Of a stretch of DNA of 64,000 bases, positions 1 through 64,000 are shown one piece after another. Made by a program: the position numbers and the translations under genes. How positions within the stretch are numbered: the stretch's first letter is position 1; every line of letters begins with the position of its first letter. Below the pieces are notes generated by a model. The model saw only the letters and a program-made list of their open reading frames with translations, was not told where the DNA came from and did no database searches. The stretch comes from Sinorhizobium garamanticum (GTDB lineage Bacteria > Pseudomonadota > Alphaproteobacteria > Rhizobiales > Rhizobiaceae): positions 62,001 through 126,000 of the forward strand of contig NZ_CP120375.1 in NCBI RefSeq assembly GCF_029892065.1, given 5' to 3'.

Positions 1-957
1 GCCCCCCTTGTGGACGGAAGCGACGTGGGAAGGGTGGCGAAGGAAATTCGATGGGCGCTGGCCAATGCCGGATTCGTGTACATCAGGAACCACGGTGTGC
101 CTGCGCGGTTGATAGACGAGACCTTTGCCCACACTCGAGCATTCTTCGATTTGCCAGCCGAGGAGAAGATGAGGTTGCATATCAGCAATTCAGGCGTGGC
201 ATTGCGGGGATATATCCCATTTTTCGGCGAGAACAGCGATCCGGACAAAACCAACGACTTGAAGGAGTGCTTCGATATTGGTCCCGAGCGGCAGACTCTC
301 GAGAGTCCCTTCTTCGGGCCTAATCAGTGGCCGACCAGCTTACCCGGATTTCGGGTGACCGTTTTCTCGTATCACGAGGCGATGAAGGAGCTTTCGATCA
401 AGATATTGGGTGGCATCGCACTCAGCCTTGATCTGTCAGCCGATTTCTTCCAACCACAGATGAAGAGCCCAATCTCCATCCAGCGCTTGCTACACTATCC
501 GCCTCAGAGTGGAGCAGTCGACGAGAAGGTCATCGGCATGGGCGCGCATACCGACCGTGGCAACCTTACTATTCTCGCACAGGACAGCGTCGATGGACTT
601 CAAGTGATGAGCCGCGACGGCGTATGGGTCGAGGCTAATCCCATCCCCGGCACCTTCGTCATCAACATCGGCGACCTCGTGCAGAAACTAACCAACGATC
701 GCTACCTCGCCAACGTGCATCGGGTGGTGAACATTTCCGGACGGGAACGCTATTCGCTTCCGTTCTTCGTTGATGCCGACCACGACGCGGTCATCGCACC
801 CCTGGATAGCTGCGTCTCGAACGATAGCCCGGCGCGTTATCAGCCGATCACCTGCGGCGCGCACAAGTTTGCACGGTGCGTCGAGAGTCTTCCGCATTTG
901 CATAGGGAACACGCCACCGGCCCTACGGGTCGGCCGAGCGGACCCGCGCTTCCTTAG
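1..957 (+). CDS. 2-oxoglutarate/Fe(II)-dependent oxygenase, isopenicillin N synthase family (5' end cut by window)
   Basis: The reading frame is open to base 1. The GTG at 10 lies inside the usual N-terminal DIOX_N region, so the real start is probably upstream and the entry is partial. The first ~100 residues resemble the N-terminal DIOX domain (FVYIRNHGVP). The jelly-roll core carries the iron triad: HTD near residue 180 (HTDRGNLTIL) and the second His in NVHRVVN. It is followed by an R-x-S co-substrate motif (RYSLPFF). The family oxidises small molecules with 2-oxoglutarate or, in IPNS itself, without it; the substrate cannot be read from sequence. The C-terminal ~40 residues are basic and run into the ISL3 remnant, so the natural tail may be altered. 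Confidence 0.88.
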   Translation, partial: APLVDGSDVGRVAKEIRWALANAGFVYIRNHGVPARLIDETFAHTRAFFDLPAEEKMRLHISNSGVALRGYIPFFGENSDPDKTNDLKECFDIGPERQTLESPFFGPNQWPTSLPGFRVTVFSYHEAMKELSIKILGGIALSLDLSADFFQPQMKSPISIQRLLHYPPQSGAVDEKVIGMGAHTDRGNLTILAQDSVDGLQVMSRDGVWVEANPIPGTFVINIGDLVQKLTNDRYLANVHRVVNISGRERYSLPFFVDADHDAVIAPLDSCVSNDSPARYQPITCGAHKFARCVESLPHLHREHATGPTGRPSGPALP

Positions 958-1265
958 AAAGACAGCGGCAATTTGAGGCCCTTCCGCACTTTTGGTGCAG
1001 AGTAGTGCTTCCGGCCCCGCCATCTCCGCCTGGAGTATTCGGCTGCCAACAAGGGGCTCGCAGCAGCCGGTATGCGGCCCGCCGCCCCGTCCGTACATTC
1101 GTATATGTGACGCTTGAGTGTCTTGAGGCGGTTGACCTGGCCTTCGACCGGACTTGTGCTCCAGGGATGGGGGTGACCGCTTTGACGGCGTCGATGTCGC
1201 GGCTCTTGGCCAGAGAATCCAATTCGGTGCCGGCTGGATCGGCGACCCATTGGTCGAGGGCGGCG
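958..1265 (-). pseudogene. ISL3-family transposase, C-terminal remnant (frameshifted)
   Basis: Minus-strand frames together read like the end of an ISL3 transposase: LDQWVADP, then PWSTSPVEGQVNRLKTLKR, then MYGRGG, ending near HQKCGRASN. The WS-x-G-P-V-E-G-Q-x-N-R-L-K block and the F/L-H-x-K-C-G tail are hallmarks of this family. The pieces lie in three different frames, so at least two indels are present, and the N-terminal three quarters are missing. The remnant abuts the 3' end of the SDR gene. Confidence 0.7.
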
Positions 1266-2045
1266 CTACCGCGGTAACAGTCCAAGATGGTCACCGGCAT
1301 CAACAACAATGATCTGACCGTTAATGTTTGATGCTTCCGTCAGGAAGAACAGCGCAGCCTCGGACATCTGTTCCGGTGTGCCTGCCTGGCGTAGAGGCGT
1401 ACGCTGTTCCTCGTCTTCTTTCATCCTGTTGTATTCAATTTCGCGATGCCATTTAGCATCCAACGGGTTTGGATGAAACCGGGGCAAATGGTGTTCACGA
1501 ACGGCAGGGCTGAGCCAGCGTGCAAGCATCACGGTAAGAGTGTTTAAGGCGCCCTTTGACAGCACATAGGGCAGTGAGCTGCCGTTGCCGGTAAGGGTGG
1601 CATTGGTGGACACGTTTACGATCGCGCTGCGTTCTTTGCTTTCCTCCCATAGTCTCTTCACGGCCGGAAACACAGCACGGCTCATCATGAAAGCGCCGGT
1701 TGTGTTCACGCGAAATATGCGGTCGAAATCCTCCGGTGCGACGTCTTCAAGGTCGCCGGCTTTTTGAAACTTTGTGGTGGCAGCGTTATTGATAAGCCCA
1801 TCGATGCGCCCCCATGCGCTCAGGGTCTCGGCGGCCAGTTTGCGGCAATCTGCATCCTGCCCCACGTCGGCCTGCACAACGATAGCTTCAACGCCTTGCG
1901 CTTTGACTTTGGCATAAGTCTCGTAGGCTTCCTTCTTGCTTCGAGTATAGTTTATCGCGACGTTCCAGCCCCGCGCCGCGAGGTCGATGGCACAAGCCGC
2001 ACCCATGCCCGTTGCCGATCCTGTCACAATTGCCACTTTGGTCAT
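1266..2045 (-). CDS. Short-chain dehydrogenase/reductase with an internal out-of-frame segment
   Basis: Classical SDR of 259 residues. It shows the TGSATGMG NAD(P) motif at residues 8-15, NNAA, the catalytic serine region and YVLSK (Tyr and Lys of the active site), and it ends with a normal VDAG tail. Between YVLSK and the C-terminus about 28 codons (roughly 1425-1500) are in the wrong frame. The ORF reads VREHHLPRFHPN, but the neighbouring frame encodes the conserved VNTICPGFIQTRWMLNG. Two compensating indels restore the frame at MKEDEEQRTPL. The PG motif and substrate-loop region are therefore scrambled and activity is doubtful. The first indel fits loss of two bases (or gain of one) at the Arg codon before VNTICPG. 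Substrate unknown. Confidence 0.75.
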   Translation of the reverse strand: MTKVAIVTGSATGMGAACAIDLAARGWNVAINYTRSKKEAYETYAKVKAQGVEAIVVQADVGQDADCRKLAAETLSAWGRIDGLINNAATTKFQKAGDLEDVAPEDFDRIFRVNTTGAFMMSRAVFPAVKRLWEESKERSAIVNVSTNATLTGNGSSLPYVLSKGALNTLTVMLARWLSPAVREHHLPRFHPNPLDAKWHREIEYNRMKEDEEQRTPLRQAGTPEQMSEAALFFLTEASNINGQIIVVDAGDHLGLLPR

Positions 2046-2354
2046 GGTGTTTTCCTGTAGAAATTTGACACTGCTCTCGCCAAGCTAATGGGCGCGGTTC
2101 AGATTAGCTTTTGAGATGTATTCGGGTGGCGCGCCCCTCCGCCTGGAATTTGGGTGTTTCGTGCGGCGATTTCTTTCAGCGCCTCATGTACTAAGTTAAT
2201 TCTCGGAGCTAAAGCCGCAAACTCCAACGGATCAAGTATACAAACTGCTTGGGTTTCTTCCTCTAATATCGCGACATTGGTGGACCAATTTGGACAATCT
2301 GAGTCCGCCTTTCTATTGGTGTCACATAGGCGGTAGGACCGTGGAGCGTGCAGT
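2046..2354. other. Intergenic region, no gene seen
   Basis: No supported gene. Short frames here lack family similarity. The region holds the divergent upstream part of the SDR gene. Confidence 0.5.
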
Positions 2355-2640
2355 TAATATGCATAAACTGACGCTGGACCGGGAGATGCTGCAGGACGTC
2401 GTTCGCCGGCAGCTCTGCGGCGCCCCTCGAAACGAAAATTAGGTGGTGTGTTAGCAGGTCGGCTACCGAGAGGTGCTAGGTCACGGCACTGGATTCATGT
2501 CCTGCCATCTTGACCTACGGGTCTAGCCAACGTTTGCTGTCCTGGACTTCCGCGGCATGGCCGTACGGCGGGCGTGCTCTCTAGATGAAGGTGCCCTGCG
2601 GCATCATACGCGACACCGTTCGCGCTCGCGCCGAACCTGC
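2355..2640 (+). pseudogene. Possible IS3-family transposase remnant
   Basis: Around 2357-2430 the plus strand reads KLTLDREMLQDVVRRQL, similar to the end of the helical leucine-zipper part of IS3-family OrfA. At about 2556-2620 another frame reads VRRACSLDEGALRHHTRHRSR-like sequence, reminiscent of the start of OrfB (RRACSLL followed by the RYRSR pattern). Stops and frame changes separate the two pieces and no DDE core is present. This identification is weak. Confidence 0.35.
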
Positions 2641-2841
2641 GCGAAACTTGCTGGGGTCACCACGTTCGTTAAATTGAGGATAGTGGTAAGCAGGGAGCCG
2701 TTTATTTCAGGTGAGAGCTGCGAGCCTTTCACCGTCCATCGTCAGGCTCCAGGCACAAGCCAAACATCAACCATCCGTAAAGCAGGACTCTGATGGTTGT
2801 GTTGACTCTGTGGAGCACTCAGCCGAAAACAGGCGATGACT

Positions 2842-2850
2842 AAAGGAGGG
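2842..2850 (+). promoter_or_regulatory. Strong Shine-Dalgarno for the SyrB-like gene
   Basis: AAAGGAGGG lies 8 bases before ATG at 2859 and decides that start over the upstream TTG at 2853. Confidence 0.7.
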
Positions 2851-2858
2851 AATTGCTG

Positions 2859-3326
2859 ATGGCTGACGAGAGTAATGCGGGACCAGTTGCTGCGGCGGTA
2901 GCGGCGGACGCAGAAGTGAAAGCGCCAACGGCTAAGAAGCGGAGGTCGCCACGCCCTCAGAAGGCGGCTTCCGAACCAGCTCAATCAAAGCCGCCGGCCG
3001 CCAAACGCAGGGGGTATAGCGAGCAAGAGGAGAGCGAGAAGCTCAGGCTGATCGAGACGCAAGTCAGCGAAGCAAACACCCTCAAGGACGCTATCAAGAG
3101 CGCCGGCATATCAGAGCAAACCTACTATCATTGGAAAGGTGCTGCGAAGCCTGTCCCCCAATGGCTGACGCTGACCGAAGCTGTAAAGGCGTGTAATGTA
3201 ACCGCCCTTCGTATCCGCCGGCTGATTATGGCCGGCGTGCCAGCCGAACAGGTTGTCCCAGGCGCTCCCCATCAGATTAAAAAGCCTCTGACCTTGAGGA
3301 CGCGTTGTTGGCGCGATGTGACGTAA
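2859..3326 (+). CDS. SyrB-like regulator fused to an HTH-like tail (chimera)
   Basis: The first ~105 residues match the rhizobial SyrB family: an Ala/Lys-rich disordered N-terminus (VKAPTAKKRRSPRP), then KRRGYSEQEESEKL and NTLKDAIKSAGISEQTYYHWK, a transposase-type HTH. SyrB normally continues into a Leu-rich coiled-coil. Here it switches after AAKPVPQ to WLTLTEAVKACNVTALRIRRL and PAEQVVPGAPHQIKK, which resembles the helix-turn-helix tail of large serine recombinases. A further frame change follows, because an adjacent frame (about 3280-3400) reads KASDLEDALLARCDVKGARV. SyrB in Sinorhizobium represses syrM-dependent symbiotic genes; whether this chimera acts is unknown. Confidence 0.7.
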   Translation: MADESNAGPVAAAVAADAEVKAPTAKKRRSPRPQKAASEPAQSKPPAAKRRGYSEQEESEKLRLIETQVSEANTLKDAIKSAGISEQTYYHWKGAAKPVPQWLTLTEAVKACNVTALRIRRLIMAGVPAEQVVPGAPHQIKKPLTLRTRCWRDVT

Positions 3327-3739
3327 AGGGCGCCCGTGTCACCCGCCGCCAGGAAACCAACTCCCAATGTTTCCAAACACTTGATGAGGAAGCGTATAAT
3401 GAAAACCACGTCGAAACTCTATGCTGAACCTTTGATGGCCTACTAAATCTAATATTTTGAATATTTTTTTATGAGCCGATATCAAATACAAGTGAATTTC
3501 TGATTGCAATAATTACGGACGCATTAAATTAATATAAGGTATGCGTAAATCGGTGCTTGCTAAGTTGATATCCTCAGCTGACATGGTATTTTCCAAGTTC
3601 CATCGATTATTTCGCACAAGGAGAATTCGTCTCTTCCGCCGAGGAAACTTGGACCGTAATGGAGCTTTATCGGTGTGACGGCTAAACGGCGTCGAGAAGG
3701 TGAGTAGACGCGGCTCTCCGAATAGGTGGAGAATGGAAG
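3327..3739. other. AT-rich intergenic region
   Basis: No gene recognised. Bases ~3420-3600 are clearly more AT-rich than the surroundings (for example AATATTTTTTTATGAG) and could hold a promoter. I looked for a nod-box-like pattern here and did not see a convincing one. Confidence 0.4.
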
Positions 3740-4054
3740 ATGTTGTTAACGCCCCTTCAGCCGATCAGCGCCTTCGGTAACACGGAGCCGCCCTGGGAGC
3801 TTGGAAGCGCGTACCCGGAGCTTGAGCTGCGCCATGCCGTCGCCACCATCATGGGAGTCAAGGTTTTGAATTACTATAGCAAACGAGAGATTAGGCGGGA
3901 GCGTCTCAAGCGCATGTTGGCGCCGCAAAGTGCAGTGTTCTTGGGTGGAGCGTCGCTGGTGGTCGAGCGGGCTGCCAACATAGTCGAAAACATGGGTGCC
4001 AGGATCATCGGTCCGGAGGAAGTTCGCCGTAAACTCAAGCTTACGAAGCGGTAA
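3740..4054 (+). pseudogene. Chimeric ORF ending in the last 31 residues of a BKACE enzyme
   Basis: Residues 1-73 have no recognised relative. From base 3960 onward the sequence is the C-terminus of the beta-keto acid cleavage enzyme also found at 22775-23485 (VERAANIVENMGARIIGPEE). The junction is the exact left edge of the 1,210-bp inverted duplication, so this ORF is a recombination scar rather than a designed gene. Confidence 0.6.
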
Positions 4055-5169
4055 TGGGCATCAAACCTCACTTCGGCAGGGCCTCGCGACCTGCTGAAGT
4101 GAATGTCCGGAATGATCACACATCTAACTGAGAAAGAGAAACTTCAATGGCTCAAATTACAAAGGCGGCCAGCATTGGCGGCGGTGTCATCGGTGGCGGA
4201 TGGATCGCCCGCTTCATTTTGGCCGGCGTCGACGTCAATGTTTACGTTCGCCGCCCCGAGGCTAAACGCCTCGTTGGCGAGGTAATAGCAAATGCGGAAT
4301 ACGCCTATACGCTTCTGACAAACGCGCCGCTTCCTAAGAGGGGAGCATTGAACTTTTGCTCCTCTCTTGAGGAGGCTGTTAAGGGCGCCGACTGGATCCA
4401 GGAAAGCGTACCTGAGCGACTGGACCTCAAGCGCAGTGTGATCACCCAGATCGATCTCGCCGCCGATCCAGAAGCGTTGATCGGATCTTCGACCTCTGGG
4501 CTCATGGCGACTGATCTTCAGAAAGACATGAAGCATCCGGAGCGGATGTTCGTCGCACACCCGTTCAACCCAGTCTACTTGCTGCCGCTTGTTGAGCTCG
4601 TTGGCGGTAACCAAACGAAGCGGGCAGCGCTTGACGATGCCAAAGCTCGGTTGACCACCATCGGCATGACCGGGTTGATAATCAACAAAGAGATTGATGC
4701 TTTCGTGGCCAACCGGCTCATGGAGGCTTTGTGGCGTGAAGCCCTTTGGTTGATCAAGGATGACATCTGCGACACCGAAACACTAGACAACGTCATTCGA
4801 TACTCGTTCGGCCTGCGCTGGGCGCAAATGGGCCTGTTCGAGACCTACCGCCTTGCTGGTGGTGAGGCTGGCATGCGCGACTTCCTTTCCAAGTATGGTC
4901 CCTGCCTCGCGTGGCCGTGGACCAAACTAACGAATGTCGTTGATCTCGACGCTGAGCTCATCGAGAAGATCGCGAGCCAGTCCGACGCCCAGTCCGGGCA
5001 GCGCGGTATTCGAGACCTCGAGCGAATCCGCGACCAGAACCTGGTCGGAATTTTGCAGGCACTGAAAGTAGGAGATGAGGGGCGCGGCTGGGGTGCCGGA
5101 AAACTTTTGGCTGACTTCGAAGCCCACCTTTGGAAGATCGCTCCGAAAGCCGACGGCATTTCACGCAGC
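3960..5169 (+). repeat. 1,210-bp inverted duplication, copy 1
   Basis: This segment is the reverse complement of 21660-22869. The edges were read directly: the left edge is at the T before GGTCGAGCGG, the right edge after CACGCAGC. Both copies are 1,210 bp and I saw only three differences, all near 4228-4256. It carries the BKACE tail, the BKACE-CDH intergenic region and nearly all of the carnitine dehydrogenase gene. Confidence 0.9.
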
Positions 5170-5193
5170 CATGACGCAAACATCTTGTGTTAG
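4147..5193 (+). CDS. L-carnitine 3-dehydrogenase, duplicate copy
   Basis: 348 residues of the 3-hydroxyacyl-CoA dehydrogenase superfamily. It has the N-terminal Rossmann motif GGGVIGGGW, the STSGL segment, the catalytic His in VAHPFNPVYLLPLVELV, then the helical 3HCDH C-domain. The family oxidises L-carnitine to 3-dehydrocarnitine with NAD. It differs from the copy at 21657-22682 at three residues (VDVNVYVRR versus IDVNVYDRH). Val replaces Asp in the second beta-strand region, near where NAD ribose is bound, which could weaken cofactor binding. The last residues (HDANILC) lie outside the duplication and are new. No thioesterase follows, unlike the other copy. Confidence 0.85.
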   Translation: MAQITKAASIGGGVIGGGWIARFILAGVDVNVYVRRPEAKRLVGEVIANAEYAYTLLTNAPLPKRGALNFCSSLEEAVKGADWIQESVPERLDLKRSVITQIDLAADPEALIGSSTSGLMATDLQKDMKHPERMFVAHPFNPVYLLPLVELVGGNQTKRAALDDAKARLTTIGMTGLIINKEIDAFVANRLMEALWREALWLIKDDICDTETLDNVIRYSFGLRWAQMGLFETYRLAGGEAGMRDFLSKYGPCLAWPWTKLTNVVDLDAELIEKIASQSDAQSGQRGIRDLERIRDQNLVGILQALKVGDEGRGWGAGKLLADFEAHLWKIAPKADGISRSHDANILC

Positions 5194-5219
5194 AACTCAT
5201 TTCCAAACAGGCCAGTAGT

Positions 5220-5378
5220 ATGATCAACTTCGATTTGTAGAATAAAAGAGCTCTCGTGATTGGAGCAGCCTCCGGTATCGGTCTTGCCACCGCAACCAGG
5301 CTCGCAAGATCCGGGGCGAAGGTCGCGATGAATGATCTCAGCACGAACGAGAAACTGGCTTCGGAAATTGCGAAGCTA
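5220..5378 (+). pseudogene. SDR N-terminal fragment with an in-frame stop
   Basis: From ATG 5220 the frame reads MINFDL, then TAG, then NKRALVIGAASGIGLATATRL and VAMNDLSTNEKLASEIAKL. This is the Rossmann start of a short-chain dehydrogenase. The TAG sits where Gln (CAG) would be expected. The gene is cut after ~50 codons and joined to an aztD fragment. Confidence 0.65.
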
Positions 5379-5389
5379 AAGGATCGAGC

Positions 5390-5626
5390 TTCCGACCCGG
5401 AGGGTCGATTTCCTGCTCGATCCTGCAACGCCGCGCAATGCCTACATCCTGACCGAGGACGGCGATCTTCACGTGCTGGACGCGGTCAAGGGCGAGATCA
5501 CGCGCAAGGGTAAGGTGACCGAGCCCTATAGCAAGGATGGCCGTTGGCGCGACCCCCGTCCACGTCTGGCCGCAGCCGATGGTCAGATCGCAATCACCGA
5601 CCCGCGGCACTCGCTTGTCCGGGTCA
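5390..5626 (+). pseudogene. Fragment of an AztD-like zinc metallochaperone gene
   Basis: The plus frame reads VDFLLDPATPRNAYILTED, GDLHVLDAVKGEITRKGKV, TEPYSKDG and WRDPRPRLAAADGQIAITD, ending near HSLVRVI. This matches an internal part of AztD, the periplasmic beta-propeller metallochaperone that works with the AztABC zinc transporter. Both ends are missing: SDR sequence lies on the left and an IS110 fragment on the right. Confidence 0.65.
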
Positions 5627-5935
5627 TCGTCCCGGTCTGTGGGAGCATGGCTAGGACTGACAACAAGGCGGTATCAGTCCGGGGAAGTTGACTATGACGG
5701 CCACATCTCTCGGCGGGGAGATAGTCATCTGCGTGGCCTCCTTTATGAGGCCGCTACGGTGATCCTGACCCGAGCCCATGCTGACAGTTCACTTCGTGCC
5801 TGGGGGATGAAGCTCAGAGAGAAGGTCGGCTTCAAACGAGCAGCAGTTGCTGTGGCGCGCAAGCTATCCGTGATAATGCACAGAATGCTGACAACCGGCG
5901 AGTTTTTTGACCGATCCGCCGGCATGACTGCCTGA
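5627..5935 (+). pseudogene. IS110-family transposase, C-terminal fragment
   Basis: Reads VGAWLGLTTRRYQSGEVD, GDSHLRGLLYEAATVIL and KRAAVAVARKLSVIMHRM, the C-terminal Transposase_20 domain of IS110 enzymes. The catalytic DEDD N-terminal half is absent. The fragment at 9747-10215 (minus) belongs to a similar lineage (RRYQSGEVDY in both). Confidence 0.75.
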
Positions 5936-5982
5936 GTTCACCAGGCATTCTGAATTGAGTCCGCCTTATCGGATGCGTTGAA

Positions 5983-6000
5983 ACGTCCCTGCCGGGACGT
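5983..6000 (+). other. Perfect 7-bp hairpin in an IS110 end
   Basis: ACGTCCC-TGCC-GGGACGT, stem of seven with a four-base loop, lies 48 bases after the IS110 fragment's stop. IS110 non-coding ends are known to encode structured bridge RNA, so this may be a relic of one. Confidence 0.5.
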
Positions 6001-6396
6001 AGGTCGGGTCATTCCGCAGATGGTGTTGGCAGGTGAACGTGTACCACGTCCATACTGCGTCCGTTACATTGGAGGATCCCTCCGGCGAAAACCCTTCATG
6101 CGGCGATCAGGCATCGACCGCGCAGACAACCGTGCTCGCGGCAAACGTCATCAACAACGCAACACGAAACAGCGGTTCGCACATCCACGTTTTGGCACTC
6201 GTCCGGTCGAACGATGCTCGGTCGGACGTGGTTGAGCATGTCAAAAAGAGCTTGATCAATGCCGAGCGATTAGATGGGATATTCGGCTTTGCGCCTCATC
6301 GTTGATCATTGTCGATTGTCGTGCTGCGCTTCTGGCTGATGGTAAAACGAGGTTATGTCTCTCAACAGTCTCAAGCATCAACGGGAGAAGCGCAGC
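6001..6396 (+). other. Non-coding stretch upstream of the IS110 transposase
   Basis: About 400 bases without a supported ORF, between an IS110 C-terminal fragment and the next IS110 gene. It probably contains the left end of the downstream element. GGGAGAAG near 6382 is the likely ribosome-binding site for ATG 6397. Confidence 0.4.
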
Positions 6397-7433
6397 ATGA
6401 AAAACTATTGTGCACTGGATGTGTCGGTGAAGGAGACGCCGTTTGCATTGTTGATGAAACAGGCAAGATTTGCAGGGAGACGAAGGTTGCTACCCACCCT
6501 GAGGATTTGATCTTGGTGATCAAGGATCCGGAGTGGCAGATTGAGCGGATCGGTCTTGAAGCCGGACCACTGTCGCAATGGCTTTATGAAGGACTTGCGA
6601 AGGCAGGATTGCCCGTGATCTGCATCGAGACCACGCACGCCAAGGCATTTTTGAAAGCCCAACCGAACAAGACGGACCGCAACGATGCGCGTGGCATAGC
6701 CCAGATGATGCGCGTCAATCTCTATCGGCCTGTGCACGTGAAGACACTGACGAGCCAGAAGCACCGGGCATTGCTGACCGCGCGCAAACTCTTGCAAGAA
6801 AAGGCCATCGCCATCGAGAATGACATTCGCGGATTGTTGCGCAACTTCGGCCTGAAAGTCGGATTGGTCGGCAAGGTCAAATTCGAGGAGCGGATCAATG
6901 AGCTCGTCGGAGGCAGGCCTGATCTTCGCGAAATCATGCAGCCTTTGTTGACTGCACGCAAACTGCTGCGTGAAGAGTTCACCAGGCTGCACAAGAAGGT
7001 CTTGGATTTGGTCCGTGAGGATGAAGTCTGTCGCCGGTTGACGACGATCCCCGGCGTCGGCCCCGTTGTCGCACTCACCTATACGGCAACCATCGATATT
7101 CCTGAGCGGTTTGCACATTCAAAAGCGGTCGGTTCTGTGCTCGGCCTGACGCCGAGACTGAACGAGTCTGGTGAAAGCAAACGGGTCGGGCGAGTATCCT
7201 GTTGTGGTGACGCGATGATGCGATCCCTGCTTTACGAAGCAGCGCAAGTCCTGCTGGCAAATGTTAAGAAATGGTCGTGGCTAAAAGCCTGGGCGATGAA
7301 TATCGCCAAACGCCGCGGCAGGCAAAAGGCGGTTGTAGCCTTGGCCCGACGGCTTGCGGTGATCATGCATCGCATGTGGAGTGACGGAACCGAATTTTGC
7401 TGGACGCGGGAGAGCTTGCCTGTCGCTGCGTAA
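6397..7433 (+). pseudogene. IS110-family transposase with an N-terminal frameshift
   Basis: ATG 6397 gives MKNYCALDVSVKET, the normal IS110 start with the first catalytic Asp, but a single G is missing after that point. The rest of the protein (VCIVDETG onward) lies in another frame, which stays open to 7433. The RuvC-like acidic residues GLEAGP and TDRNDARGIA and the C-terminal Transposase_20 block (TTIPGVGPVVALTY, GSVLGLTPR) are intact. The upstream extension of the long frame (from 6309) is a shadow. As read, the element would be defective unless frameshifting occurs. Confidence 0.75.
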
Positions 7434-7841
7434 TCAGCAACCAGGGTAACGAGAACCAGAGGAGACAAGAAGATTCCGCCGCCGGTGGAAAGATGTCCTT
7501 CGCAGGACGACGGATGGGGTAAGTTCGCGTGGTTGTCTGTTGCGGTCGCTCATCGCGATCAGGTCGCCGATTAGATTGTTCCGCCCCATTCTTCTGGTCC
7601 CATCATGGGAGGGCCACACAGGCCGATCCCGGAGAGAAGCGCGATACTGCGAAGACATCAACCATAGGATACGGACAGTCAGAAGGTGCTTGACCTCACC
7701 ACGCCGAATAGAGAAGACAACACCATCTTTTAGCCCAGAACGTGAACATCCCCGCAACAAGCCGTGCACAGGGCTCGAGAAGAACGGCTTCCTTCGACCC
7801 TGAGCAGCCAATTTTGGTTCAGGTAAGTTGGAAGCTTCGAG
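7434..7841. other. Non-coding 3' flank of the IS110 element
   Basis: About 400 bases with no supported gene. It contains a repeated-looking GC-rich tract and TGGGAGGGCCACAC-type sequence, consistent with IS110 end material followed by the 3' side of the oxidoreductase gene. Confidence 0.4.
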
Positions 7842-8846
7842 TCATAGCTTGACCAACTGCTTTCCGAAATTTTCTCCCTTTAACATCCGGACGAAAGCGT
7901 GGGGCACGGCTTCGATCCCCTCTGCGACATCCTCCCTCGTCTGGAGCAGTCCCTGTTTGTACCAGGAGAGCAGAGCGGCAATTGCCGTCTCATATTCGCG
8001 CTCGTGGTCGTCCAGCAGAAATCCCTCAATCCTAGCGCGGGTGATTAGCGTTCTCCTGAGATGCCTTAAACCGATGTCAGGCTGGTCAAACCGGTCAGCC
8101 AGGGCGATGGTGCCAACCACCACCACTCTGCCAAACGTGTTGAGGTTGAGCATCGCCGCGTCGTGGATTGGCCCAGCGGTATTGTCGACGAAGACATCCA
8201 CCCCGCTGGGGCACGCAGTGGCGACATCCGCCACCAGATCAGCCGAGGTTCGGTGATTGACACCTGTCCGATATCCGAGTTCCTTGCACCATTCCAACTT
8301 CTCGTCCGAGCCTGCGACAGCGACTGGGTCGAACCCTTTTATCCGTGCGATCTGTCCCGCGATCTGTCCCACCGCTCCTGCGGCCGCAGAGATCAACACC
8401 GTCTCGCCTACCCTTGGTCTTCCGGTCTTGAGCAGGGCAAAGTAGGCGGTGAGACCCGGCATACCGAGATAGCTTAGCGCAGACTGCATCGGAGCGTCCG
8501 TAGTCGTTACTGGCTCCGCCGATGCGGCTGGAACGACGCTGAACGGCTGCCATCCAAAATGGTCGCTCATCACGATGTCGCCTGGTTTGAAGTCTGGAGA
8601 CTCAGATATCATGACCTCGCCGATACCACCGCCGCGCATGAGGTCACCGAGCTTGAAACCAGCAGCATAGTTCTTCGCTGGGCTGATACGTCCTCGCATA
8701 TAGGGGTCCACGGAGAGCCATAAGGTCTTTACCAAGAGCTCGCCGTCCGCGGCCTCGGGAATTGGGCGTTCTTCCAGAGCCCAGTTCTCCGCTGTCGGCA
8801 TTGCCGAAGGGTAACTTTGAAGTAACCAGCTTGGGTTGGTAGCCAT
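7842..8846 (-). CDS. NADP-dependent alkenal/one oxidoreductase, CurA/leukotriene-B4-dehydrogenase type
   Basis: 334 residues from ATG 8846 (MATNPSWLL). That start is preferred because the in-frame ATG at 8876 would abut a palindromic operator. It is a medium-chain reductase without zinc ligands. It has the VDPYMRGR motif, a quinone-reductase-like barrel, then the nucleotide-binding motif ISAAAGAVGQIAGQIA, DVFVDNTAG, and a C-terminal ending in GENFGKQLVKL. The family reduces carbon-carbon double bonds of enones with NADPH. A LysR-type gene lies divergently upstream but is broken, so normal control may be lost. Confidence 0.87.
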   Translation of the reverse strand: MATNPSWLLQSYPSAMPTAENWALEERPIPEAADGELLVKTLWLSVDPYMRGRISPAKNYAAGFKLGDLMRGGGIGEVMISESPDFKPGDIVMSDHFGWQPFSVVPAASAEPVTTTDAPMQSALSYLGMPGLTAYFALLKTGRPRVGETVLISAAAGAVGQIAGQIARIKGFDPVAVAGSDEKLEWCKELGYRTGVNHRTSADLVADVATACPSGVDVFVDNTAGPIHDAAMLNLNTFGRVVVVGTIALADRFDQPDIGLRHLRRTLITRARIEGFLLDDHEREYETAIAALLSWYKQGLLQTREDVAEGIEAVPHAFVRMLKGENFGKQLVKL

Positions 8847-8876
8847 GACTTTCTCCTCAGAACCGATCATCGCCAC

Positions 8877-8890
8877 ATTGATGCATCAAT
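8877..8890. promoter_or_regulatory. Perfect 14-bp palindrome between the reductase and the LysR remnant
   Basis: ATTGATGCATCAAT is fully self-complementary and sits 31 bases upstream of the reductase ATG at 8846, in the divergent intergenic region. It is a likely binding site for the LysR-type regulator encoded beside it. The ATTGAT half also recurs in the nearby AACATTGATTTG at ~8926. Confidence 0.55.
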
Positions 8891-8954
8891 CCACTTTTCG
8901 TGTTAATGGGCGCAAAGTGAGAAACATTGATTTGCCCTCTCGAAAGAATGGCAG

Positions 8955-9448
8955 ATGGATGAGACCTGCGCATATCCGCTTCCTCGGGTGAGCCGCATTG
9001 TTGCTGAACTACAGGCTGATCTTGGTGTGCGTCTTTTCAATCGGACCACCAGGCAGCTCAACCTGACTGAGGCCGGCACAGAGTTTGTGCAGAAGAGCTC
9101 GGGCCTGTTGGAAGAACTCGACGTGATGCGGAGCGCGGTACGCGATCGCCACGAAACGCACCGTGGCCGACTGCGCGTCTCCTGCGTGACGGCCTTCGGC
9201 AACGAATGCTTGGCACCCGTCCTCCCTGAGTTTAAGCGGCGATACCCACAGCTTGACATATCGATGGACCTTGGCAATCGATTGGTCGCCTAATCGGGGA
9301 GCACTTCGACGTCGCCGTCCGGGTCGGACCGCTGAGCGATTCCTCTCTTCGCCTTCTATGCCCAGCGACGTTATGTCCTCAGAAGATCGGAGTGTTCATC
9401 GACTTTTTGACCGAGGTCTTCAGCCGCAAGGAAACGCTGTGAGCCACT
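8955..9448 (+). pseudogene. LysR-type regulator, decayed
   Basis: Reads LPRVSRIVAELQADLGVRLF, NRTTRQLNLTEAGTEF and RGRLRVSCVTAFGNECLAPV, the second half of a LysR HTH and the start of the effector domain. The first ~25 residues of the HTH are replaced. At ~9293 a frameshift occurs, and another frame continues with LIGEHFDVAVRVGPLSDSSL. It then jumps, with ~150 residues missing, to a typical LysR end (KIGVFIDFLTEVFSRKETL, stop at 9448). It is therefore broken in at least three places. Confidence 0.7.
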
Positions 9449-9746
9449 CTGAGGTTCGCCTTTGGCTCTAAGCCTTTACGGCCGCTTTCAACCGATAGTG
9501 TTCTCTAATGGGTCAAGGGCGGCGGCTCGGTTATGAGCGTTGTCGACGCTTTCGGGTGCCTGGGTTCTCTGCGTGCTCGTGTGGCACTTGATGGGGTAAG
9601 CTGGGGTATGGAGCGGCTTGGTTGAAAGCGCAGTCGGCCGATCTGGCTGGACCGCATGCTACAGAATCGGCGCCGTCATCCATTCCCTGCCTGGGCGTCG
9701 CTCCGCTCGGGAGCTCGTTTCGGTCTCCTGTCTGGGCGATCGGCGG
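9449..9746. other. Intergenic/IS-end stretch, no gene
   Basis: No supported ORF. Lies between the LysR remnant and the IS110 remnant and probably includes the latter's 3' non-coding end. Confidence 0.4.
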
Positions 9747-10215
9747 CTACGCGGCTTTGAACTCGGTGCCGTGCCGCAGCGTCGCATGCATGATGATGGC
9801 CCGCCGCGAGGCAAGCGCAATCCGGGCCTTTCGCATCGTCGACCTCTCGGCGAGCGCCAACGCCCAATCCTTCAATTTCAGCGGGCCCTTGTAGCGCGTC
9901 AGCATGACGTTTGCCGCCTCGTAAAGCAGAGTTCGCATCCGCCGGTCGCCGGGTTTTGAGATGCTGCCGGTATAATCGACCTCGCCCGATTGATAACGAC
10001 GCGGCACCAGCCGAGATAGGCGCCGATGTCGCGAGACCGGCGGAAGCGCCCAGGATCATCGACGGCGGCCGTGAAGGCGAGTGCAGTGAGCTGGCCAACG
10101 CCGGGAATGGCATCAGCCGGCGGCATGCGCCTGAGACCCTGGCCATCTTCTTAATGTCTGCGTCGATCGCCGCGACAGCCGACAGCACCGTTCGGTGGCA
10201 TCTTCGCAGTTGCAA
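9747..10215 (-). pseudogene. IS110-family transposase remnant, frameshifted and 5' truncated
   Basis: Three minus-strand frames together read VLSAVAAIDADIKKMARVSG, then AIPGVGQLTALAFTAAVDDP and RSRDIGAYLGW, then RRYQSGEVDYTGSISKPGD through to the stop after HGTEFKAA. This is the C-terminal half of an IS110 transposase. The IS1111-type element that starts at ~10229 has removed or displaced its 5' part. Confidence 0.7.
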
Positions 10216-10293
10216 TTAATTTGATGGGGTGGAGCGGCCTCCCGACGGCGTCTAGCATCGCTGTTGTGAGAAACATGGGAAAGGAGCCACTCC

Positions 10294-11316
10294 ATGAACG
10301 AGATTGTTACAATCGGACTCGACCTTGCCAAAAACATCTTCCAGGTTCACGGCATCGACGCATGCGGCAAGGTAGTCGTCCGTAAGCCATTGCGCCGCGG
10401 CGAGGTGATGAAATTCTTCGCGAGCCTTCATCCCTGCCTGATCGGCATCGAGGCGTGTGCGACGGCTCATCATTGGGGCCGTGAATTGAGCAAGCTCGGT
10501 CACACGGTTCGCCTGATGCCGCCAGCCTACGTGAAAGCCTATGTCAAGCGCGGCAAGACCGATGCGGCCGACGCCGAGGCGATCTGCGAGGCCGTGACAC
10601 GGCCAACGATGCGCTTCGTCGCGGTCAAGAGCATGGAACAGCAGGGCGTGCTGATGCTGCACAAAACCCGCGACCTCTTGGTCCGCCAGCGCACCATGTT
10701 GATCAACGCCCTACGCGGACACCTCGCTGAATTCGGCATCATCGCCGCGCAAGGGACCGCCGGCGTGAAAGCGGCGATCGAAGCTTTTCATGCGCCGCAA
10801 GACAATCTGCCCACATTGGCGCGCAGGGCGCTGCATGGATTGATCACTCAAATGCGCGTCGTGGCGAGCGAAATCGAAAAGATCGAAGAGCAGATCTTGA
10901 CCTGGCATCGGAACAGTGCGGCAAGCCGGCGGTTGGCTGTCATCCCCGGTATCGGGCCGATCACGGCGAGCGCCATCGTGGCGGCAATACCCGATGTGAC
11001 GCTATTTTCCTCGGGCCGCTACTTCGCAGCGTGGCTTGGTCTAACGCCGCGCTCGCATAGCAGTGGCGGCAAGGAGAAACTTGTCGGCATAAGCAAACGC
11101 GGCGATAGCTATATTCGGCGCTTGCTGGTCATCGGAGCCACGGCGGTCATCCGTCGGGCGCGCCAGGACAATGCCAGCAAGAGTTGGACCGCCAAGCTCC
11201 TTACGCATAAGCCGGCTCGGCTGGTCTCGGTGGCACTGGCCAACAAGACGGCGCGCATCGCCTGGGCCCTGCTGGCACGCAATCAAACCTATGTCGCGGG
11301 TGCTGGCGCAGCATAA
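10294..11316 (+). CDS. IS110/IS1111-family transposase, intact
   Basis: 340 residues, preceded by GGAAAGGAG 9 bases before the ATG. The N-terminal RuvC-like DEDD domain shows GLDLAKN (D), GIEACA (E) and KTDAADAEAICEA (D,D). A coiled region follows, then the C-terminal Transposase_20 domain with VIPGIGPITASAIVA and AAWLGLTP, and the conserved Ser region near SHSSGGKE. These enzymes move circular intermediates without target duplication, guided by an RNA encoded in the element. It is the only IS110 gene in the window that I read without any frame disruption. Confidence 0.92.
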   Translation: MNEIVTIGLDLAKNIFQVHGIDACGKVVVRKPLRRGEVMKFFASLHPCLIGIEACATAHHWGRELSKLGHTVRLMPPAYVKAYVKRGKTDAADAEAICEAVTRPTMRFVAVKSMEQQGVLMLHKTRDLLVRQRTMLINALRGHLAEFGIIAAQGTAGVKAAIEAFHAPQDNLPTLARRALHGLITQMRVVASEIEKIEEQILTWHRNSAASRRLAVIPGIGPITASAIVAAIPDVTLFSSGRYFAAWLGLTPRSHSSGGKEKLVGISKRGDSYIRRLLVIGATAVIRRARQDNASKSWTAKLLTHKPARLVSVALANKTARIAWALLARNQTYVAGAGAA

Positions 11317-11575
11317 CGGAATCTGCCGTTCGGCAATGCTGAGGAGCAAGCTGGACGGTAGGCAGCGAGGGTGATGAGATGTGATGGCAAACCGGTCGAA
11401 CCGGGGATTGGATCAGTGCGAGATTCTCAAGGCGCATCGAGCGCGCTAATTTGATTGGAACCCGATCCGCGGACTTCATCAGGGCCTGCGGCCATATGCG
11501 CCGCCTCGCGAAGGCCGGACACATGGCTTGCACCCGACCAGAGCGGCATCACAGATTTTCTCTCTTGCAACAACC
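11317..11575 (+). ncRNA. Candidate bridge-RNA region of the IS1111-type element
   Basis: A non-coding segment between the transposase stop and the right sub-terminal repeat. IS1111-subgroup elements are known to encode their bridge RNA in the 3' non-coding end. I could not fold it, so the position is inferred from element architecture only. Confidence 0.35.
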
Positions 11576-11836
11576 GGCCGCTCCACACATGAGAACCCCG
11601 CCCGTCGGATTCTCATCTTTAAATGCCACATCCGGCTGAAACAGCTGCATTCTCACATTTACGTGCCAAGCGACAACTTGTGATGTGTGGAGCGTATATG
11701 GACCCCGCCCGATTGCAACAGGTTGGCTGAATCCGGTTGATGGTCACAACTGCTGACGTATATCCGGCTTCTTCATGCGGCTCGATGTTCAGCGCCGCGA
11801 GCCTCGATGGGGTTTCGCCCGCTTCCACCTCAACGG

Positions 11837-11864
11837 CCCCCAGACATCGGCCCCCAGACATCGG
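11837..11864. repeat. 14-bp tandem duplication in the IS 3' end
   Basis: CCCCCAGACATCGG occurs twice head to tail (11837-11850 and 11851-11864) inside the non-coding end of the second IS1111-type element. Confidence 0.85.
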
Positions 11865-11984
11865 CCGAAGCCGTGCCGGTCCACACACCAGGTTCGGGAA
11901 GCGACGGGGTGACCGTTTCGCCATCTCCTGCCATTTTGCTGCAATTGCCGGGGTGGGACCTCCTTCTCGCTCTCGACGGGACCG

Positions 11985-13027
11985 TCAGGCTGCCTTCACC
12001 GATAGGTCCGGTTGATAGGCGGCATTACCCGAGAGCATCGACCAGACGATCCTCGCATTCGTGTTGGCGAGCGCGACCGCCGCGACATTGGGGTGCCGCC
12101 GTTGCCGCAACTTGCCGAGCCAGAGGCTCCGCGGATCCTGTTTGCCGCCGGCGCGACCCAGAGCGGCGCGAGCGCCGTGGATCATCAGCGTGCGCAAATA
12201 CCGGTCGCCGCGTTTGCTGATGCCGAACAGTCGGATCCGTCCTCCACTCGATCGCTGCTTCGGCACAAGGCCCAGCCAGGCCGCGAACTGGCGGCCGTTC
12301 TTGAAGCAGGTTCTGTCACCGACAGCTGCAATCAATGCCGTCGCCGTTATCGGCCCGATGCCTTCGATCTTGCCGAGGCGTTGGTGCGGCTCGCTGGTGC
12401 GGAAGATTTCCCGTATCCGGCGATCATAGGATGCAATTCGCCGATCCAGCTCTGCCAATTCCTCCCGCAGATCCCTCATGAGAGAACGCACCAGCTCGCT
12501 GAGGCCGTCATCGCAGCCTGCCATGATCTCGGCGAGGCCACGTCGCAACTGGGTGATGTCCCTCGGGATGACGATGCCGTGCTCGGCAAGAAGGCCGCGC
12601 ACCTGGTTCACCAGCTTGACCCGATCCGATACCAGGCGACGGCGAACGCGATGGACGGCCTGCACGGCCAACTGTTCAACGGATTTCGGCGGCACGAAGC
12701 GCATGGACGGCCGGCCGGCCGCTTCACAGATGGCTTCTGCATCGTTGCGGTCGTTCTTGTTCGACTTGACGTATGGGGTCACGAACTGAGGGCTGATCAG
12801 CCGCACCTGATGGCCAAGCGCGGTGAGCACGCGAGCCCAATAATGCGCCCCGTTCGAAGCCTCCATGCCGACCAGACACGCCGGCAAATTGGCGAAGAAG
12901 CGGGCCACCGCATCGCGACGCAGCCTCTTTCGCACAACGACATTCCCGTGCTTGTCGACGCCGTGAACCTCGAAGACATACTTCGCCAAATCGAGACCTA
13001 TCCGACCTGCATGACATCCTCCTTCAT
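11985..13027 (-). pseudogene. IS110/IS1111-family transposase, probable start-proximal frameshift
   Basis: The protein from GLDLAKYVFEVHGVD to the end (DLSVKAA) is complete. It has GMEASNGAH, KNDRNDAEAICEA and, in the C-terminal domain, IEGIGPITATALIA with FAAWLGLVP. The expected start ATG 13027 (MKEDVMQV) runs into TAG after nine codons, while the transposase frame has no ATG, GTG or TTG close to the conserved start. A one-base indel near 13003-13008 would join them. The long ORF's own start at 13169 lies outside the element's inverted repeat and is unlikely to be native. Confidence 0.65.
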
Positions 13028-13075
13028 CGCAGTTGACGTTCGAGATTCCACCTCGCCGCGAGGGCGGGGTCCATA

Positions 13076-13348
13076 CCATTGCCCCCACGAATGCAAGCAA
13101 AATCTTCTGTCGGCATAAACAATGTGGTCGGGTGCTGACGTGTGTCCGGCCTCTGATTGCGACGTTCAAAGGCCGCGGGCCTATATGGGAGTCTGCGGAT
13201 CAGGTCCAACACGCTTACTCGCACTCGAAGTGCCGTCCGGTGGGCTGGTTTTCCTGACCCCGTCTCGATGACCGTTTGTCCATATCCTTCATTCGACCTG
13301 CTCACATTCGCGATGGCGGTCAGTGCAACCTTTCCGCCAAAGCTGAGC
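13076..13348. other. Gap between IS elements, no gene
   Basis: No supported gene. It lies between the second IS1111-type element and the third IS110 transposase, and probably includes that element's 3' non-coding end. Confidence 0.4.
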
Positions 13349-14362
13349 TCATGCTGCCGCCACCTCGTAGCGACCACCCTTGGCCATTAGAGCCCAGGCG
13401 ACACGGGCTATTCGATTGGCGAGCGCGACCGTGATCAGCATCGGCGGCTTTCTGCCGATCATGCGTGATAGCCATGACCCTTCCGGAGCTCCATGTCGCG
13501 ATGCCCATCGCACAACCGCCGACGCCCCAATGATGAGCAATCTTCGAAGGTCGCGCTGTCCCATCTTTGAGGTCTTGCCGAGCCGGGCTTTTCCTCCGGT
13601 CGAATGCTGGCGCGGCGTCAGTCCCATCCAGGCGGAGAAATCTCTGCCGCGCGTGAAGGTCTCTGCTGGCGGAGCAAGCGCCTCAAGAGCCGTCGCGATG
13701 ACGGGGCCCACTCCAGGTATGGTCATCAATCGTTTGGCAACATCGTCCCGTCGCGCTCTGCGAGCAATCTCCTGATCCAGCTCTCGCACCTTGTCGACGA
13801 GTGAGCGCAACGTGGAGATCAACGCCAGGCATGGCGATCGTGCTTCTCCGGCAATGCGCCGCGTGGATCTTCGACGGCAGCAATCAGGGTGCCGACATGC
13901 GCGGGACGGCGCGACCAATCCGAACTCGGCCAGGTGACCGCGCAAGGCGTTGATGATCTGAGTCTTCTGCCGAACCAGCAAGTCACGAACTTTGAACACC
14001 GTCGCAGAGGCCTGCTTTGCGGCACTCTTAACGGCTACGAAACGCATCGCCGGACGAAGGGCCGCTTCGCAGATCGCCTCCGCGTCGGCAGCATCATTCT
14101 TCTGCCGTTTGACGAAAGGCTTCACATAGACCGGTGCGATTAATTTGACCTGGTGCCCAAGCTTCGCAATCTCACGACCCCAATGATGGCTGCCAGCGCA
14201 AGCTTCCATCGCAACCGTGCAAGGTTCGATGTTCGTCAGGAATTGCAGTAGTTTGCCACTCGACACCTTTCGGCGCGAAATCACCGTGCCGTCAGCTCCG
14301 GCTGCATGCACCTGGATCGTTCTCTTCGCCAAATCCAGGCCGATCATGCTAATCTTTTCCAT
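13349..14362 (-). CDS. IS110-family transposase with compensating frameshifts
   Basis: 337 residues. N-terminal MEKISMIGLDLAKRTIQVHA, AMEACAG and KNDAADAEAICEA give the DEDD residues, and C-terminal TIPGVGPVIATALEA and WMGLTPRQHSTGGK are normal. Residues ~152-180 (bases ~13820-13905) are out of frame: the ORF reads CRHPDCCRRRSTRR, whereas the next frame reads PAHVGTLIAAVEDPRGALPE, the expected linker. Two indels cancel, keeping the ORF open. The coiled-coil linker is thus altered and activity is uncertain. A derivative of this same element sits at 45900-46128. Upstream non-coding sequence to ~14452 (GTGGACGCCCCC) belongs to the element. Confidence 0.8.
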   Translation of the reverse strand: MEKISMIGLDLAKRTIQVHAAGADGTVISRRKVSSGKLLQFLTNIEPCTVAMEACAGSHHWGREIAKLGHQVKLIAPVYVKPFVKRQKNDAADAEAICEAALRPAMRFVAVKSAAKQASATVFKVRDLLVRQKTQIINALRGHLAEFGLVAPSRACRHPDCCRRRSTRRIAGEARSPCLALISTLRSLVDKVRELDQEIARRARRDDVAKRLMTIPGVGPVIATALEALAPPAETFTRGRDFSAWMGLTPRQHSTGGKARLGKTSKMGQRDLRRLLIIGASAVVRWASRHGAPEGSWLSRMIGRKPPMLITVALANRIARVAWALMAKGGRYEVAAA

Positions 14363-14453
14363 GGACGCTTCCCTCTTTCATGGTTCCAACGCAACCATTC
14401 TGGCACATCGATGCCGTCGAGTGGGGGCGTCCACCCCATCGCTTACCCTAGAC

Positions 14454-14882
14454 CTATGAAGTTGCGCTGGCGTTCGAGACCACCAAGCGCTCGGCAGCCT
14501 GCCGGAAGTCGTCGGGCAAAACTACCGGCTTCCTGAGCTTAAGATCGAACATGACGGTCACGATCTCCATTGTCGCATGGATTTCACCCGCCGCCCCGCT
14601 CATGACGTGTCGAAACGACAGTGACGAGCGGCCAACCTTCGTAACTGATGAAGTGACGTTGAGTAGTTGGCCCCACTTAGCTTCCTCTTTGAAATCCACG
14701 ACATGGCGCACATCGGCCCAGCCAATCTCCGAGGTCGGTGACTGCTCGCAAGTTGGCGCAATCGCGCTCAGGAGGTGGCCGGATGCATCGTCGAATATCG
14801 CCGTGTAATATCGAACATTCATGTGGCCCATGGCATCGCATTGCCAAGGATGCACGACCGCTTTCATGGTATTGATCACCAT
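14454..14882 (-). CDS. Acyl-CoA thioesterase, hot-dog fold (betainyl-CoA thioesterase type)
   Basis: 142 residues, 4HBT family, with HPWQCDAMGHMNVRYY near residue 11, whose Asp is the usual catalytic residue. The stop codon lies at the edge of the IS110 element (14454), so the extreme C-terminus may have been changed by the insertion. It follows the 3-hydroxybutyrate dehydrogenase gene on the same strand with an 87-base gap. The same gene pair occurs at 31658-32901, where the thioesterase is dead. In carnitine catabolism such an enzyme releases glycine betaine from betainyl-CoA; that role here is inferred from context. Confidence 0.75.
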   Translation of the reverse strand: MVINTMKAVVHPWQCDAMGHMNVRYYTAIFDDASGHLLSAIAPTCEQSPTSEIGWADVRHVVDFKEEAKWGQLLNVTSSVTKVGRSSLSFRHVMSGAAGEIHATMEIVTVMFDLKLRKPVVLPDDFRQAAERLVVSNASATS

Positions 14883-14969
14883 ATCGGTGTCCTCCTCATC
14901 TCATTTGCGGATCATTGTTGTTGAGCATGCATCGACGCCGCAGCGATCGAAGCCGACCTGAACGAAGAC

Positions 14970-15770
14970 TCAGGCAAGGAGTCCGCCATCGACCGGGAGT
15001 GCGATGCCCGTGATGGAGCACGCCATATCCGAGCACAGAAAGAGCATTGTTGCAGCCACCTCGTCGGGATGCACGAAGCGCTTTGTAGGCATTTCGTTGA
15101 GGAAATGCTGCTTCACCGTTTCCTCTTCGGATAGCCCAAGTGCAGCCGCCTTCGCAGCGAACTGTGCCGCAGCCAATGGGGTGTATACCCAGCCGGGGCA
15201 AATGGCGTTGCAGGTAACACCGTGCTCCGCGCATTCCAAGGCGACGGTACGCGTCAGCCCGAAAATTCCATGTTTCGCGGCCACGTAAGCCGCTTTCCGC
15301 ACCGCGCCCTCCAGGGCCGAGGTCGAAGCGGTGTTGATCACGCGGCCCCAACCATTTTTCTTCATACCGGGCAGTGCGGCCTTGGTGGCGTGGAACGCGG
15401 CGCCGAGGTTGACGGAGAGCAAACGATCCCACTGGTCCGCAGGGAAGTCTTCGATGTCGCTCACGAATTGAACGCCGGCATTGTTGATGAGAATGTCGAT
15501 ACCGCCGAACTGCGATATCGCAGCTTCGACGAGTTGCGCGCCTTGCCGGGCATTTGAACGATCGTGATCGAAGTGAACACTCGATTGCCCGCTGATGGTA
15601 GTTAGCTCGTCTACAAAACTTTTCAATTCAGCTGGTTCACCCAACCCGTGTATCGCCACGCGTGCACCAGATCGCGCGAACGCCCGTGCAATGTTCTGAC
15701 CCATACCGATAGTCGACCCTGTCACGAGGACGGTACGTCCGGGCAACGATTTGAAAGCAGGGAAACTCAT
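14970..15770 (-). CDS. 3-hydroxybutyrate dehydrogenase-like SDR
   Basis: 266 residues of the BdhA type: TGSTIGMGQNIA cofactor motif, NNAGVQFV, catalytic STSALEGAVRKAAYVAAKHG (Ser, Tyr, Lys), CPGWVYTPLA, and a long substrate lid (EETVKQHFLNEMPTKRFV). The enzyme interconverts D-3-hydroxybutyrate and acetoacetate with NAD. Acetoacetate is also an end product of the BKACE step in carnitine breakdown, which fits the paired thioesterase downstream. It is a paralogue of 32098-32901. Confidence 0.85.
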   Translation of the reverse strand: MSFPAFKSLPGRTVLVTGSTIGMGQNIARAFARSGARVAIHGLGEPAELKSFVDELTTISGQSSVHFDHDRSNARQGAQLVEAAISQFGGIDILINNAGVQFVSDIEDFPADQWDRLLSVNLGAAFHATKAALPGMKKNGWGRVINTASTSALEGAVRKAAYVAAKHGIFGLTRTVALECAEHGVTCNAICPGWVYTPLAAAQFAAKAAALGLSEEETVKQHFLNEMPTKRFVHPDEVAATMLFLCSDMACSITGIALPVDGGLLA

Positions 15771-15954
15771 TTTCGCTCCGAGGTGTGCAGTAGCCTGATC
15801 GAAGCTAGCAAGGTTAAAACCTAAAAATTAGCACTTTTCCGTTATAAATACATCTAGGCTTCGAATGAGTGGAAGGTGGTCGTGGACGTACTTTGCTACG
15901 GACATTCACGGCTGCTGCGACGCTCGGAAGTTCTCTGAGGCGGCTCTACGCCGC

Positions 15955-16470
15955 CTAAAGATTGATGATAGGGCGCTGGCCACCAACCGGCTTGCGGGCA
16001 GTGGTCGCATAGCTGTTCAACTCGACAGAATCCGATGTTCGGGATTGCGTGCGATGAGCGCGTAGATCACCGTGAACAGGCGACGCGCCGTGTCCTTGGT
16101 CGATACGGACCTTTATCGAGAGACGCTCTCTCAACAGCTCGGCCGCTTCGTTGTGGATGCCACGTCGGCCCATGTCGATCGCCTCCAAGCGCTCTGGCCG
16201 TGGCCGGCACATCGCATCGTAATAGCTCTCGCAGATACGGGTGTAGTCCTTGAGCAGCCGCCGGCATGGCGTCAGCGAGACATAATGGCTGACGACATGC
16301 ACGCCATTGTTGTCGGTAGCGTGCAGTGCCCGATCTTGAGACGATAGGGGCCCGCCGTCATGCCCTATCGGCGTGAAGCTGTTAGACTCAAGAAGATCGA
16401 TGATCGCGAGCGCCTGTTCACGCTCCACGCGCGCGTCCCGGGTCTTAAATGCGCAGTCGAGTGCGACAGT
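15955..16470 (-). pseudogene. UPF0262 family protein, fused and frameshifted
   Basis: Reads [48 protein letters not shown] and [19 protein letters not shown], the unmistakable core of the alphaproteobacterial UPF0262 family. Near 16090 a frameshift occurs; the other frame continues with [18 protein letters not shown], the expected tail. Its 5' end is joined directly to a BKACE fragment, so the native start is lost. The function of the family is unknown. Confidence 0.72.
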
Positions 16471-16690
16471 GACTTCCTTGTAGAGATCGTTTCGGCGAGA
16501 CGGGCCCCCGTCTCCGGATCACGAACATGGATATGGACGACTGCAGCACCTGCCTTGGCGAGCTTCGATAGAGGCGTCTGCAATTTCATTCGGCGAACGT
16601 GGCACATGTCGGGACTTCGATGCGGTGTCACCAGCACCGGTTACAGCGCAAGTAATAAAAACTCGCGGTTCATGTTCCGGGGCATTGCTC
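16471..16690 (-). pseudogene. BKACE (beta-keto acid cleavage enzyme) N-terminal fragment
   Basis: Reads RVFITCAVTGAGDTASKSRH and PRSPNEIADASIEA, then after a one-base loss [19 protein letters not shown], then in a third frame RRNDLYKEV, where it meets UPF0262 sequence. This is the first ~75 residues of a BKACE, including the zinc-binding HIH. It is roughly the part missing from the truncated BKACE at 22775-23485, though the two pieces are 6 kb apart. Confidence 0.7.
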
Positions 16691-16794
16691 TTCTCCTTGT
16701 ATGGTCGTGGGGTGTCGTCAGCCCAATGCACCGCATTGCCGAGCACCAAACTCGTCAGACGTTGTCGGTTTGTTAGAATTCAGTAGCGTTGGTT

Positions 16795-17266
16795 TGGCCG
16801 GTCCGCTACCTCGCGAACTTGTTCCGCGATGGCTGATTTCGACACACGGCGCTGCTTTAGCGGAAACGCGATGTTCTGTCCGACCGTCATATGGGGGAAC
16901 AAGGCATAGTCCTGGAACATCAGGTTGCGGCGGTAAGGTGGGACTTTCGTCAGGTTCCTGCCCGTCGATCTCGATCGTTCCGGACGACGGCGTTTGGAGG
17001 CCCGCTATCATCATCAAGGTTGTCGTCTTCCCGGAACCAGAGGGTCCGAGAAGGGTCAAGAATTCGGACTCCCGGACCTCAAGGTCGATTGGCCCCACGA
17101 CGCGAAGCGACCGGTAGCTCTTCTCGATGCCGGAAAGGACGATTTGGACCCTGCCGACGTCCTTGGGCGTCAGACATCCGACCGTTGCACCAGCCGTGTG
17201 GTCCGGCACATCGAGGATGACTTGCGAATGACGCACCTTCTCCGCGCCAAGTTCCTTCGCTCCCAC
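16795..17266 (-). pseudogene. ABC transporter ATPase (spermidine/putrescine type), N-terminal fragment
   Basis: Contains IVLSGIEKSYRSLRVVGPID, Walker A GPSGSGKTTTLMM and SGTIEIDG. It then shifts frame; the other frame continues with [20 protein letters not shown] and [20 protein letters not shown] to ~16795, where it ends. The signature motif and Walker B are missing, so it is non-functional. Confidence 0.72.
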
Positions 17267-17992
17267 GATCTCGCTCCCAGTTTCTGTTGTTTTTTTGGCG
17301 TTTGCCGCCCTCTGCCTTCAAAGGTTACGGCAATCGGAATCGAGGTCAATCATTCGGAAAATATTTTCCTGACGTGAGACCACTGCTCGCCAAGAGTTCA
17401 AAGACCGAGCCTCGCGTCGCGTCGATGGTCATTTCCAGGACCGGGGAGATGATCGACCTAAAGCGAACGGATCAACCCTCACCCTTGCACAAACGACGTA
17501 GCCGGATATCGGAATGGCGGCGTGCCCTTTGCGAACAAGTCTGCCAACTCAGACTGCGACTGCCTACAAGTGACCCACGAGGCGTGCACAGGCTTTGCTC
17601 GCGCATGGAGGAATTGCAGGACGTAAAGACAGCTTTGTGCTCTTCGTCTACCACGCAACTGGGCATCTCGTCCTGTGACGCAACGGCAGCTCGACGGCGG
17701 TTGCCAATTGCCATGGGGCGTAGCTTTGTTTCTCACAGACGATTGTTAGGAGGCGATCCGCGTGGGTACTTTTCCCCTCGTTGTGAGGCATTGGTAATCT
17801 AAGATTCTTTTCGGAAGAGTGTTCCAAGTTTGTTGGTTGGGGAACGCAACTCCATGGCCAGGTCGTTCATCAGGGCGCTTTCGACAGGTCTCTCATCGGC
17901 CCCTGGCCTTTTGTGACGCCGCCGGGGAGCACCAGAACAGCCCCCGTTGATTGTCTTGATCATCGTGCCAGTCCGAGCTACGCAGCGACGCC
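17267..17992. other. About 700 bases without a recognised gene
   Basis: An open frame at 17287-17802 (plus) and two on the minus strand have no family features. Codon content does not favour any of them. I see no IS end or RNA gene here. Confidence 0.4.
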
Positions 17993-18754
17993 TCATCCGC
18001 ACCCGCTATCTCGCCGCAGTACAAAGAAATTATCAATAGCTGCGTCGCCGCCAGTTAAGCCGTCCGACGTCTCAAGCGAGTAGCCGGCCGACCTGATGGT
18101 GCGGATGATGGGCGTGGCCGGTCTAAGTGTCTTCCTGAGACGGCAAATATGCACGTCAACGGTGCGTTCACCGATATGGATATTCTCCGGCCAGGCCGCG
18201 CCGATCAGCTCGTCTCGGCTAAAGACCTTGCCGGGGTTTTTAAGAAAATGCCGCAGAAGGTTGAACTCGATCGGTCCGAGATGAATCTCATCGCCATTGT
18301 GGCGAACCCGCTGCGCATCGAGCCTCATCTCAAGGTCGCCACAGCAGAGTGATCTGCCGTTTTCAATGCCGTTAAATTCCGGCTGCACCGGCGCCAGCTT
18401 CGCTCGCAGGTAGTCGAGCAGTTTGGCTGGCGCCATCGGACGCACAAAGCTCTCGTCGATGCCGGCCTTCCAGAGATGAAAGTGGTGGCTTTCGGCCCCG
18501 GGGGCGATCAGCGCAACGACAAGCTTGGGCCTGTTTTGACCTTCCCGCTTGAGCCGGGCACAGATGCTTGAACCTGCCGCGCTCGCCGGCTGACAGTCCA
18601 GCACCACGGCCTGCAGCTCCCGCTCGTCGGCCAATGCAAGCGCCTCCTCCACGCCGCCGGCCAGAGCAACCGCGAAGCCGTCTACCGCTAAGATGTGGCT
18701 GAAGACTAAATAGAACTCAACGTCTTGCGAATAGATCAGGACCCGTGGCTTCAT
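17993..18754 (-). CDS. Atypical OmpR/PhoB-type response regulator
   Basis: 253 residues from ATG 18754 (MKPRVLIYSQDVEFY). The receiver-like domain keeps the phosphorylatable-position Asp in AVVLDCQP but has FVRPMAP where receivers have a T/S-K-P motif, so switching may be unusual. The C-terminal winged helix is clear: RVRHNGDEIHLGPIEFNLL, KVFSRDELIGAAWP, RTVDVHICRLRKTL and IIRTIRSAGYSLE. No histidine kinase gene is adjacent. The DNA-binding domain is PhoB-like. Its targets are unknown. Confidence 0.82.
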   Translation of the reverse strand: MKPRVLIYSQDVEFYLVFSHILAVDGFAVALAGGVEEALALADERELQAVVLDCQPASAAGSSICARLKREGQNRPKLVVALIAPGAESHHFHLWKAGIDESFVRPMAPAKLLDYLRAKLAPVQPEFNGIENGRSLCCGDLEMRLDAQRVRHNGDEIHLGPIEFNLLRHFLKNPGKVFSRDELIGAAWPENIHIGERTVDVHICRLRKTLRPATPIIRTIRSAGYSLETSDGLTGGDAAIDNFFVLRRDSGCG

Positions 18755-18798
18755 CAGCGCTACCTGCTCCAAATTACAAATTGCCCTTCGTCGGTGAG

Positions 18799-19752
18799 TT
18801 AGCTGTGGAGCCTCAACAGGTTGTTCCCGGTCAGACCGAGTCGGCTGATGGGTGATTTTGAGCCGATACTGCCATGCGGTCTATGCCAATTGTAGCGGTG
18901 AAGCCATCGCGGCAGTTCGGCGGTGCGTTCGTCTGAGGTGTTGTAGGCGCGAGCATAGGCCCATTCGCGCAAGCTTGTCTGAATGAAGCGCTCGGCTTTC
19001 CCGTTGGTCCTGGGAGTATAGGGCCTGGTGAAGATCTGGCGCAGGCCGAGACGCTTGCAGGCTGCCCGGAAAGTCTTTGACCGGTAGCAGGAACCGTTGT
19101 CGGTCATCACGCGCTGCACTTTGACGCCGAGACTGGCGTAATAAGCAACGGCGGCCGCAAGGAAGGCGACAGCGCTGTTCTTGCGCTGGTCGGGCATAAC
19201 TTGGACGAAAGCGACGCGCGAGGCATCGTCGATGCAGACATGGACGCACTCCCAGCCGATGCCGGTGTGACGGTTGACCATGCCAGTTTGTCGTCCGGTA
19301 ATGCGGTGTCCGACAGAGCCGATCCGGCCGAGCTTCTTGATATCAAGATGGATGAGTTCGCCGGGATGCTCCCGTTCATAGCGGCGCACGGGCTCCGGCT
19401 CCAACGCGCTCAGCTTATTCAAGCCCAACCGGCGCAGAATACGGCTCACCGTCGCTGGCGAGACGCCGGCCTCAGCGGCGATCTGTTTGCCCGTCCAGCG
19501 CTGGCGGCGCAGCCGTTCGATCGTTTCGATTATCGCCGCAGGCGTCGGCCGGCGCAGTCGATGGGGCCGGGAGGAGCGATCATGCAATCCTGTCAATCCT
19601 TCGCGACGATATCGGTCTATCCACTTCCGAATGGTCCGCAGGCAGACGCCTGCGGCTTTGGCCACGGCCTCCGGCGTCTGCCCGCTCTCGACCTGCCTGA
19701 CAATTCGCTCTCGAGCGCGCGGCGTCAGCCGCGCATTCTTGTGGATGTTCAT
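18799..19752 (-). CDS. IS481-family transposase, intact
   Basis: 317 residues. Two N-terminal HTH units (ERIVRQVESGQTPEAVAKAA and VSPATVSRILRRLG) precede an rve integrase core. The DDE residues are Asp in HLDIKKLGR, Asp in VMTDNGSCYRS and Glu in TNGKAERFIQTSL, with the usual C-terminal WLHRYNWHRPHGSIG. The frame is uninterrupted. The clear terminal repeats could not be fixed by eye. It lies just downstream of a broken CoA-transferase fragment and may have caused that disruption. Confidence 0.9.
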   Translation of the reverse strand: MNIHKNARLTPRARERIVRQVESGQTPEAVAKAAGVCLRTIRKWIDRYRREGLTGLHDRSSRPHRLRRPTPAAIIETIERLRRQRWTGKQIAAEAGVSPATVSRILRRLGLNKLSALEPEPVRRYEREHPGELIHLDIKKLGRIGSVGHRITGRQTGMVNRHTGIGWECVHVCIDDASRVAFVQVMPDQRKNSAVAFLAAAVAYYASLGVKVQRVMTDNGSCYRSKTFRAACKRLGLRQIFTRPYTPRTNGKAERFIQTSLREWAYARAYNTSDERTAELPRWLHRYNWHRPHGSIGSKSPISRLGLTGNNLLRLHS

Positions 19753-20449
19753 CCGGTCCTCCGAGAATCACTGAAGCTTCGACAACCTCAGCTTTCCCGG
19801 TCTGGGCCGGATGGACAACCTACTGAAAGCTCACAGCTAGGCACCCGTCTCCCCAGGGCCTGACTGAATTCCTTCGTCGAACCGCGTCCATCACGCCCGC
19901 GCCATGTCGGATAGCTTTAACGGCTGCGGGCGCTGCAACCGCGGAAACTGAAGACTGCGGGGCGAACCTCCATAGAGTCTCGAACCCGAACCTGTGCACG
20001 TCGTGCAGGCTGAGACAGTGCAACTGGCCGGCCCGAGCGCGCAGCAGCCGCACGGGGCACCTGACGAGGGAGTGGCAAGGGCTGCCTGGTCGGGTCGGGG
20101 GAGCGGCGGGGACAGCGGCGGCATTCGACATTTTTGGCATTTTTCCTTGTCTTATTCTTCATCCTCGAGGATGGCTTCTTCCCGGCGGCGCCTGTCTCGA
20201 CCACCCTGCCGAGGCAGGCGCCGGCGCGTCTTAGTCGCAATACGAATGCGGATCGGCAGTCCCCGCCGCGTCGCATCGAAGAGTTTCAAAACGCGCGCCA
20301 AAGTGGCTGATCGCGTTGAAATAATATTTTGCGATTGCGCTTCAGATATTTAGCTAGATGCAACGTAAGAGATTGGCTTAACAAGGTTTGTCGCGGGTGT
20401 GACAAAGATGGCCAGTAGATGTAAAATGGTGCTTTAATCTGCTAGCTAT
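19753..20449. other. About 700 bases with no recognised gene
   Basis: GC-rich stretch with several overlapping frames on both strands and no family signatures. Near 20225-20345 it becomes AT-richer. Nothing can be assigned. Confidence 0.4.
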
Positions 20450-20860
20450 CGGCAATGCCCACCCTGGATCAGCCGATGCACGTATAGACCGGGCAGATGG
20501 ATCTGGTGGAGGCTGCCGACAGGCACGGTCTCCTCGACTTCCCCCACACAGATCTTGCCGCAGGTAGCGGCCGGCGGGTTGCATTGCGTGCGGTCTTGCG
20601 GAAGGCGAGATTGCCCGAAGTGTCAGCGTTCCAGGCTTTGACGATCCAAAGATCCGCGACAATCGGTTTCGAGCACATAGGTCTCGCCATTGAAAGTCTT
20701 CACTTCTTGCCCTCGGCAACGGTGGTCTTGGTGTAGAGCCGGCAATACCGGCCCCCCTGCCCCCTTCCGCTCGGCAAGCGTCCCCTGCGGATTGAACTCC
20801 AGCTCCAGTCCCCCGCTCAAGTACTGGCGCATGAATTCGGCATTCTCGCCAACATTCAAG
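20450..20860 (-). pseudogene. 3-oxoacid CoA-transferase subunit A, internal fragment
   Basis: Reads [62 protein letters not shown] and LYVHRLIQG in several frames. It is clearly related to residues ~95-235 of the intact ScoA at 25404-26141, but with many indels. Its 5' end is joined in frame to an acyl-CoA-ligase fragment. Confidence 0.72.
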
Positions 20861-21159
20861 TCTTCGAAACCCGGACGCCAGGCAAACTGGCCCACGGGCG
20901 CAGATTTCGCGCAAGTGCCGAACCGTCTCGATGGTTGCTTCGCGATTGATGCCCTAAAACGCGCAGTCGGGTACAATCGGCAAAGCATCAAGACTGCCAG
21001 AAACCCCTCTACGCCTGCGGCCGCTTTTTCGGGATGGACCCGAAATAGCGGGCCTTGGAAGCCGATTTCCCGGCAATTTTCCGCGACGAAATCAGCCGAC
21101 CGGCCACCCAGGATGGGGACGGATTTGGGCGACATAAGTCGTGTCAGATCTTTTCGCAA
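20861..21159 (-). pseudogene. NDP-forming acyl-CoA synthetase, N-terminal CoA-binding fragment
   Basis: [39 protein letters not shown] and [12 protein letters not shown] match the start of the CoA-binding domain of acetate--CoA-ligase-family proteins. The start overlaps the end of the thioesterase gene by 16 bases, as expected of an operon gene. It decays after ~60 codons and becomes the CoA-transferase fragment. A full ligase was probably once the last gene of the carnitine operon. Confidence 0.6.
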
Positions 21160-21653
21160 TTTGACCTTCCAATTGCCGGTGCCGCTAGACGCGGCCCGGC
21201 TTCTCCCCGATCGAGCGTCCCCGCTGCTTCAGGCATCGGCAGAGAGGAATGTGCCTCAAGAAGCGGCGTAAGCTTTTCGATGATGCTGGGCGGCGGCGGG
21301 ACTGCCCGTTTTTCCTTCAGTGAGACATGAAGCATCACGCTCTCGTAGGTGGACAAGAGCGTGTCGTCGGACGCTCTGACCAACAACAGGAAGCTATGAA
21401 TCCTTTTACCGTCGGATGGGAGCAGTTGAGCCGTGACATACAAGGCATCGCCCAGCTTTGCCTCAGCAAGGAGCCGGACATGACTTTCGACGGTGTAATA
21501 GCTATGGCCACCCTTGATGTAGTCGATGTCGGCTCCGCATTGATGGAGCAATACCTCGGTAGCGTCAGCGAAGCACTGGGTGTACCGGTATTCCGTCATG
21601 TGGCCGTTGTAATCGATCCAGGCAGCTGATACTTTCACGTCAAGAAGTCGCAA
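21144..21653 (-). CDS. Thioesterase of the carnitine operon (betainyl-CoA thioesterase type)
   Basis: 169 residues, hot-dog fold, with [20 protein letters not shown] near the start (Asp/Asn catalytic region). It begins at TTG 21653, three bases after the carnitine dehydrogenase stop. In many alphaproteobacteria this domain is fused to the dehydrogenase as one ~490-residue protein; here a stop codon splits them, so the short gap could be a natural split or a recent nonsense change. Expected role: hydrolysis of betainyl-CoA to glycine betaine and CoA after the BKACE step. Confidence 0.8.
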
Positions 21654-21656
21654 AGG

Positions 21657-22682
21657 CTAGCTGCGTGAAATGCCGTCGGCTTTCGGAGCGATCTTCCAAA
21701 GGTGGGCTTCGAAGTCAGCCAAAAGTTTTCCGGCACCCCAGCCGCGCCCCTCATCTCCTACTTTCAGTGCCTGCAAAATTCCGACCAGGTTCTGGTCGCG
21801 GATTCGCTCGAGGTCTCGAATACCGCGCTGCCCGGACTGGGCGTCGGACTGGCTCGCGATCTTCTCGATGAGCTCAGCGTCGAGATCAACGACATTCGTT
21901 AGTTTGGTCCACGGCCACGCGAGGCAGGGACCATACTTGGAAAGGAAGTCGCGCATGCCAGCCTCACCACCAGCAAGGCGGTAGGTCTCGAACAGGCCCA
22001 TTTGCGCCCAGCGCAGGCCGAACGAGTATCGAATGACGTTGTCTAGTGTTTCGGTGTCGCAGATGTCATCCTTGATCAACCAAAGGGCTTCACGCCACAA
22101 AGCCTCCATGAGCCGGTTGGCCACGAAAGCATCAATCTCTTTGTTGATTATCAACCCGGTCATGCCGATGGTGGTCAACCGAGCTTTGGCATCGTCAAGC
22201 GCTGCCCGCTTCGTTTGGTTACCGCCAACGAGCTCAACAAGCGGCAGCAAGTAGACTGGGTTGAACGGGTGTGCGACGAACATCCGCTCCGGATGCTTCA
22301 TGTCTTTCTGAAGATCAGTCGCCATGAGCCCAGAGGTCGAAGATCCGATCAACGCTTCTGGATCGGCGGCGAGATCGATCTGGGTGATCACACTGCGCTT
22401 GAGGTCCAGTCGCTCAGGTACGCTTTCCTGGATCCAGTCGGCGCCCTTAACAGCCTCCTCAAGAGAGGAGCAAAAGTTCAATGCTCCCCTCTTAGGAAGC
22501 GGCGCGTTTGTCAGAAGCGTATAGGCGTATTCCGCATTTGCTATTACCTCGCCAACGAGGCGTTTAGCCTCGGGGTGGCGATCGTAAACATTGACGTCGA
22601 TGCCGGCCAAAATGAAGCGGGCGATCCATCCGCCACCGATGACACCGCCGCCAATGCTGGCCGCCTTTGTAATTTGAGCCAT
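21657..22682 (-). CDS. L-carnitine 3-dehydrogenase
   Basis: 341 residues of the 3HCDH superfamily: Rossmann GGGVIGGGW, NVYDRHPEAKR with the Asp typical of NAD enzymes, VQ/IQESVPERLDLK, STSGL, catalytic His in AHPFNPVYLLPLVELV, and the C-terminal helical domain. It converts L-carnitine to 3-dehydrocarnitine. It lies between a truncated BKACE gene (upstream) and a thioesterase (3 bases downstream). The gene and its upstream region are duplicated inverted at 3960-5169. This copy keeps the operon context and the Asp, so it is probably the parental one. Confidence 0.9.
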   Translation of the reverse strand: MAQITKAASIGGGVIGGGWIARFILAGIDVNVYDRHPEAKRLVGEVIANAEYAYTLLTNAPLPKRGALNFCSSLEEAVKGADWIQESVPERLDLKRSVITQIDLAADPEALIGSSTSGLMATDLQKDMKHPERMFVAHPFNPVYLLPLVELVGGNQTKRAALDDAKARLTTIGMTGLIINKEIDAFVANRLMEALWREALWLIKDDICDTETLDNVIRYSFGLRWAQMGLFETYRLAGGEAGMRDFLSKYGPCLAWPWTKLTNVVDLDAELIEKIASQSDAQSGQRGIRDLERIRDQNLVGILQALKVGDEGRGWGAGKLLADFEAHLWKIAPKADGISRS

Positions 22683-22869
22683 TGAAGTTTCTCTTTCTCA
22701 GTTAGATGTGTGATCATTCCGGACATTCACTTCAGCAGGTCGCGAGGCCCTGCCGAAGTGAGGTTTGATGCCCATTACCGCTTCGTAAGCTTGAGTTTAC
22801 GGCGAACTTCCTCCGGACCGATGATCCTGGCACCCATGTTTTCGACGATGTTGGCAGCCCGCTCGACCA
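21660..22869 (-). repeat. 1,210-bp inverted duplication, copy 2
   Basis: Reverse complement of 3960-5169 with three base differences seen. Recombination between the copies would invert the 16.5-kb segment 5170-21659. Confidence 0.9.
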
Positions 22870-23485
22870 ACTCGGTGTTGGTCGCAAATTCGCCCTTTCC
22901 AACGTAGAGATTATCTTCAAGGCCGACACGCACATTGCCGCCAGCCAGGACAGCGGCCGCGGGGTATGCCAACGCATCACGGCCGATAGCGAACGCGGAA
23001 AAGGTCCAGTTCGACGGAATCGTGTTTACCATTGCCATGAAGGTGCTGAGGTCGTTCGGCGCGCCCCACGGGATGCCCATGCAAAGCTGAACGAGGACGG
23101 GATTTTCAATGAGGCCTTCCTCAACAAACTGCTTGGCAAACCACAAGTGTCCGGTATCGAAAACTTCGATTTCGGGGCGAACGCCGAAGTCGGTCATCAT
23201 TTTCGCCATCGCGCGAAGCGTCGCTGGCGGATTCGCCATCACAGAGTCGCCGAAGTTGAAGTTCATTGTTCCGTTGTCAAGCGTGCAAATTTCGGGAGCG
23301 CATTCAAGAACGTGCGCAAACCTTTCCGAAGCCCCAACGACGTCACAGTTCGGCCCGACTGGGAACGGCTGCTCCACACTACCGAAGATGAGATCGCCGC
23401 CCATCCCTGCGGTAATATTCAAAACAATGTCGGTGTCTGCCTGGCGGATACGATCATCGCAGAGACGATACTCGGCGCCCGTCAT
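22775..23485 (-). pseudogene. BKACE (3-dehydrocarnitine cleavage enzyme) lacking its N-terminus
   Basis: 236 residues against ~300 normal. It starts at MTGAEYRLCDDRIRQADTD, so the first ~65 residues, including the zinc-binding HxH of the TIM barrel, are gone. A few residues are also missing between RL and DRIR. From DIVLNITAGMGGD to the end the barrel is normal (EICTLDNGTMNF, AFAIGRDALAYPAAAVLAGG, NVRVGLEDNLYVGKGEFA). The ORF begins 15 bases after the thiolase stop. Without the metal ligands it should be inactive; an intact paralogue lies at 30429-31331. Confidence 0.78.
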
Positions 23486-23500
23486 GGCACTGCCCTTCCC

Positions 23501-24682
23501 TCACAATGCTTCGACACACATCGCGATGCCCATGCCGCCGCCGATACAGAGGGTAGTAAGACCTTTTCTGGCCGAGCGGCGCTTCATCTCGTAGAGCAGC
23601 GTGTTGAGCACGCGGGCGCCGGAGGCGCCGATCGGATGGCCGATGGCAATCGCGCCACCATTGACGTTGACGATGGACGGATCCCAGCCAAGGTCCTTGT
23701 TGACCGCGCAGGCCTGGGCAGCGAAGGCTTCATTCGCTTCCACGATATCGAGATCGCCAATTTTCCAGCCGGCTTTCTCCAGCGCATTGCGCGAGGCCGG
23801 GATCGGACCCGTGCCCATGATCTTCGGATCGACACCAGCGGTTGCCCAGGAGACAATGCGGGCGAGCGGTGCGATGCCGCGGCGTGCCGCTTCCTGCTCC
23901 GTCATCAACAGCGTGGCGGCTGCACCGTCGTTAATGCCGGAGGCGTTGCCAGCCGTGACCGTGCCCTCCTTGTCGAAGGCGGGCCGAAGCTTGGTCATGC
24001 TGTCGAGCGTGGCGCCGTGGCGGATATATTCGTCCTGATCGACGACGACATCACCCTTGCGGGTCTTGACGATGAAGGGAATGATCTCGTCGGCAAAGCG
24101 GCCGGCCTTCTGCGCCGCTTCCGCCTTGTTCTGCGAGGCGAGGGCGAACTGGTCCTGCTCTTCGCGGGTCAGCTGAAACTGGCGGGCAATGTTCTCTGCG
24201 GTGATGCCCATGTGATAACCGTGGAAGGCGTCGGTCAGGCCATCCTTGATCATCGTGTCGATCATCTTCATGTCGCCCATCTTAGTGCCGCTGCGTAAGT
24301 GCGCGCAGTGCGGCGCCATGGACATGCTCTCCTGGCCGCCAGCGACGATGATCTTCGCATCGCCGGTGACAATCTGCTGCATGCCGAGTGACACTGCACG
24401 CAGGCCCGAGCCGCAGAGCTGGTTCATTCCCCAGGCGGTCCTTTCCTGCGGAATGCCGGCCTGCATCGCCGCCTGACGCGCCGGGTTCTGGCCCTCGCCC
24501 GCCTGCAGGACCTGGCCGAGGATCACCTCGTCCACTTCTCCCGCCTCGACGCCCGCCCGTTCGAGCACCGCCTTGATAGCTGTTGCGCCCAAATCGTGCG
24601 CGGGCGTATTTGCGAACGCGCCGTTGAAGGATCCGACGGGGGTGCGCGCGGCGCTGGCGATGACGATCGATGGGATGCTCAA
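23501..24682 (-). CDS. phbA: Acetyl-CoA C-acetyltransferase (thiolase)
   Basis: 393 residues, full length. Nucleophile Cys in [12 protein letters not shown], His in [15 protein letters not shown], second Cys in [11 protein letters not shown]. It cleaves acetoacetyl-CoA to two acetyl-CoA, the last step for the acetoacetate released from carnitine, and works with the CoA-transferase encoded just upstream. It is very GC-rich and cleaner than neighbouring genes. The symbol is used by homology to rhizobial PhbA/AtoB; this copy's job is probably catabolic. Confidence 0.93.
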
Positions 24683-24753
24683 GGTAATCTCCTCTATTGT
24701 CCTGCGAAGCCGGCAGACTACCGGCTCCAGTTTTTCGGAAAAGACGGCCGGGC

Positions 24754-25383
24754 TTAGTTGACGATTGTCGCCTCGGTGGCGCTGCGGATCTCGGCGTCGG
24801 TGACGCCTTCGGCAAGTTCGACCAGCTTCAGGCCGCCATCGACGACATCGAGAACGCCAAGGTTGGTGATGATCCGGTCGACTACGCTTTTGCCGGTCAG
24901 CGGCAGCGTGCAGGCCTTCAGCACCTTGGATTCGCCCGCCTTATTGGTGTGGTCCATGACGACGACCACACGCTTGACGCCGGCGACCAGGTCCATGGCG
25001 CCGCCCATGCCCTTGACCAGCTTGCCGGGGATCATCCAGTTGGCGAGGTCACCGTTCTCGGCCACTTCCATGGCGCCGAGGATGGCCATGGCGATCTTGC
25101 CGCCGCGGATCATCGCGAAGCTTTGCGCCGAGTCGAAGAAGGCCGAATGCGGCAGTGCCGTCACCGTCTGCTTGCCAGCATTGATCAGGTCGGCGTCAAT
25201 ATTGTCTTCGGTTGGGAAGGGGCCGATGCCGAGCAGACCGTTCTCCGACTGCAGCGTCACATGCACGCCCTCGGGAATGTAGTTGGCCACAAGCGTCGGA
25301 ATGCCGATGCCGAGATTGACGTAAGTGCCGTCTTGAAGTTCGCGGGCAGCCCGCGCTGCCATCTGGTTTCTGTCCCACGCCAT
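24754..25383 (-). CDS. scoB: 3-oxoacid CoA-transferase subunit B
   Basis: 209 residues. [20 protein letters not shown] at the start and [12 protein letters not shown], whose Glu forms the glutamyl-CoA thioester. [15 protein letters not shown] is also typical. With subunit A it moves CoA from succinyl-CoA (or another donor) to acetoacetate. In Pseudomonas the equivalent DhcAB pair serves dehydrocarnitine use. It begins 20 bases after scoA. Confidence 0.92.
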
Positions 25384-25403
25384 GCCTCCCTCCTCCCGCT
25401 CCC

Positions 25404-26141
25404 TTAAGCCGCCGCGCGCGTCGTGCGCTGTTCGATGCGTTTCTCGTGCTGACCTTGGATCAGGCGATGCACATAGATCCCCGGCACGTGGATGTAATCA
25501 GGATCGAGGCTGCCGGCCGGCACGATCTCCTCGACCTCTGCCACGCAAATCTTGCCGCAGGTGGCGGCCGGCGGATTGAAGTTGCGGGCCGTCTTGCGGA
25601 AGACGAGGTTGCCTGTCGTATCTGCCTTCCAGGCCTTGACGATCGAAAGGTCAGCGACGATGCCGGTCTCGAGCACATAGGTCTCGCCATTTAAAGTCTT
25701 CACCTCCTTACCCTCGGCAACCACCGTGCCGGCGCCAGTCTTGGTGTAGAAGCCGGCGATCCCCGCGCCCCCTGCCCGCATGCGTTCGGCGAGCGTCCCC
25801 TGCGGGTTGAACTCGAGCTCCAGTTCGCCGCTCAGATACTGCCGCATGAACTCGGCATTCTCGCCGACATAGGACGAGATCATCTTCCGGATCTGTTTCG
25901 TCTTCAAAAGCACGCCAAGCCCGAAATCGTCGACGCCGCAATTGTTCGAGGCAATCGTCAGGTCCTTTGTACCCGCCTCACGGATAGCATCGATCAAGAG
26001 TTCCGGAATGCCGCAGAGGCCGAAGCCACCAGCCGCGATAAACATCCCGTCGTACAGTAGCCCGTCGAGAGCTAAAGCAGGGCTGCTGAATACCTTTTGC
26101 ATGTCATCACTCCAATCTAGTTTCTCATCAGGCACGCTCAT
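25404..26141 (-). CDS. scoA: 3-oxoacid CoA-transferase subunit A
   Basis: 245 residues. [20 protein letters not shown] (glycine-rich CoA-binding loop), [40 protein letters not shown] and a C-terminal IYVHRLIQG. The partner gene scoB follows immediately. It is the likely first metabolic gene after the transporter genes in this same-strand run. A decayed copy of its second half is at 20450-20860. Confidence 0.92.
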
Positions 26142-26238
26142 CGCCGGACGCGTGGCAAACGCAATCCATCCGGACCGGCTCGCAGAACACGCCGCGATGG
26201 CTTGACGCTAGTTCGGCGAGGACTTCCCTATTGGCGAC

Positions 26239-26919
26239 TTACATAGCTGCTCGTTTTCTGATCGCAGCGAGCCCTATATCGATAATGCCGACCATGATCA
26301 GGTAGAAAACAGCGGCGGCGACATAGGGGGAGATATTGTCAGAGAAAATCCTCCCGTAAGTTCTCGCGTTGTTCAAAACGTCGGAGACGGCAATTGCACT
26401 TGCGAGCGAAGTGGCTTTGAGGGTGAATACCAGCTCGTTCCCAATCGTCATGACCGAGTTGCGGAATGCAATCGGAAGCACCACGCGCTGAAGAGCCGTC
26501 CCTTCACTCATTCCCACAGCCATACATGCCTCGACTTGGCCTCGTGTTACTGACTTGATCCCGCCTCGGATGACTTCTGCCAGATATGCTGCGTTGTTCA
26601 GGCTAAACCCAAGGACGGCGATTGCGAACGAATACCTGAAGAATACCTCCCAAAGTGGCCCGTGTCGGATGAAGTCGACTTTCGGCAAGCCGTAATATAA
26701 GAAGTAGAGCAGTGTCAGAAGCGGGATTGCCCGAAACGAGAACGTGAATGCTTCGCCAGCCCATTTCAACACGAGCTTATCGCTGTTGACGAGTACCGCC
26801 ACACCGGTGCCTAAGGCCAGTCCGAAGATCATGGAAAGCATCGTGAGCGCGATGGTCACTGGTATCCCGCGCGAGACCGCGAGCCAGAGTTCAGAATGTA
26901 AAAGAAGATCAAACATCAC
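26239..26919 (-). CDS. ABC transporter permease, polar amino acid / betaine type (HisM-like)
   Basis: 226 residues with about five hydrophobic segments and the HisMQ-family N-terminus (IPVTIALTMLSMIFGLALGT). The EAA loop is EACMAVGMSEGTALQRVVLP, which contacts the ATPase. Its start overlaps the end of the next permease by four bases (ATGA), indicating translational coupling. It is part of the transporter nested in the carnitine locus, so carnitine or a related betaine is the likely substrate, by inference. Confidence 0.9.
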   Translation of the reverse strand: MMFDLLLHSELWLAVSRGIPVTIALTMLSMIFGLALGTGVAVLVNSDKLVLKWAGEAFTFSFRAIPLLTLLYFLYYGLPKVDFIRHGPLWEVFFRYSFAIAVLGFSLNNAAYLAEVIRGGIKSVTRGQVEACMAVGMSEGTALQRVVLPIAFRNSVMTIGNELVFTLKATSLASAIAVSDVLNNARTYGRIFSDNISPYVAAAVFYLIMVGIIDIGLAAIRKRAAM

Positions 26920-27569
26920 AGTTGCTTCGCAGTCTCGAGCCGACGTTGGAAGATGGTCAGAATCGCAGCGATTGCCAAGTAAATAGCCGCCGCGTAACCA
27001 AAGGCAGCTAGCGGATCCTGGGTCGCACCCACAACGATCTGCGCCCGACGAGTTAGTTCGGTTACACCGATAGCAGAAGCGATTGCCGTTAACTTGATCA
27101 CCACCAACAGCAAACTTCCGAGACTAGGGGCAGCCAAACGGAGCATCAGTGGAATCGCGATCCGAGTATTGATGAGATGTCCCGGCATTCCCACAGCGTG
27201 CGCCGCTTCTAGTAAGCCGCGGGGAACCGCTCGATACGCGTCCGAGAAGATTTGACAGGCGTAAGAGCCAATCTGTACTCCGAAGGCAAGTAGCGCTGCA
27301 GCGAATGGGCTCAGATCTGGGATGCCGACCGAACGAGTGAACGCAATCGAACCGTAGTACGTGAGTAGGATAGTCAGCAATTCCGGGAGAGCGCGGAATA
27401 CGCTGATGTAGATAGATATAAGAAGCTTGACGAGCGCCGATGAGTGGTCACGGATGAGTGCCAGCATCAATCCGATCGCGGCTGCCGCTATGAACGAAGA
27501 AGCTCCCAAAGCAACAGATGGGATAATCCCTTGGGTCAAATATGGTAGATAGTCTGCCGTAGTGTTCAC
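26916..27569 (-). CDS. ABC transporter permease, polar amino acid / betaine type (HisQ-like)
   Basis: 217 residues, about five transmembrane segments. FRALPELLTILLTYYGS is the family pattern, followed by the EAA loop EAAHAVGMPGHLINTRIAIP. It pairs with the permease at 26239-26919 (four-base overlap). The gene starts 32 bases after the dehydrogenase-like gene stop. Confidence 0.9.
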   Translation of the reverse strand: MNTTADYLPYLTQGIIPSVALGASSFIAAAAIGLMLALIRDHSSALVKLLISIYISVFRALPELLTILLTYYGSIAFTRSVGIPDLSPFAAALLAFGVQIGSYACQIFSDAYRAVPRGLLEAAHAVGMPGHLINTRIAIPLMLRLAAPSLGSLLLVVIKLTAIASAIGVTELTRRAQIVVGATQDPLAAFGYAAAIYLAIAAILTIFQRRLETAKQL

Positions 27570-27600
27570 GAGGAGCTACCTTCGTCACGTGCTTGATGTC

Positions 27601-28581
27601 TCAGCTAATCCCGGTTGAGCCGTGCTCGCGCTTCTCCGCTATAAGTTCGAGGGCCTTACGAAGCGCAATGACGCCTGCGTTTCTACGATCGAGAAGAGGA
27701 GTTTGGCCATTCGATCCGATTTTCTGCTGTACTTCCCTTGCATAGGCCGCAATCAACGGTTCATCTATATCGAACTCTGAGTCCGCGACGAAGCCGCCTT
27801 TGATTTCGTCTACCAACCCTTTGACGAAACCCTCATACATGTCCGGACGTTGTGTCCCCAGATAAAACACACTCGAAGGGCCCATCACGGCCCACCTAAT
27901 CGCTGGCCCAGTTGCGATCGCCCGGTCTATTGTGTCCAAATCAGCCACGCCCTGCGAATAAATATAGAATATTTCCTTGAGAACTGCCGCCTGGATACGG
28001 TTCCCAATGTAACCTTCGATCTCGCGCTTAAGTTCGACAACTTCGCATCCGGTTGAATTGTAGAAGGCTGCCGCAGTGTTCGCTGCGTTTGACGCTTCCT
28101 CACCTCCCGCGATCTCGACCAAGGGTATAAGGTATGGTGGATTGAACGGGTGACCGATGATAATCCGCTCTGGGCCCTTAGCCATCGATCTCAAGTCTTT
28201 TGCTAGGAAGCCCGCTGAGCTCGATGCGATAATCGCATCACGCGGTGCAATGTCGGTCATTTTCTGGAAGAGGTCTTTCTTCTGGTTAAGGACCTCCGGC
28301 GAGCTCTCTTGGATAAACTTGGCACCGCTAAGCGCATCCTCCAAGTTCGTAGTGAATCTTACCCGTTCTAAGCCTGCGTCCGGTGATAGCCCTAGCTGCT
28401 CCAACGCAGGCATGGCCCTCATCAGATAACCGTCAAGCCACTCCTTTCGCTCGGCTACCGGGTCGTAAACTATGACGTCCAGCCCTGCTCTCATGAAGTG
28501 CGCGGCCCATCCAGCTCCGATATTTCCAGCGCCTATACAAACAACGCTCTTAAAGCAATGTTCTGAAAGCTGCGTACCCAT
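27601..28581 (-). CDS. Carnitine-dehydrogenase-like 3-hydroxyacyl-CoA dehydrogenase, paralogue
   Basis: 326 residues. NAD motif CIGAGNIGAGWAAHF, VYDPVAERKEW, ESSPEVLNQKKDLF, SSSAGFLAKDL and the catalytic GHPFNPPYLIPLVEI with a full C-terminal domain. It is clearly diverged from the two near-identical copies in this window. Its position between the substrate-binding protein and permease genes suggests a role on the imported compound, perhaps another 3-hydroxy betaine or carnitine itself. Confidence 0.87.
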   Translation of the reverse strand: MGTQLSEHCFKSVVCIGAGNIGAGWAAHFMRAGLDVIVYDPVAERKEWLDGYLMRAMPALEQLGLSPDAGLERVRFTTNLEDALSGAKFIQESSPEVLNQKKDLFQKMTDIAPRDAIIASSSAGFLAKDLRSMAKGPERIIIGHPFNPPYLIPLVEIAGGEEASNAANTAAAFYNSTGCEVVELKREIEGYIGNRIQAAVLKEIFYIYSQGVADLDTIDRAIATGPAIRWAVMGPSSVFYLGTQRPDMYEGFVKGLVDEIKGGFVADSEFDIDEPLIAAYAREVQQKIGSNGQTPLLDRRNAGVIALRKALELIAEKREHGSTGIS

Positions 28582-28611
28582 GTCGACCTCAATTTGAGTT
28601 ATGCTGTACGA

Positions 28612-29394
28612 TTAGTTTCCGAGAATGTTTTTGCCGAAGTACTTTTGAGAAATCTGATCGTGCTTCCCGCTCTTAACGATCGTGTCGAGAGCAGTTTTGA
28701 GCCTCTCAGCCAATTTTTCGTCGCCTTTGCGCAGGATGAAGCCTTGACCCTGACCGAAGTAATCCGGGTTGCGAACACTTTCGCCAGACATTTTATATTG
28801 GCCAGGTTGCTTCTTCACATACGCGTAAAAAAGCTGGTTCTCGTCGCCGAATACAGCATCAACTCGACCTGTACCGAGCTCTAGAATGGCCTCGTTGATC
28901 TGGTCATACAGCTGGATCGTCGCAAATTTTGCGAATTTGTCGTTGGCATAGCGGATCGTCGGAGCCGCGCCTTTTTCAAGGCCGATGGTTTTGCCTTTTA
29001 GAGATGCCTCACTACCATCGATCTTAGAATTAGCTGGGACTATCAGACGGAAAGTTGGCCGAATATATGGCCCTACCATGGTGAACTTTTCCATGCGCTC
29101 CTTTGTCATTGAGTAGGTGTTGATCAACACGTCGATCTTCCCTGACTGCAGTGCCGGGATAGATCCGTCGTATGGGATCGCTTGGATATCGCAAGTAACG
29201 TCGATGGCCTCGCACAACGCGCTCGAAACCTCGTAGTCAAAGCCAGTCAGTTTCCCGTCAGGCGTTTGGAACGAGAATGGTTCGTAGAGCGGATCCATGC
29301 CGACCTTCAGCGTATCCTTGGCGCTCGCAACCTGTGTTGCCATCGCAAGGCTTGCCGCCATTCCGACCAGTATCAGAAGCTTTTGGATTTTCAT
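28612..29394 (-). CDS. Periplasmic substrate-binding protein, amino-acid/betaine ABC transporter
   Basis: 260 residues. Signal peptide MKIQKLLILVGMAASLAMA with likely cleavage after VASA. SBP_bac_3 fold: KVGMDPLYEPFSFQTPDGKL, TGFDYEVSSALCEAI, IPALQSGKIDVLINTYSMT and GKTIGLEKGAAPTI. It delivers solute to the HisMQ-type permeases next to it. Ligand unknown; context points to carnitine or a related quaternary ammonium compound. Confidence 0.9.
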   Translation of the reverse strand: MKIQKLLILVGMAASLAMATQVASAKDTLKVGMDPLYEPFSFQTPDGKLTGFDYEVSSALCEAIDVTCDIQAIPYDGSIPALQSGKIDVLINTYSMTKERMEKFTMVGPYIRPTFRLIVPANSKIDGSEASLKGKTIGLEKGAAPTIRYANDKFAKFATIQLYDQINEAILELGTGRVDAVFGDENQLFYAYVKKQPGQYKMSGESVRNPDYFGQGQGFILRKGDEKLAERLKTALDTIVKSGKHDQISQKYFGKNILGN

Positions 29395-29433
29395 AAGCCG
29401 TTCCTCTCAAGTTGTTATGTAGACTGATTGATA

Positions 29434-30237
29434 TTAGTGCCGCATTCGTGCCAGGAACATTTTAAGGTCCTCTGACTTCGGAGATTCGATGAGACTGCGA
29501 GGGGGGCCTTCTTCTTCCACGAGACCCTTCCGCAGGAATATCATTTTGCTCGAGACGTCACGCGCAAACCCGATCTCATGCGTGACGATCAACATTGTTC
29601 TCCCTTCTTTTGCGAGATCAGTCATGACCGCAAGAACCTCACCGACTAACTCGGGGTCTAGCGCCGATGTCGGCTCGTCGAAAAGGAGGACGTCCGGGTT
29701 CATCGCGAGAGCGCGTGCAATCGCAACTCGCTGCTGCTGTCCGCCGGAAAGTTGCGACGGCCGGTAGTCCGCGCGTTCCAACAGGCCGACGCGGGCTAGC
29801 AGGTCCAGCGCGCGAGCCCGTGCGGCCTTAGGGGGCTCCTTCAGGACCCGAACCGGACCTTCCATCACATTCTCTGCTGCCGTCATGTGAGGCCAGAGGT
29901 TGAAGGATTGGAAGACCATCCCTACCTCGCGCCGCAGACGGCGCAGCTTATGCTTGCTGGCGCTGGAACGACTTAGGGCGTCGGATGCTTGAAAAGTCTC
30001 GCCCCGAATGAGCACTGACCCGCTCGTTGGAACTTCAAGAAAGTTCAGACACCGGAGGAAGGTGGATTTTCCTGATCCTGAAGCACCGATCAAGCTGATG
30101 ACATCGCCACGTCGCGCCTCGAGGGAGATCCCTCGTAAGACATGAACATCCGCGAACCTCTTTTCGATCTTGTCCGCTCGGAGGACAGCCTCCTGTTCGG
30201 AGCTCTGCTTTCCGTTATTGATCTGCAATTGGTTCAT
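29434..30237 (-). CDS. ABC transporter ATP-binding protein, HisP type
   Basis: 267 residues. Walker A GASGSGKSTFLRC, Q-loop GMVFQSFNLWPHMT, signature LSGGQQQRVAIARAL, Walker B DVLLFDEPTSALD and the switch His in IVTHEIGFARDV. It energises the import system encoded downstream (binding protein and two permeases). Confidence 0.93.
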   Translation of the reverse strand: MNQLQINNGKQSSEQEAVLRADKIEKRFADVHVLRGISLEARRGDVISLIGASGSGKSTFLRCLNFLEVPTSGSVLIRGETFQASDALSRSSASKHKLRRLRREVGMVFQSFNLWPHMTAAENVMEGPVRVLKEPPKAARARALDLLARVGLLERADYRPSQLSGGQQQRVAIARALAMNPDVLLFDEPTSALDPELVGEVLAVMTDLAKEGRTMLIVTHEIGFARDVSSKMIFLRKGLVEEEGPPRSLIESPKSEDLKMFLARMRH

Positions 30238-30428
30238 CGGCTTTCCTTAAGCGCCGCCCGAGTTTAGCTTCAGCATGCGATGCCGTCGTATATCTTTCAC
30301 ATTAGCACCCATCATTTACCCGGGAAGAAAGTTTATTGAATGGATGAATTCAATTTCCGAATGAATACTAGAAGTCCACAGCAGCGCTCTGAGTCAGACC
30401 CGAGCGCCGCAATCCCAGGCGCCTCGAC
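30238..30428. promoter_or_regulatory. Intergenic region before the transporter genes
   Basis: 190 bases with AT-rich patches (AGTTTATTGAATGGATGAATTC near 30330-30350), between the BKACE stop and the ATPase start. It could hold a separate promoter for the transporter genes. No defined site was fixed. Confidence 0.35.
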
Positions 30429-31331
30429 CTAGTGGGCGCGATCAAGTCCGAGTTTCTGCCTGGTATCCGCAGCATTCATCACGCTGCCGCCCATGCCACG
30501 AATGAGACCGACTGCGCGCTCCACAAGCGTGTCATTGTCAGCGAAGACTCCCTTTTCCAGGTAAAGGTTATCTTCAAGGCCCACGCGAACGTTGCCGCCT
30601 TGGCCCGCAGCAAGCGAAACGAAGCGCAACTCATCCCGCCCGATCGCAAAAGCGCTCCAGACAGAACCAGTCGGAGCCAGCTGCTTGAATGCATCAAGAA
30701 TGAACGGCTCGGCGGGCGCTCCTCCTGGGATCCCGAGGCAGAATTGGATGAGGGGCGCACCGTCTAGGAGACCTTCCGCAGACATTTTCTGTACAAACGC
30801 CAAGTGGCCCAACTCGAACACTTCCAATTCCGGCTTGATCCCGAGTGACCGAATGTGCTGTGCCATTGGTCGCAGGTAAGTCGCAGGGGCGAGATAGACG
30901 AGATCGCCGTCGCCGAAATTCATGGAGCCACAATCGAGAGTGCAGATTTCGGGCTTGAGCCGTGGATCGCGGCAGAGTCGATCCAAATGTTGAAGCCGCC
31001 CTCGCGGGCCGAGGAGATCCGTTCCTGCCCCGGCCGGCTGGGTTTCTGGTGTATCAGTTAATATCAAATCGCCAGCCATTCCGCAGCTGACGTTGATGAT
31101 TACGTCCGTGTCGCTGTCCCGTATCAGCGAGACAATCTCGGTAAACAGTTCCGGATCCCTGCTCTGTTGGCCGGTCTTCGGATCACGAGCGTGGAGGTGG
31201 ACGATGGCAGCCCCTGCTTTCGCAGCTGAGATGGCAGCATCGGCAATCTCTTTGGGAGTGACAGGTATCCTTGGATGACGCGAAACGGTGTCTGCGCCGC
31301 CAGTTACCGCGCAAGTGATGAAAGTACCCAT
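30429..31331 (-). CDS. BKACE, 3-dehydrocarnitine cleavage enzyme type, full length
   Basis: 300 residues. FITCAVTGGADTVSRHPRIP, VTPKEIADAAISAAKAGAAI and the zinc ligands in VHLHARDPKTGQ, then PEICTLDCGSMNFGDGD, AFAIGRDELRF and GGNVRVGLEDNLYLEKGVFA. The family condenses a beta-keto acid with acetyl-CoA; with 3-dehydrocarnitine it would give betainyl-CoA and acetoacetate. As the other two BKACE pieces in the window are broken, this is the only one likely to work. It is probably the first gene of the transporter-catabolism run. Confidence 0.88.
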   Translation of the reverse strand: MGTFITCAVTGGADTVSRHPRIPVTPKEIADAAISAAKAGAAIVHLHARDPKTGQQSRDPELFTEIVSLIRDSDTDVIINVSCGMAGDLILTDTPETQPAGAGTDLLGPRGRLQHLDRLCRDPRLKPEICTLDCGSMNFGDGDLVYLAPATYLRPMAQHIRSLGIKPELEVFELGHLAFVQKMSAEGLLDGAPLIQFCLGIPGGAPAEPFILDAFKQLAPTGSVWSAFAIGRDELRFVSLAAGQGGNVRVGLEDNLYLEKGVFADNDTLVERAVGLIRGMGGSVMNAADTRQKLGLDRAH

Positions 31332-31657
31332 TTTGAATCCTCAATTGATCAGAGGCGGCTCTGCTAATGAGCCCCAGAAGGTGAGACGACAGACCTCTAC
31401 CTACACTCGCTCACCACCGCCCCTCAAACGGTGCTGTCCATGAACCGAACTATGGCCCGCAGGTCGCATACATACAAATTAACGCTTCTTATTTGTTCAT
31501 TTACAAAATGCATAAATGGTATTTGTGTGAAATAGGGCGCTCCAGAAAAAATATGCTGCCGGACCCGACGGTTACGGCGGCAGAAATAGCCCTTGGGGCG
31601 GGGAGGAAATGCGGACTCTGGGCGGTTCGCGGTTGATCTTTGTCTCTTTAACTCTCC
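31332..31657. promoter_or_regulatory. AT-rich upstream region of the carnitine locus
   Basis: No gene. Bases ~31470-31550 are markedly AT-rich (TTATTTGTTCATTTACAAAA and TGCATAAATG) and are the best candidate promoter for BKACE and downstream genes. Confidence 0.4.
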
Positions 31658-32031
31658 TCACGGCGTTGACTCAGCTGCTCCTCTGATCCCATCCAGCAAC
31701 GCAGTGGTTTGACGCGTCTGAACGTAGAACATCACGCTCACCACCTCCACCGTGGCATGCACGTTCCCCATGAGATAACACATTTTGATGTTTGAAAGTG
31801 AGCACCGTCCTGCCCACTTTGCCGGCGCTCGATTCGTCAGCAGACCGCCTGATTTGACCTCCTCCTTGAACTCGACAACCATGCCGGACATCCGCCCAAC
31901 CAAGGTGATCCGCCGCGAGTTGATCGACGCCTGCCCCAAACAGCCAAGGAAGCGCAAAGACGCGTCATCGAATAAACCGGTATAAAACCGGACATTCACC
32001 CATCCAGGAACCGCGAACCGCTTTCAGCGTT
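31658..32031 (-). pseudogene. Betainyl-CoA thioesterase-like gene with lost active site and start
   Basis: Related to 14454-14882: VNVRFYTGLFDDASLRFLG, GMVVEFKEEVKSGGLLTN and NVHATVEVVSVMFYVQTRQT. The initiator ATG appears as ACG before NIETLKAV. A deletion removes most of the HPWQCDAMGH segment that holds the catalytic Asp and shifts the frame, leaving MNVRFY to follow a scrambled KRFAVPGW. It lies directly after the 3-hydroxybutyrate dehydrogenase gene, as in the intact pair. Confidence 0.68.
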
Positions 32032-32097
32032 TCAATGTTCGTGGCTCCCAAAAACTTGAAGTTTCAGATCTACGTCGCAAGCGTTTCCAGCGGTCGC

Positions 32098-32901
32098 TTA
32101 AGCGCTAATGCCGCCGTCAACCGGCAACGCAATACCTGTAATAGATCGTGCGCTCTCGGTGCAAAGGAAAAGCATCGCAGAAGCGACTTCCGTCGGATCG
32201 ACGAAACGCTTGGTCGGCATTTCGTTGAGAAAGTGCTCTTTAGTGGTTTGCTCTATCGACAGGCCGAGACCAGCCGCCTTTGCTTCAACTTGGGCCGCCG
32301 CGAGCGGAGTATAGACCCAGCCGGGGCAGATCGCATTGCAGGTAATGCCAAGCTCAGCACCTTCGAGCGCTACCGTCCGGGTCAAACCGAGCACCCCGTG
32401 TTTTGCAGCCACATAGGCAGTTTTGCCAACTTCACCAGCAAGTGCGAGAGTTGACGCGGTGTTGACGATCCGCCCCCATCCCTTACGCTTCATTCCAGGG
32501 AAGACAGCCTTGATCGCGTGGAATGCAGCCCCAAGGTTCACCGCAAGTAGGCGATCCCATTGTTCTGCGGGAAAATCTTCAACGCCGCTTACAAACTGGA
32601 CACCGGCATTGTTGATCAGGATGTCGACATGCCCAAGCTGCTCGAGAGCGGCTTCGACAAGTGCGCCTCCTTGGCGCGCATCTGATAAGTCGTGATCAAA
32701 ATGAAAAGCCTTCTGGCCGCTAAGCGCGGCAAGCTCGGTTACGAACTTGTCGACTACGTTCATCTCACCCAAGCCATGGATTGCGACTTGTGCGCCGGCC
32801 TTTGCAAACGTCCTGGCGATGTCCTGACCCATTCCGGTCGTCGACCCGGTGATCAAAGCCTTTTTACCCGCAAGCGATACATTGAGATCAACGACACCCA
32901 T
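32098..32901 (-). CDS. 3-hydroxybutyrate dehydrogenase-like SDR, second copy
   Basis: 267 residues from ATG 32901 (MGVVDLNVSLAGKKALITG); the upstream ATG at 32943 adds residues not found in the family. Motifs: TGSTTGMGQDIA, NNAGVQFV, TASTLALAGEVGKTAYVAAK, CPGWVYTPLA, HFLNEMPTKRFV. Strongly similar to 14970-15770. It would reduce or re-oxidise acetoacetate from carnitine breakdown. Divergent from the LysR gene; the shared intergenic region holds a LysR box. Confidence 0.87.
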   Translation of the reverse strand: MGVVDLNVSLAGKKALITGSTTGMGQDIARTFAKAGAQVAIHGLGEMNVVDKFVTELAALSGQKAFHFDHDLSDARQGGALVEAALEQLGHVDILINNAGVQFVSGVEDFPAEQWDRLLAVNLGAAFHAIKAVFPGMKRKGWGRIVNTASTLALAGEVGKTAYVAAKHGVLGLTRTVALEGAELGITCNAICPGWVYTPLAAAQVEAKAAGLGLSIEQTTKEHFLNEMPTKRFVDPTEVASAMLFLCTESARSITGIALPVDGGISA

Positions 32902-32957
32902 CTTTGTGCTCCGCAAATGACTTCGAAGGCCCAACGCTATCAAAGCGCTTCTTCCAA

Positions 32958-32978
32958 GATAACTCGATTTCTGTTATC
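32958..32978. promoter_or_regulatory. LysR-type operator (T-N11-A dyad)
   Basis: GATAAC-N9-GTTATC is a perfect six-base dyad and contains T-N11-A. It sits between the divergent 3-hydroxybutyrate dehydrogenase and LysR genes, 57 bases from the former's start. It is probably bound by the adjacent regulator. Confidence 0.65.
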
Positions 32979-32983
32979 GATAC

Positions 32984-33874
32984 ATGCACAACATGAATAT
33001 ATGGACGGCGGAAATGGACATTGCGCTTCTCAGAACGTTCTCTACGGTTGCCACACTAGGTAGCTTTTCCGGTGCTGCCCAGCGCCTCAATATGACCCAG
33101 TCCACCGTCAGCCAGCAGATCGCACGTCTCGAAGAACATCTGGGAAAGCAGCTTTTTGTTCGAACAACGCGAAACTGCCGTCTGACTCACAGCGGCGACG
33201 AGCTTTTGGAACGAGCGAGCAAGGTAGTCGCTCTCGTTGATGAGATGGAGAGTGCTTTTCGGCCGGAGCTAAGTAGCGGAACAGTCGTTGTCGGGGTGGT
33301 CGATGATTCATATCTTTTCGCTCCCCTCACGCGAGCTCTCGCAGAGTTTGTAGAACGACGGCCTACCGTCAGTATCGAGATCAGAGCTGGTATGTCTGCA
33401 GACCTTTTACGCGAATTGAAGGCACGCAACATTGAACTTGCCCTCCTTCGTGTAGACCCCGAGACAGAGCGGGATGGCCTTTTGCAAACCAGCAAACTGG
33501 TATGGATTTCAGCGCCAGCTTGGCAGGTTCCTAAGAACGGGGTCATCCCACTTGCTGTCGTTGGCGGCACATGCAACTACCACAAGACGGCACTCGAAAC
33601 ATTGCGACGGGCCGGTCTTCAATCAAGGCGTGTCGTTACCTGTAGCAGTCTCGAAGGTGTGCTCGAAGTGGTGCGCGCAGGCTTAGCTGTTTCCGTAGTT
33701 CCGGAGGGTGAACTGCGCGCTGGTATGGAAATCGTGAGTGATCATCGGCTTCCTGTACTTCCTCATACAGGTCTCAAGATAAGTTTCAGCGACCAGGAGC
33801 CATCGGTCGCGGCCAAACAGTTGGCCAGAGTCATCGAGACTACCCTTCAGAACAAGGTTCTACCGAGACAATAA
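32984..33874 (+). CDS. LysR-family transcriptional regulator of the carnitine locus
   Basis: 296 residues. The HTH reads DIALLRTFSTVATLGSFSGA, AQRLNMTQSTVSQQIARLEE and LGKQLFVRTTR, followed by a LysR substrate-binding domain (TVVVGVVDDSYLFAPL, LEGVLEVVRAGLAVSVVPEG). ATG 33014 (MDIALLRTF) is an attractive alternative start, since family members usually begin close to that motif. Divergent from the dehydrogenase and immediately beside the dyad, it likely activates the minus-strand locus in response to a carnitine metabolite (inference). Confidence 0.88.
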   Translation: MHNMNIWTAEMDIALLRTFSTVATLGSFSGAAQRLNMTQSTVSQQIARLEEHLGKQLFVRTTRNCRLTHSGDELLERASKVVALVDEMESAFRPELSSGTVVVGVVDDSYLFAPLTRALAEFVERRPTVSIEIRAGMSADLLRELKARNIELALLRVDPETERDGLLQTSKLVWISAPAWQVPKNGVIPLAVVGGTCNYHKTALETLRRAGLQSRRVVTCSSLEGVLEVVRAGLAVSVVPEGELRAGMEIVSDHRLPVLPHTGLKISFSDQEPSVAAKQLARVIETTLQNKVLPRQ

Positions 33875-33911
33875 TGAAAGATTTCATTCTTCGGTTTTGC
33901 GGATCTCGACG

Positions 33912-35120
33912 CTAAGAGGAAGCGATAAGATCTGCGACCGCGCCGGCCGTCGCCATAGAAAGTGTCCAACCGAGCGATCCATGGCCACAATTGAGATAGA
34001 GGCCTTTGATCTTGGTGTCGCCCACTAGCGGTTTGCTGTTCGGCGTTACTGGACGAAAACCCGTCCATGGGTTGAGATCGCCCTCGTAATTTCCTGCTTT
34101 TGGGAAGATGCCCCGCGCAGTCGCGAGCAGCGTCCGGAACCGTTCCTCTTTAAATTGCGAATTTGACGGGCCAATATCCGCAAGCCCTGCAACACGCAGC
34201 CGATCGCCTATGCGGCAAAATACCGTCTTCCGCGCGGTGTCCGTGATGCTGGCTCTTGGCGCGGCATCTAACGCCGGTACTGTGAGAGAATAGCCTTGGA
34301 CCGGCCATATCGGTAATTTGATGCCAGCCGCTTTTGCGATCGAAGGAGCACAAGCACCCAAACAGATTACAGCGCGCGAGCACTGAATTTCCTCTTTCGC
34401 TGTTGCGATCGCACCCAACTGATTGCCTCGGCGCTTCACATCCTCAATCTTTGTATTGAACAAAAATTGCACGCCGTAGTCGCGCTCAAGTAGCACTCGA
34501 AGGCTCTTACTGAAGAGGTTTGAGTCGCCTGCGTCGTCATGCGGCGACCAAATGGCGCCCACAAATGTGTGGCCGTAATGGGCTAAGGCCGGCTCTCTCT
34601 CCAATGCTTGTTCCCGCGTCAGAACCACCTGTTCCGCGCCGTACCGGTTTTTGAGTTTACTCAAGTCTTGCGCCTTACGAAGACTATCTTCATTCGCGAA
34701 AAGCGTAATTTTCCCGCTTTTCGAGTAATCAAAATTTAGCTTCGATGAGAGCTCGGCAATCCCAGGGCGACTGCGGAGTGCAAGCTCTAAGATTTCGGTG
34801 GTATTTCGCTCGAAGGCCCTTTGAGTCGAATTAGCGAGGAACTTCAGCCCCCAGGCTAAGAAAGCCGGCGAGAGGGACAGAGACACCCTGAAAGCCGGGT
34901 CGAGTCCGAGAAGGTATTTGTGTATATTCATCGCCAGCGAGGGGGAGGCCATCGCATCGGTATAAAAGTAACTTAACTGAGCGCCGTTGCCGAAGCTCGC
35001 GCCGGCCTCAGCAGGGCCTGAACCAGCATCGACGACAGATACGTCGAGTCCTCTTTTTGCTAGCGCGTAGGCGGTTGTCATGCCGACAACGCCCGCTCCA
35101 AGGACGAGAATGCGGTTCAT
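33912..35120 (-). CDS. dadA: D-amino acid dehydrogenase-like FAD oxidoreductase
   Basis: 402 residues, DAO family: N-terminal FAD motif ILVLGAGVVGMTTAYALAKRG (split by GxGxxG), GNGAQLSYFYTDAMA, C-terminal NPWTGFRPVTPNSKPLVGDT and LNCGHGSLGWTLSMATAGAV. It oxidises D-amino acids to 2-imino acids and passes electrons to the membrane chain. It overlaps the RidA gene by four bases (ATGA). RidA hydrolyses imines, so the two probably act in sequence. It is the last gene of the four-gene operon. Confidence 0.88.
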   Translation of the reverse strand: MNRILVLGAGVVGMTTAYALAKRGLDVSVVDAGSGPAEAGASFGNGAQLSYFYTDAMASPSLAMNIHKYLLGLDPAFRVSLSLSPAFLAWGLKFLANSTQRAFERNTTEILELALRSRPGIAELSSKLNFDYSKSGKITLFANEDSLRKAQDLSKLKNRYGAEQVVLTREQALEREPALAHYGHTFVGAIWSPHDDAGDSNLFSKSLRVLLERDYGVQFLFNTKIEDVKRRGNQLGAIATAKEEIQCSRAVICLGACAPSIAKAAGIKLPIWPVQGYSLTVPALDAAPRASITDTARKTVFCRIGDRLRVAGLADIGPSNSQFKEERFRTLLATARGIFPKAGNYEGDLNPWTGFRPVTPNSKPLVGDTKIKGLYLNCGHGSLGWTLSMATAGAVADLIASS

Positions 35121-35593
35121 TGGACATCCCGAAGACGAGCGATAACTTCTATTTCGACCGGAACGCCACGCGGCAATGCGGCAACGCCGATCGCGAACCG
35201 TGAGTGCGTGCCGCGCTCACCAAAGACTTCCACGAACAGGTCTGAGGCGCCGTTGATGACAGCAGAGATGTTTGTGAAATCTGCTGTGCAGCTTACGAAG
35301 CCGCAAACCTTAATAAGCTCGTCAATGAGTGAGAGGTCTTGATTTGTCGCCATCGACAGCTGACTAATGACGTTGAGGGCGGCTAACTTTGCCGCTTCAT
35401 AAGCCGTTTCTTGGGACACAGTATCACCTACTCGGCCGAAGTATTTGGCGACACCATCCTCTAGTGGCAATTGACCAGATACATAGACCAGTCCGCGGTC
35501 AATTTTGTATCCTAGAAGGTTACCCGCTGGCTTAGAAATCTTTGGCAACGCCAGGGTTAGCGCGGTTAGCCGCTCTTCAGGTGTGTGAGTCAT
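35117..35593 (-). CDS. RidA/YjgF-type imine deaminase
   Basis: 158 residues. Family features: YKIDRGLVYVSGQLPLEDG, GDTVSQETAYEAAKLAALNV, GFVSCTADFTNISAVINGAS and HSRFAIGVAALPRGVPVEIE, with the Arg that binds imine carboxylates (SRFAIG). It would hydrolyse the imine made by the DadA-like enzyme. It sits three bases after the glutamine-amidotransferase-like gene and is coupled to dadA. Confidence 0.88.
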   Translation of the reverse strand: MTHTPEERLTALTLALPKISKPAGNLLGYKIDRGLVYVSGQLPLEDGVAKYFGRVGDTVSQETAYEAAKLAALNVISQLSMATNQDLSLIDELIKVCGFVSCTADFTNISAVINGASDLFVEVFGERGTHSRFAIGVAALPRGVPVEIEVIARLRDVQ

Positions 35594-35596
35594 GAC

Positions 35597-36316
35597 CTAC
35601 TTCTTCCGTTCCGAGTAATCGAGGGCCTTTGCTATAAACCCCGCGAAGATGATCTTATCGATATCAGCGACGCCGTATTCCGGGTGCCATTGCACGCCTA
35701 CCGCGAAACTATGGTTCTTTGCTTCAATTGCCTCGACAACACCGTCGGGCGATAGAGCGAGTGTCTGGTAGGCCTCATTTGGCAGGACCGACTGATGATG
35801 TACGCTGTTCACTCGGTGGATGTCGCCGTCCAAGGTCGCGAAGTGGAGCGAGTCACTACGGATTTCGATTTCATGATGGGGCAGTGATGCCGATTGCTCA
35901 GGCTTATGCTCGAGCGCACCGTCGACTTCTGTGGGAATATCTTGGACCAATTCCCCCCCGAGGCAGACAGCAAGAAGCTGCATTCCATTGCAGATCCCCA
36001 GGATCGGCATCGATCGCGATAGCGCACCCTTAATCAAGGCGCGCTCAAAGTCCGTTCGTGCGGGCTTCATCACGTATTGCTTTCGAGCCGTCTGGCGATA
36101 TAAGACCGGGTTGATGTCGAACACGCCACCTGTAACCAGCAGTCCATCCACTGCTTCCAGGTACTCATCAACCTGCTCCCCATAAGGCAGGATAAACGGA
36201 AGACCTCCGGCATTCGTCACAGCGTCGGCATAATTTCGCCGAACGACGTATTCGGTTTCGGGAGCGGCGAGATCATTCACATCCGGCGTAATGCCGATGC
36301 GGGGTAAGGAGCGCAT
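35597..36316 (-). CDS. Class I glutamine-amidotransferase-like hydrolase (gamma-glutamyl-GABA hydrolase type)
   Basis: 239 residues, peptidase C26. Nucleophile Cys in MPILGICNGMQLLAV, His and Glu in VGVQWHPEYGV, and the DGLLVTGG loop. It is similar to PuuD, which hydrolyses gamma-glutamyl-gamma-aminobutyrate. With an M20 deacylase upstream and D-amino-acid enzymes downstream, it probably frees an amino compound from a gamma-glutamyl conjugate. Exact substrate unknown. Confidence 0.85.
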   Translation of the reverse strand: MRSLPRIGITPDVNDLAAPETEYVVRRNYADAVTNAGGLPFILPYGEQVDEYLEAVDGLLVTGGVFDINPVLYRQTARKQYVMKPARTDFERALIKGALSRSMPILGICNGMQLLAVCLGGELVQDIPTEVDGALEHKPEQSASLPHHEIEIRSDSLHFATLDGDIHRVNSVHHQSVLPNEAYQTLALSPDGVVEAIEAKNHSFAVGVQWHPEYGVADIDKIIFAGFIAKALDYSERKK

Positions 36317-36325
36317 CTTAGATCC

Positions 36326-37483
36326 TTATGACAGCCACGCGCGAGTGACATCCTGATAGATGTCGACGGCCTTGAGTACGTTCTCGATTGACACAAATTC
36401 GTCCGGTTGGCCGCTAAGCCCCAAGGAGCCGGGGCCAATGATCGCGAACGGTACGGAAAGACCCTCTAAAAGGACTGTGCCATCGCTGTAGTAGGACACT
36501 CCCTTGATCTCTGGTGTCTGATTCCGATGTCGAGCACAGACGTCGACACATAGTTCGACGAAAGCGTCTTCTCGCTTGCTTTCCACTGCAGGTTTGAAGT
36601 CCAGGACTGTGATGTTAACGCCAGTGGGAGCCAATTTCTCCACCTTCGCAACGATCTCTTTGTGATCAACTCCCGGATGGAGCCGAATATCGAAATCAAC
36701 CGCACAATGATCCGGGGTCACATTGACGGCTGAGCCGCCCTGTATTCGACCCACACGCACTGTCGGTGCATCGAGCAAAGCATGTTCAGGGCAGTCTAGG
36801 TCCAACGCGGTCAGGCTGGTCAGAAATTCATGGATCAAGTCGATCGCATTCACGCCGGCCTCGCCCGATACGTGGCCGAGCCTACCCGTCGCCGTTGCCC
36901 TCAACCAAAGTGCTGCCTTTTCCACGATCACCACGTCGAGATCGCTCGGCTCTCCGCAAAGGAACGCGCCTATCTCTTTCTTAAGTCCCCGTTCAGCGAA
37001 CCGGCGCGCTCCTAGGAGGTTAGCACTCTCCCCCGCGGTAAAGGCTAAGATAACGTCACCCCGTAATTTAATACTGGGCTCTGCAGCTAATTTGCCCGCC
37101 GCTGCAATCATTGCCGCAAGCGCGCTCTTCATGTCGCTCGCGCCCCGGCCATAAAGACGGCCGTTCTCCACCTCGCCGGAGAAGGGCCATCTCTGCCACG
37201 GAACAGTCCCAACTGGCACGGTGTCCATGTGAGAAGAGAGCACGAGCGCAGCCTTCTCTCCTGTTCCTCGGATTCGGCCTAAAACATTCCCGCGCCCCGG
37301 AAGAAACTCGTCGAGTTCGGACTCGATACCGAGCGCAAGCAACTCTCTATGCACTAAGCGAGCGATCTCGATTTCTCCGCCCGGCGGATCACAACTGTCG
37401 ATTGCAACAATTTGCTGAAGGAAACGGATTGGCTCGAAGTGATGCTTACCTTTGGTCGCCGCTCGAGCATCAATAGTCGCCAT
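36326..37483 (-). CDS. M20-family metallohydrolase (ArgE/DapE type)
   Basis: 385 residues from ATG 37483, preceded by AGAGGA at a proper distance; ATG 37498 lies on the same SD and is less likely. Zinc-binding motifs: SSHMDTVP, GRGASDMKSALAAM and AGESANLLGARRF; the dimerisation lid is central. It removes an acyl or similar group from an amino acid or dipeptide nitrogen. It is the first gene of the operon M20 - C26 hydrolase - RidA - DadA. Beyond a 190-base gap lies the PKS gene, also minus strand. Confidence 0.85.
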   Translation of the reverse strand: MATIDARAATKGKHHFEPIRFLQQIVAIDSCDPPGGEIEIARLVHRELLALGIESELDEFLPGRGNVLGRIRGTGEKAALVLSSHMDTVPVGTVPWQRWPFSGEVENGRLYGRGASDMKSALAAMIAAAGKLAAEPSIKLRGDVILAFTAGESANLLGARRFAERGLKKEIGAFLCGEPSDLDVVIVEKAALWLRATATGRLGHVSGEAGVNAIDLIHEFLTSLTALDLDCPEHALLDAPTVRVGRIQGGSAVNVTPDHCAVDFDIRLHPGVDHKEIVAKVEKLAPTGVNITVLDFKPAVESKREDAFVELCVDVCARHRNQTPEIKGVSYYSDGTVLLEGLSVPFAIIGPGSLGLSGQPDEFVSIENVLKAVDIYQDVTRAWLS

Positions 37484-37690
37484 AGGAAATCCTCTCATTT
37501 TTTTACGAGAATGGCGGCTTCGTCACCTCAACAGAAGCGCAAAAGCTCAATGGATTGATCCGCAAAATTTATGAATAGCCCCAAACATGGGACGACGCGG
37601 CAATATCAAGTGTATGGGTGGTATAATGCACCAACTCAGATGGTTCAGGATACCCGAGCAGGCGTTATCAAGGCGGCGGATCGAACGACC

Positions 37691-40600
37691 TTACTCGAGA
37701 GACAGAAACTCACAGCCGAGTTTATCGATAGCGGGACGACGAATCATTGAGAAGTGGTCACCATTGACCCACAATAGATCAACGTCGAGCATATCTTTCA
37801 CTCCAGCCGCAGATTGAATCGCGCCCAAATTTTTCAAAAACAGGTCGTTTGTTATGCCGGTGACATTATCCTGTGTAGGTAGGACGAGTGTTACAGGAGA
37901 ATAGATTGGTGCATAGATTTGAGCGGTGTCAGCGATGCGGCAATTTTGATCGAAGACCCGCTTCAGTTTGCCTAACACCGCGCCATGTGCTCTCGATGTC
38001 CTTGACCGTGGCGGCACGGGCGTACCTCGGCTCATGTGTACGAGCCGATCAAAATCGTTGTCATCCAACCGAGCAGTATGATAGGGAGACAGTGCCGGTG
38101 CTAACAGCCCATCGATGGCAACAATCCGCTCTATTTCCCGACCGCGGCGTCCGAACTCTACCGCGAGGGAATATACTAGCATTGCTCCGAACGAATGACC
38201 TACAAGTCTGAGAGGCCCATCCGTTTGTTCATGTTCGATTGCGTCAGCCATCTGGCGGGCGACCGCCACAACGTCATCAACATTACCGCTTTCGGGCGCA
38301 CTCAGCCCGATCACGTCCATGTAGTCCTTAACAGACTGACGCAGTCCAACTTCTCCACCAACTTGACCGAGAATTCCCTCAATGAAAAAGATCTTTGGGC
38401 GGGATTGTTTGATCGTGCCAGGAGCCGGAGAGTCTGTCGTCACAACACGGGAATTAGCCTCGCTCACAACCGCAGCGAAGCGCCGTTCGATCTCGTCAAG
38501 GCTGAGGCCCTCGGAGATCGAACTCAGCGGTATATGTGTATTGGTCAATTCTTGTAACGCCAAACGGAGTTCGATCAGCTGAAAAGAGTCTAAACCATTA
38601 TCGGTTAAGGAACCATTCAAATCCAGCGATTTCGAATCTACACCGAGCACCTCCGCCACCTTCGTCAACACTGGCCTATCCATTCGCCCGTCCGGAATGC
38701 CGGTGCCTTTCGGTGCAGAGGTAGTGCTGCTAGGGGGCTTAACCCCTTTCATTACGCAGACCGGCCTTTCCCTTACGTCGCGCAATACAACATACGATTT
38801 GCCGTCGTCACATGCTGAGACAGTTCCGGGACCCGCAGAACCTCCCAAGTCGAGCAAGCGGATTGAGTCAATGTTTGCCGCGAGAAGCGTCGTTGCCTGC
38901 TCTTGAGCGCTCTGTACATAAGTCATCGCCTGCAGCATCGCATTCAGTGCTGTGATCAATCCGGTTAGTCCGGTGGCGTCTGGAAGCGGGCATAGCCTAG
39001 CATGAAGTGCATTCTCGGCACGCCAACTAGTTTCAATGCGCTTGTACTCGGGTCCATATTCCATCCCCTGAGACGCAAAGTGCGCGTAAAGCGCTTCCGA
39101 GGAGACTGACTCACCACCACCAGCAAAAGGCTTAAGATCATCGGGGCGGTCGGCGAAGAAACCTACCACGGCCGTAGCATTACGCCTCCAAGCCGCCTTT
39201 CTCCCTGTAGACCGAGAATAAAGAGCCACCTGGGGTCGCTCTCCACGCTCCAACTGAATGCCAATTTGACAGGTACTTTTTGCCGCGTCCAGAACGATGG
39301 GAGCTTCAAAAACAACGTTATCTAACCGTATGGTAGTTGTATGGTCTGAGCTGGGAAGAAAATCAAAGATCATCGCCAGCACTCCGGCCGTGGGGACCAC
39401 ATATATACCATTTACCTGATGCCCCTTCAGCCAATCGACGTATTGCGCCGATATCTCGAAAACCGTGCTCTTGCTGATGCTAGCGTCCCCGAAGAAAGGC
39501 AGTGAGATCCCACTTTGTCCAGCGACCTGCATGCCGAATACCTTACTGGCAATTTCATGTCGGCTGAACCGATAGGTCGGCATCGGCACCAGCGAACCAG
39601 CCCCCGTTTTGTTGAGCTTGTTCCACGGTATGGCATAACCTGCCGCAAATAGATCAGCTATCTTTTCAGCGACTGGATGCTCCGTACGGCTGATTCCCGA
39701 GATCACACCCAATTCATCTTGGCATTTGCAGGCGGCCGTCGACCGCGCAAAAGTGCTAAGCACTTGCCCTAGCCCAAGTTCAAAAAAAACCGGTTCCGCC
39801 ACGCGATCCAAGACGCGCTCCAAAGCTGATTTGAAGTCGACGCAGGATCGCATTTGTTCGGCCCAGTATTCTAATGTGAATGGCTCGAACTGCTGCGTCG
39901 GGCAGGTAGAGAATATTGGAATTTTCGGGCTTCTGGGTTGCAGAGTTGGACCATATTCACGTAACGCTCGCGCTGCCGGTGCCATAATCTCAGTGTGAAA
40001 GGCATTCGCGACCTCGAGGCGGTGGTGCCTCAATCCGTTTTCCTCACAATACTTCTCCAGAACTTCGTAGGCAGTGTCCGGACCTCCGACGACCGCTCGA
40101 TCAGGGCAGTTCTTGCACGCAACTTCTAGCCCGAACTCTTGCAGTGGAGCCTGCAATGACTCTGCATCGGCGTCCACCTGGCACATAAAGCCTTTTCCGG
40201 GCACCCGTTCCATTTCTACCGAGCGGACGACGATTAGATCTAGTGCCTCGTCCAGAGTCAGTACACTAGCAGACACCGCTGCGGCGATCTCACCGACGCT
40301 ATGCCCAACTAGAGCTACGGGTTGAAATCCAAATGACAGCCACAAAGCGCTGAGTGAAAGCTCGACAGCAAAGACCAAGGCCTGATCATGAATAGTACCG
40401 CGCTCGTTAGAACACAAATGACTATAGTCCGCTTTCCCAAGGAACGCGCCAATCTTCTCAGTAAAAAGACAATCGCCCAAGCGGAACCGTAATCCGTCGA
40501 GAATGTCGTTGAAGCGATCCTGAAATACTTTGAAACCATTAAGATCGGCTATACTTTCCCAATCAAATCGCATTCCCTGCCCCGGAAATGTCCAGACAAG

Positions 40601-40852
40601 ATTTTCCGAACTTTTTCCATAGGGAACTCTCTTAATCGGTTCGCCATAGTGAACACTATAACTACTTCTATTTTGGCAGATTACGCCTCGCGATGGGCTG
40701 AAATGGCGCCGTCCACGCGACAACGTCTCAACCAGGTCAGCCTCCCTCAAATTTACGCCAGACGAAAGGAACTCTACCAGCGCACCCGCTGTGGCCTGAA
40801 ACGCCAGAGCCGACTTTGCTGATACCGGAAGGATTTGACCTATCGGTGACAT
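37691..40852 (-). CDS. Type I PKS protein: AT-DH*-ACP-TE
   Basis: 1,053 residues. Residues 1-80 are the linker that normally joins KS to AT, so the module is split exactly after the KS of the upstream gene. AT ~87-420: FPGQGM, Ser185 in GHSVGE, His286 in NAFH, closest to malonyl-type. DH-like ~450-700: His478 in HQVNGIYVVP, but Asn637 replaces the usual catalytic Asp (TALNAMLQ), so dehydration is doubtful. ACP ~727-795: Ser756 in DNGLDSFQL. TE ~819-1053: Ser887 in GHSFGA, Asp914, His1033 in NGDHF. No KR or ER is present. It starts one base after the NRPS-PKS stop. Confidence 0.92.
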   Translation of the reverse strand: MSPIGQILPVSAKSALAFQATAGALVEFLSSGVNLREADLVETLSRGRRHFSPSRGVICQNRSSYSVHYGEPIKRVPYGKSSENLVWTFPGQGMRFDWESIADLNGFKVFQDRFNDILDGLRFRLGDCLFTEKIGAFLGKADYSHLCSNERGTIHDQALVFAVELSLSALWLSFGFQPVALVGHSVGEIAAAVSASVLTLDEALDLIVVRSVEMERVPGKGFMCQVDADAESLQAPLQEFGLEVACKNCPDRAVVGGPDTAYEVLEKYCEENGLRHHRLEVANAFHTEIMAPAARALREYGPTLQPRSPKIPIFSTCPTQQFEPFTLEYWAEQMRSCVDFKSALERVLDRVAEPVFFELGLGQVLSTFARSTAACKCQDELGVISGISRTEHPVAEKIADLFAAGYAIPWNKLNKTGAGSLVPMPTYRFSRHEIASKVFGMQVAGQSGISLPFFGDASISKSTVFEISAQYVDWLKGHQVNGIYVVPTAGVLAMIFDFLPSSDHTTTIRLDNVVFEAPIVLDAAKSTCQIGIQLERGERPQVALYSRSTGRKAAWRRNATAVVGFFADRPDDLKPFAGGGESVSSEALYAHFASQGMEYGPEYKRIETSWRAENALHARLCPLPDATGLTGLITALNAMLQAMTYVQSAQEQATTLLAANIDSIRLLDLGGSAGPGTVSACDDGKSYVVLRDVRERPVCVMKGVKPPSSTTSAPKGTGIPDGRMDRPVLTKVAEVLGVDSKSLDLNGSLTDNGLDSFQLIELRLALQELTNTHIPLSSISEGLSLDEIERRFAAVVSEANSRVVTTDSPAPGTIKQSRPKIFFIEGILGQVGGEVGLRQSVKDYMDVIGLSAPESGNVDDVVAVARQMADAIEHEQTDGPLRLVGHSFGAMLVYSLAVEFGRRGREIERIVAIDGLLAPALSPYHTARLDDNDFDRLVHMSRGTPVPPRSRTSRAHGAVLGKLKRVFDQNCRIADTAQIYAPIYSPVTLVLPTQDNVTGITNDLFLKNLGAIQSAAGVKDMLDVDLLWVNGDHFSMIRRPAIDKLGCEFLSLE

Positions 40853-40853
40853 A

Positions 40854-43800
40854 TCAGCGTCTCCTTTGATCTTCTACCCGTTGCAAGACTATATGGGAAT
40901 TTGTGCCCCCCATTCCGAAGGCGCTCACACCACCAAACAGCGAATTAGAAATAGCAAGCGGCTCCGATTGGCTCGTCACTTGCATGTTTTCATTCGGGGA
41001 TAACCGCGGATTCAGTTCTTGGAAATGGCAGGTTCCTGGAAAGACAGAGTGATGCAAACTCAAGCAAGCCTTGATGAACCCAGCCACGCCCGCGGCTTCA
41101 TCAAGATGGCCGAGGTTGCCCTTAACAGAGCCGACCAAGCACGGTGAATTCCGTTTGGATTTCTTGAGACTCTGCTCAATCGAACTCCATTCAATAGCGT
41201 CTCCAACAACCGTACCAGTCCCGTGCGCTTCGACAAAAGCCAACGCATCGGGTCCCAAGTTGGCGCTACGCAATGCCTGAGTGATTACCTCAGCTTGCCC
41301 CATAGGGCTTGGCGCGGCAAAGTTCATCCTACGATCACCATCGTGGTTGATGGCGCCGCCGACAATGTTTGCGTAAACTGTATTGCCGTCACTTATAGAA
41401 TCTTTATTCCTTTTAAGTACAACGAGGCCCCCACCGTTACTAAACACAGTTCCATCTGCTGCAGCATCGAAGGGGCGACAAACACCGTGCGGGCTCCGGA
41501 CAGATCCTTCAACATAGTCGTAACCTATAGGCTGAGGCCAAATCACCGAAATGCCGCCAGCCAGTGCAATATCGCATTCATCGTCTAGCAGCGCCTTTCT
41601 GGCATAATGAATTGCCGCAAGGGAGGTGGCACACGCCGCCTGGATCACGATGCTAGGGCCGGTGAGGCCAAGACGGTAAGAAACCGTCGAGGTCAAGTAG
41701 TTTCGGTCGTTGCCAAGACGTTCCTGTAGCGTGTTGTCCTCGCGAAAACAGACATTGGTCGTGCTCTTGCGCAAGGGCTCAAGTTCATTAATTAAATATG
41801 TGCTCAAACCGGCACCTGCGAAGAGCCCGACGCGAGTATCATTCCCAAAGTTCGCATCACCGGAATGCTCAAGCGCAGACCAACATAACTCGAGGAAAAT
41901 CCGTATCTGCGGATCCATTCTATAGGCTTCTGCCGGAGAGAGCCCGAAGAACTCGTAATCAAACGAATTCACGTTCTCAAGTCGGCCGAAGCTTGGAACA
42001 AAGAAGTTGCGTCCTTCCTCCAATTCCTTTTCGGCTGCGGAATCATCATCCCTTGTGATTAGGCAGTGCCCGCTCGCCAGGTTCTCCCACAACGCCTCCG
42101 TCGAGACCGCCCCTGGGAAACGACAAGCCATTCCAACAACGCTGACATGCTCGTAACGCCCCGCGAACCGCGCAGGAGGAAGCGCATCATGGTTCGCTGG
42201 GATCTTTGCGCTCTTAAAGTGATTCTCCAAGGAGGCAACCGTAGGAAAGCGATAAAAGTCAGCCACTGTCAGACCTGGAAAAGTTCCCGATAGCTCCACC
42301 TCAAGCGCAATTAGCCCCAAAGAATCGAAACCAATATCGCTGAACCGACTATTCGGTGTGAACTTTGCGTCGGGTGCGAGCTTGCGAATCGCCCCGGCTA
42401 CCTTCATGTTATGAAGTGTAGCTTCCCCGACTAAGGTGGACGAAGAGAAGTCACCAATCTCTATCTCAGCAGCGCGACGTTCGAGTGAGGGATAGTCTAT
42501 CTTCCCGTTTTTTAGTCGCGGTAACTCAGGCAAGTTAAGGACTCGGCACCGAAATTGGCGCCCGAGTTTGGAGATGATGTAATCGACTAAATCCTCTGGC
42601 CGGAGCGCCGGATAGTTTGGCTCAGCCGAAAAAAAGGCTATGGGCTCTTGCCCAATGGTCGTCGAACGCGGCGAGATCGCAGCAGCGTCAGCAATGTCTT
42701 CTCTCTGACGGAGTACTGATTCTACGGCACCTAAGGAAATCCGGTTGCCACGCACTTTAACTATTCTATCGCTGCGCCCCACCAAATAGATATTGCCGTC
42801 CTCGTGTATAAAACCGACATCGCCCGTCACCATCGGAGCTGAGAATCCGTCCGTTGAGTCAATCGGAAACTGAACCGCGAGACTGCCAACCATGCCCGCC
42901 GGAAGCGGCTCGTTTCGGGAGCCCTGTACAGAGACTTTGGTTCCGGCGATCGGTCGCCCGACCGGCGGGTGGGCTGGCCACGCATTGGGCTGACTTCCTA
43001 GCAAATGCGCCGTTATGTCTTGGGTTTCTGACATACCGTAATGATTGAGAAGCATCGCACCCGTAGTAGCAAACCAGCGCTTGATATTCTCACTTATCTC
43101 CAACGGCGCACCTGCGACAATCACCATCCGCAGGTCTCGACAAGGAAGGTTCTGTTCCAATGCTGCCCTAGCCACTCCTTCCAACAAAACGGTTGGGAGG
43201 TATATCCTATCCAACTCCATTCTATTCAAGAAAGACGCTAGCTCGGTAGCGCTCCGCCTCAATTTCGACTCTGCGAACACAAGTGTTCGCCCCCCGGCCA
43301 GTGTTGCATAGATCTCGTGATATGCCACATCGTGCATAAGCGACGACAGTTGGCCCATCCGACGTGCCTGAGGTAGACACTCCAGATGCCATTTCACTAA
43401 TCGGTCCAACTGTGCAGCAGGAAACCGAATTGCTTTTGGATTTCCGGTGGATCCCGAAGTCATGACTACATATGCGTCAAGCTGTGGGGCCGCAGACTGT
43501 GGCTGCTCTTGTGCCCCGACTAGGAGACGAAAACCTGCGACCGGTGTTTCGCAAGGCGCAAATCCTCTTGGCAAATTAGATCTTTGGAAAACCTCTTCCG
43601 TGACTAGAATTGCGCTGACACTCGTCTGCTCCAATTGTTCTGGATGCAAATGGCTGTCCCCTTCATCCATCCGAAGAAAACACCCACCTGCCATGTTCAC
43701 TCCAATGAGCGCCGCGATTTCCTTTGGCTCGCGCGGACCGGCATACGCGATCGTTGGATTGACAGCCACTCGCGCTTTTATATGCTCTGCCAGTTCGTCA

Positions 43801-45248
43801 GCAATGCATACGATAAAGGAATAAGAATAGCTGGTGCCTTGGCCGTCGAGGATTGCCTCACGTTCGGGGTTGTCTTTGGCTTGCTGACGCAGTGCGTTTA
43901 GAAAAAAAGGCGGCGCATTGATGCTGGGTTTAACGAACTCATCGACACCTTTCGGGCGGGCTTCCGATCGCGGCATTTGCAATAGGTACGTTTTGATTCG
44001 CCGAGCCAAGTAATCAATAGAACTTTGGTTTATCAGACCATTGGCGGATTCCAACCGGCAGATCAGTCGGTCCGACGCATCGAACCAAAAATTGATGACC
44101 AAAAGATATGGGGTGGGCGATGGTGCTGGTTCGAACACACGCATTACCGACGCGCTGCAAAAACTAAAGATCTTACGTCGCACTAAGAGAATATCGAACA
44201 GATTTTCAGTCCGACGCAATTCCGCGAATACTGTCGAGGCGGCAATATCTTGATAGGGAACGCGAGCAATCCGAGCTGCTAGCGCCGCCTGTGCTCTTGC
44301 CCATTCAGGAACTTTACCGACATTGTCCAAAGAGCCATATTCCGTTGATGGTGGCACCAAAGCCAGTCCAGGATTCCCGAAATAGCCGAATTCCGCGCAG
44401 CCGTCCGGGACACAATCATGGGGTATCGCTACGATAATCTGTTCATCGTCTAGCAAATTTGCGGTTGCGAATTGGAGCGCACCTAACAGAACTGCTTCGG
44501 TTTCGGCTCGGTGCCAAAATTGCTCATCTGGTGCGATGTCGAGCTCGCTAACGGTTGGTCGAATGTCTCCTACAAGGCGGAATCGTCCGCGCAGATCACC
44601 TAAATCAACAATGTCCTCTGCTAGACGTGCCACAGCTTCCCAGTCGCCTTCCGTCGCGGGGGTAGCAGAGAACCGGTCGACAAACGATGCTCGGCCGTTT
44701 TCCAACTTCATCTGATCGGACAGACTTTCTAGGAATAGAAGTAACGACCGGTCTCCATCGCAGATGACATGGTGAAACAGACAGAACAAATAGGTCTTAC
44801 CTTGGCACTGAACAAGTTGCATCCGCCAAGGGTAGTGCGAAACTAAATGGGAAGGCAGACTTATAAAGTCTTGATAGCACGTGGTAAGTTGCTGCATGGA
44901 TGCGCAGTTTATCTCGGGCAGAACAGCCTCTTTCAGGCACTCTGCGCCCGTCTGATGGATCCAGGAATAGTGCCCGTTGCGGCGAACAAGTTGCGTATTC
45001 AGTAACGTGTGGCGACGCAAAATGGATGTCAGCCGTTCCTGCAGTTGTCGCGTTGACATGTGAGCCGCCAATTCGACTGCACAGCATATGTTGAGATCCT
45101 TCCGCCGCGGATCCATCGCATCCAGAAAGCACATTCGTTCCTGCGACGAGTTCAATAGATATTCAGTGCCTTCTTGTTTCACTTTGCTTATCCCAATGAG
45201 GCTGCAGATAAATGCTTGACCAACGAAGCCGCTTTCAAATTGGCACAT
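40854..45248 (-). CDS. Hybrid NRPS-PKS: C-A-PCP-KS
   Basis: 1,464 residues. Condensation domain ~28-430 with HHVICDG (159-165). Adenylation ~450-925: SGSTGNPKA (598-606), HDVAYHE with the Asp that binds the alpha-amino group, NHYGMSET (735-742), TGDVGF, GRSDRIVKVRG, and Lys916 in NGKIDY. PCP Ser976 in GFDSLGL. Ketosynthase ~1034-1458: Cys1206 in ACATS, His1342 in EAHGTGT, His1381 in KGNLGHLDEAAG. All key residues are present. The first ~22 residues are unusual, and GTG 45182 is an alternative start. It would load an amino acid, N-acylate it (N-terminal C domain) and extend it with the AT-ACP partner. Confidence 0.92.
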   Translation of the reverse strand: MCQFESGFVGQAFICSLIGISKVKQEGTEYLLNSSQERMCFLDAMDPRRKDLNICCAVELAAHMSTRQLQERLTSILRRHTLLNTQLVRRNGHYSWIHQTGAECLKEAVLPEINCASMQQLTTCYQDFISLPSHLVSHYPWRMQLVQCQGKTYLFCLFHHVICDGDRSLLLFLESLSDQMKLENGRASFVDRFSATPATEGDWEAVARLAEDIVDLGDLRGRFRLVGDIRPTVSELDIAPDEQFWHRAETEAVLLGALQFATANLLDDEQIIVAIPHDCVPDGCAEFGYFGNPGLALVPPSTEYGSLDNVGKVPEWARAQAALAARIARVPYQDIAASTVFAELRRTENLFDILLVRRKIFSFCSASVMRVFEPAPSPTPYLLVINFWFDASDRLICRLESANGLINQSSIDYLARRIKTYLLQMPRSEARPKGVDEFVKPSINAPPFFLNALRQQAKDNPEREAILDGQGTSYSYSFIVCIADELAEHIKARVAVNPTIAYAGPREPKEIAALIGVNMAGGCFLRMDEGDSHLHPEQLEQTSVSAILVTEEVFQRSNLPRGFAPCETPVAGFRLLVGAQEQPQSAAPQLDAYVVMTSGSTGNPKAIRFPAAQLDRLVKWHLECLPQARRMGQLSSLMHDVAYHEIYATLAGGRTLVFAESKLRRSATELASFLNRMELDRIYLPTVLLEGVARAALEQNLPCRDLRMVIVAGAPLEISENIKRWFATTGAMLLNHYGMSETQDITAHLLGSQPNAWPAHPPVGRPIAGTKVSVQGSRNEPLPAGMVGSLAVQFPIDSTDGFSAPMVTGDVGFIHEDGNIYLVGRSDRIVKVRGNRISLGAVESVLRQREDIADAAAISPRSTTIGQEPIAFFSAEPNYPALRPEDLVDYIISKLGRQFRCRVLNLPELPRLKNGKIDYPSLERRAAEIEIGDFSSSTLVGEATLHNMKVAGAIRKLAPDAKFTPNSRFSDIGFDSLGLIALEVELSGTFPGLTVADFYRFPTVASLENHFKSAKIPANHDALPPARFAGRYEHVSVVGMACRFPGAVSTEALWENLASGHCLITRDDDSAAEKELEEGRNFFVPSFGRLENVNSFDYEFFGLSPAEAYRMDPQIRIFLELCWSALEHSGDANFGNDTRVGLFAGAGLSTYLINELEPLRKSTTNVCFREDNTLQERLGNDRNYLTSTVSYRLGLTGPSIVIQAACATSLAAIHYARKALLDDECDIALAGGISVIWPQPIGYDYVEGSVRSPHGVCRPFDAAADGTVFSNGGGLVVLKRNKDSISDGNTVYANIVGGAINHDGDRRMNFAAPSPMGQAEVITQALRSANLGPDALAFVEAHGTGTVVGDAIEWSSIEQSLKKSKRNSPCLVGSVKGNLGHLDEAAGVAGFIKACLSLHHSVFPGTCHFQELNPRLSPNENMQVTSQSEPLAISNSLFGGVSAFGMGGTNSHIVLQRVEDQRRR

Positions 45249-45295
45249 GGCCTAAGTTTTGGCGCGAGTTCCAACGAAGTCCCCGGGCCTCGTCT

Positions 45296-45682
45296 TCAAT
45301 AACTCGAGGCGGACTCGCCACAGAGAACATGACGCTCAGTGCCCTTGAGCGGCGGGTTGAAAATGCTGACGAGAACAAGGTCCTCGTTCCTACCTCCACG
45401 CAAAAAATGCCTGTCATGCTTGTCGAGCACGTATATGACACCTTTGCGAATTGGAAAAACGTTGCCGTGCATGTCCTCGACCTCTCCCGAGCCTCCAATG
45501 CAATAGCATGCCTCCAGGTGGTTTCGGTATTGAAGCAGAGAGACGGTCTCGGCACGTACTACTGTGTGACAGACGGAAAAGCCCATTCGGTCTCTTTCTG
45601 TCAGTAGCCGATGGCTTGTACCACTACCCCACTCAACGAAGTGGTCGCTGACTTCAACATCTTGCAGACTGCGTACAAACAT
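45296..45682 (-). CDS. Ectoine-synthase-like cupin (EctC family), orphan
   Basis: 128 residues, full EctC length. Starts [11 protein letters not shown] like EctC, with CGGAGAGC-type SD upstream. Core: [48 protein letters not shown] and SIFNPPLKG. The iron ligands of characterised EctC (Glu in NHLEA, Tyr in IYVLDK, last His of KHDRH) are all kept. EctC closes N-gamma-acetyl-diaminobutyrate to ectoine, but no ectA, ectB or ask is here. It lies 47 bases before the NRPS-PKS gene on the same strand, so it may cyclise a precursor or tailor the product of that assembly line. Confidence 0.85.
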
Positions 45683-45856
45683 GATGCTCTCCGAATAAGA
45701 AAGACTCGACGTATTGGCGATACAATTTCTCGCTTGGTTAACTGACCAGCACTATCGTTCCACCTGCCTGAGTCATACTTCAGGATCATACTTCCGTGGT
45801 TGAACCGCTTAAGTCGCGAGTCCTGCATAAAGTGTGCCCACTCCGCTAATCGGTCC

Positions 45857-45874
45857 ACTGCCAGATCAGGTAGT
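45857..45874. promoter_or_regulatory. Lux-box-like dyad upstream of ectC
   Basis: ACTGCCAGATCAGGTAGT pairs at seven of nine positions across its centre. The left half (CTGCCAGAT) matches the common lux/las-box half-site. It lies 175 bases before the ectC ATG and is the only such dyad I saw there. A LuxR-type receptor gene is 2.5 kb away. Binding is inferred. Confidence 0.4.
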
Positions 45875-45889
45875 TTGTAGAGTGGCACA

Positions 45890-47321
<1,432 letters not shown>

Positions 47322-47329
47322 GGGGAGGC

Positions 47330-47625
47330 GAAGTTCGACGTTTACGAAGATTGTGAATACCAGACTGTAAGCTTTGTTGATCTTGTGCGAAGCGATCTTC
47401 AGGGCGTGAGGCCTTGAGGGTCTTGAGGCGGCGAGAAAAGTTGTGGCTGAGAGGCAGTCGGCGAGGTGATGACGCAATTGATCATGGCGGTCGTAATAGT
47501 AGCGTTTGACCGTGGCCACTTGATTGTTCTTTTTCGTTCGGTATTCGACATCGCCCTTGGCGCAGGCATGTTCGATGTTATATGTCCAAATGATTCGCCG
47601 GCCGCCATCGCTTTCCTTGATCAGG
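47330..47625 (-). pseudogene. IS481-family transposase, C-terminal remnant
   Basis: Reads GDVEYRTKKNNQ, then ATVKRYYYDRHDQLRHHLAD and, in a second frame, KTLKASRPEDRFAQDQQ. These match the end of IS481 transposases (the ATVKRYHYDSHDQLR block). The segment with the last catalytic Glu has been deleted between KNNQ and ATVKRY. Confidence 0.6.
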
Positions 47626-47627
47626 GG

Positions 47628-47800
47628 GATGGCCGAGCCGCTCTGGCGTCCGCTCGCCCTTTCGCCCCAGGGCCTCGTCCATTCTCCTCAAGAACCTCCT
47701 GCAGCACCGCGCGGATCACCGCTCGCAGTTCATCGGGCTTCGCAAGCAGAATGTCTTTCGCTGCGGCGGTGGTCTTATCTTCGATCCTGGTTGTGGTGCC
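47628..47800 (-). pseudogene. IS256-family transposase, N-terminal remnant
   Basis: Reads TTRIEDKTTAAAKDILLAKP, DELRAVIRAVLQEVLEE, then after a frame change MDEALGRKGERTPERLG. This is the start of an IS256 (mutator-type) transposase. It stops after ~55 codons where the IS481 remnant begins. Confidence 0.6.
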
Positions 47801-48346
47801 GTTCCTCGTGAGGGAATCAGGTGACGCGAATATCACCAGTCTGCCATGACCGCCCCTCTCAGAGACTTTGCAGAACTTCAGCACACTAAGCTGTTTTGGA
47901 TTGGTGGCCGGCGGATCGCCTCGGTCGTCGTGGGGCTTCCGTGTAAGAATTTGTCCATGCGAATCTATCCAAAAGATTGCACCATCCGGGACCAACATCT
48001 GATGGCTGCCTTGTGGCGGGTTTGTCGAGTCTGCAACATCGTGATGTCGACCTGACTCTAGCTGCGACCTCCATTAAGTCATTGATTAAGATGCAGAACC
48101 GATTTCTGGTGTTCTTTTGCAAGATTGGCACGACCTTTGAAAGTCCTTGAACGCGGTTCACAGGAACCGCAGGTTGCTCGATTCGCGTCGTTACTGTTTG
48201 GCGACGCTGCCTACGGGCGACGATGCACAAAGCCGCAGTCTCTGGCAGTCGCAGCTTGCGCTTCAATGACAATTGGCTGCGGAGGAGAGGCTACGGAACG
48301 CCCGCGGATGACTGCGTTCTCTCAAGTTCGAGAGCGAGGAGGTAGA
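47801..48346. other. Upstream region of the LuxR gene
   Basis: No supported gene. The in-frame extension of the LuxR ORF back to 48125 lacks family similarity. A near-palindromic stretch was not found by eye. Confidence 0.4.
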
Positions 48347-49132
48347 ATGTCCGATCAGCTCTGGTTGGTCCCGTCGATGCCTTCCCAAGAACCAGCCAAG
48401 GAGGCGTTTTCCGTCGAACTCGGCCGATTTCTGGAGCAGACTGATGGTGTTGCTCGATCCGAGCAACTGTTCGACCTGTTATCGGCTTTTGCCCTTCAGC
48501 ATGAATGCCCGTGGATTGCCTATAGTTCTCATTCAGCCGACCAGATTCTGAAGTCGGTCCGACGGGCTCCGGCGCTAATGAGGTATCCTGATGAATGGCA
48601 GGAACATTATGTCCAGATGGGTTATGACAGGATTGATCCCATCATCAAAAAGAGCCGAAAAGAGTTGGGCGCCTTTCGATGGAGCGAGGCGTACAATGAC
48701 GTAAGCACGACGGAAGTGGAACGGCGCTTTTTCGACGATGCCGCAACGTTCGGTTTAAAGTCGGGCGTCAGTATTCCATTGCACGGCCCCGGCGTCGGCT
48801 TCGCCATCATGAGCTTTGCTCGACCCTCCTGCCGAGAACTGCAAAATAAAACAATTACCTACTTGCAACTTGCCGCGTTACATTTCCATCTGAGAGCCGC
48901 GCGGGTCGTGAATTCGCGCTGCATAGAGAAAGCTCTCAACCTTTCTCTAAGAGAGCAAGAGTGTATTCTGTGGGCAGCAAGAGGGAAATCATCTTGGGAT
49001 ATAGGTGTTATTCTGGGAATTTCCGAGAACACAGTGAATTTCCACATAAAGAAGGTATTGCGAAAACTAGATGTCACTAGCAGAACGGTCGCCGCGATAA
49101 AAGCAGCGAGCCTCGGAATTATCGAATTGTGA
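48347..49132 (+). CDS. LuxR-family acyl-homoserine-lactone receptor (solo in this window)
   Basis: 261 residues from ATG 48347, with a strong SD (GAGGAGGT). Autoinducer-binding domain: EWQEHYVQMGYDRIDPI contains the conserved Trp, Tyr, Asp and Pro of TraR/LasR; FRW and SGVSIPLHG supply the second Trp and the Gly. So all six hallmark residues are kept and it should bind an acyl-HSL. C-terminal GerE HTH: LNLSLREQECILWAARGKSS, ISENTVNFHIKKVLRKLDVT. No luxI lies within the window. The closest plausible target is the ectC-NRPS-PKS set. Confidence 0.88.
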   Translation: MSDQLWLVPSMPSQEPAKEAFSVELGRFLEQTDGVARSEQLFDLLSAFALQHECPWIAYSSHSADQILKSVRRAPALMRYPDEWQEHYVQMGYDRIDPIIKKSRKELGAFRWSEAYNDVSTTEVERRFFDDAATFGLKSGVSIPLHGPGVGFAIMSFARPSCRELQNKTITYLQLAALHFHLRAARVVNSRCIEKALNLSLREQECILWAARGKSSWDIGVILGISENTVNFHIKKVLRKLDVTSRTVAAIKAASLGIIEL

Positions 49133-49741
49133 GATGTGGTGTCCAGCGCCAGTTGACGTCGAGCTTACGACACATCGAAACGCTCAAGCATCTCTTTAGC
49201 TGCGCGTTTTGCAGATCAAGTTTTTGAGCCAGCCGTCGTCGCAGCTCTTTGATTTCCTCGTCGAGGATTGCCACTTCGTTGAAGAAAGGATCCCCGGAAG
49301 ACGAGGGTTGTACGCTTTGCGCTTCGTTTGTGGCGACAGCGCTTCGCGCAATACCCGGGTGCGGGCTCTCTTCGGACATTCTCGGGGCTTGATCCGCGGT
49401 GTTCCTTGGGGCTTTTTGCTTTTCTCGCTTTTCGGCCCCAACGCCTTCGCGTCGGCACGCGAGTGATTGGTTTCACTGGGCGCAGGGGTTCTAGCCTCTT
49501 GAATGTCAATCGGTTGGCTGATTGCCTGCGTGAGATTGGGATCGCGAGTCGGCTTACCCGCCAACCTCGACACTTGATCAACGGGGCCATCTGCATCGTG
49601 ATCAGGTGTGCTGGAAGCTTCTGTTGGATTGTCGGCCGGAAGTGCCGACTTGTTTTCCGCTTCGCTTTCGATAGCCTCGGGATCAGCGTCATGCGCAATC
49701 GAACTCTCTTGCACTTTCGTCGGTCGCCGCCGCGACGACAA
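49119..49741 (-). pseudogene. Rhizobial low-complexity protein with C-terminal coiled-coil, frameshifted
   Basis: The minus frame from 49741 (MSSRRRPTKVQESSIAHDAD) encodes a Pro/Ser/Lys-rich disordered region. Another frame from ~49379 continues with PFFNEVAILDEEIKELRRRL and AQKLDLQNAQLKRCL, a short coiled-coil of the type seen at the end of SyrB-like proteins. One frameshift between ~49400 and 49330 splits it. Convergent with the LuxR gene, overlapping its 3' end by 14 bases. Function unknown. Confidence 0.5.
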
Positions 49742-49905
49742 TCGAGCAAGAAATTTTCATGGTGATTTCATTGTGTTCCTACCTCGAAAAACGTGGACTG
49801 CGATCCCGCTGCAGCCCTGTACCTTCAAACGCCGTTCGGCCCGGCACCGTGACGTGCGGCCAGCGAATATCTCCCCTACTCAACATGAACTGAGGGTCAT
49901 TGTCT

Positions 49906-50095
49906 CTACAAGAGCCTTTTCGACCCGAAGGGTTTGGTGACATAATCGCGGGCGTCGGCTTTGACTCGGGGCACCTGGTCAGCCTCATCAAGGTCGTCAC
50001 CCCTGATGATGATCGGAAGATTTACATTGGCGGCAAAATCCCTAGCGAGTCGAAGACCATCTTCTCGGCCAAGGCTCAAATCATTGCTCGATCGA
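49906..50095 (-). pseudogene. Response-regulator receiver fragment
   Basis: Reads LSLGREDGLRLARDFAANVN, LPIIIRGDDLDEADQVPRVK and ADARDYVTKPFG, the second half of an OmpR-type receiver domain with the conserved Lys-Pro. No DNA-binding domain follows. Upstream, another frame (QFAKLAGLLDRIQDAGEGFQ) may be part of a different broken gene. Confidence 0.5.
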
Positions 50096-50296
50096 TCCGG
50101 AAGCCTTTTGTTCCGACAGCCTGCTCGTCGTTTTCCACCGCTGGAAGCCCTCGCCCGCGTCCTGGATGCGGTCGAGCAGTCCGGCAAGCTTTTGCGAACT
50201 GCCGTTGCTCATCCTTCAGCACACGGTTTGGCGCATGTTGAATGGCAGTCCACTGGCAACCGGAAAGGAAGCCCGGTTCCCTTGACGTCCCGATCT

Positions 50297-50870
50297 TCAT
50301 TTGCTGCCTTCTTCCTCGCTCAATCGCGCTTCAAGCTCTCTCAAAATCGAGTGCTGAATCTTGCCCAACGCTGTTCGCGGCAATTCGCTCTTGAAAATGA
50401 ACTCTCGCGGGACCTTGAAGCGCGCGACCTGCGACTGCACATGCGCTGCCAGTGCTTCCGCTTCGATCCGTGCCCCTGCCCGCCTGGCCACATAGGCGAC
50501 CGGCACTTCGCCCCAGTGCGGGTCTGCCCGACCGACAACGGCGCATTCCTCGACATCGGGGTGCTCCCCGAGCACACGCTCGACTTCGGCTGGATAGATG
50601 TTTTCGCCGCCGGAAATAATGAGGTTCTTTTTGCGATCGCGGACCCAATAGTGGCCGTCGGCATCGCGTTGCCCGATGTCGCCAGTGCGATACCAGCCGT
50701 CGCGCAGTGCTTCGCGGTTCGCTTGTTGATCGCCCCAATATTCACAGAACACATTCGGGCCGCGCACTGCGATCTCGCCTAGGGTTCCCGCAGGCAACTC
50801 CTTGCCGGCGTCATCGACGATCATCGCCTCGCAGCATAGGCCCGGCAGGCCGGTGGAGGAACTGACATTC
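50297..50870 (-). pseudogene. Acyl-CoA synthetase (AMP-forming), C-terminal third
   Basis: Reads STGLPGL, DDAGKELPAGTLGEIAVRGP, GWYRTGDIGQRDADGHYWV, RDRKKNLIISGGENIYPAEV and, near the end, LPRTALGKIQHSIL with the catalytic Lys. The N-terminal two thirds with the AMP-binding P-loop are missing beyond ~50870. Ends naturally at 50297. Confidence 0.72.
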
Positions 50871-51292
50871 GACTCGCTTTCGATGCCTCGTGTGTCACAC
50901 CGATCGAGAGAACGTCACGCAGACAGGCTCAAGTGAAAAGGGCATGCGAGATGCCATCCATGAAACAGGCACGCTCCGTCTCTGCCGTCCACCTGCCCAT
51001 CATTGAGGCATTCAGCCAAGCGCAATATGGCGCCTCCAAGTGGGTTTCGTTGCGAACGCTAACGAGGCACTGCAGGTCCTCAACCGTCACCGGCCGGCTC
51101 CGGTTTGCTGGGGATCCCGCTATTTCGGCCATAAGAGCAACGACCACGAGGACGCTAGACAACGCAGGATCAATTTTGACTCCACTCATCCATGGGAGAT
51201 TTGCGGCCACTGATACGGGAGATTGAGCGCAGTACCAGGCGCCCGCGAAAAAAGGGAATGCTGATCCCTGCTCTAACGAGAAAAATAGGTGA
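50871..51292. other. About 420 bases, no recognised gene
   Basis: Frames on both strands are open but lack family features. The region separates two gene fragments and looks like recombined material. Confidence 0.4.
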
Positions 51293-52423
51293 ATGCGAAA
51301 ATTACCCTTCGATACAGTTCTGATCGCCAATAGAGGCGAGATTGCCGTGCGTGTCATCAAGACCCTGCGCGAGCTCAAACTGCGCTCCGCAATTGTCTAC
51401 CACGATCTCGATGCCGAAGCGCCGGCCGTCTCAATGGCCGACATTGCGATTGCCGTAAGCGGTCGCACGCCAGTCGCGACCTATCTTGATACCGCACAAA
51501 TCATCGCTGCCGCCCGCGAGGCGAGCGTCGGGGCGATACACCCAGGATATGGATTCCTTTCAGAAAATGCGCAGTTCGCGAGGACGGTCGTCGAGTCTGG
51601 GTTCGCCTTCGTCGGGCCCACTCCCGAGAGCACCCAATTGATGGGCGACAAGGCCCGCAACTTTGTTCAGCGGAACGGATTTCCGGTCGTGCCTTCGGCG
51701 ATCGAAGAAGATGACCCGGGATCGTTCATCCAGAGGGCGCGATCCATTGGAGCGCCCCTGCTGGTAAAAGCATCGGCTGGCGGCGGCGGCAAGGGCATGC
51801 GGATCGTCCGCGACCTCGATACCTTGGAACCCACCATTGCGCAGGCACGCAGTGAGGCGCAGCGCTACTTCGGGGATGGTCGGCTCTACATCGAACGATA
51901 TATCGAAAAGCCGCGGCATATCGAAGTGCAGGTGCTTGGCGATTCCTTCAGGAACATCATTCATTTGTTCGAGCGGGAATGCTCGATCCAGCGCAGATTT
52001 CAGAAGGTCATTGAGGAGGCGCCCGCGTCAACGCTTCCCCTGGGGTTGCGCGAGAGAATCTGTGAAACTGCCGTGGGTATCGCTCGAGCCGCTAACTATC
52101 GAAACGCAGGCACTGTGGAATTCATCGTTGATGAAGGAGAGTTCTATGTTCTCGAGATGAACGCGCGCCTGCAGGTGGAGCATCCCGTCACCGAAATGAT
52201 CACTGGCATCGATATTGTTGCCGAACAGCTCTATGTCTCGGGAGGCCACGAGCTTAGATTTTCGCAGCCGGATATCGTGTCGACAGGACACGCGATCGAA
52301 GCGAGGGTGTGTGCTGAAGCTCCTGAACGCGGCTTTGCTCCCACGACCGGGAAGATACTGGTGCTCGACTATCCCCGCGGTCGAGACCTACGGATCGACA
52401 GTGGCATCTTGCAAGGGCAGTAG
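51293..52423 (+). pseudogene. Biotin carboxylase (AccC type), C-terminally truncated
   Basis: 376 residues against ~445. The N-terminal BC domain is intact (FDTVLIANRGEIAVRVIKTL, HPGYGFLSENAQFA). The ATP-grasp core follows (ASAGGGGKGMRIV, ECSIQRRFQKVIEEAP, EMNARLQVEHPVTEMI, GHAIEARVCAEAP). It ends abruptly at RIDSGILQGQ, before the last ~70 residues and any biotin-carrier domain. The loss includes part of the C-terminal subdomain, so it is probably inactive. Confidence 0.78.
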
Positions 52424-52560
52424 ATAACGACAGCCCTACGAGCGCAAGCGGATCATGTTCGAGGAGGACGCTTTCTCCGACCGCAGGCTGGATATGCGCT
52501 GGAAGGGGCATTCCCCTGCCCTACCGGGTGTTCTAGGCCGCAAACTCATAAACTGGGTTT
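52424..52560 (+). other. Short IS-like scar between accC and the IS5 element
   Basis: One frame reads YERKRIMFEEDAFSDRRLDM and RWKGH, resembling the tail of a rhizobial transposase, in only ~35 codons. Too short to name a family. Confidence 0.25.
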
Positions 52561-52608
52561 CTTGATCGCTAAGATGATGATTCAATGAGGCTTTGATTTG
52601 GAGGCCTC

Positions 52609-53366
52609 ATTGACTCGCCATCGTTTCGACCTGACCGATTTCGAGTGGGCGATTATTCAGCCCCTACGCCGAACAAGAGTCGCGGCGTGCCGCGGGTCGA
52701 TGACCGGCGGGTGATCAACGGCATTTTGTGGCGGTTCCGCACAGGCTCGCCTTGGGCGGACGTACCGGAGCGATATGGGCCTTACACCACCTGCTACAAC
52801 CGCTTCGTGCGATGGAGGAAAGCGGATGTTTGGGATCATGTCTTGCGTGAGATCGCAAAGGCCTTCGACGGCAACATCGTCATGATCGACAGTTCCTGTG
52901 TCCGCGTTCATCAGCATGCGGCCACGGGAAAAAGGGGGATCGAGACGATGGCTGCATGGGACGTTCCCGCGGCGGTCTGACGACCAAAATCCACGCGGTC
53001 GTCGACGCCGACGGCAGACCGATCAGCCTTGATCTGACAGCAGGGCAAGCCCACGACAATCGGATGGCAGAGCCGATGCTGCAGGACGTGCGCGAAGGCG
53101 CGATCCTCCTTGCTGACCGCGCCTACGACACCAATGCCTTGCGAGACTTGGGCAAAGATAAACGGGCCTGGGCCAATGTTCCGGCAAAACGCAAGGAAAG
53201 CTTCCCTTTCAGCGCATGGGTCTACCGCCAACGCAATCTGATCGAGCGCTTCTTCAACAAACTCAAACAGTTCCGGGGCATCGCAACCAGATATGATAAA
53301 GACCCGCGCAACTTCCTGGCAGCCATAAAGCTGGTCGCAAGACGCATCTGGATCAGGTCGTTATGA
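52609..53366 (+). mobile_element. IS5-family (IS427 group) element, transposase in shifted frames
   Basis: TTG 52609 opens TRHRFDLTDFEWAIIQPL. A one-base loss at ~52667 moves to the frame of PNKSRGVPRVDDRRVINGIL, WADVPERYGPYTTCYNRFVR and NIVMIDSSCVRVHQHA (first DDE Asp). At GGGAAAAAGGGGG (~52923) a second change leads to CMGRSRGGLTTKIHAVVDAD, LADRAYDTNALR (Asp) and LIERFFNKLKQFRGIATRYD (Glu). The second site is a run of A and G as used for programmed -1 frameshifting in IS427-type elements. The first looks like a real mutation. Confidence 0.75.
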
Positions 53367-53709
53367 GTCTATGCCCTAAATCAGCCAATGCGTTCGATGT
53401 GGACACAAAGAGTGCCCGCACCTGCGCGTCATTTATTGCAGCGCATATTGCGGGGTCATATCCGATCGACAATTGGGACAGCTTCGACGAGCTGGAGTAG
53501 AACTTGTAGTCAGATACATTTTCCGATGAGGTCGTTACATCATCTGAAGCGAACCCGGCAATTGCTGCAGCCAGAAGAGCTGTATCTTCGGCGGAACGCG
53601 AGATCGGGCCGATCACGTCTCGCGTTTTGGCGCAACGGCGCAGTTGCTGCGCATCAATTGAGCTGGTCGCACAGCGGTCGATGACACCGGAAATGCCGCA
53701 CACATTCAT
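53353..53709 (-). pseudogene. Amidase-signature enzyme, internal fragment
   Basis: Reads KTRDVIGPISRSAEDTALLA, AAIAGFASDD, LSIGYDPAICAAINDAQVRA and ALADLGHRL, the region after the Ser-Ser-Lys triad of amidases (D-x-V-G-P-x-x-R). The catalytic triad and both termini are missing. It overlaps the end of the IS5 transposase. Confidence 0.6.
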
Positions 53710-53737
53710 ACTCCTGCGCCTCTATATGACGTGCTGT

Positions 53738-54655
53738 TCAGGGTGTTTTCGGCCCTTGTTCGCGAGGTTCTGGAGCAAGGCGCGCGCATATATCACCCTC
53801 GATCGCACCGAGGCTTTGTTGCGAATGGATTGCTGATCTTGGGGAGAGGATGAGATTGTGCATCGAGAATATCGGATGGTCGAGGAACAAGTTCGACCGT
53901 TCTACGCAAAGTGCGGCGCCCGCTATAGAGCCGTCTTCCAACATTTCCTGAACTACTTCGACATCCCGTTGCGTGGTGCCCGAAAGCAAAATGAGCGCTC
54001 CGTCGCGTCCAAGGTGCTGAACCAGGTGCCTTGAGAGAAGTATTGCCGGGCCGCCACGGAATTTACTAGCGATCACGAGAAGATCCGCCCACATCGCTAG
54101 TTCTTCGAGGGAACTAAAAACCGGAAGTTTGTGCGACCTGTGGTCAGCTGCAAAAACGGCGACTTCCATTCCAAATGCCGTGCATCGGGTCGAGACCGTT
54201 TCGGAGACCTCTGGCGCGCCAGCGATTCCTATGCGAACAAACGGGAGCCCTCGCCTTAAGGGTGGTGAAAAGTCGTTGATAGCCCACATGCCGGACCGAA
54301 CGTATGGATCTTCTTGAACCACCTTCGAAAGAAGGCTGACGGCGAGGGAGGCAATGTAGTCCGCGATACTCGCGCGATGTTTAACATATGGATCCAAGAT
54401 GCGCTCAGAAACAGCAGCGACCGATCGAAGGAGGTCGCCGCCATACTGAGTTCCATAGAGGCACAGCTGGCTGAAACGATAGCGATCGCTCCCTAAGATT
54501 GCGCCCTCATCGCAATCCCCGAGGATCAATGCGTCATAATAGCCATTGTCCGAACGGGCTGCCAATGAACTCAGGTCCACCAACTCGCCAAATGTAGACA
54601 GTGTTCTGCGGAACCGCGCGGGTACATGCCCATATGTCGCGAGTTTCAAGGCCAT
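53738..54655 (-). CDS. D-isomer-specific 2-hydroxyacid dehydrogenase-like protein, catalytic His missing
   Basis: 305 residues. DALILGDCDEGAILG, ASIADYIASLAVSLLSKVVQ, the Rossmann segment VRIGIAGAPEVSETVSTRCT, and ADLLVIASKFRGGPAILLSR resemble the D-2-hydroxyacid dehydrogenase fold. However, the dinucleotide loop lacks the full GxGxxG, and where the family has TPH the sequence reads LILSPRSAIHSQ, so the catalytic His is absent. It overlaps the formyltransferase gene by 10 bases and so belongs to the same transcript. It may be a binding or regulatory paralogue. Confidence 0.65.
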   Translation of the reverse strand: MALKLATYGHVPARFRRTLSTFGELVDLSSLAARSDNGYYDALILGDCDEGAILGSDRYRFSQLCLYGTQYGGDLLRSVAAVSERILDPYVKHRASIADYIASLAVSLLSKVVQEDPYVRSGMWAINDFSPPLRRGLPFVRIGIAGAPEVSETVSTRCTAFGMEVAVFAADHRSHKLPVFSSLEELAMWADLLVIASKFRGGPAILLSRHLVQHLGRDGALILLSGTTQRDVEVVQEMLEDGSIAGAALCVERSNLFLDHPIFSMHNLILSPRSAIHSQQSLGAIEGDICARLAPEPREQGPKTP

Positions 54656-55446
54656 TGTTGCGCTACTTCCGAGAGGACCTCGCTTCTCGACTCCTCTAAT
54701 CGGTCAACCAACCAGTCAGGAGGCTTCAGGCGCGGGGGCAGGTATAGGGCACGATATAGACGAGCCAAATCAGCCAGAGCCAGTCCATTGCGCGGCTCGG
54801 CCATGAGGCTTTGAACTGCATTAAGCGGATAGAACCTTGAGACACGGCCTTCACGCTCGATGGGCGACGACTGGCTCCGTACGACGACTGACCCATCGAG
54901 AAGTCTCAGAATGGTTTCGCAGAAAAGAGCATACCCGTAAGACTGGGCGCGCATGTCTAGCGAAAGCGCGCCCTCTCCCGGCAAAATCGGGAACGTCAGC
55001 TCACCTATGATGTCTCCTGCATCGACACGCTCAACAATGTAATGCATCGTTACGGAGAAGGATCGGTCTTCATTGAGAATCGCATGCGTTCTTGCGAAGC
55101 TGCCACGGTAATCAGGAAGTCTCGCGGGATGGAAATTTATTCCGCCAAAGGTTGCGGCCGACAGCACGCCCGGCGAAAATACCTTATTCCACATCACGCT
55201 GACGATCGAATCGTAATCAACGGTCTCGACTTCATCTTCCGACACGTATCTGATGCCACGCAGATCGGCCAAGTCCCACAACTCGATCCAGCTCTCGCCC
55301 TTCCACCAAGGATCATCATCTCGCGGGGCACCTAAAACCGCTGCTATGCGGCTCGATCCGAGGACGTCAGCAAGAAACGCCAAGCACCGCACGCTCAAAC
55401 CGCGAGTCCCGGCAAAGAGGATTTTTTTTCCAAGACCTATAATCAT
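54646..55446 (-). CDS. Formyltransferase-fold enzyme
   Basis: 266 residues, Formyl_trans_N fold. The conserved Asn, His and Asp of 10-formyltetrahydrofolate-dependent enzymes are present in GGINFHPARLPDYRG and TMHYIVERVDAGDIIGE. There is no C-terminal tRNA-binding domain, so it is not Met-tRNA formyltransferase; sugar- or amine-formylating enzymes share this layout. Start ATG 55446 gives MIIGLGKKILFAG. Acts with the 2-hydroxyacid-dehydrogenase-like gene it overlaps; substrate unknown. Confidence 0.78.
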   Translation of the reverse strand: MIIGLGKKILFAGTRGLSVRCLAFLADVLGSSRIAAVLGAPRDDDPWWKGESWIELWDLADLRGIRYVSEDEVETVDYDSIVSVMWNKVFSPGVLSAATFGGINFHPARLPDYRGSFARTHAILNEDRSFSVTMHYIVERVDAGDIIGELTFPILPGEGALSLDMRAQSYGYALFCETILRLLDGSVVVRSQSSPIEREGRVSRFYPLNAVQSLMAEPRNGLALADLARLYRALYLPPRLKPPDWLVDRLEESRSEVLSEVAQQWP

Positions 55447-55562
55447 TTCGCCCCTCGTGCAACGAGCGCAGTGCGATTGTCACATGAGCGCAACAAACCT
55501 CGCCTACCAGCTTTAGAACATTAAACTTTCTGAATCTGATGCTTCCGCTAGGCTTGCTCCTG
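55447..55562. promoter_or_regulatory. Divergent intergenic region
   Basis: About 115 bases between the formyltransferase (minus) and phosphodiesterase (plus) genes, AT-rich around 55513-55540. It likely carries both promoters. Confidence 0.4.
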
Positions 55563-56804
55563 ATGAAAAAGAAACTGATTGCAATTTTAGTCGATGGCCT
55601 GAGTGCCAACTACGTCCGTGAACACCGTCATCTCCTCCCGAATATTTATGGTTTGGGAGAGTCGGGCACGATGGTTGACAGACTCGGTGCAGCGGTGCCG
55701 GGAACGTCGATGCCTGGCCGCTCTTGTATGTTGACCGGCGCCACGGCCGCCTCGCACGGGGTCTACGGGAACCACATTTTGTACAATGGCGCGTTCAAGC
55801 CCGCTTATCCCGAAGACGTTCGATTGCCCACCATCGCGACGCTTGCGAAAAATGCGGGCCTTGATGTTGCGTGTGTCGGCGCTGGTATGATTCGACCAGA
55901 AGATACTAACGTCTTTATCCCGCCGGCCTGGCTCCGTGGCTTCTTGCGGGGAAGCAGGTTCCACAAACACATCCCCGCCGACAGATTGGGTCGCACCCGT
56001 ATCATCAGTGATATCCAGGGCCGATTGGAACCACTTGGCATCAGTTCGCCCTATGGCCATGAACCTGAAACTCTTACCGTCCGCGATACTCCCCCGGTCG
56101 TTTCGGGATTCATTGCAGATCAACTCATGATTCGGACCGCCGCGGCGCTCGCCAATTCGGATGCGCCGCCGGACCTTATTCTCACGGAAATCAGCATGAC
56201 CGACTCGACCCAGCACAATTTTGGCTACGGAAGCGAAGTTGCCCATTGGGCTATCTGTGTCGCCGATACCCTGATCGGTTCGCTCATCAATCAACTCCGG
56301 CAGTCCGGTCGCATTGACGACTATGCTATTGCAATTGCAAGCGATCACGGCCACGCGGAAATCAGGACGGCGATTTTCCCGGAAGCCATCGTACCAGGAA
56401 TAAATTGCGAGTGCGAAGGCGCGACCTTGCACGTCGCCGTGAAAAACGGGCAGGAGCGGGCGAACGTTACTGCAGCACTCCGAGAGTTCGGTGTCGAGGA
56501 ATGGACCAGCGAGCATATTCCTGAAGAAGAACGTGAAGCGATCGCGACCTACGTCGCTCCGACGTTTCATTCCTTTGAGGAACTGCCGGACCACAATATC
56601 CGCGAGAAAACAGGCAGACCACAGTACATTTCGACTCATGGTGTGCGTCCCGGTGACCCTGAGGATGATCGTTTCTGCGTTTTTGCCGGAGCAGGGGTTT
56701 CCAAATTGAAGATCGATAATGCTAAGCCAGAACAGTACGCGGCATCACTTGCGCGACTGTTGGGCCTGCGCAACGAAACGAACCCCGCTGAAGCCCTGGT
56801 CTGA
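55563..56804 (+). CDS. Alkaline-phosphatase-superfamily type I phosphodiesterase
   Basis: 413 residues from ATG 55563 (MKKKLIAILVDGL); ATG 55539 is an alternative. Metal-binding and catalytic positions: Asp in ILVDGLS, nucleophile region GAAVPGTSMPGRSCMLTG, TDSTQHNFGYGS (Asp, His), IASDHGHAE (Asp-His), and STHGVRPGDPEDD (His). Similar to nucleotide pyrophosphatase/phosphodiesterases. No signal peptide, so cytoplasmic. It is divergent from the formyltransferase pair and may hydrolyse a phospho- or sulfo-ester made or used by it (inference). Confidence 0.82.
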   Translation: MKKKLIAILVDGLSANYVREHRHLLPNIYGLGESGTMVDRLGAAVPGTSMPGRSCMLTGATAASHGVYGNHILYNGAFKPAYPEDVRLPTIATLAKNAGLDVACVGAGMIRPEDTNVFIPPAWLRGFLRGSRFHKHIPADRLGRTRIISDIQGRLEPLGISSPYGHEPETLTVRDTPPVVSGFIADQLMIRTAAALANSDAPPDLILTEISMTDSTQHNFGYGSEVAHWAICVADTLIGSLINQLRQSGRIDDYAIAIASDHGHAEIRTAIFPEAIVPGINCECEGATLHVAVKNGQERANVTAALREFGVEEWTSEHIPEEEREAIATYVAPTFHSFEELPDHNIREKTGRPQYISTHGVRPGDPEDDRFCVFAGAGVSKLKIDNAKPEQYAASLARLLGLRNETNPAEALV

Positions 56805-57368
56805 ATTCGGCACACGATTTGCATTTGGATTAAACCGAAGATAGCGACGGCCTGTGCGCAATCATCTGGGTGCAGCCGTCGCCAGAACCGCGCGAGCGGC
56901 TGATCGTAGTGCAGATACATTGGGGGCGTGGAATCGCCGAAGGCTTTTGAAGCTTTCGTATATCTCGCCGGCAAGACCTCGGCTTCCATTGGGAAAGACA
57001 TCGCCATGTTCATTGTCATGCCTCCTTCGTACGTGGAGGAACTCCTGCTCGTTCGTACGGTAGGGTTGTTGCCTTTGGCCAAGCAACTGCCGCGCCAAAC
57101 CGGAAAACCCTTTCCAAACAGGTGGGTAGGCTAACAGCGCAGTGTCTGATGTCGGACCTATTGTCAAAAAGCGACAACGCCTGCAATTGCTGTCATGTCC
57201 TTTGGCATTTGCGCTAATTTCCCTGCATGTTGACGCCCGCCTTTCGGCGATCGATCGCCTTCGGATTGGGAAAGGCATCGAAGTTGAAAGGGAGCAGATC
57301 GTGGATACAGGGTATCCGTCCGAGCAGGGCCGCGGGATTTTGGGCGTCCCGCGTGATAATATCGGATC
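56805..57368. other. About 560 bases, no recognised gene
   Basis: Several short frames on both strands; none shows family features. The region begins the next IS graveyard. Confidence 0.4.
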
Positions 57369-57425
57369 ATGGAGATCGATGAGGACAAGATCGATGATGC
57401 AGTATTGGCACTGTTATGGCACCAT
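57369..57425 (+). pseudogene. Start of a DUF6429-type ORF
   Basis: ATG 57369 reads MEIDEDKIDDAVLALL, the start of small DUF6429 proteins that often accompany IS66 elements. It stops resembling the family after ~16 codons, where IS66 sequence begins. Confidence 0.45.
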
Positions 57426-57870
57426 GCCGCCATCCATCACGCGCACTGGCGCGGGCGCTTGCACAATGACACTTTCGCAGCCCCGGCATGCATAGCGCAG
57501 CCGGATCGTCCGTTTGACCCGGACAGCCCCCGGCAGGATTCGAGCGCCTCACTGACATCCGTGCCGATGCAATGCAGCTCGAATGAGCGGCAGGGGCAGA
57601 CCTTGCTCTCCGGTTCGATGACCTCTTCATAACAGGAAGGTGTCTAGGCAAACGACCAATATTGCGGGCTGGCGATCGCCGTGCCTGCGTTGTCCCCCGG
57701 CGACGCGCAACATCGTCTCATTGGCAGCAACGGGAGTGTCGCTGAGAACGCCAAGGTCGAGCGTCGCGTGCGTCGGGTCGAGCGTCGGTCATCTTCTCCG
57801 ATTTCGGCCCAAAGAACTGGCCCTCGAGGCTCGTTAGTCCGATTCCGCCGCTGCCGCCGACCGGTGATCA
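57405..57870 (-). pseudogene. IS66-family TnpC remnant
   Basis: In order on the minus strand: QFFGPKSEK (start region), EEVIEPESKVCPC and ELHCIGTDVSEAL (zinc-finger part), then in another frame VKRTIRLRYACRGCESVIVQ and APAPVRVMDGGMV. This is the N-terminal quarter of an IS66 transposase with at least one frameshift. The DDE domain is absent. Confidence 0.6.
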
Positions 57871-58009
57871 CCTCGATCCGACGATATTTTTCTCATGCCT
57901 GGCTTCATGCATGCCTTCATCCATGACTTCAAGCATGGCACCAGCGCTATCTCCAACCATCCCGTTCCGTTTCTATCGATGAAGGAGCTTATCTCGCTGC
58001 CTCGATGAC

Positions 58010-58185
58010 AAAAGGAAAAGGTGGAGCTTCGTTGCGCTCACTGTTGAACGCACTTTCGCCTGGCTTGGCAGATGCCGCAGCCTGGCAAAAGACTTCAAAA
58101 AGTCCATCGCCTCATCCGAGGTATGGATCATGATCGCGCATGTTCGCCTGATCATCCGTCGGCTCGCAACATATTGCTATGCTTG
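58010..58185 (+). pseudogene. IS5-family transposase, C-terminal remnant
   Basis: Reads RWSFVALTVERTFAWLGRCR, SLAKDFKKSIASSEVWIMIA and HVRLIIRRLA, ending at TGA ~58184. VERTFAWLGRCRxLAKD with the catalytic Glu is diagnostic. Only the last ~55 codons remain; different lineage from the element at 52609. Confidence 0.7.
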
Positions 58186-58498
58186 ACGTCTGTTCGAGTC
58201 CGACTCTGAGAGAAGAACGCACTCGATTACTGACACATCAGGTTGGAAACTTATTGCATCAAGGCTGGCAACCAGAGAAGAACGATACTTGAGGAGTCCC
58301 TGAAGTGGCCCAAGCAAAAATTCCCCAGTCTGATCAAATCAAAATCCCGCCTGAGGAAGCGCAGTTGCGCAGCACGCAAGGGAAAGCGATTACACGCTGG
58401 ATTCATGCAACAGGATGCCGTCGAGTACGACGCGGCACCCTACGACATGACATCGCCCCATCCATTTGGCTAGATTGGTAAAATTGCGAGAGGGAAAA
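58186..58498. other. Upstream region of the DeoR gene
   Basis: About 310 bases. A frame at 58304-58476 is open but has no relatives I recognise. GAGAGGG at 58489-58495 is the SD of the DeoR gene. Confidence 0.4.
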
Positions 58499-59272
58499 AT
58501 GTCGCTCAGCCATAATCGACAAAAGAAACTGATCGAGATCATTCAAGCTGACGGCGAGGTGCGCATCCGTGACGTGATGATGCACTTCAACGTCTCAGAG
58601 GAGACTGCGCGACGAGATATCAAGCAACTCGAGCAGGATGGACTGGTGGTGCGCGTTCACGGTGGAGCGGTCGCCACTCAGCAGCCGAAGCTATTAGATA
58701 TCTCGTCTCGTACAATCTCCGAGCCTGCCGGCAAGAGCGCCATCGCCGGGATCGCCGTAGACCTATTAAAGCCCGGCCAGAACGTGTTCATGGGCGGCGG
58801 CAGCACAGTGCTTTCATTAGCTCGTCGCATATCGCCTCTCCCCGAAATGCGTATAGTCACCAATATGGTCGACACCGCCATTGCCGCGGCCGAAGGGCAC
58901 CGACATCACGTCGTCGTGCTCGGTGGCGATTTCAATGGCGATTTTCGAACCGTGACCGGCTTTGCCGCATTGCGCACGCTGCGTGAGCAGCAGATCGACA
59001 TCGCATTCATCGGCGTCAATGCCGTGCATCCCACACAAGGTGTCTTCGACCACGAAGAAGCAGGCCAGGCTCTCGCTGCAACCTTATCTGAGCAGGCCCG
59101 AAAAATCATCGTCCTCGCCGATCACAACAAATTCGGCCTGTCGGCGCGCTACCGCGTACTCAAACATTCGGAAATCAGCACGATCATTACGGACCAGAAG
59201 CCGGCAAGCGACGTGATGGCGGCACTACAGTCGGCGGGAGCTGAAATTGTCTACCCGCAAAACCCGTCATAA
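58499..59272 (+). CDS. DeoR-family transcriptional regulator
   Basis: 257 residues from ATG 58499 (MSLSHNRQKKLIEII), with a good SD; the upstream ATG 58466 lacks one. HTH: GEVRIRDVMMHFNVSEETAR and RDIKQLEQDGLVVRVHGGAV. The DeoRC sensor domain follows (GMGGGSTVLSLA-like glycine loop at FMGGGSTVLSLA, HVVVLGGDFN, DIAFIGVNAVHPTQGV, ADHNKFG). DeoR proteins normally sense phosphorylated sugars. It precedes and is co-oriented with the dipeptide-type ABC operon and probably represses it through the 11-bp repeats. Confidence 0.9.
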   Translation: MSLSHNRQKKLIEIIQADGEVRIRDVMMHFNVSEETARRDIKQLEQDGLVVRVHGGAVATQQPKLLDISSRTISEPAGKSAIAGIAVDLLKPGQNVFMGGGSTVLSLARRISPLPEMRIVTNMVDTAIAAAEGHRHHVVVLGGDFNGDFRTVTGFAALRTLREQQIDIAFIGVNAVHPTQGVFDHEEAGQALAATLSEQARKIIVLADHNKFGLSARYRVLKHSEISTIITDQKPASDVMAALQSAGAEIVYPQNPS

Positions 59273-59370
59273 ACCCTCACAGCGACGAATTTTTCCGGGC
59301 AAGGGTGGAGGCAGGTTTCCGCGAATGCGCGGGTAAAGTTCGCTGCAGAGGCTGAGAAACCCAACACATA

Positions 59371-59413
59371 CCGTCTATAACCCTCATAAAACCCTCATAA
59401 AACCGTCATACAA
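59371..59413 (+). promoter_or_regulatory. Four 11-bp direct repeats, candidate DeoR operator
   Basis: Units: CCGTCTATAA (59371), CCCTCATAAAA (59381), CCCTCATAAAA (59392), CCGTCATACAA (59403). The two central units are identical and spacing is 10-11 bases, one helical turn. They lie ~85 bases before the substrate-binding protein start and directly after the DeoR gene. Tandem direct repeats of this kind are typical of DeoR-family operators. Confidence 0.65.
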
Positions 59414-59497
59414 CTCGACTATGTGTCTGCCTGCCTTGGGAAGGGAGCGCATCGACTTTACGCGGCTGGTCCCGGCAGAAACGGAGAGGGTATTGAT

Positions 59498-61057
59498 ATG
59501 CAAACGACACGTCGCACATTTCTCGGCATGACGGCGCTGGCGGCTGGCGCCATGGCATTGCCGCGCACAGTCATGGCAGCGGGCCAACGTCCCAGCCTCA
59601 ATATTGCGGTTCAGGATCTGCGCACCATTCTGGAGCCGGTGGATGCTTCTTCCGTCGCCAACGTTTCCTGGCGGGTGCAGTACAGCATCTACGATCAGCT
59701 GCTGCGCACGAATTACAATGACAATTTCCGACTCAATTTCGCGCTCGCAAAGTCACTAAAGCAGATCGATGCGAAGACCCATGAAATCGTCTTGCGCGAT
59801 AATGTGAAGTTCCATGATGGCTCGATGATGACGGCGGACGACGTAGTGTTTTCGTTAAGCCCTGAGCGGCTGCGCGGCGAAAAGGCCCCGGGTGCCGCGG
59901 TCTTCGCCAACTTCCTCTCATCAATCGCCGACGTCCAGAAGGTCGACGATCGCACAGTCCGCCTGGTCACAACAACGGAAGATCCCGTTTTTGCCAATCG
60001 CCTTGGCGCCTGGGGCACTCAGATCATCAGTGCCCAGGCTTGGAAAGCTGCCGAGAGCTATGACGCCTGGGCTGCAAGGCCTGTCGGCACGGGCCCCTAC
60101 AGGATCGGTGAAGTGCGCACCGGTGACGAGATCACTCTCATCGCCCACGACGAATACTGGGGCGGCCAGCCGCCGTTCACCTCGATCCGCTTCAAGCGGC
60201 TGCCAGAAATTGCTGCCCGTATTGCCGGCCTCAAAGCCGGCGACTACGACATCGTCACCGATATCACCCCGGACCACATTTCGGAGATCGACGGTGTCAG
60301 CGGTCTGTCTGTGGCGGGCGGCGAGGCCATGTGGTTCCGCTTTCTCACATTTGCTCCGCTCAAGACTCCGATCCTGAGGGATGTCAATTTGCGTCGGGCG
60401 CTCGCTTTTGCCATCGATCGGGATGCGCTTGCCGAGGGCCTCTGGAATGGTCGCGCCAAGGCGCTCACCGGTTGGCAGTTGCCGATCTTCGGTGAGATCA
60501 ACGATCCGGACCGCAAGGGCGTCTCGTACGATCCGGCCATGGCCAAGGAACTGCTTGCCAAATCGTCCTACAAGGGCGAGGAAATTCCTTATCCGACCGT
60601 CGGTACCTATTACCCGATGCAGCTTCCCGACAATCAGGCTCTGGTCGAGATGTGGAAGGCGGCCGGCATTAACGTCAAGCTGATCATGTGCGAGAATTGG
60701 GACCAGGTCGACAACCTTGGTGGCATCAACGACTCCTCGGGGGGTGCCTTTTACGCCGACCCTGTTTCGATGCTGTGGCAAATCCTCGGTCCGACGAATT
60801 CGCTACAGGTCACGGGCGGCTGGGCCAATGCCGAGTTCAACAAACTCGGACACGAACTCGAGACGACGACCGATCTTGCCAAACGCAAGGCCGCTTTCAA
60901 GCGCATGCAGGACATTGTCGAAATCGACGATCCCTGCATCACGCCGCTGCACTCGATGCCATTCATCTACGGGCAGAAGAAGGACATCGATTGGCAACCC
61001 AACCCACTGCCACAGATGTATCTTGGTCCCAAACTGCCATCTGAACCGGTGGCGTAA
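59498..61057 (+). CDS. Dipeptide/oligopeptide-type ABC substrate-binding protein, Tat-exported
   Basis: 519 residues from ATG 59498 with SD GGAGAGGG. The signal is a Tat type: TRRTFLGMTALAAGAMALP with cleavage after VMA. SBP_bac_5 family: SIYDQLLRTNYNDNFRLNFA, LAKSLKQIDAKTHEIVLRDN, VKFHDGSMMTADDVVFSL, RPVGTGPYRIGEVRTGDEIT and DVNLRRALAFAIDRDALAE. It delivers peptide, opine, glycoside or similar solutes to the DppBC-type permease. First gene of the operon after the DeoR operator. Confidence 0.92.
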   Translation: MQTTRRTFLGMTALAAGAMALPRTVMAAGQRPSLNIAVQDLRTILEPVDASSVANVSWRVQYSIYDQLLRTNYNDNFRLNFALAKSLKQIDAKTHEIVLRDNVKFHDGSMMTADDVVFSLSPERLRGEKAPGAAVFANFLSSIADVQKVDDRTVRLVTTTEDPVFANRLGAWGTQIISAQAWKAAESYDAWAARPVGTGPYRIGEVRTGDEITLIAHDEYWGGQPPFTSIRFKRLPEIAARIAGLKAGDYDIVTDITPDHISEIDGVSGLSVAGGEAMWFRFLTFAPLKTPILRDVNLRRALAFAIDRDALAEGLWNGRAKALTGWQLPIFGEINDPDRKGVSYDPAMAKELLAKSSYKGEEIPYPTVGTYYPMQLPDNQALVEMWKAAGINVKLIMCENWDQVDNLGGINDSSGGAFYADPVSMLWQILGPTNSLQVTGGWANAEFNKLGHELETTTDLAKRKAAFKRMQDIVEIDDPCITPLHSMPFIYGQKKDIDWQPNPLPQMYLGPKLPSEPVA

Positions 61058-61083
61058 GCTCTATGCTCACAATGTTCGCTAGG

Positions 61084-61106
61084 AACAGCGCGGTCCCCGC
61101 GCTGTT
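61084..61106 (+). terminator. Intercistronic hairpin after the binding-protein gene
   Basis: AACAGCGCGG-TCC-CCGCGCTGTT, a perfect 10-bp GC-rich stem with a three-base loop, lies 27 bases after the substrate-binding protein stop and without a T tract. Such hairpins after the binding-protein gene are common in ABC operons: they protect the upstream mRNA and reduce downstream expression. Partial termination is possible. Confidence 0.6.
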
Positions 61107-61146
61107 ATCCGCTGCTCCTCCCATAACCACTTGCGCCAAACCGGCT

Positions 61147-62094
61147 ATGAAAATCGCCGGTCTGACGGTAGCGTTTGATGGCGTGCCGGTGCTGCATGGG
61201 GTCGACCTTCTCGTCAACAAGGGCGAGGCGGTCGGCATTGTCGGCGAATCCGGTTGCGGCAAGTCCGTTACCTGGCGCGCCGTGCTCGGCCTATTGCCAA
61301 AATCCGCGAGCATCAACGGTGAGGCTCGGATGGAGGACACCAACCTTGCCGGTGCGCCACAGGCGGTTCTGGATAAATTCCGCGGCGGTCGCATCGCGAT
61401 GATCTTCCAGGACCCGGCGAGCGCGCTCAATCCGGTCCATCGCATCGGCGCCCAGATAATCGAGGCACTGCGCCTGCACCGAGGTCTGCTCGGCGCCGCT
61501 GCACGCGCCGAGGCGAGGCGACTGTTGGACCAGGTCGGGATCCCCGACGCTGAAAGAAGGCTCAATGCCTATCCTCACGAACTGTCGGGCGGTCAGAACC
61601 AGCGGGTAATGATCGCCATCGCGCTGGCCGGACAGCCCGAGCTCCTTATCGCGGATGAGCCGACGACCGCTCTCGATGCCACAGTGCAAGCCCAAATCCT
61701 GCTGTTGCTCAAGCAGATCCAACGCGACACCGGCATGGCGCTGGTCATGATCAGCCATGATCTGGCCGCCGTGGCGGCGGTTTGCGACCGGCTGTGTGTC
61801 ATGTATGCCGGCCGGATCGTCGAGGAAGCGCCGACGCGAGTGCTTTTGACAGATCCGCAACATCCTTACACGCGCGACCTTATCGGAGCGATTCCTCCCT
61901 CGGACGGGCCGCGTACTAGGCTGACGTCCATTCCGGGCGGCCCGCCCCACGGTTTCTTGCCGTCCGGCTGCGCCTACGCGCCCCGCTGTCGAAGTACCGA
62001 TGGCCGGTGCAGCAATATGAAACCTGACCTGGCAAGGGTTTCGTCGCAGCACGTCGTCCGCTGCATCCATGTCGGCGAAGGGGTACGTCAATGA
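61147..62094 (+). CDS. ABC transporter ATP-binding protein, DppD/OppD type
   Basis: 315 residues from ATG 61147 (MKIAGLTVAFDGVPVLHGVD). ATG 61063 is in frame, but its extra 28 residues are not family-like and would be encoded by the hairpin. Walker A GESGCGKSVTW, Q-loop MIFQDPASALNPV, signature LSGGQNQRVMIAIAL, Walker B LLIADEPTTALD, and the C-terminal iron-sulfur-type cysteine motif CAYAPRCRSTDGRC of oligopeptide ATPases. Ends overlapping dppF by four bases. Confidence 0.9.
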   Translation: MKIAGLTVAFDGVPVLHGVDLLVNKGEAVGIVGESGCGKSVTWRAVLGLLPKSASINGEARMEDTNLAGAPQAVLDKFRGGRIAMIFQDPASALNPVHRIGAQIIEALRLHRGLLGAAARAEARRLLDQVGIPDAERRLNAYPHELSGGQNQRVMIAIALAGQPELLIADEPTTALDATVQAQILLLLKQIQRDTGMALVMISHDLAAVAAVCDRLCVMYAGRIVEEAPTRVLLTDPQHPYTRDLIGAIPPSDGPRTRLTSIPGGPPHGFLPSGCAYAPRCRSTDGRCSNMKPDLARVSSQHVVRCIHVGEGVRQ

Positions 62095-63050
62095 CATTGT
62101 TGCGTCTCAATGCGGTTAGCCGCCGATATCCGATCGGGGCACAAGTCTTCGGACAAAAGAACTTTCTGACCGCAGTCGATGCGGTGTCGCTGGAGGTCCG
62201 CAAAGGCCAGACGACCGGCGTCGTTGGCGAATCCGGCTGCGGAAAATCCACTACCGGACGCATTGCGCTGGGTTTGGAGCAAGCCGATGGCGGGCAGGTC
62301 CTGTTCGAGGGAATTCCACTGCCGCAGGCTGACACAAAGGATTGGCGTGCGAAGCGGCAGCGCATGCAGCTTGTCTTCCAGGATACCTTGGCAGCGCTCG
62401 ACCGGCGAATGACGGTAGGCGATCTGATTGCCGAGCCCTTGATCATCCATCGGATCGGCAAAGCCAGAGATCATGCGCAACGTGTTCTGGAACTTCTCGA
62501 AGCCGTCGGTCTCAGCAGGCATCACCAAGCGCTCTATCCGCATCAGCTTTCCGGCGGCCAGCGCCAACGCGTGGTGCTGGCGCGCGCGCTCGCGCCGAAC
62601 CCATCGCTTCTGGTTTGCGACGAGCCCGTGTCCGCGCTCGACGTTTCCGTCCAGGCGCAAATCGTCAACCTGCTCATGGACCTTCAGCGCGAACACGGGC
62701 TGGGCATTCTCTTCATCAGCCACGACCTGAGGATCGTTCGACATGTCAGCGACCGTATCGTCGTCATGTATCTCGGTCGGGTGGTTGAGGAAGGACGTGC
62801 TGACGCCGTCATCGATCGACCGGCTCATCCTTACACGCGGGCGCTCGTGTCGGCTCTGCCGAGGCTTCCAGGTGGCTTCGAGCACTATGTCCCCTTACCC
62901 GGCGAACCGCCAAGTCCCGCCGATCGGCCGCAGGGATGTCCTTTCCATCCACGCTGTGCCCTGGCAAAAGACATCTGCCGCAACAGCGAACCGCCTCTCC
63001 TACCAACGGAACCGGAACGGCAGGTTGCTTGCCATCTGGTGACAGACTGA
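62091..63050 (+). CDS. ABC transporter ATP-binding protein, DppF/OppF type
   Basis: 319 residues. Walker A GESGCGKSTTGR, QLVFQDTLAALDRRMTV, signature LSGGQRQRVVLARAL, Walker B LLVCDEPVSALDVSVQ, C-terminal GCPFHPRCALAKDIC. ATGA overlap with dppD and TGATG overlap with the permease show tight translational coupling. Partners with DppD to power import. Confidence 0.92.
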   Translation: MTLLRLNAVSRRYPIGAQVFGQKNFLTAVDAVSLEVRKGQTTGVVGESGCGKSTTGRIALGLEQADGGQVLFEGIPLPQADTKDWRAKRQRMQLVFQDTLAALDRRMTVGDLIAEPLIIHRIGKARDHAQRVLELLEAVGLSRHHQALYPHQLSGGQRQRVVLARALAPNPSLLVCDEPVSALDVSVQAQIVNLLMDLQREHGLGILFISHDLRIVRHVSDRIVVMYLGRVVEEGRADAVIDRPAHPYTRALVSALPRLPGGFEHYVPLPGEPPSPADRPQGCPFHPRCALAKDICRNSEPPLLPTEPERQVACHLVTD

Positions 63051-63991
63051 TGACATCCTTCGTCTATTATATCGCCCCCAAGATCCTGCGGGCTGCCCTC
63101 TCGATCGTAGTGGTCGTCACCCTGACATTCGTCGTGCTGCGTGCCTCGGGCGATCCTGCGCTGCAAATCCTCGGGCCGAGCGCTCGCGCTCCGGATCTCG
63201 AGGCGTTCCGGCAGCGCTGGGGATTGGATCAGCCTCTTTACATCCAGTATGTCCACTATCTCTGGGCCGCCTTGCAGGGCGACTTCGGAAACTCGATGTT
63301 GGGCGGCAGGCCTGCAATGCAGCTGGTCCTTGAGAGAATGCCCCTGACGCTAGCGCTGATGCTCCCTGCGCTCGCACTGAATGTTCTGATAGGCATTCCG
63401 ATCGGCGCTTATGCCGCCATGCACCGCGACAGCTGGATCGACAGGTGCGTGATGATGCTGACAGTGCTTGGCTTCACGGTTCCGAGTTTCGTTCTCGGGC
63501 TACTGTTCATTCTGATCTTTTCGGTGACACTTGGATTGTTTCCATCGGGCGGCGCTGACAAGTGGCAAAGTTTCGTCCTGCCGGTGCTGACGCTTGGCAT
63601 TGGTGGTGCGGCCGTCATCGCCCGCTTCACCCGCAGCGCCATGATCGAGGTCTTATCCCAACTCTATGTAGTGGCTGCCAGCGCCAAGGGCGTTACCTGG
63701 CGCCAGGTCATCCACTATCACGCTTTGCCCAACGCGCTGATTCCCATTCTTACGCTCTTGGGCCTCATGCTGGGTGGGCAAGTGGCCGGAGCAGTGCTTG
63801 TCGAAGCTGTCTTCGGCTGGCCGGGCATCGGCCAGCTTCTCGTGATTTCTGTTGGAAACCGCGATCTGGCTGTCGTGCAGGTCATCCTTCTTCTCGTTGC
63901 GCTGACGATGACCTCCGCGAACCTGATGATGGACCTGCTCTATGGCGTGATTGATCCACGTCTGCGGACAAATCGCTCCGCATCGCACTGA
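63050..63991 (+). CDS. ABC transporter permease, DppB type
   Basis: 313 residues from ATG 63050, overlapping the dppF stop; a longer frame back to 62936 lies inside dppF. About six transmembrane segments. Family features: LDQPLYIQYVHYLWAALQGD, FGNSMLGGRPAMQLVLERMP, VLGFTVPSFVLGLLFILIFS, and the EAA loop VVAASAKGVTWRQVIHYHAL. The order SBP-D-F-B suggests that a DppC-type permease follows just outside the window. Confidence 0.92.
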   Translation: MTSFVYYIAPKILRAALSIVVVVTLTFVVLRASGDPALQILGPSARAPDLEAFRQRWGLDQPLYIQYVHYLWAALQGDFGNSMLGGRPAMQLVLERMPLTLALMLPALALNVLIGIPIGAYAAMHRDSWIDRCVMMLTVLGFTVPSFVLGLLFILIFSVTLGLFPSGGADKWQSFVLPVLTLGIGGAAVIARFTRSAMIEVLSQLYVVAASAKGVTWRQVIHYHALPNALIPILTLLGLMLGGQVAGAVLVEAVFGWPGIGQLLVISVGNRDLAVVQVILLLVALTMTSANLMMDLLYGVIDPRLRTNRSASH

Positions 63992-64000
63992 GGAAGCCGC

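Follow-up and report, generated by a model that had tools for sequence, protein, structure and literature searches.

Gene content of the locus

The window analysed here, a stretch of 64,000 nucleotides, includes a locus carried by the symbiotic plasmid of Sinorhizobium garamanticum, in which nodA and nifH are present. Three consecutive genes on the same strand encode an EctC-type protein, a hybrid NRPS-KS protein and a PKS protein (Table 1), with 47 bases between the first two and 1 base between the last two. An IS110-like transposase gene, named by eye, lies just upstream of the EctC gene, and a scan for sigma-70 promoters and terminators between positions 45000 and 46200 found nothing.

Table 1. 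Genes of the EctC-NRPS-PKS locus and of the adjoining cassette (positions in the window; DH*, degenerate DH).
Feature	Position	Strand	Size and basis
Orphan EctC-type cupin cyclase	45296..45682	-	128 aa; PF06339 and NF009806
C-A-PCP-KS hybrid NRPS-PKS subunit	40854..45248	-	1464 aa; Pfam
AT-DH*-ACP-TE subunit	37691..40852	-	1053 aa; Pfam and alignment of 4 orthologues
M20 metallopeptidase (ArgE/DapE family), first gene of the cassette	36326..37498	-	Pfam
Peptidase C26 / gamma-glutamyl hydrolase family protein	35597..36316	-	Pfam
RidA-family protein	35117..35593	-	Pfam
FAD-dependent amino acid oxidoreductase (DadA-like)	33912..35120	-	Pfam DAO
LysR-type regulator, possibly of the cassette	32984..33874	+	named by eye

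Pfam assigns Condensation, AMP-binding, PP-binding, KS-N and KS-C domains to the NRPS-KS protein, and a CurL-like linker, AT, DH (two partial matches), PP-binding and Thioesterase domains to the PKS protein, and lists neither KR nor ER for either of them. The module is split between KS and the AT linker. This anatomy, which had been read from the sequence alone, is borne out by the open reading frames, the Pfam domain order and the intergenic gaps, and the domain content supports the one-extension, non-reducing logic that had been proposed with it. The C, A, PCP, KS, AT, ACP and TE domains are all present with their active-site residues, as judged by their usual motifs. The HHxxxDG motif of the C domain is intact, and its closest solved relative is CmnI, a single weak match (E 0.015). 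In the DH domain, HxxxGxxxxP is kept in three of four orthologues, and the catalytic Asp is absent from all four when the alignment is compared by eye with the usual motif, in agreement with the loss noticed earlier. The AT domain contains an NAFH motif, which we take to suggest malonyl as the extender. The start of the NRPS protein is uncertain, as annotation places that of its relatives in S. meliloti USDA1021 and R. gallicum M101 ~22 codons further in.

The specificity code of the A domain is DVHYIAHDIK and is identical in all four orthologues. It is near the code of the proline-activating enzyme TycB1, which reads DVQLIAHVV as aligned, with His in place of Gln and Asp, at residue 744 of the NRPS protein, in place of Val. 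Known hybrid NRPS-PKS lines that start from a proline-type unit share with the line described here one amino-acid module, one PKS module and a TE. In contrast to these, the window line is split after KS, lacks KR and ER, has a degenerate DH, and carries His and Asp at the two positions just mentioned.

Downstream of the PKS gene lie M20, C26, RidA and DAO genes, and the DAO protein scores 364 bits with the NCBIfam model of the D-amino acid dehydrogenase subfamily, under its cut-off of 383 bits. Seven plasmid records hold the cassette with a query coverage of 80% or more, and two hold a window-type PKS over more than 80%; five of the seven cassette records are outside these two. The neighbouring LysR-type regulator shares 90% identity across 283 aa with a protein beside the same cassette in Mesorhizobium sp. 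LSJC280B00, and ABC transporter genes adjoin the cassette in S. meliloti AK83, R. anhuiense and S. fredii. Because five of the seven plasmids do not carry the window-type PKS over 80% of its length and transporter genes lie alongside, a tailoring role of these enzymes was set aside, and the four genes look like a separable mobile catabolic cassette.

The EctC protein and its clade

The window EctC scores 124.6 bits with the Ectoine_synth Pfam model (cut-off 27) and 155.6 bits with the NCBIfam model for ectoine synthase (cut-off 128), and it keeps the iron ligands Glu57, Tyr84 and His92 (numbering per PMC6344544) along with most substrate residues of ectoine synthase. Its placement in the EctC family with intact iron ligands is thus confirmed. 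Its separation from ectA and ectB also holds for the whole genome, where EctA gave no match at E≤0.001 and the best EctB score, 369 bits, stayed under the cut-off of 552 bits; no match to either is listed within the window. The genome contains a second, chromosomal EctC that is 80% identical to the window copy and adjoins a divergent LysR gene.

Orphan EctC proteins make up 145 of the 582 EctC proteins, or one quarter, in one census, which calls their function unresolved (PMC5924519). The window EctC has a signature of WGxGxS, ExCYC and a C-terminal Tyr, which is present in 38 of 38 aligned orphan EctC proteins (stand-alone, NRPS-linked and showdomycin-like) and jointly in none of 11 ectABC-type EctC proteins. 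In a tree of 50 rows, it groups with the orphans, apart from the ectABC proteins (split support 100/100). Thus, while the window EctC resembles the ectABC enzymes in fold, iron ligands and most substrate residues, it differs from them in the absence of ectA and ectB, a shifted Trp, the ExCYC motif, a short C-terminus ending in Tyr and its separate clade. It is a member of the solitary EctC group, but one that is tied to an assembly line.

Surroundings were read for 45 of 65 EctC matches. In the wider clade of the window EctC, most members lie outside NRPS-PKS clusters, and 22 of the 26 orphan loci fetched have a divergent LysR gene beside EctC instead. AMP-binding matches beside chromosomal LysR-EctC pairs are weak and by eye are acyl-CoA synthetases, and were not counted; nor was a 555-aa AMP-binding open reading frame at locus L153, which lies on the opposite strand at a distance of 3.4 kb. 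In S. meliloti AK83, an ATP-grasp-type gene, an EctC gene of the window's clade and glnA stand in a row; this adjacency of glnA to EctC was seen on one plasmid only.

Recurrence of EctC with related assembly lines

Using two peptide patterns in genome contigs, which detect close relatives only, we found orthologues of the line in three other strains, namely S. meliloti USDA1021, R. gallicum M101 and Mesorhizobium sp. LSJC280B00. Among 394 genomes of the family, a search at E≤1e-60 returned the line in the source genome alone, and the genus search of 33 genomes gave no other full-length match. Reading ten PKS regions (eleven stretches), which were picked by ORF size and include the PKS matches of the genus search only in part, contributed to a second family of six loci with A-PCP-KS-AT-ACP-TE genes; two of its genomes, G024 and G032 (S. 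terangae), had been chosen partly for an already known EctC match. This family was sought with its own protein in the 394 family genomes, 347 genomes of the order and plasmids, and matches of at least 63% identity were obtained in G024, G032 and R. gallicum IE4872.

The A domains of the two families are only 25-29% identical globally (~35% in the best local stretch), yet their codes share 5-7 of 10 residues in all 24 pairs, and at least six in 20. In a control set of 255 pairs with 20-42% identity, eight reach five code matches and two reach six, both of the latter within the showdomycin-like set. For the window and genome G026, the chance of the 7 of 10 matches observed is 0.008, and, without two near-universal residues, that of the remaining 5 of 8 is 0.046.

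EctC was found on the same replicon or contig as the line at nine of the ten loci of both families, within 7 kb at eight of them; at the remaining locus (G019), a contig break occurs 0.6 kb ahead of the gene. EctC lies ~20 bp upstream of the line in G024 and in G026; the corresponding distance for R. gallicum IE4872 is 21 or 117 bp, according to which start codon is taken. Although the NRPS and PKS proteins of the window are 72% and 61% identical to those of the Mesorhizobium line, the EctC proteins are only 48% identical. The orthologous lines are paired with two EctC clades, and well-supported branches force at least two changes.

The expectation that EctC would stand beside homologous lines in other strains held in part. 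In R. gallicum M101, EctC is on the opposite strand, beyond the M20 gene, and in USDA1021 it is ~26 kb from the line and not adjacent now. In the latter, however, the region behind EctC is homologous to the window through the whole EctC-NRPS spacer, followed by an IS3 element and then by an N-terminal remnant of the NRPS gene. The coupling of EctC to the assembly line put forward in the sequence-only reading gains support from the recurrent linkage, the two clades, the spacer remnant and the common codes, and it seems unlikely that the pairing arose by chance.

Other loci give a more varied picture. A third EctC-linked NRPS family (P. sabiae, G117 and G452), with EctC near NRPS genes, was found through the EctC search and was left out of the nine-of-ten linkage figure; its code, DVQFYAQ(V/I)(V/I)K, lacks the Asp, and the EctC of G452 has EACFC in place of ExCYC. 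A code unlike these, DYYHSSNRVK, belongs to the adenylate-forming enzymes that adjoin EctC in A. vitis and G151. An Asp at the same code position as in the window line also occurs in three TE-first PKSs, and two of their genomes gave no EctC match. EctC also lies within 11 kb in two of five further NRPS-PKS regions whose codes differ; therefore, EctC is common on such plasmids.

A predicted glutamine cyclase and its alternatives

In showdomycin biosynthesis, the cyclase SdmE converts glutamine to 2-amino-1-pyrroline-5-carboxylate before loading, after which the A domain SdmC and the carrier SdmD act (PMC8724604). This review names SdmE only as a cyclase; we infer that it is EctC-type from the genes that accompany one another in B. 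stagnalis, S. globosus and S. clavuligerus. The same compound, named ADPC as a side product of ectoine synthase, is formed from glutamine by the H. elongata EctC (PMC5924519). Showdomycin look-alike operons resemble the window in that a probable EctC-type cyclase accompanies an A domain and a carrier, and the A domain has the extra Asp, as in four of four such domains adjoining EctC. The B. stagnalis code, DLLQITVDSK, has D235, I299, the Asp at 330 and K517 in common with that of the window line, the other six positions being different. The two systems would part later, since the showdomycin unit is oxidised and C-glycosylated, whereas the window unit would reach a KS for malonyl extension. 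In the window, there is no match to an acyl-CoA dehydrogenase of the B. stagnalis type, and no C-glycosynthase or glycosidase gene was recognised by eye. As to the earlier remark that no pathway with this gene set was known, no report tying EctC to NRPS-PKS appeared in the titles and abstracts of the literature searched, but a cyclase acting together with a dissociated NRPS had been proposed before for showdomycin.

The A-domain codes near orphan EctC proteins look proline-like with an added Asp. On the strength of these codes, the orphan signature and the showdomycin precedent, the window EctC is probably a dedicated glutamine cyclase that supplies a cyclic amidine to the line. EctC would close L-glutamine, with loss of water, into 2-amino-1-pyrroline-5-carboxylate, a five-membered cyclic amidine, and the A domain would activate this proline analogue in its proline-like pocket, with Asp where TycB1 has Val, and load it on the PCP. 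KS and AT would then add one malonyl unit, which would stay unreduced, the DH presumably being a relic. The TE would free the β-keto product either by hydrolysis or by cyclisation; in the second case, closure through the ring nitrogen would produce a pyrrolizine-type bicycle. Acylation of the loaded unit may be the task of the N-terminal C domain.

Alternatively, the A domain may load glutamine itself, with EctC cyclising the carrier-bound glutaminyl thioester. With the H. elongata enzyme, the equilibrium between free glutamine and ADPC is towards glutamine (PMC5924519), and cyclisation after loading would therefore sidestep it; in addition, EctC adjoins the very line that would hold such a substrate. 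However, the codes are proline-like and unlike the glutamine code, cyclisation comes first in the showdomycin scheme (PMC8724604), and EctC proteins of the same clade occur at many loci with no carrier seen nearby. We therefore consider loading of glutamine itself unlikely.

The first reading of the locus had EctC act on an N-acyl diamino acid. This is not supported, because the genome has no EctA match, the codes are proline-like, showdomycin biosynthesis cyclises glutamine first, and glnA stands beside EctC in AK83. A related proposal takes the product of EctC to be ectoine or a homologue, formed from an N-acyl diamino acid that is imported or arises in another way, and has the A domain load the six-membered ring. 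It can point to the EctC fold, to the ligand residues, most of which are kept, and to the solitary EctC of P. syringae, with which an H. elongata ectC mutant produced ectoine (PMC5924519). Nevertheless, it appears quite improbable, considering that no EctB exceeds the cut-off either, that orphan EctC proteins separate from the ectABC proteins and bear a different signature, and that the showdomycin precedent and the glnA neighbour point to glutamine. Equally doubtful is the view that EctC is a mere neighbour, a stand-alone osmolyte or stress gene moved by IS elements, since, despite the LysR gene beside most EctC genes of its clade, the upstream transposase gene, the arrangement that varies among orthologous loci and the frequency of EctC on such plasmids, USDA1021 keeps the spacer and NRPS start behind EctC, the ~20-bp spacing occurs in two second-family loci, two EctC clades stand beside orthologous lines, the A code is common to EctC-linked families, and EctC is near NRPS genes of another family in P. 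sabiae and G452.

As a dedicated glutamine cyclase feeding adenylation domains, the window EctC and its relatives would give a concrete answer to what orphan EctC proteins do. If this is true, EctC beside a proline-like A domain would be a genome-mining hook for amidine-bearing natural products, which could be obtained from rhizobial symbiosis plasmids. It is conceivable, though rather doubtful, that such plasmids specify a whole family of glutamine-derived cyclic amidines as an opine- or rhizopine-like currency produced inside nodules, with EctC making the building block, ATP-grasp ligases, NRPS or NRPS-PKS enzymes using it, and the cassette with its LysR regulator allowing breakdown by kin. 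For ectC (blr2106) of Bradyrhizobium diazoefficiens, Table 3 of PMC4926349 gives one value, log2 -6.5, which we read as belonging to the nifA-mutant column and which would fit an opine-like currency.

No good sigma-54 promoter or NifA site was found upstream of the window EctC, the best candidate having three mismatches. Matches with at most two mismatches occur in 3 of 18 EctC upstream regions and in 64 of 2000 random windows. They are those of G117 (no mismatch), P. sabiae (one) and Mesorhizobium sp. LSJC280B00 (two), while the region upstream of the G452 EctC has two candidate sites with two mismatches each. In the Mesorhizobium strain, a TGT-N10-ACA sequence lies ~60 bases upstream of the sigma-54 candidate.

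The EctC-type gene and its split assembly line

The window contains an EctC-type gene followed by a hybrid assembly line split into a C-A-PCP-KS gene and an AT-DH*-ACP-TE gene, where DH* denotes a DH without catalytic Asp. This arrangement, first noticed in the sequence-only reading, was confirmed by ORFs and by Pfam and NCBIfam matches. The genes are separated by 47 bases and 1 base, respectively, and neither KR nor ER was found among the Pfam and NCBIfam matches for the NRPS-PKS pair. Read by eye for active-site motifs, KS, AT (GHSVGE, NAFH), both carrier serines, TE (GHSFG) and C (HHxxxDG) are apparently intact. The DH is not: read in the same way, the catalytic Asp is absent in all four orthologues, as claimed earlier. 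The EctC retains Glu57, Tyr84 and His92, plus Arg25, Thr40 and Tyr52, and differs in having Trp at 18 instead of 21, Cys at the place of Asn38 and Ser at that of Cys104 (residue roles from PMC6344544).

Coordinates of the genes and loci discussed (window positions unless a fetched locus, L, is named)
Feature	Position	Strand	Basis
EctC-type gene	45296-45682	-	ORF; Pfam, NCBIfam
C-A-PCP-KS gene	40854-45248	-	ORF; Pfam, NCBIfam
AT-DH*-ACP-TE gene	37691-40852	-	ORF; Pfam, NCBIfam
IS110-like transposase gene	46134-47321		by eye
Carnitine-type catabolism genes	21144-32943; 4147-5193		by eye
Second NRPS-PKS gene of the plasmid	L071 (G000:C3:606000-623000) 6844-15376
EctC and NRPS genes, genome G452	L182 3814-9724
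EctC and NRPS genes, P. sabiae	L134 10001-20384
EctC and NRPS genes, genome G117	L142 8146-12320
EctC and adenylate-forming enzyme, Agrobacterium vitis	L135 8360-12184
EctC and adenylate-forming enzyme, genome G151	L159 7631-13679
ATP-grasp-type gene, EctC and glnA, S. meliloti AK83 pSINME01	L178 29220-38942

The S. garamanticum genome comprises 6.83 Mb in three contigs. The window is part of the 623-kb contig C3, which is a symbiotic plasmid because both nodA (478802) and nifH (420914) are located on it. A second EctC, 80% identical to that of the window, is chromosomal and paired with a divergent LysR gene. The transposase gene is immediately upstream of the window EctC and divergent from it. 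The second NRPS-PKS gene of the plasmid (2356 aa, A-domain specificity code DAFGKGSVYK) adjoins an ATP-grasp-type gene.

Orphan EctCs and their assembly lines

In the family sample, 65 EctC matches (E<=1e-20) were found in 60 of 394 genomes, and the surroundings of 40 loci were fetched. All 14 loci at 38-44% identity sit 9-56 bp behind ectB, i.e., in ectABC, and in 22 of the 26 loci at 53% identity or more a LysR gene lies divergently no more than 225 bp away. When 50 EctCs are aligned, all 38 orphans (stand-alone, NRPS-linked or showdomycin-like) share WGxGxS, ExCYC and a C-terminal Tyr, a combination absent from the 11 ectABC rows and row L069; the EctC of G452, read afterwards, has EACFC. 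The tree splits orphans from ectABC at 100/100, and L069 groups with ectABC. PMC5924519 calls the function of solitary EctCs unresolved, and passages of PMC10228743 contain nothing on orphan EctC. For B. diazoefficiens blr2106 ('l-ectoine synthase'), PMC4926349 gives a single value, log2 -6.5, in a table of nifA- and nifH-mutant nodules, which we read as the nifA column. On Rhizobium replicons (L150, L029), EctC lies 433 bp ahead of a gene resembling saccharopine dehydrogenase, and genes of ATP-grasp type or resembling D-Ala-D-Ala ligase are in the vicinity.

A search of 72,556 plasmid records found the window PKS at 80% length or more in two, those of R. gallicum M101 and S. meliloti USDA1021. 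The genome collection yielded one further copy of the line (Mesorhizobium sp. LSJC280B00), and the only carrier found among the 394 genomes of the family sample is the window's own. USDA1021 has the gene order of the window (NRPS-KS, AT-TE, M20, C26, RidA, DAO), and its EctC, adjoining an ATP-grasp-type gene, is ~26 kb from the line across the record start. Since homology to the window spans this EctC and the entire spacer to the NRPS start, followed by an IS3 element and then an N-terminal NRPS remnant, the two genes are former neighbours. In Mesorhizobium, 0.8 kb separates the NRPS from an upstream EctC of the same strand that is only 48% identical to the window's. In M101, both the NRPS and the PKS have disrupted reading frames, and EctC lies beyond the M20 gene on the opposite strand, ~2.2 kb from the PKS. 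In the tree, the pairing of EctC with the window-type line requires at least two changes: the Mesorhizobium EctC falls in the clade of genomes G024, G026 and R. gallicum IE4872, and those of the other window-type lines in a mostly stand-alone clade.

Eleven stretches fetched from the genus represent ten PKS regions, one of these on the window's own plasmid. Five regions (G024, G026, G028, G019, G032) encode A-PCP-KS-AT-ACP-TE as a single gene, a domain content tested on the G026 gene, and IE4872 has a sixth member of this second family. Compared with the window type, its A domains are 25-29% identical in global alignment and ~35% locally, and its ten-residue codes (DVHYTANDVK, DIHYTANDVK or DIHYTSNDVK) agree with the four window-type codes at 5-7 positions in every one of 24 pairs: four pairs share five residues, twelve share six and eight share seven. 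Among 255 control pairs of 20-42% identity, 8 reach 5 matches and 2 reach 6, the latter both within the showdomycin-like set. On the same strand, EctC precedes the second-family gene by ~20 bp in G024 and G026; for IE4872 the distance is 21 or 117 bp, for G028 3.0 kb and for G032 6.2 kb. The G019 contig breaks off 0.6 kb upstream of the gene, and an EctC (44% identity) is on a different contig. The remaining five PKS regions, which carry other codes, served as controls: two have EctC within 11 kb (G015, opposite strand; G032, downstream), none of the five has it directly upstream on the same strand, and control genomes G016 and G011 gave no EctC match at E<=1e-15. The USDA1021 spacer, the EctCs upstream of second-family genes and the shared codes make the previously proposed coupling of EctC with the assembly line well supported. 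No EctC-NRPS-PKS tie was found among the titles and abstracts listed in searches of open-licence literature, which is weak evidence of novelty.

Glutamine as the proposed EctC substrate

Several A-domain families occur near orphan EctCs, and most of their codes resemble proline codes. In a third family (P. sabiae, G117, G452), the first A code is DVQFYAQ(V/I)(V/I)K and EctC lies 0.5-3 kb upstream of the NRPS genes; in G117, EctC is itself preceded at 240 bp by a mismatch-free sigma-54 -24/-12 match. Stand-alone A domains with the code DLL(Q/E)(I/V)T(V/L/I)DSK are found in B. stagnalis, S. globosus, S. clavuligerus pSCL4 and G788, a genome of the window's order (L133, L136, L137, L185). All four operons contain EctC and an acyl-CoA dehydrogenase, a carrier protein is annotated in two (L133, L136), and that of B. 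stagnalis adds a pseudouridine-phosphate glycosidase and a HAD gene. A. vitis and G151 are the exception to proline-like codes: there, an adenylate-forming enzyme divergent from EctC has the code DYYHSSNRVK. Both loci also have MFS and RidA genes, and G151 an acyl-CoA-dehydrogenase-like ORF (by eye). In AK83, an orphan-signature EctC lies between glnA and an ATP-grasp-type gene, which is annotated as acetyl-CoA carboxylase biotin carboxylase subunit family and is under all NCBIfam cut-offs shown. This unit is duplicated, with the second glnA broken, ~12 kb from an M20-C26-RidA-DAO cassette.

In showdomycin biosynthesis, as described in PMC8724604, the cyclase SdmE makes 2-amino-1-pyrroline-5-carboxylate (ADPC) from L-glutamine, SdmC activates this compound and SdmD carries it; PMC5924519 reports that H. 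elongata EctC yields ADPC from glutamine, inefficiently and reversibly. The stand-alone A-domain operons resemble the showdomycin pathway, and the two additional B. stagnalis genes would fit its needs. Taken together, the A-domain codes, these operons, the SdmE scheme, ADPC formation by H. elongata EctC and the AK83 glnA suggest a glutamine cyclase; the N-acyl diamino acid proposed in the sequence-only reading gives way to glutamine on account of the proline-like codes, the showdomycin precedent and glnA. In the simplest reading, whose substrate, product and release we infer, EctC would cyclise glutamine, the A domain would load the cyclic amidine with its Asp 744 facing the amidine, and after a single malonyl extension the product would be released, either as a beta-keto acid or closed to a pyrrolizine-type ring. 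The window line would be a variant of the kind known from showdomycin.

The downstream cassette

The AT-DH*-ACP-TE gene is followed after 192 bases by M20, C26, RidA and DAO genes and then by a divergent LysR-type gene (LysR by eye). Seven plasmid records contain this M20-C26-RidA-DAO cassette at 80% length or more, and five of the seven lack the window-type PKS. In AK83, S. fredii and R. anhuiense, ABC transporter genes adjoin the cassette (annotated as oligopeptide/dipeptide in the last), and the Mesorhizobium cassette and line are oriented divergently. We read the cassette as catabolic and separable from the line. M101 has an additional copy next to carnitine-type genes, as in the window, where such genes lie beside the cluster and comprise carnitine-dehydrogenase-like, beta-keto acid cleavage enzyme, thioesterase, SDR and amino acid ABC transporter genes, some in multiple copies.
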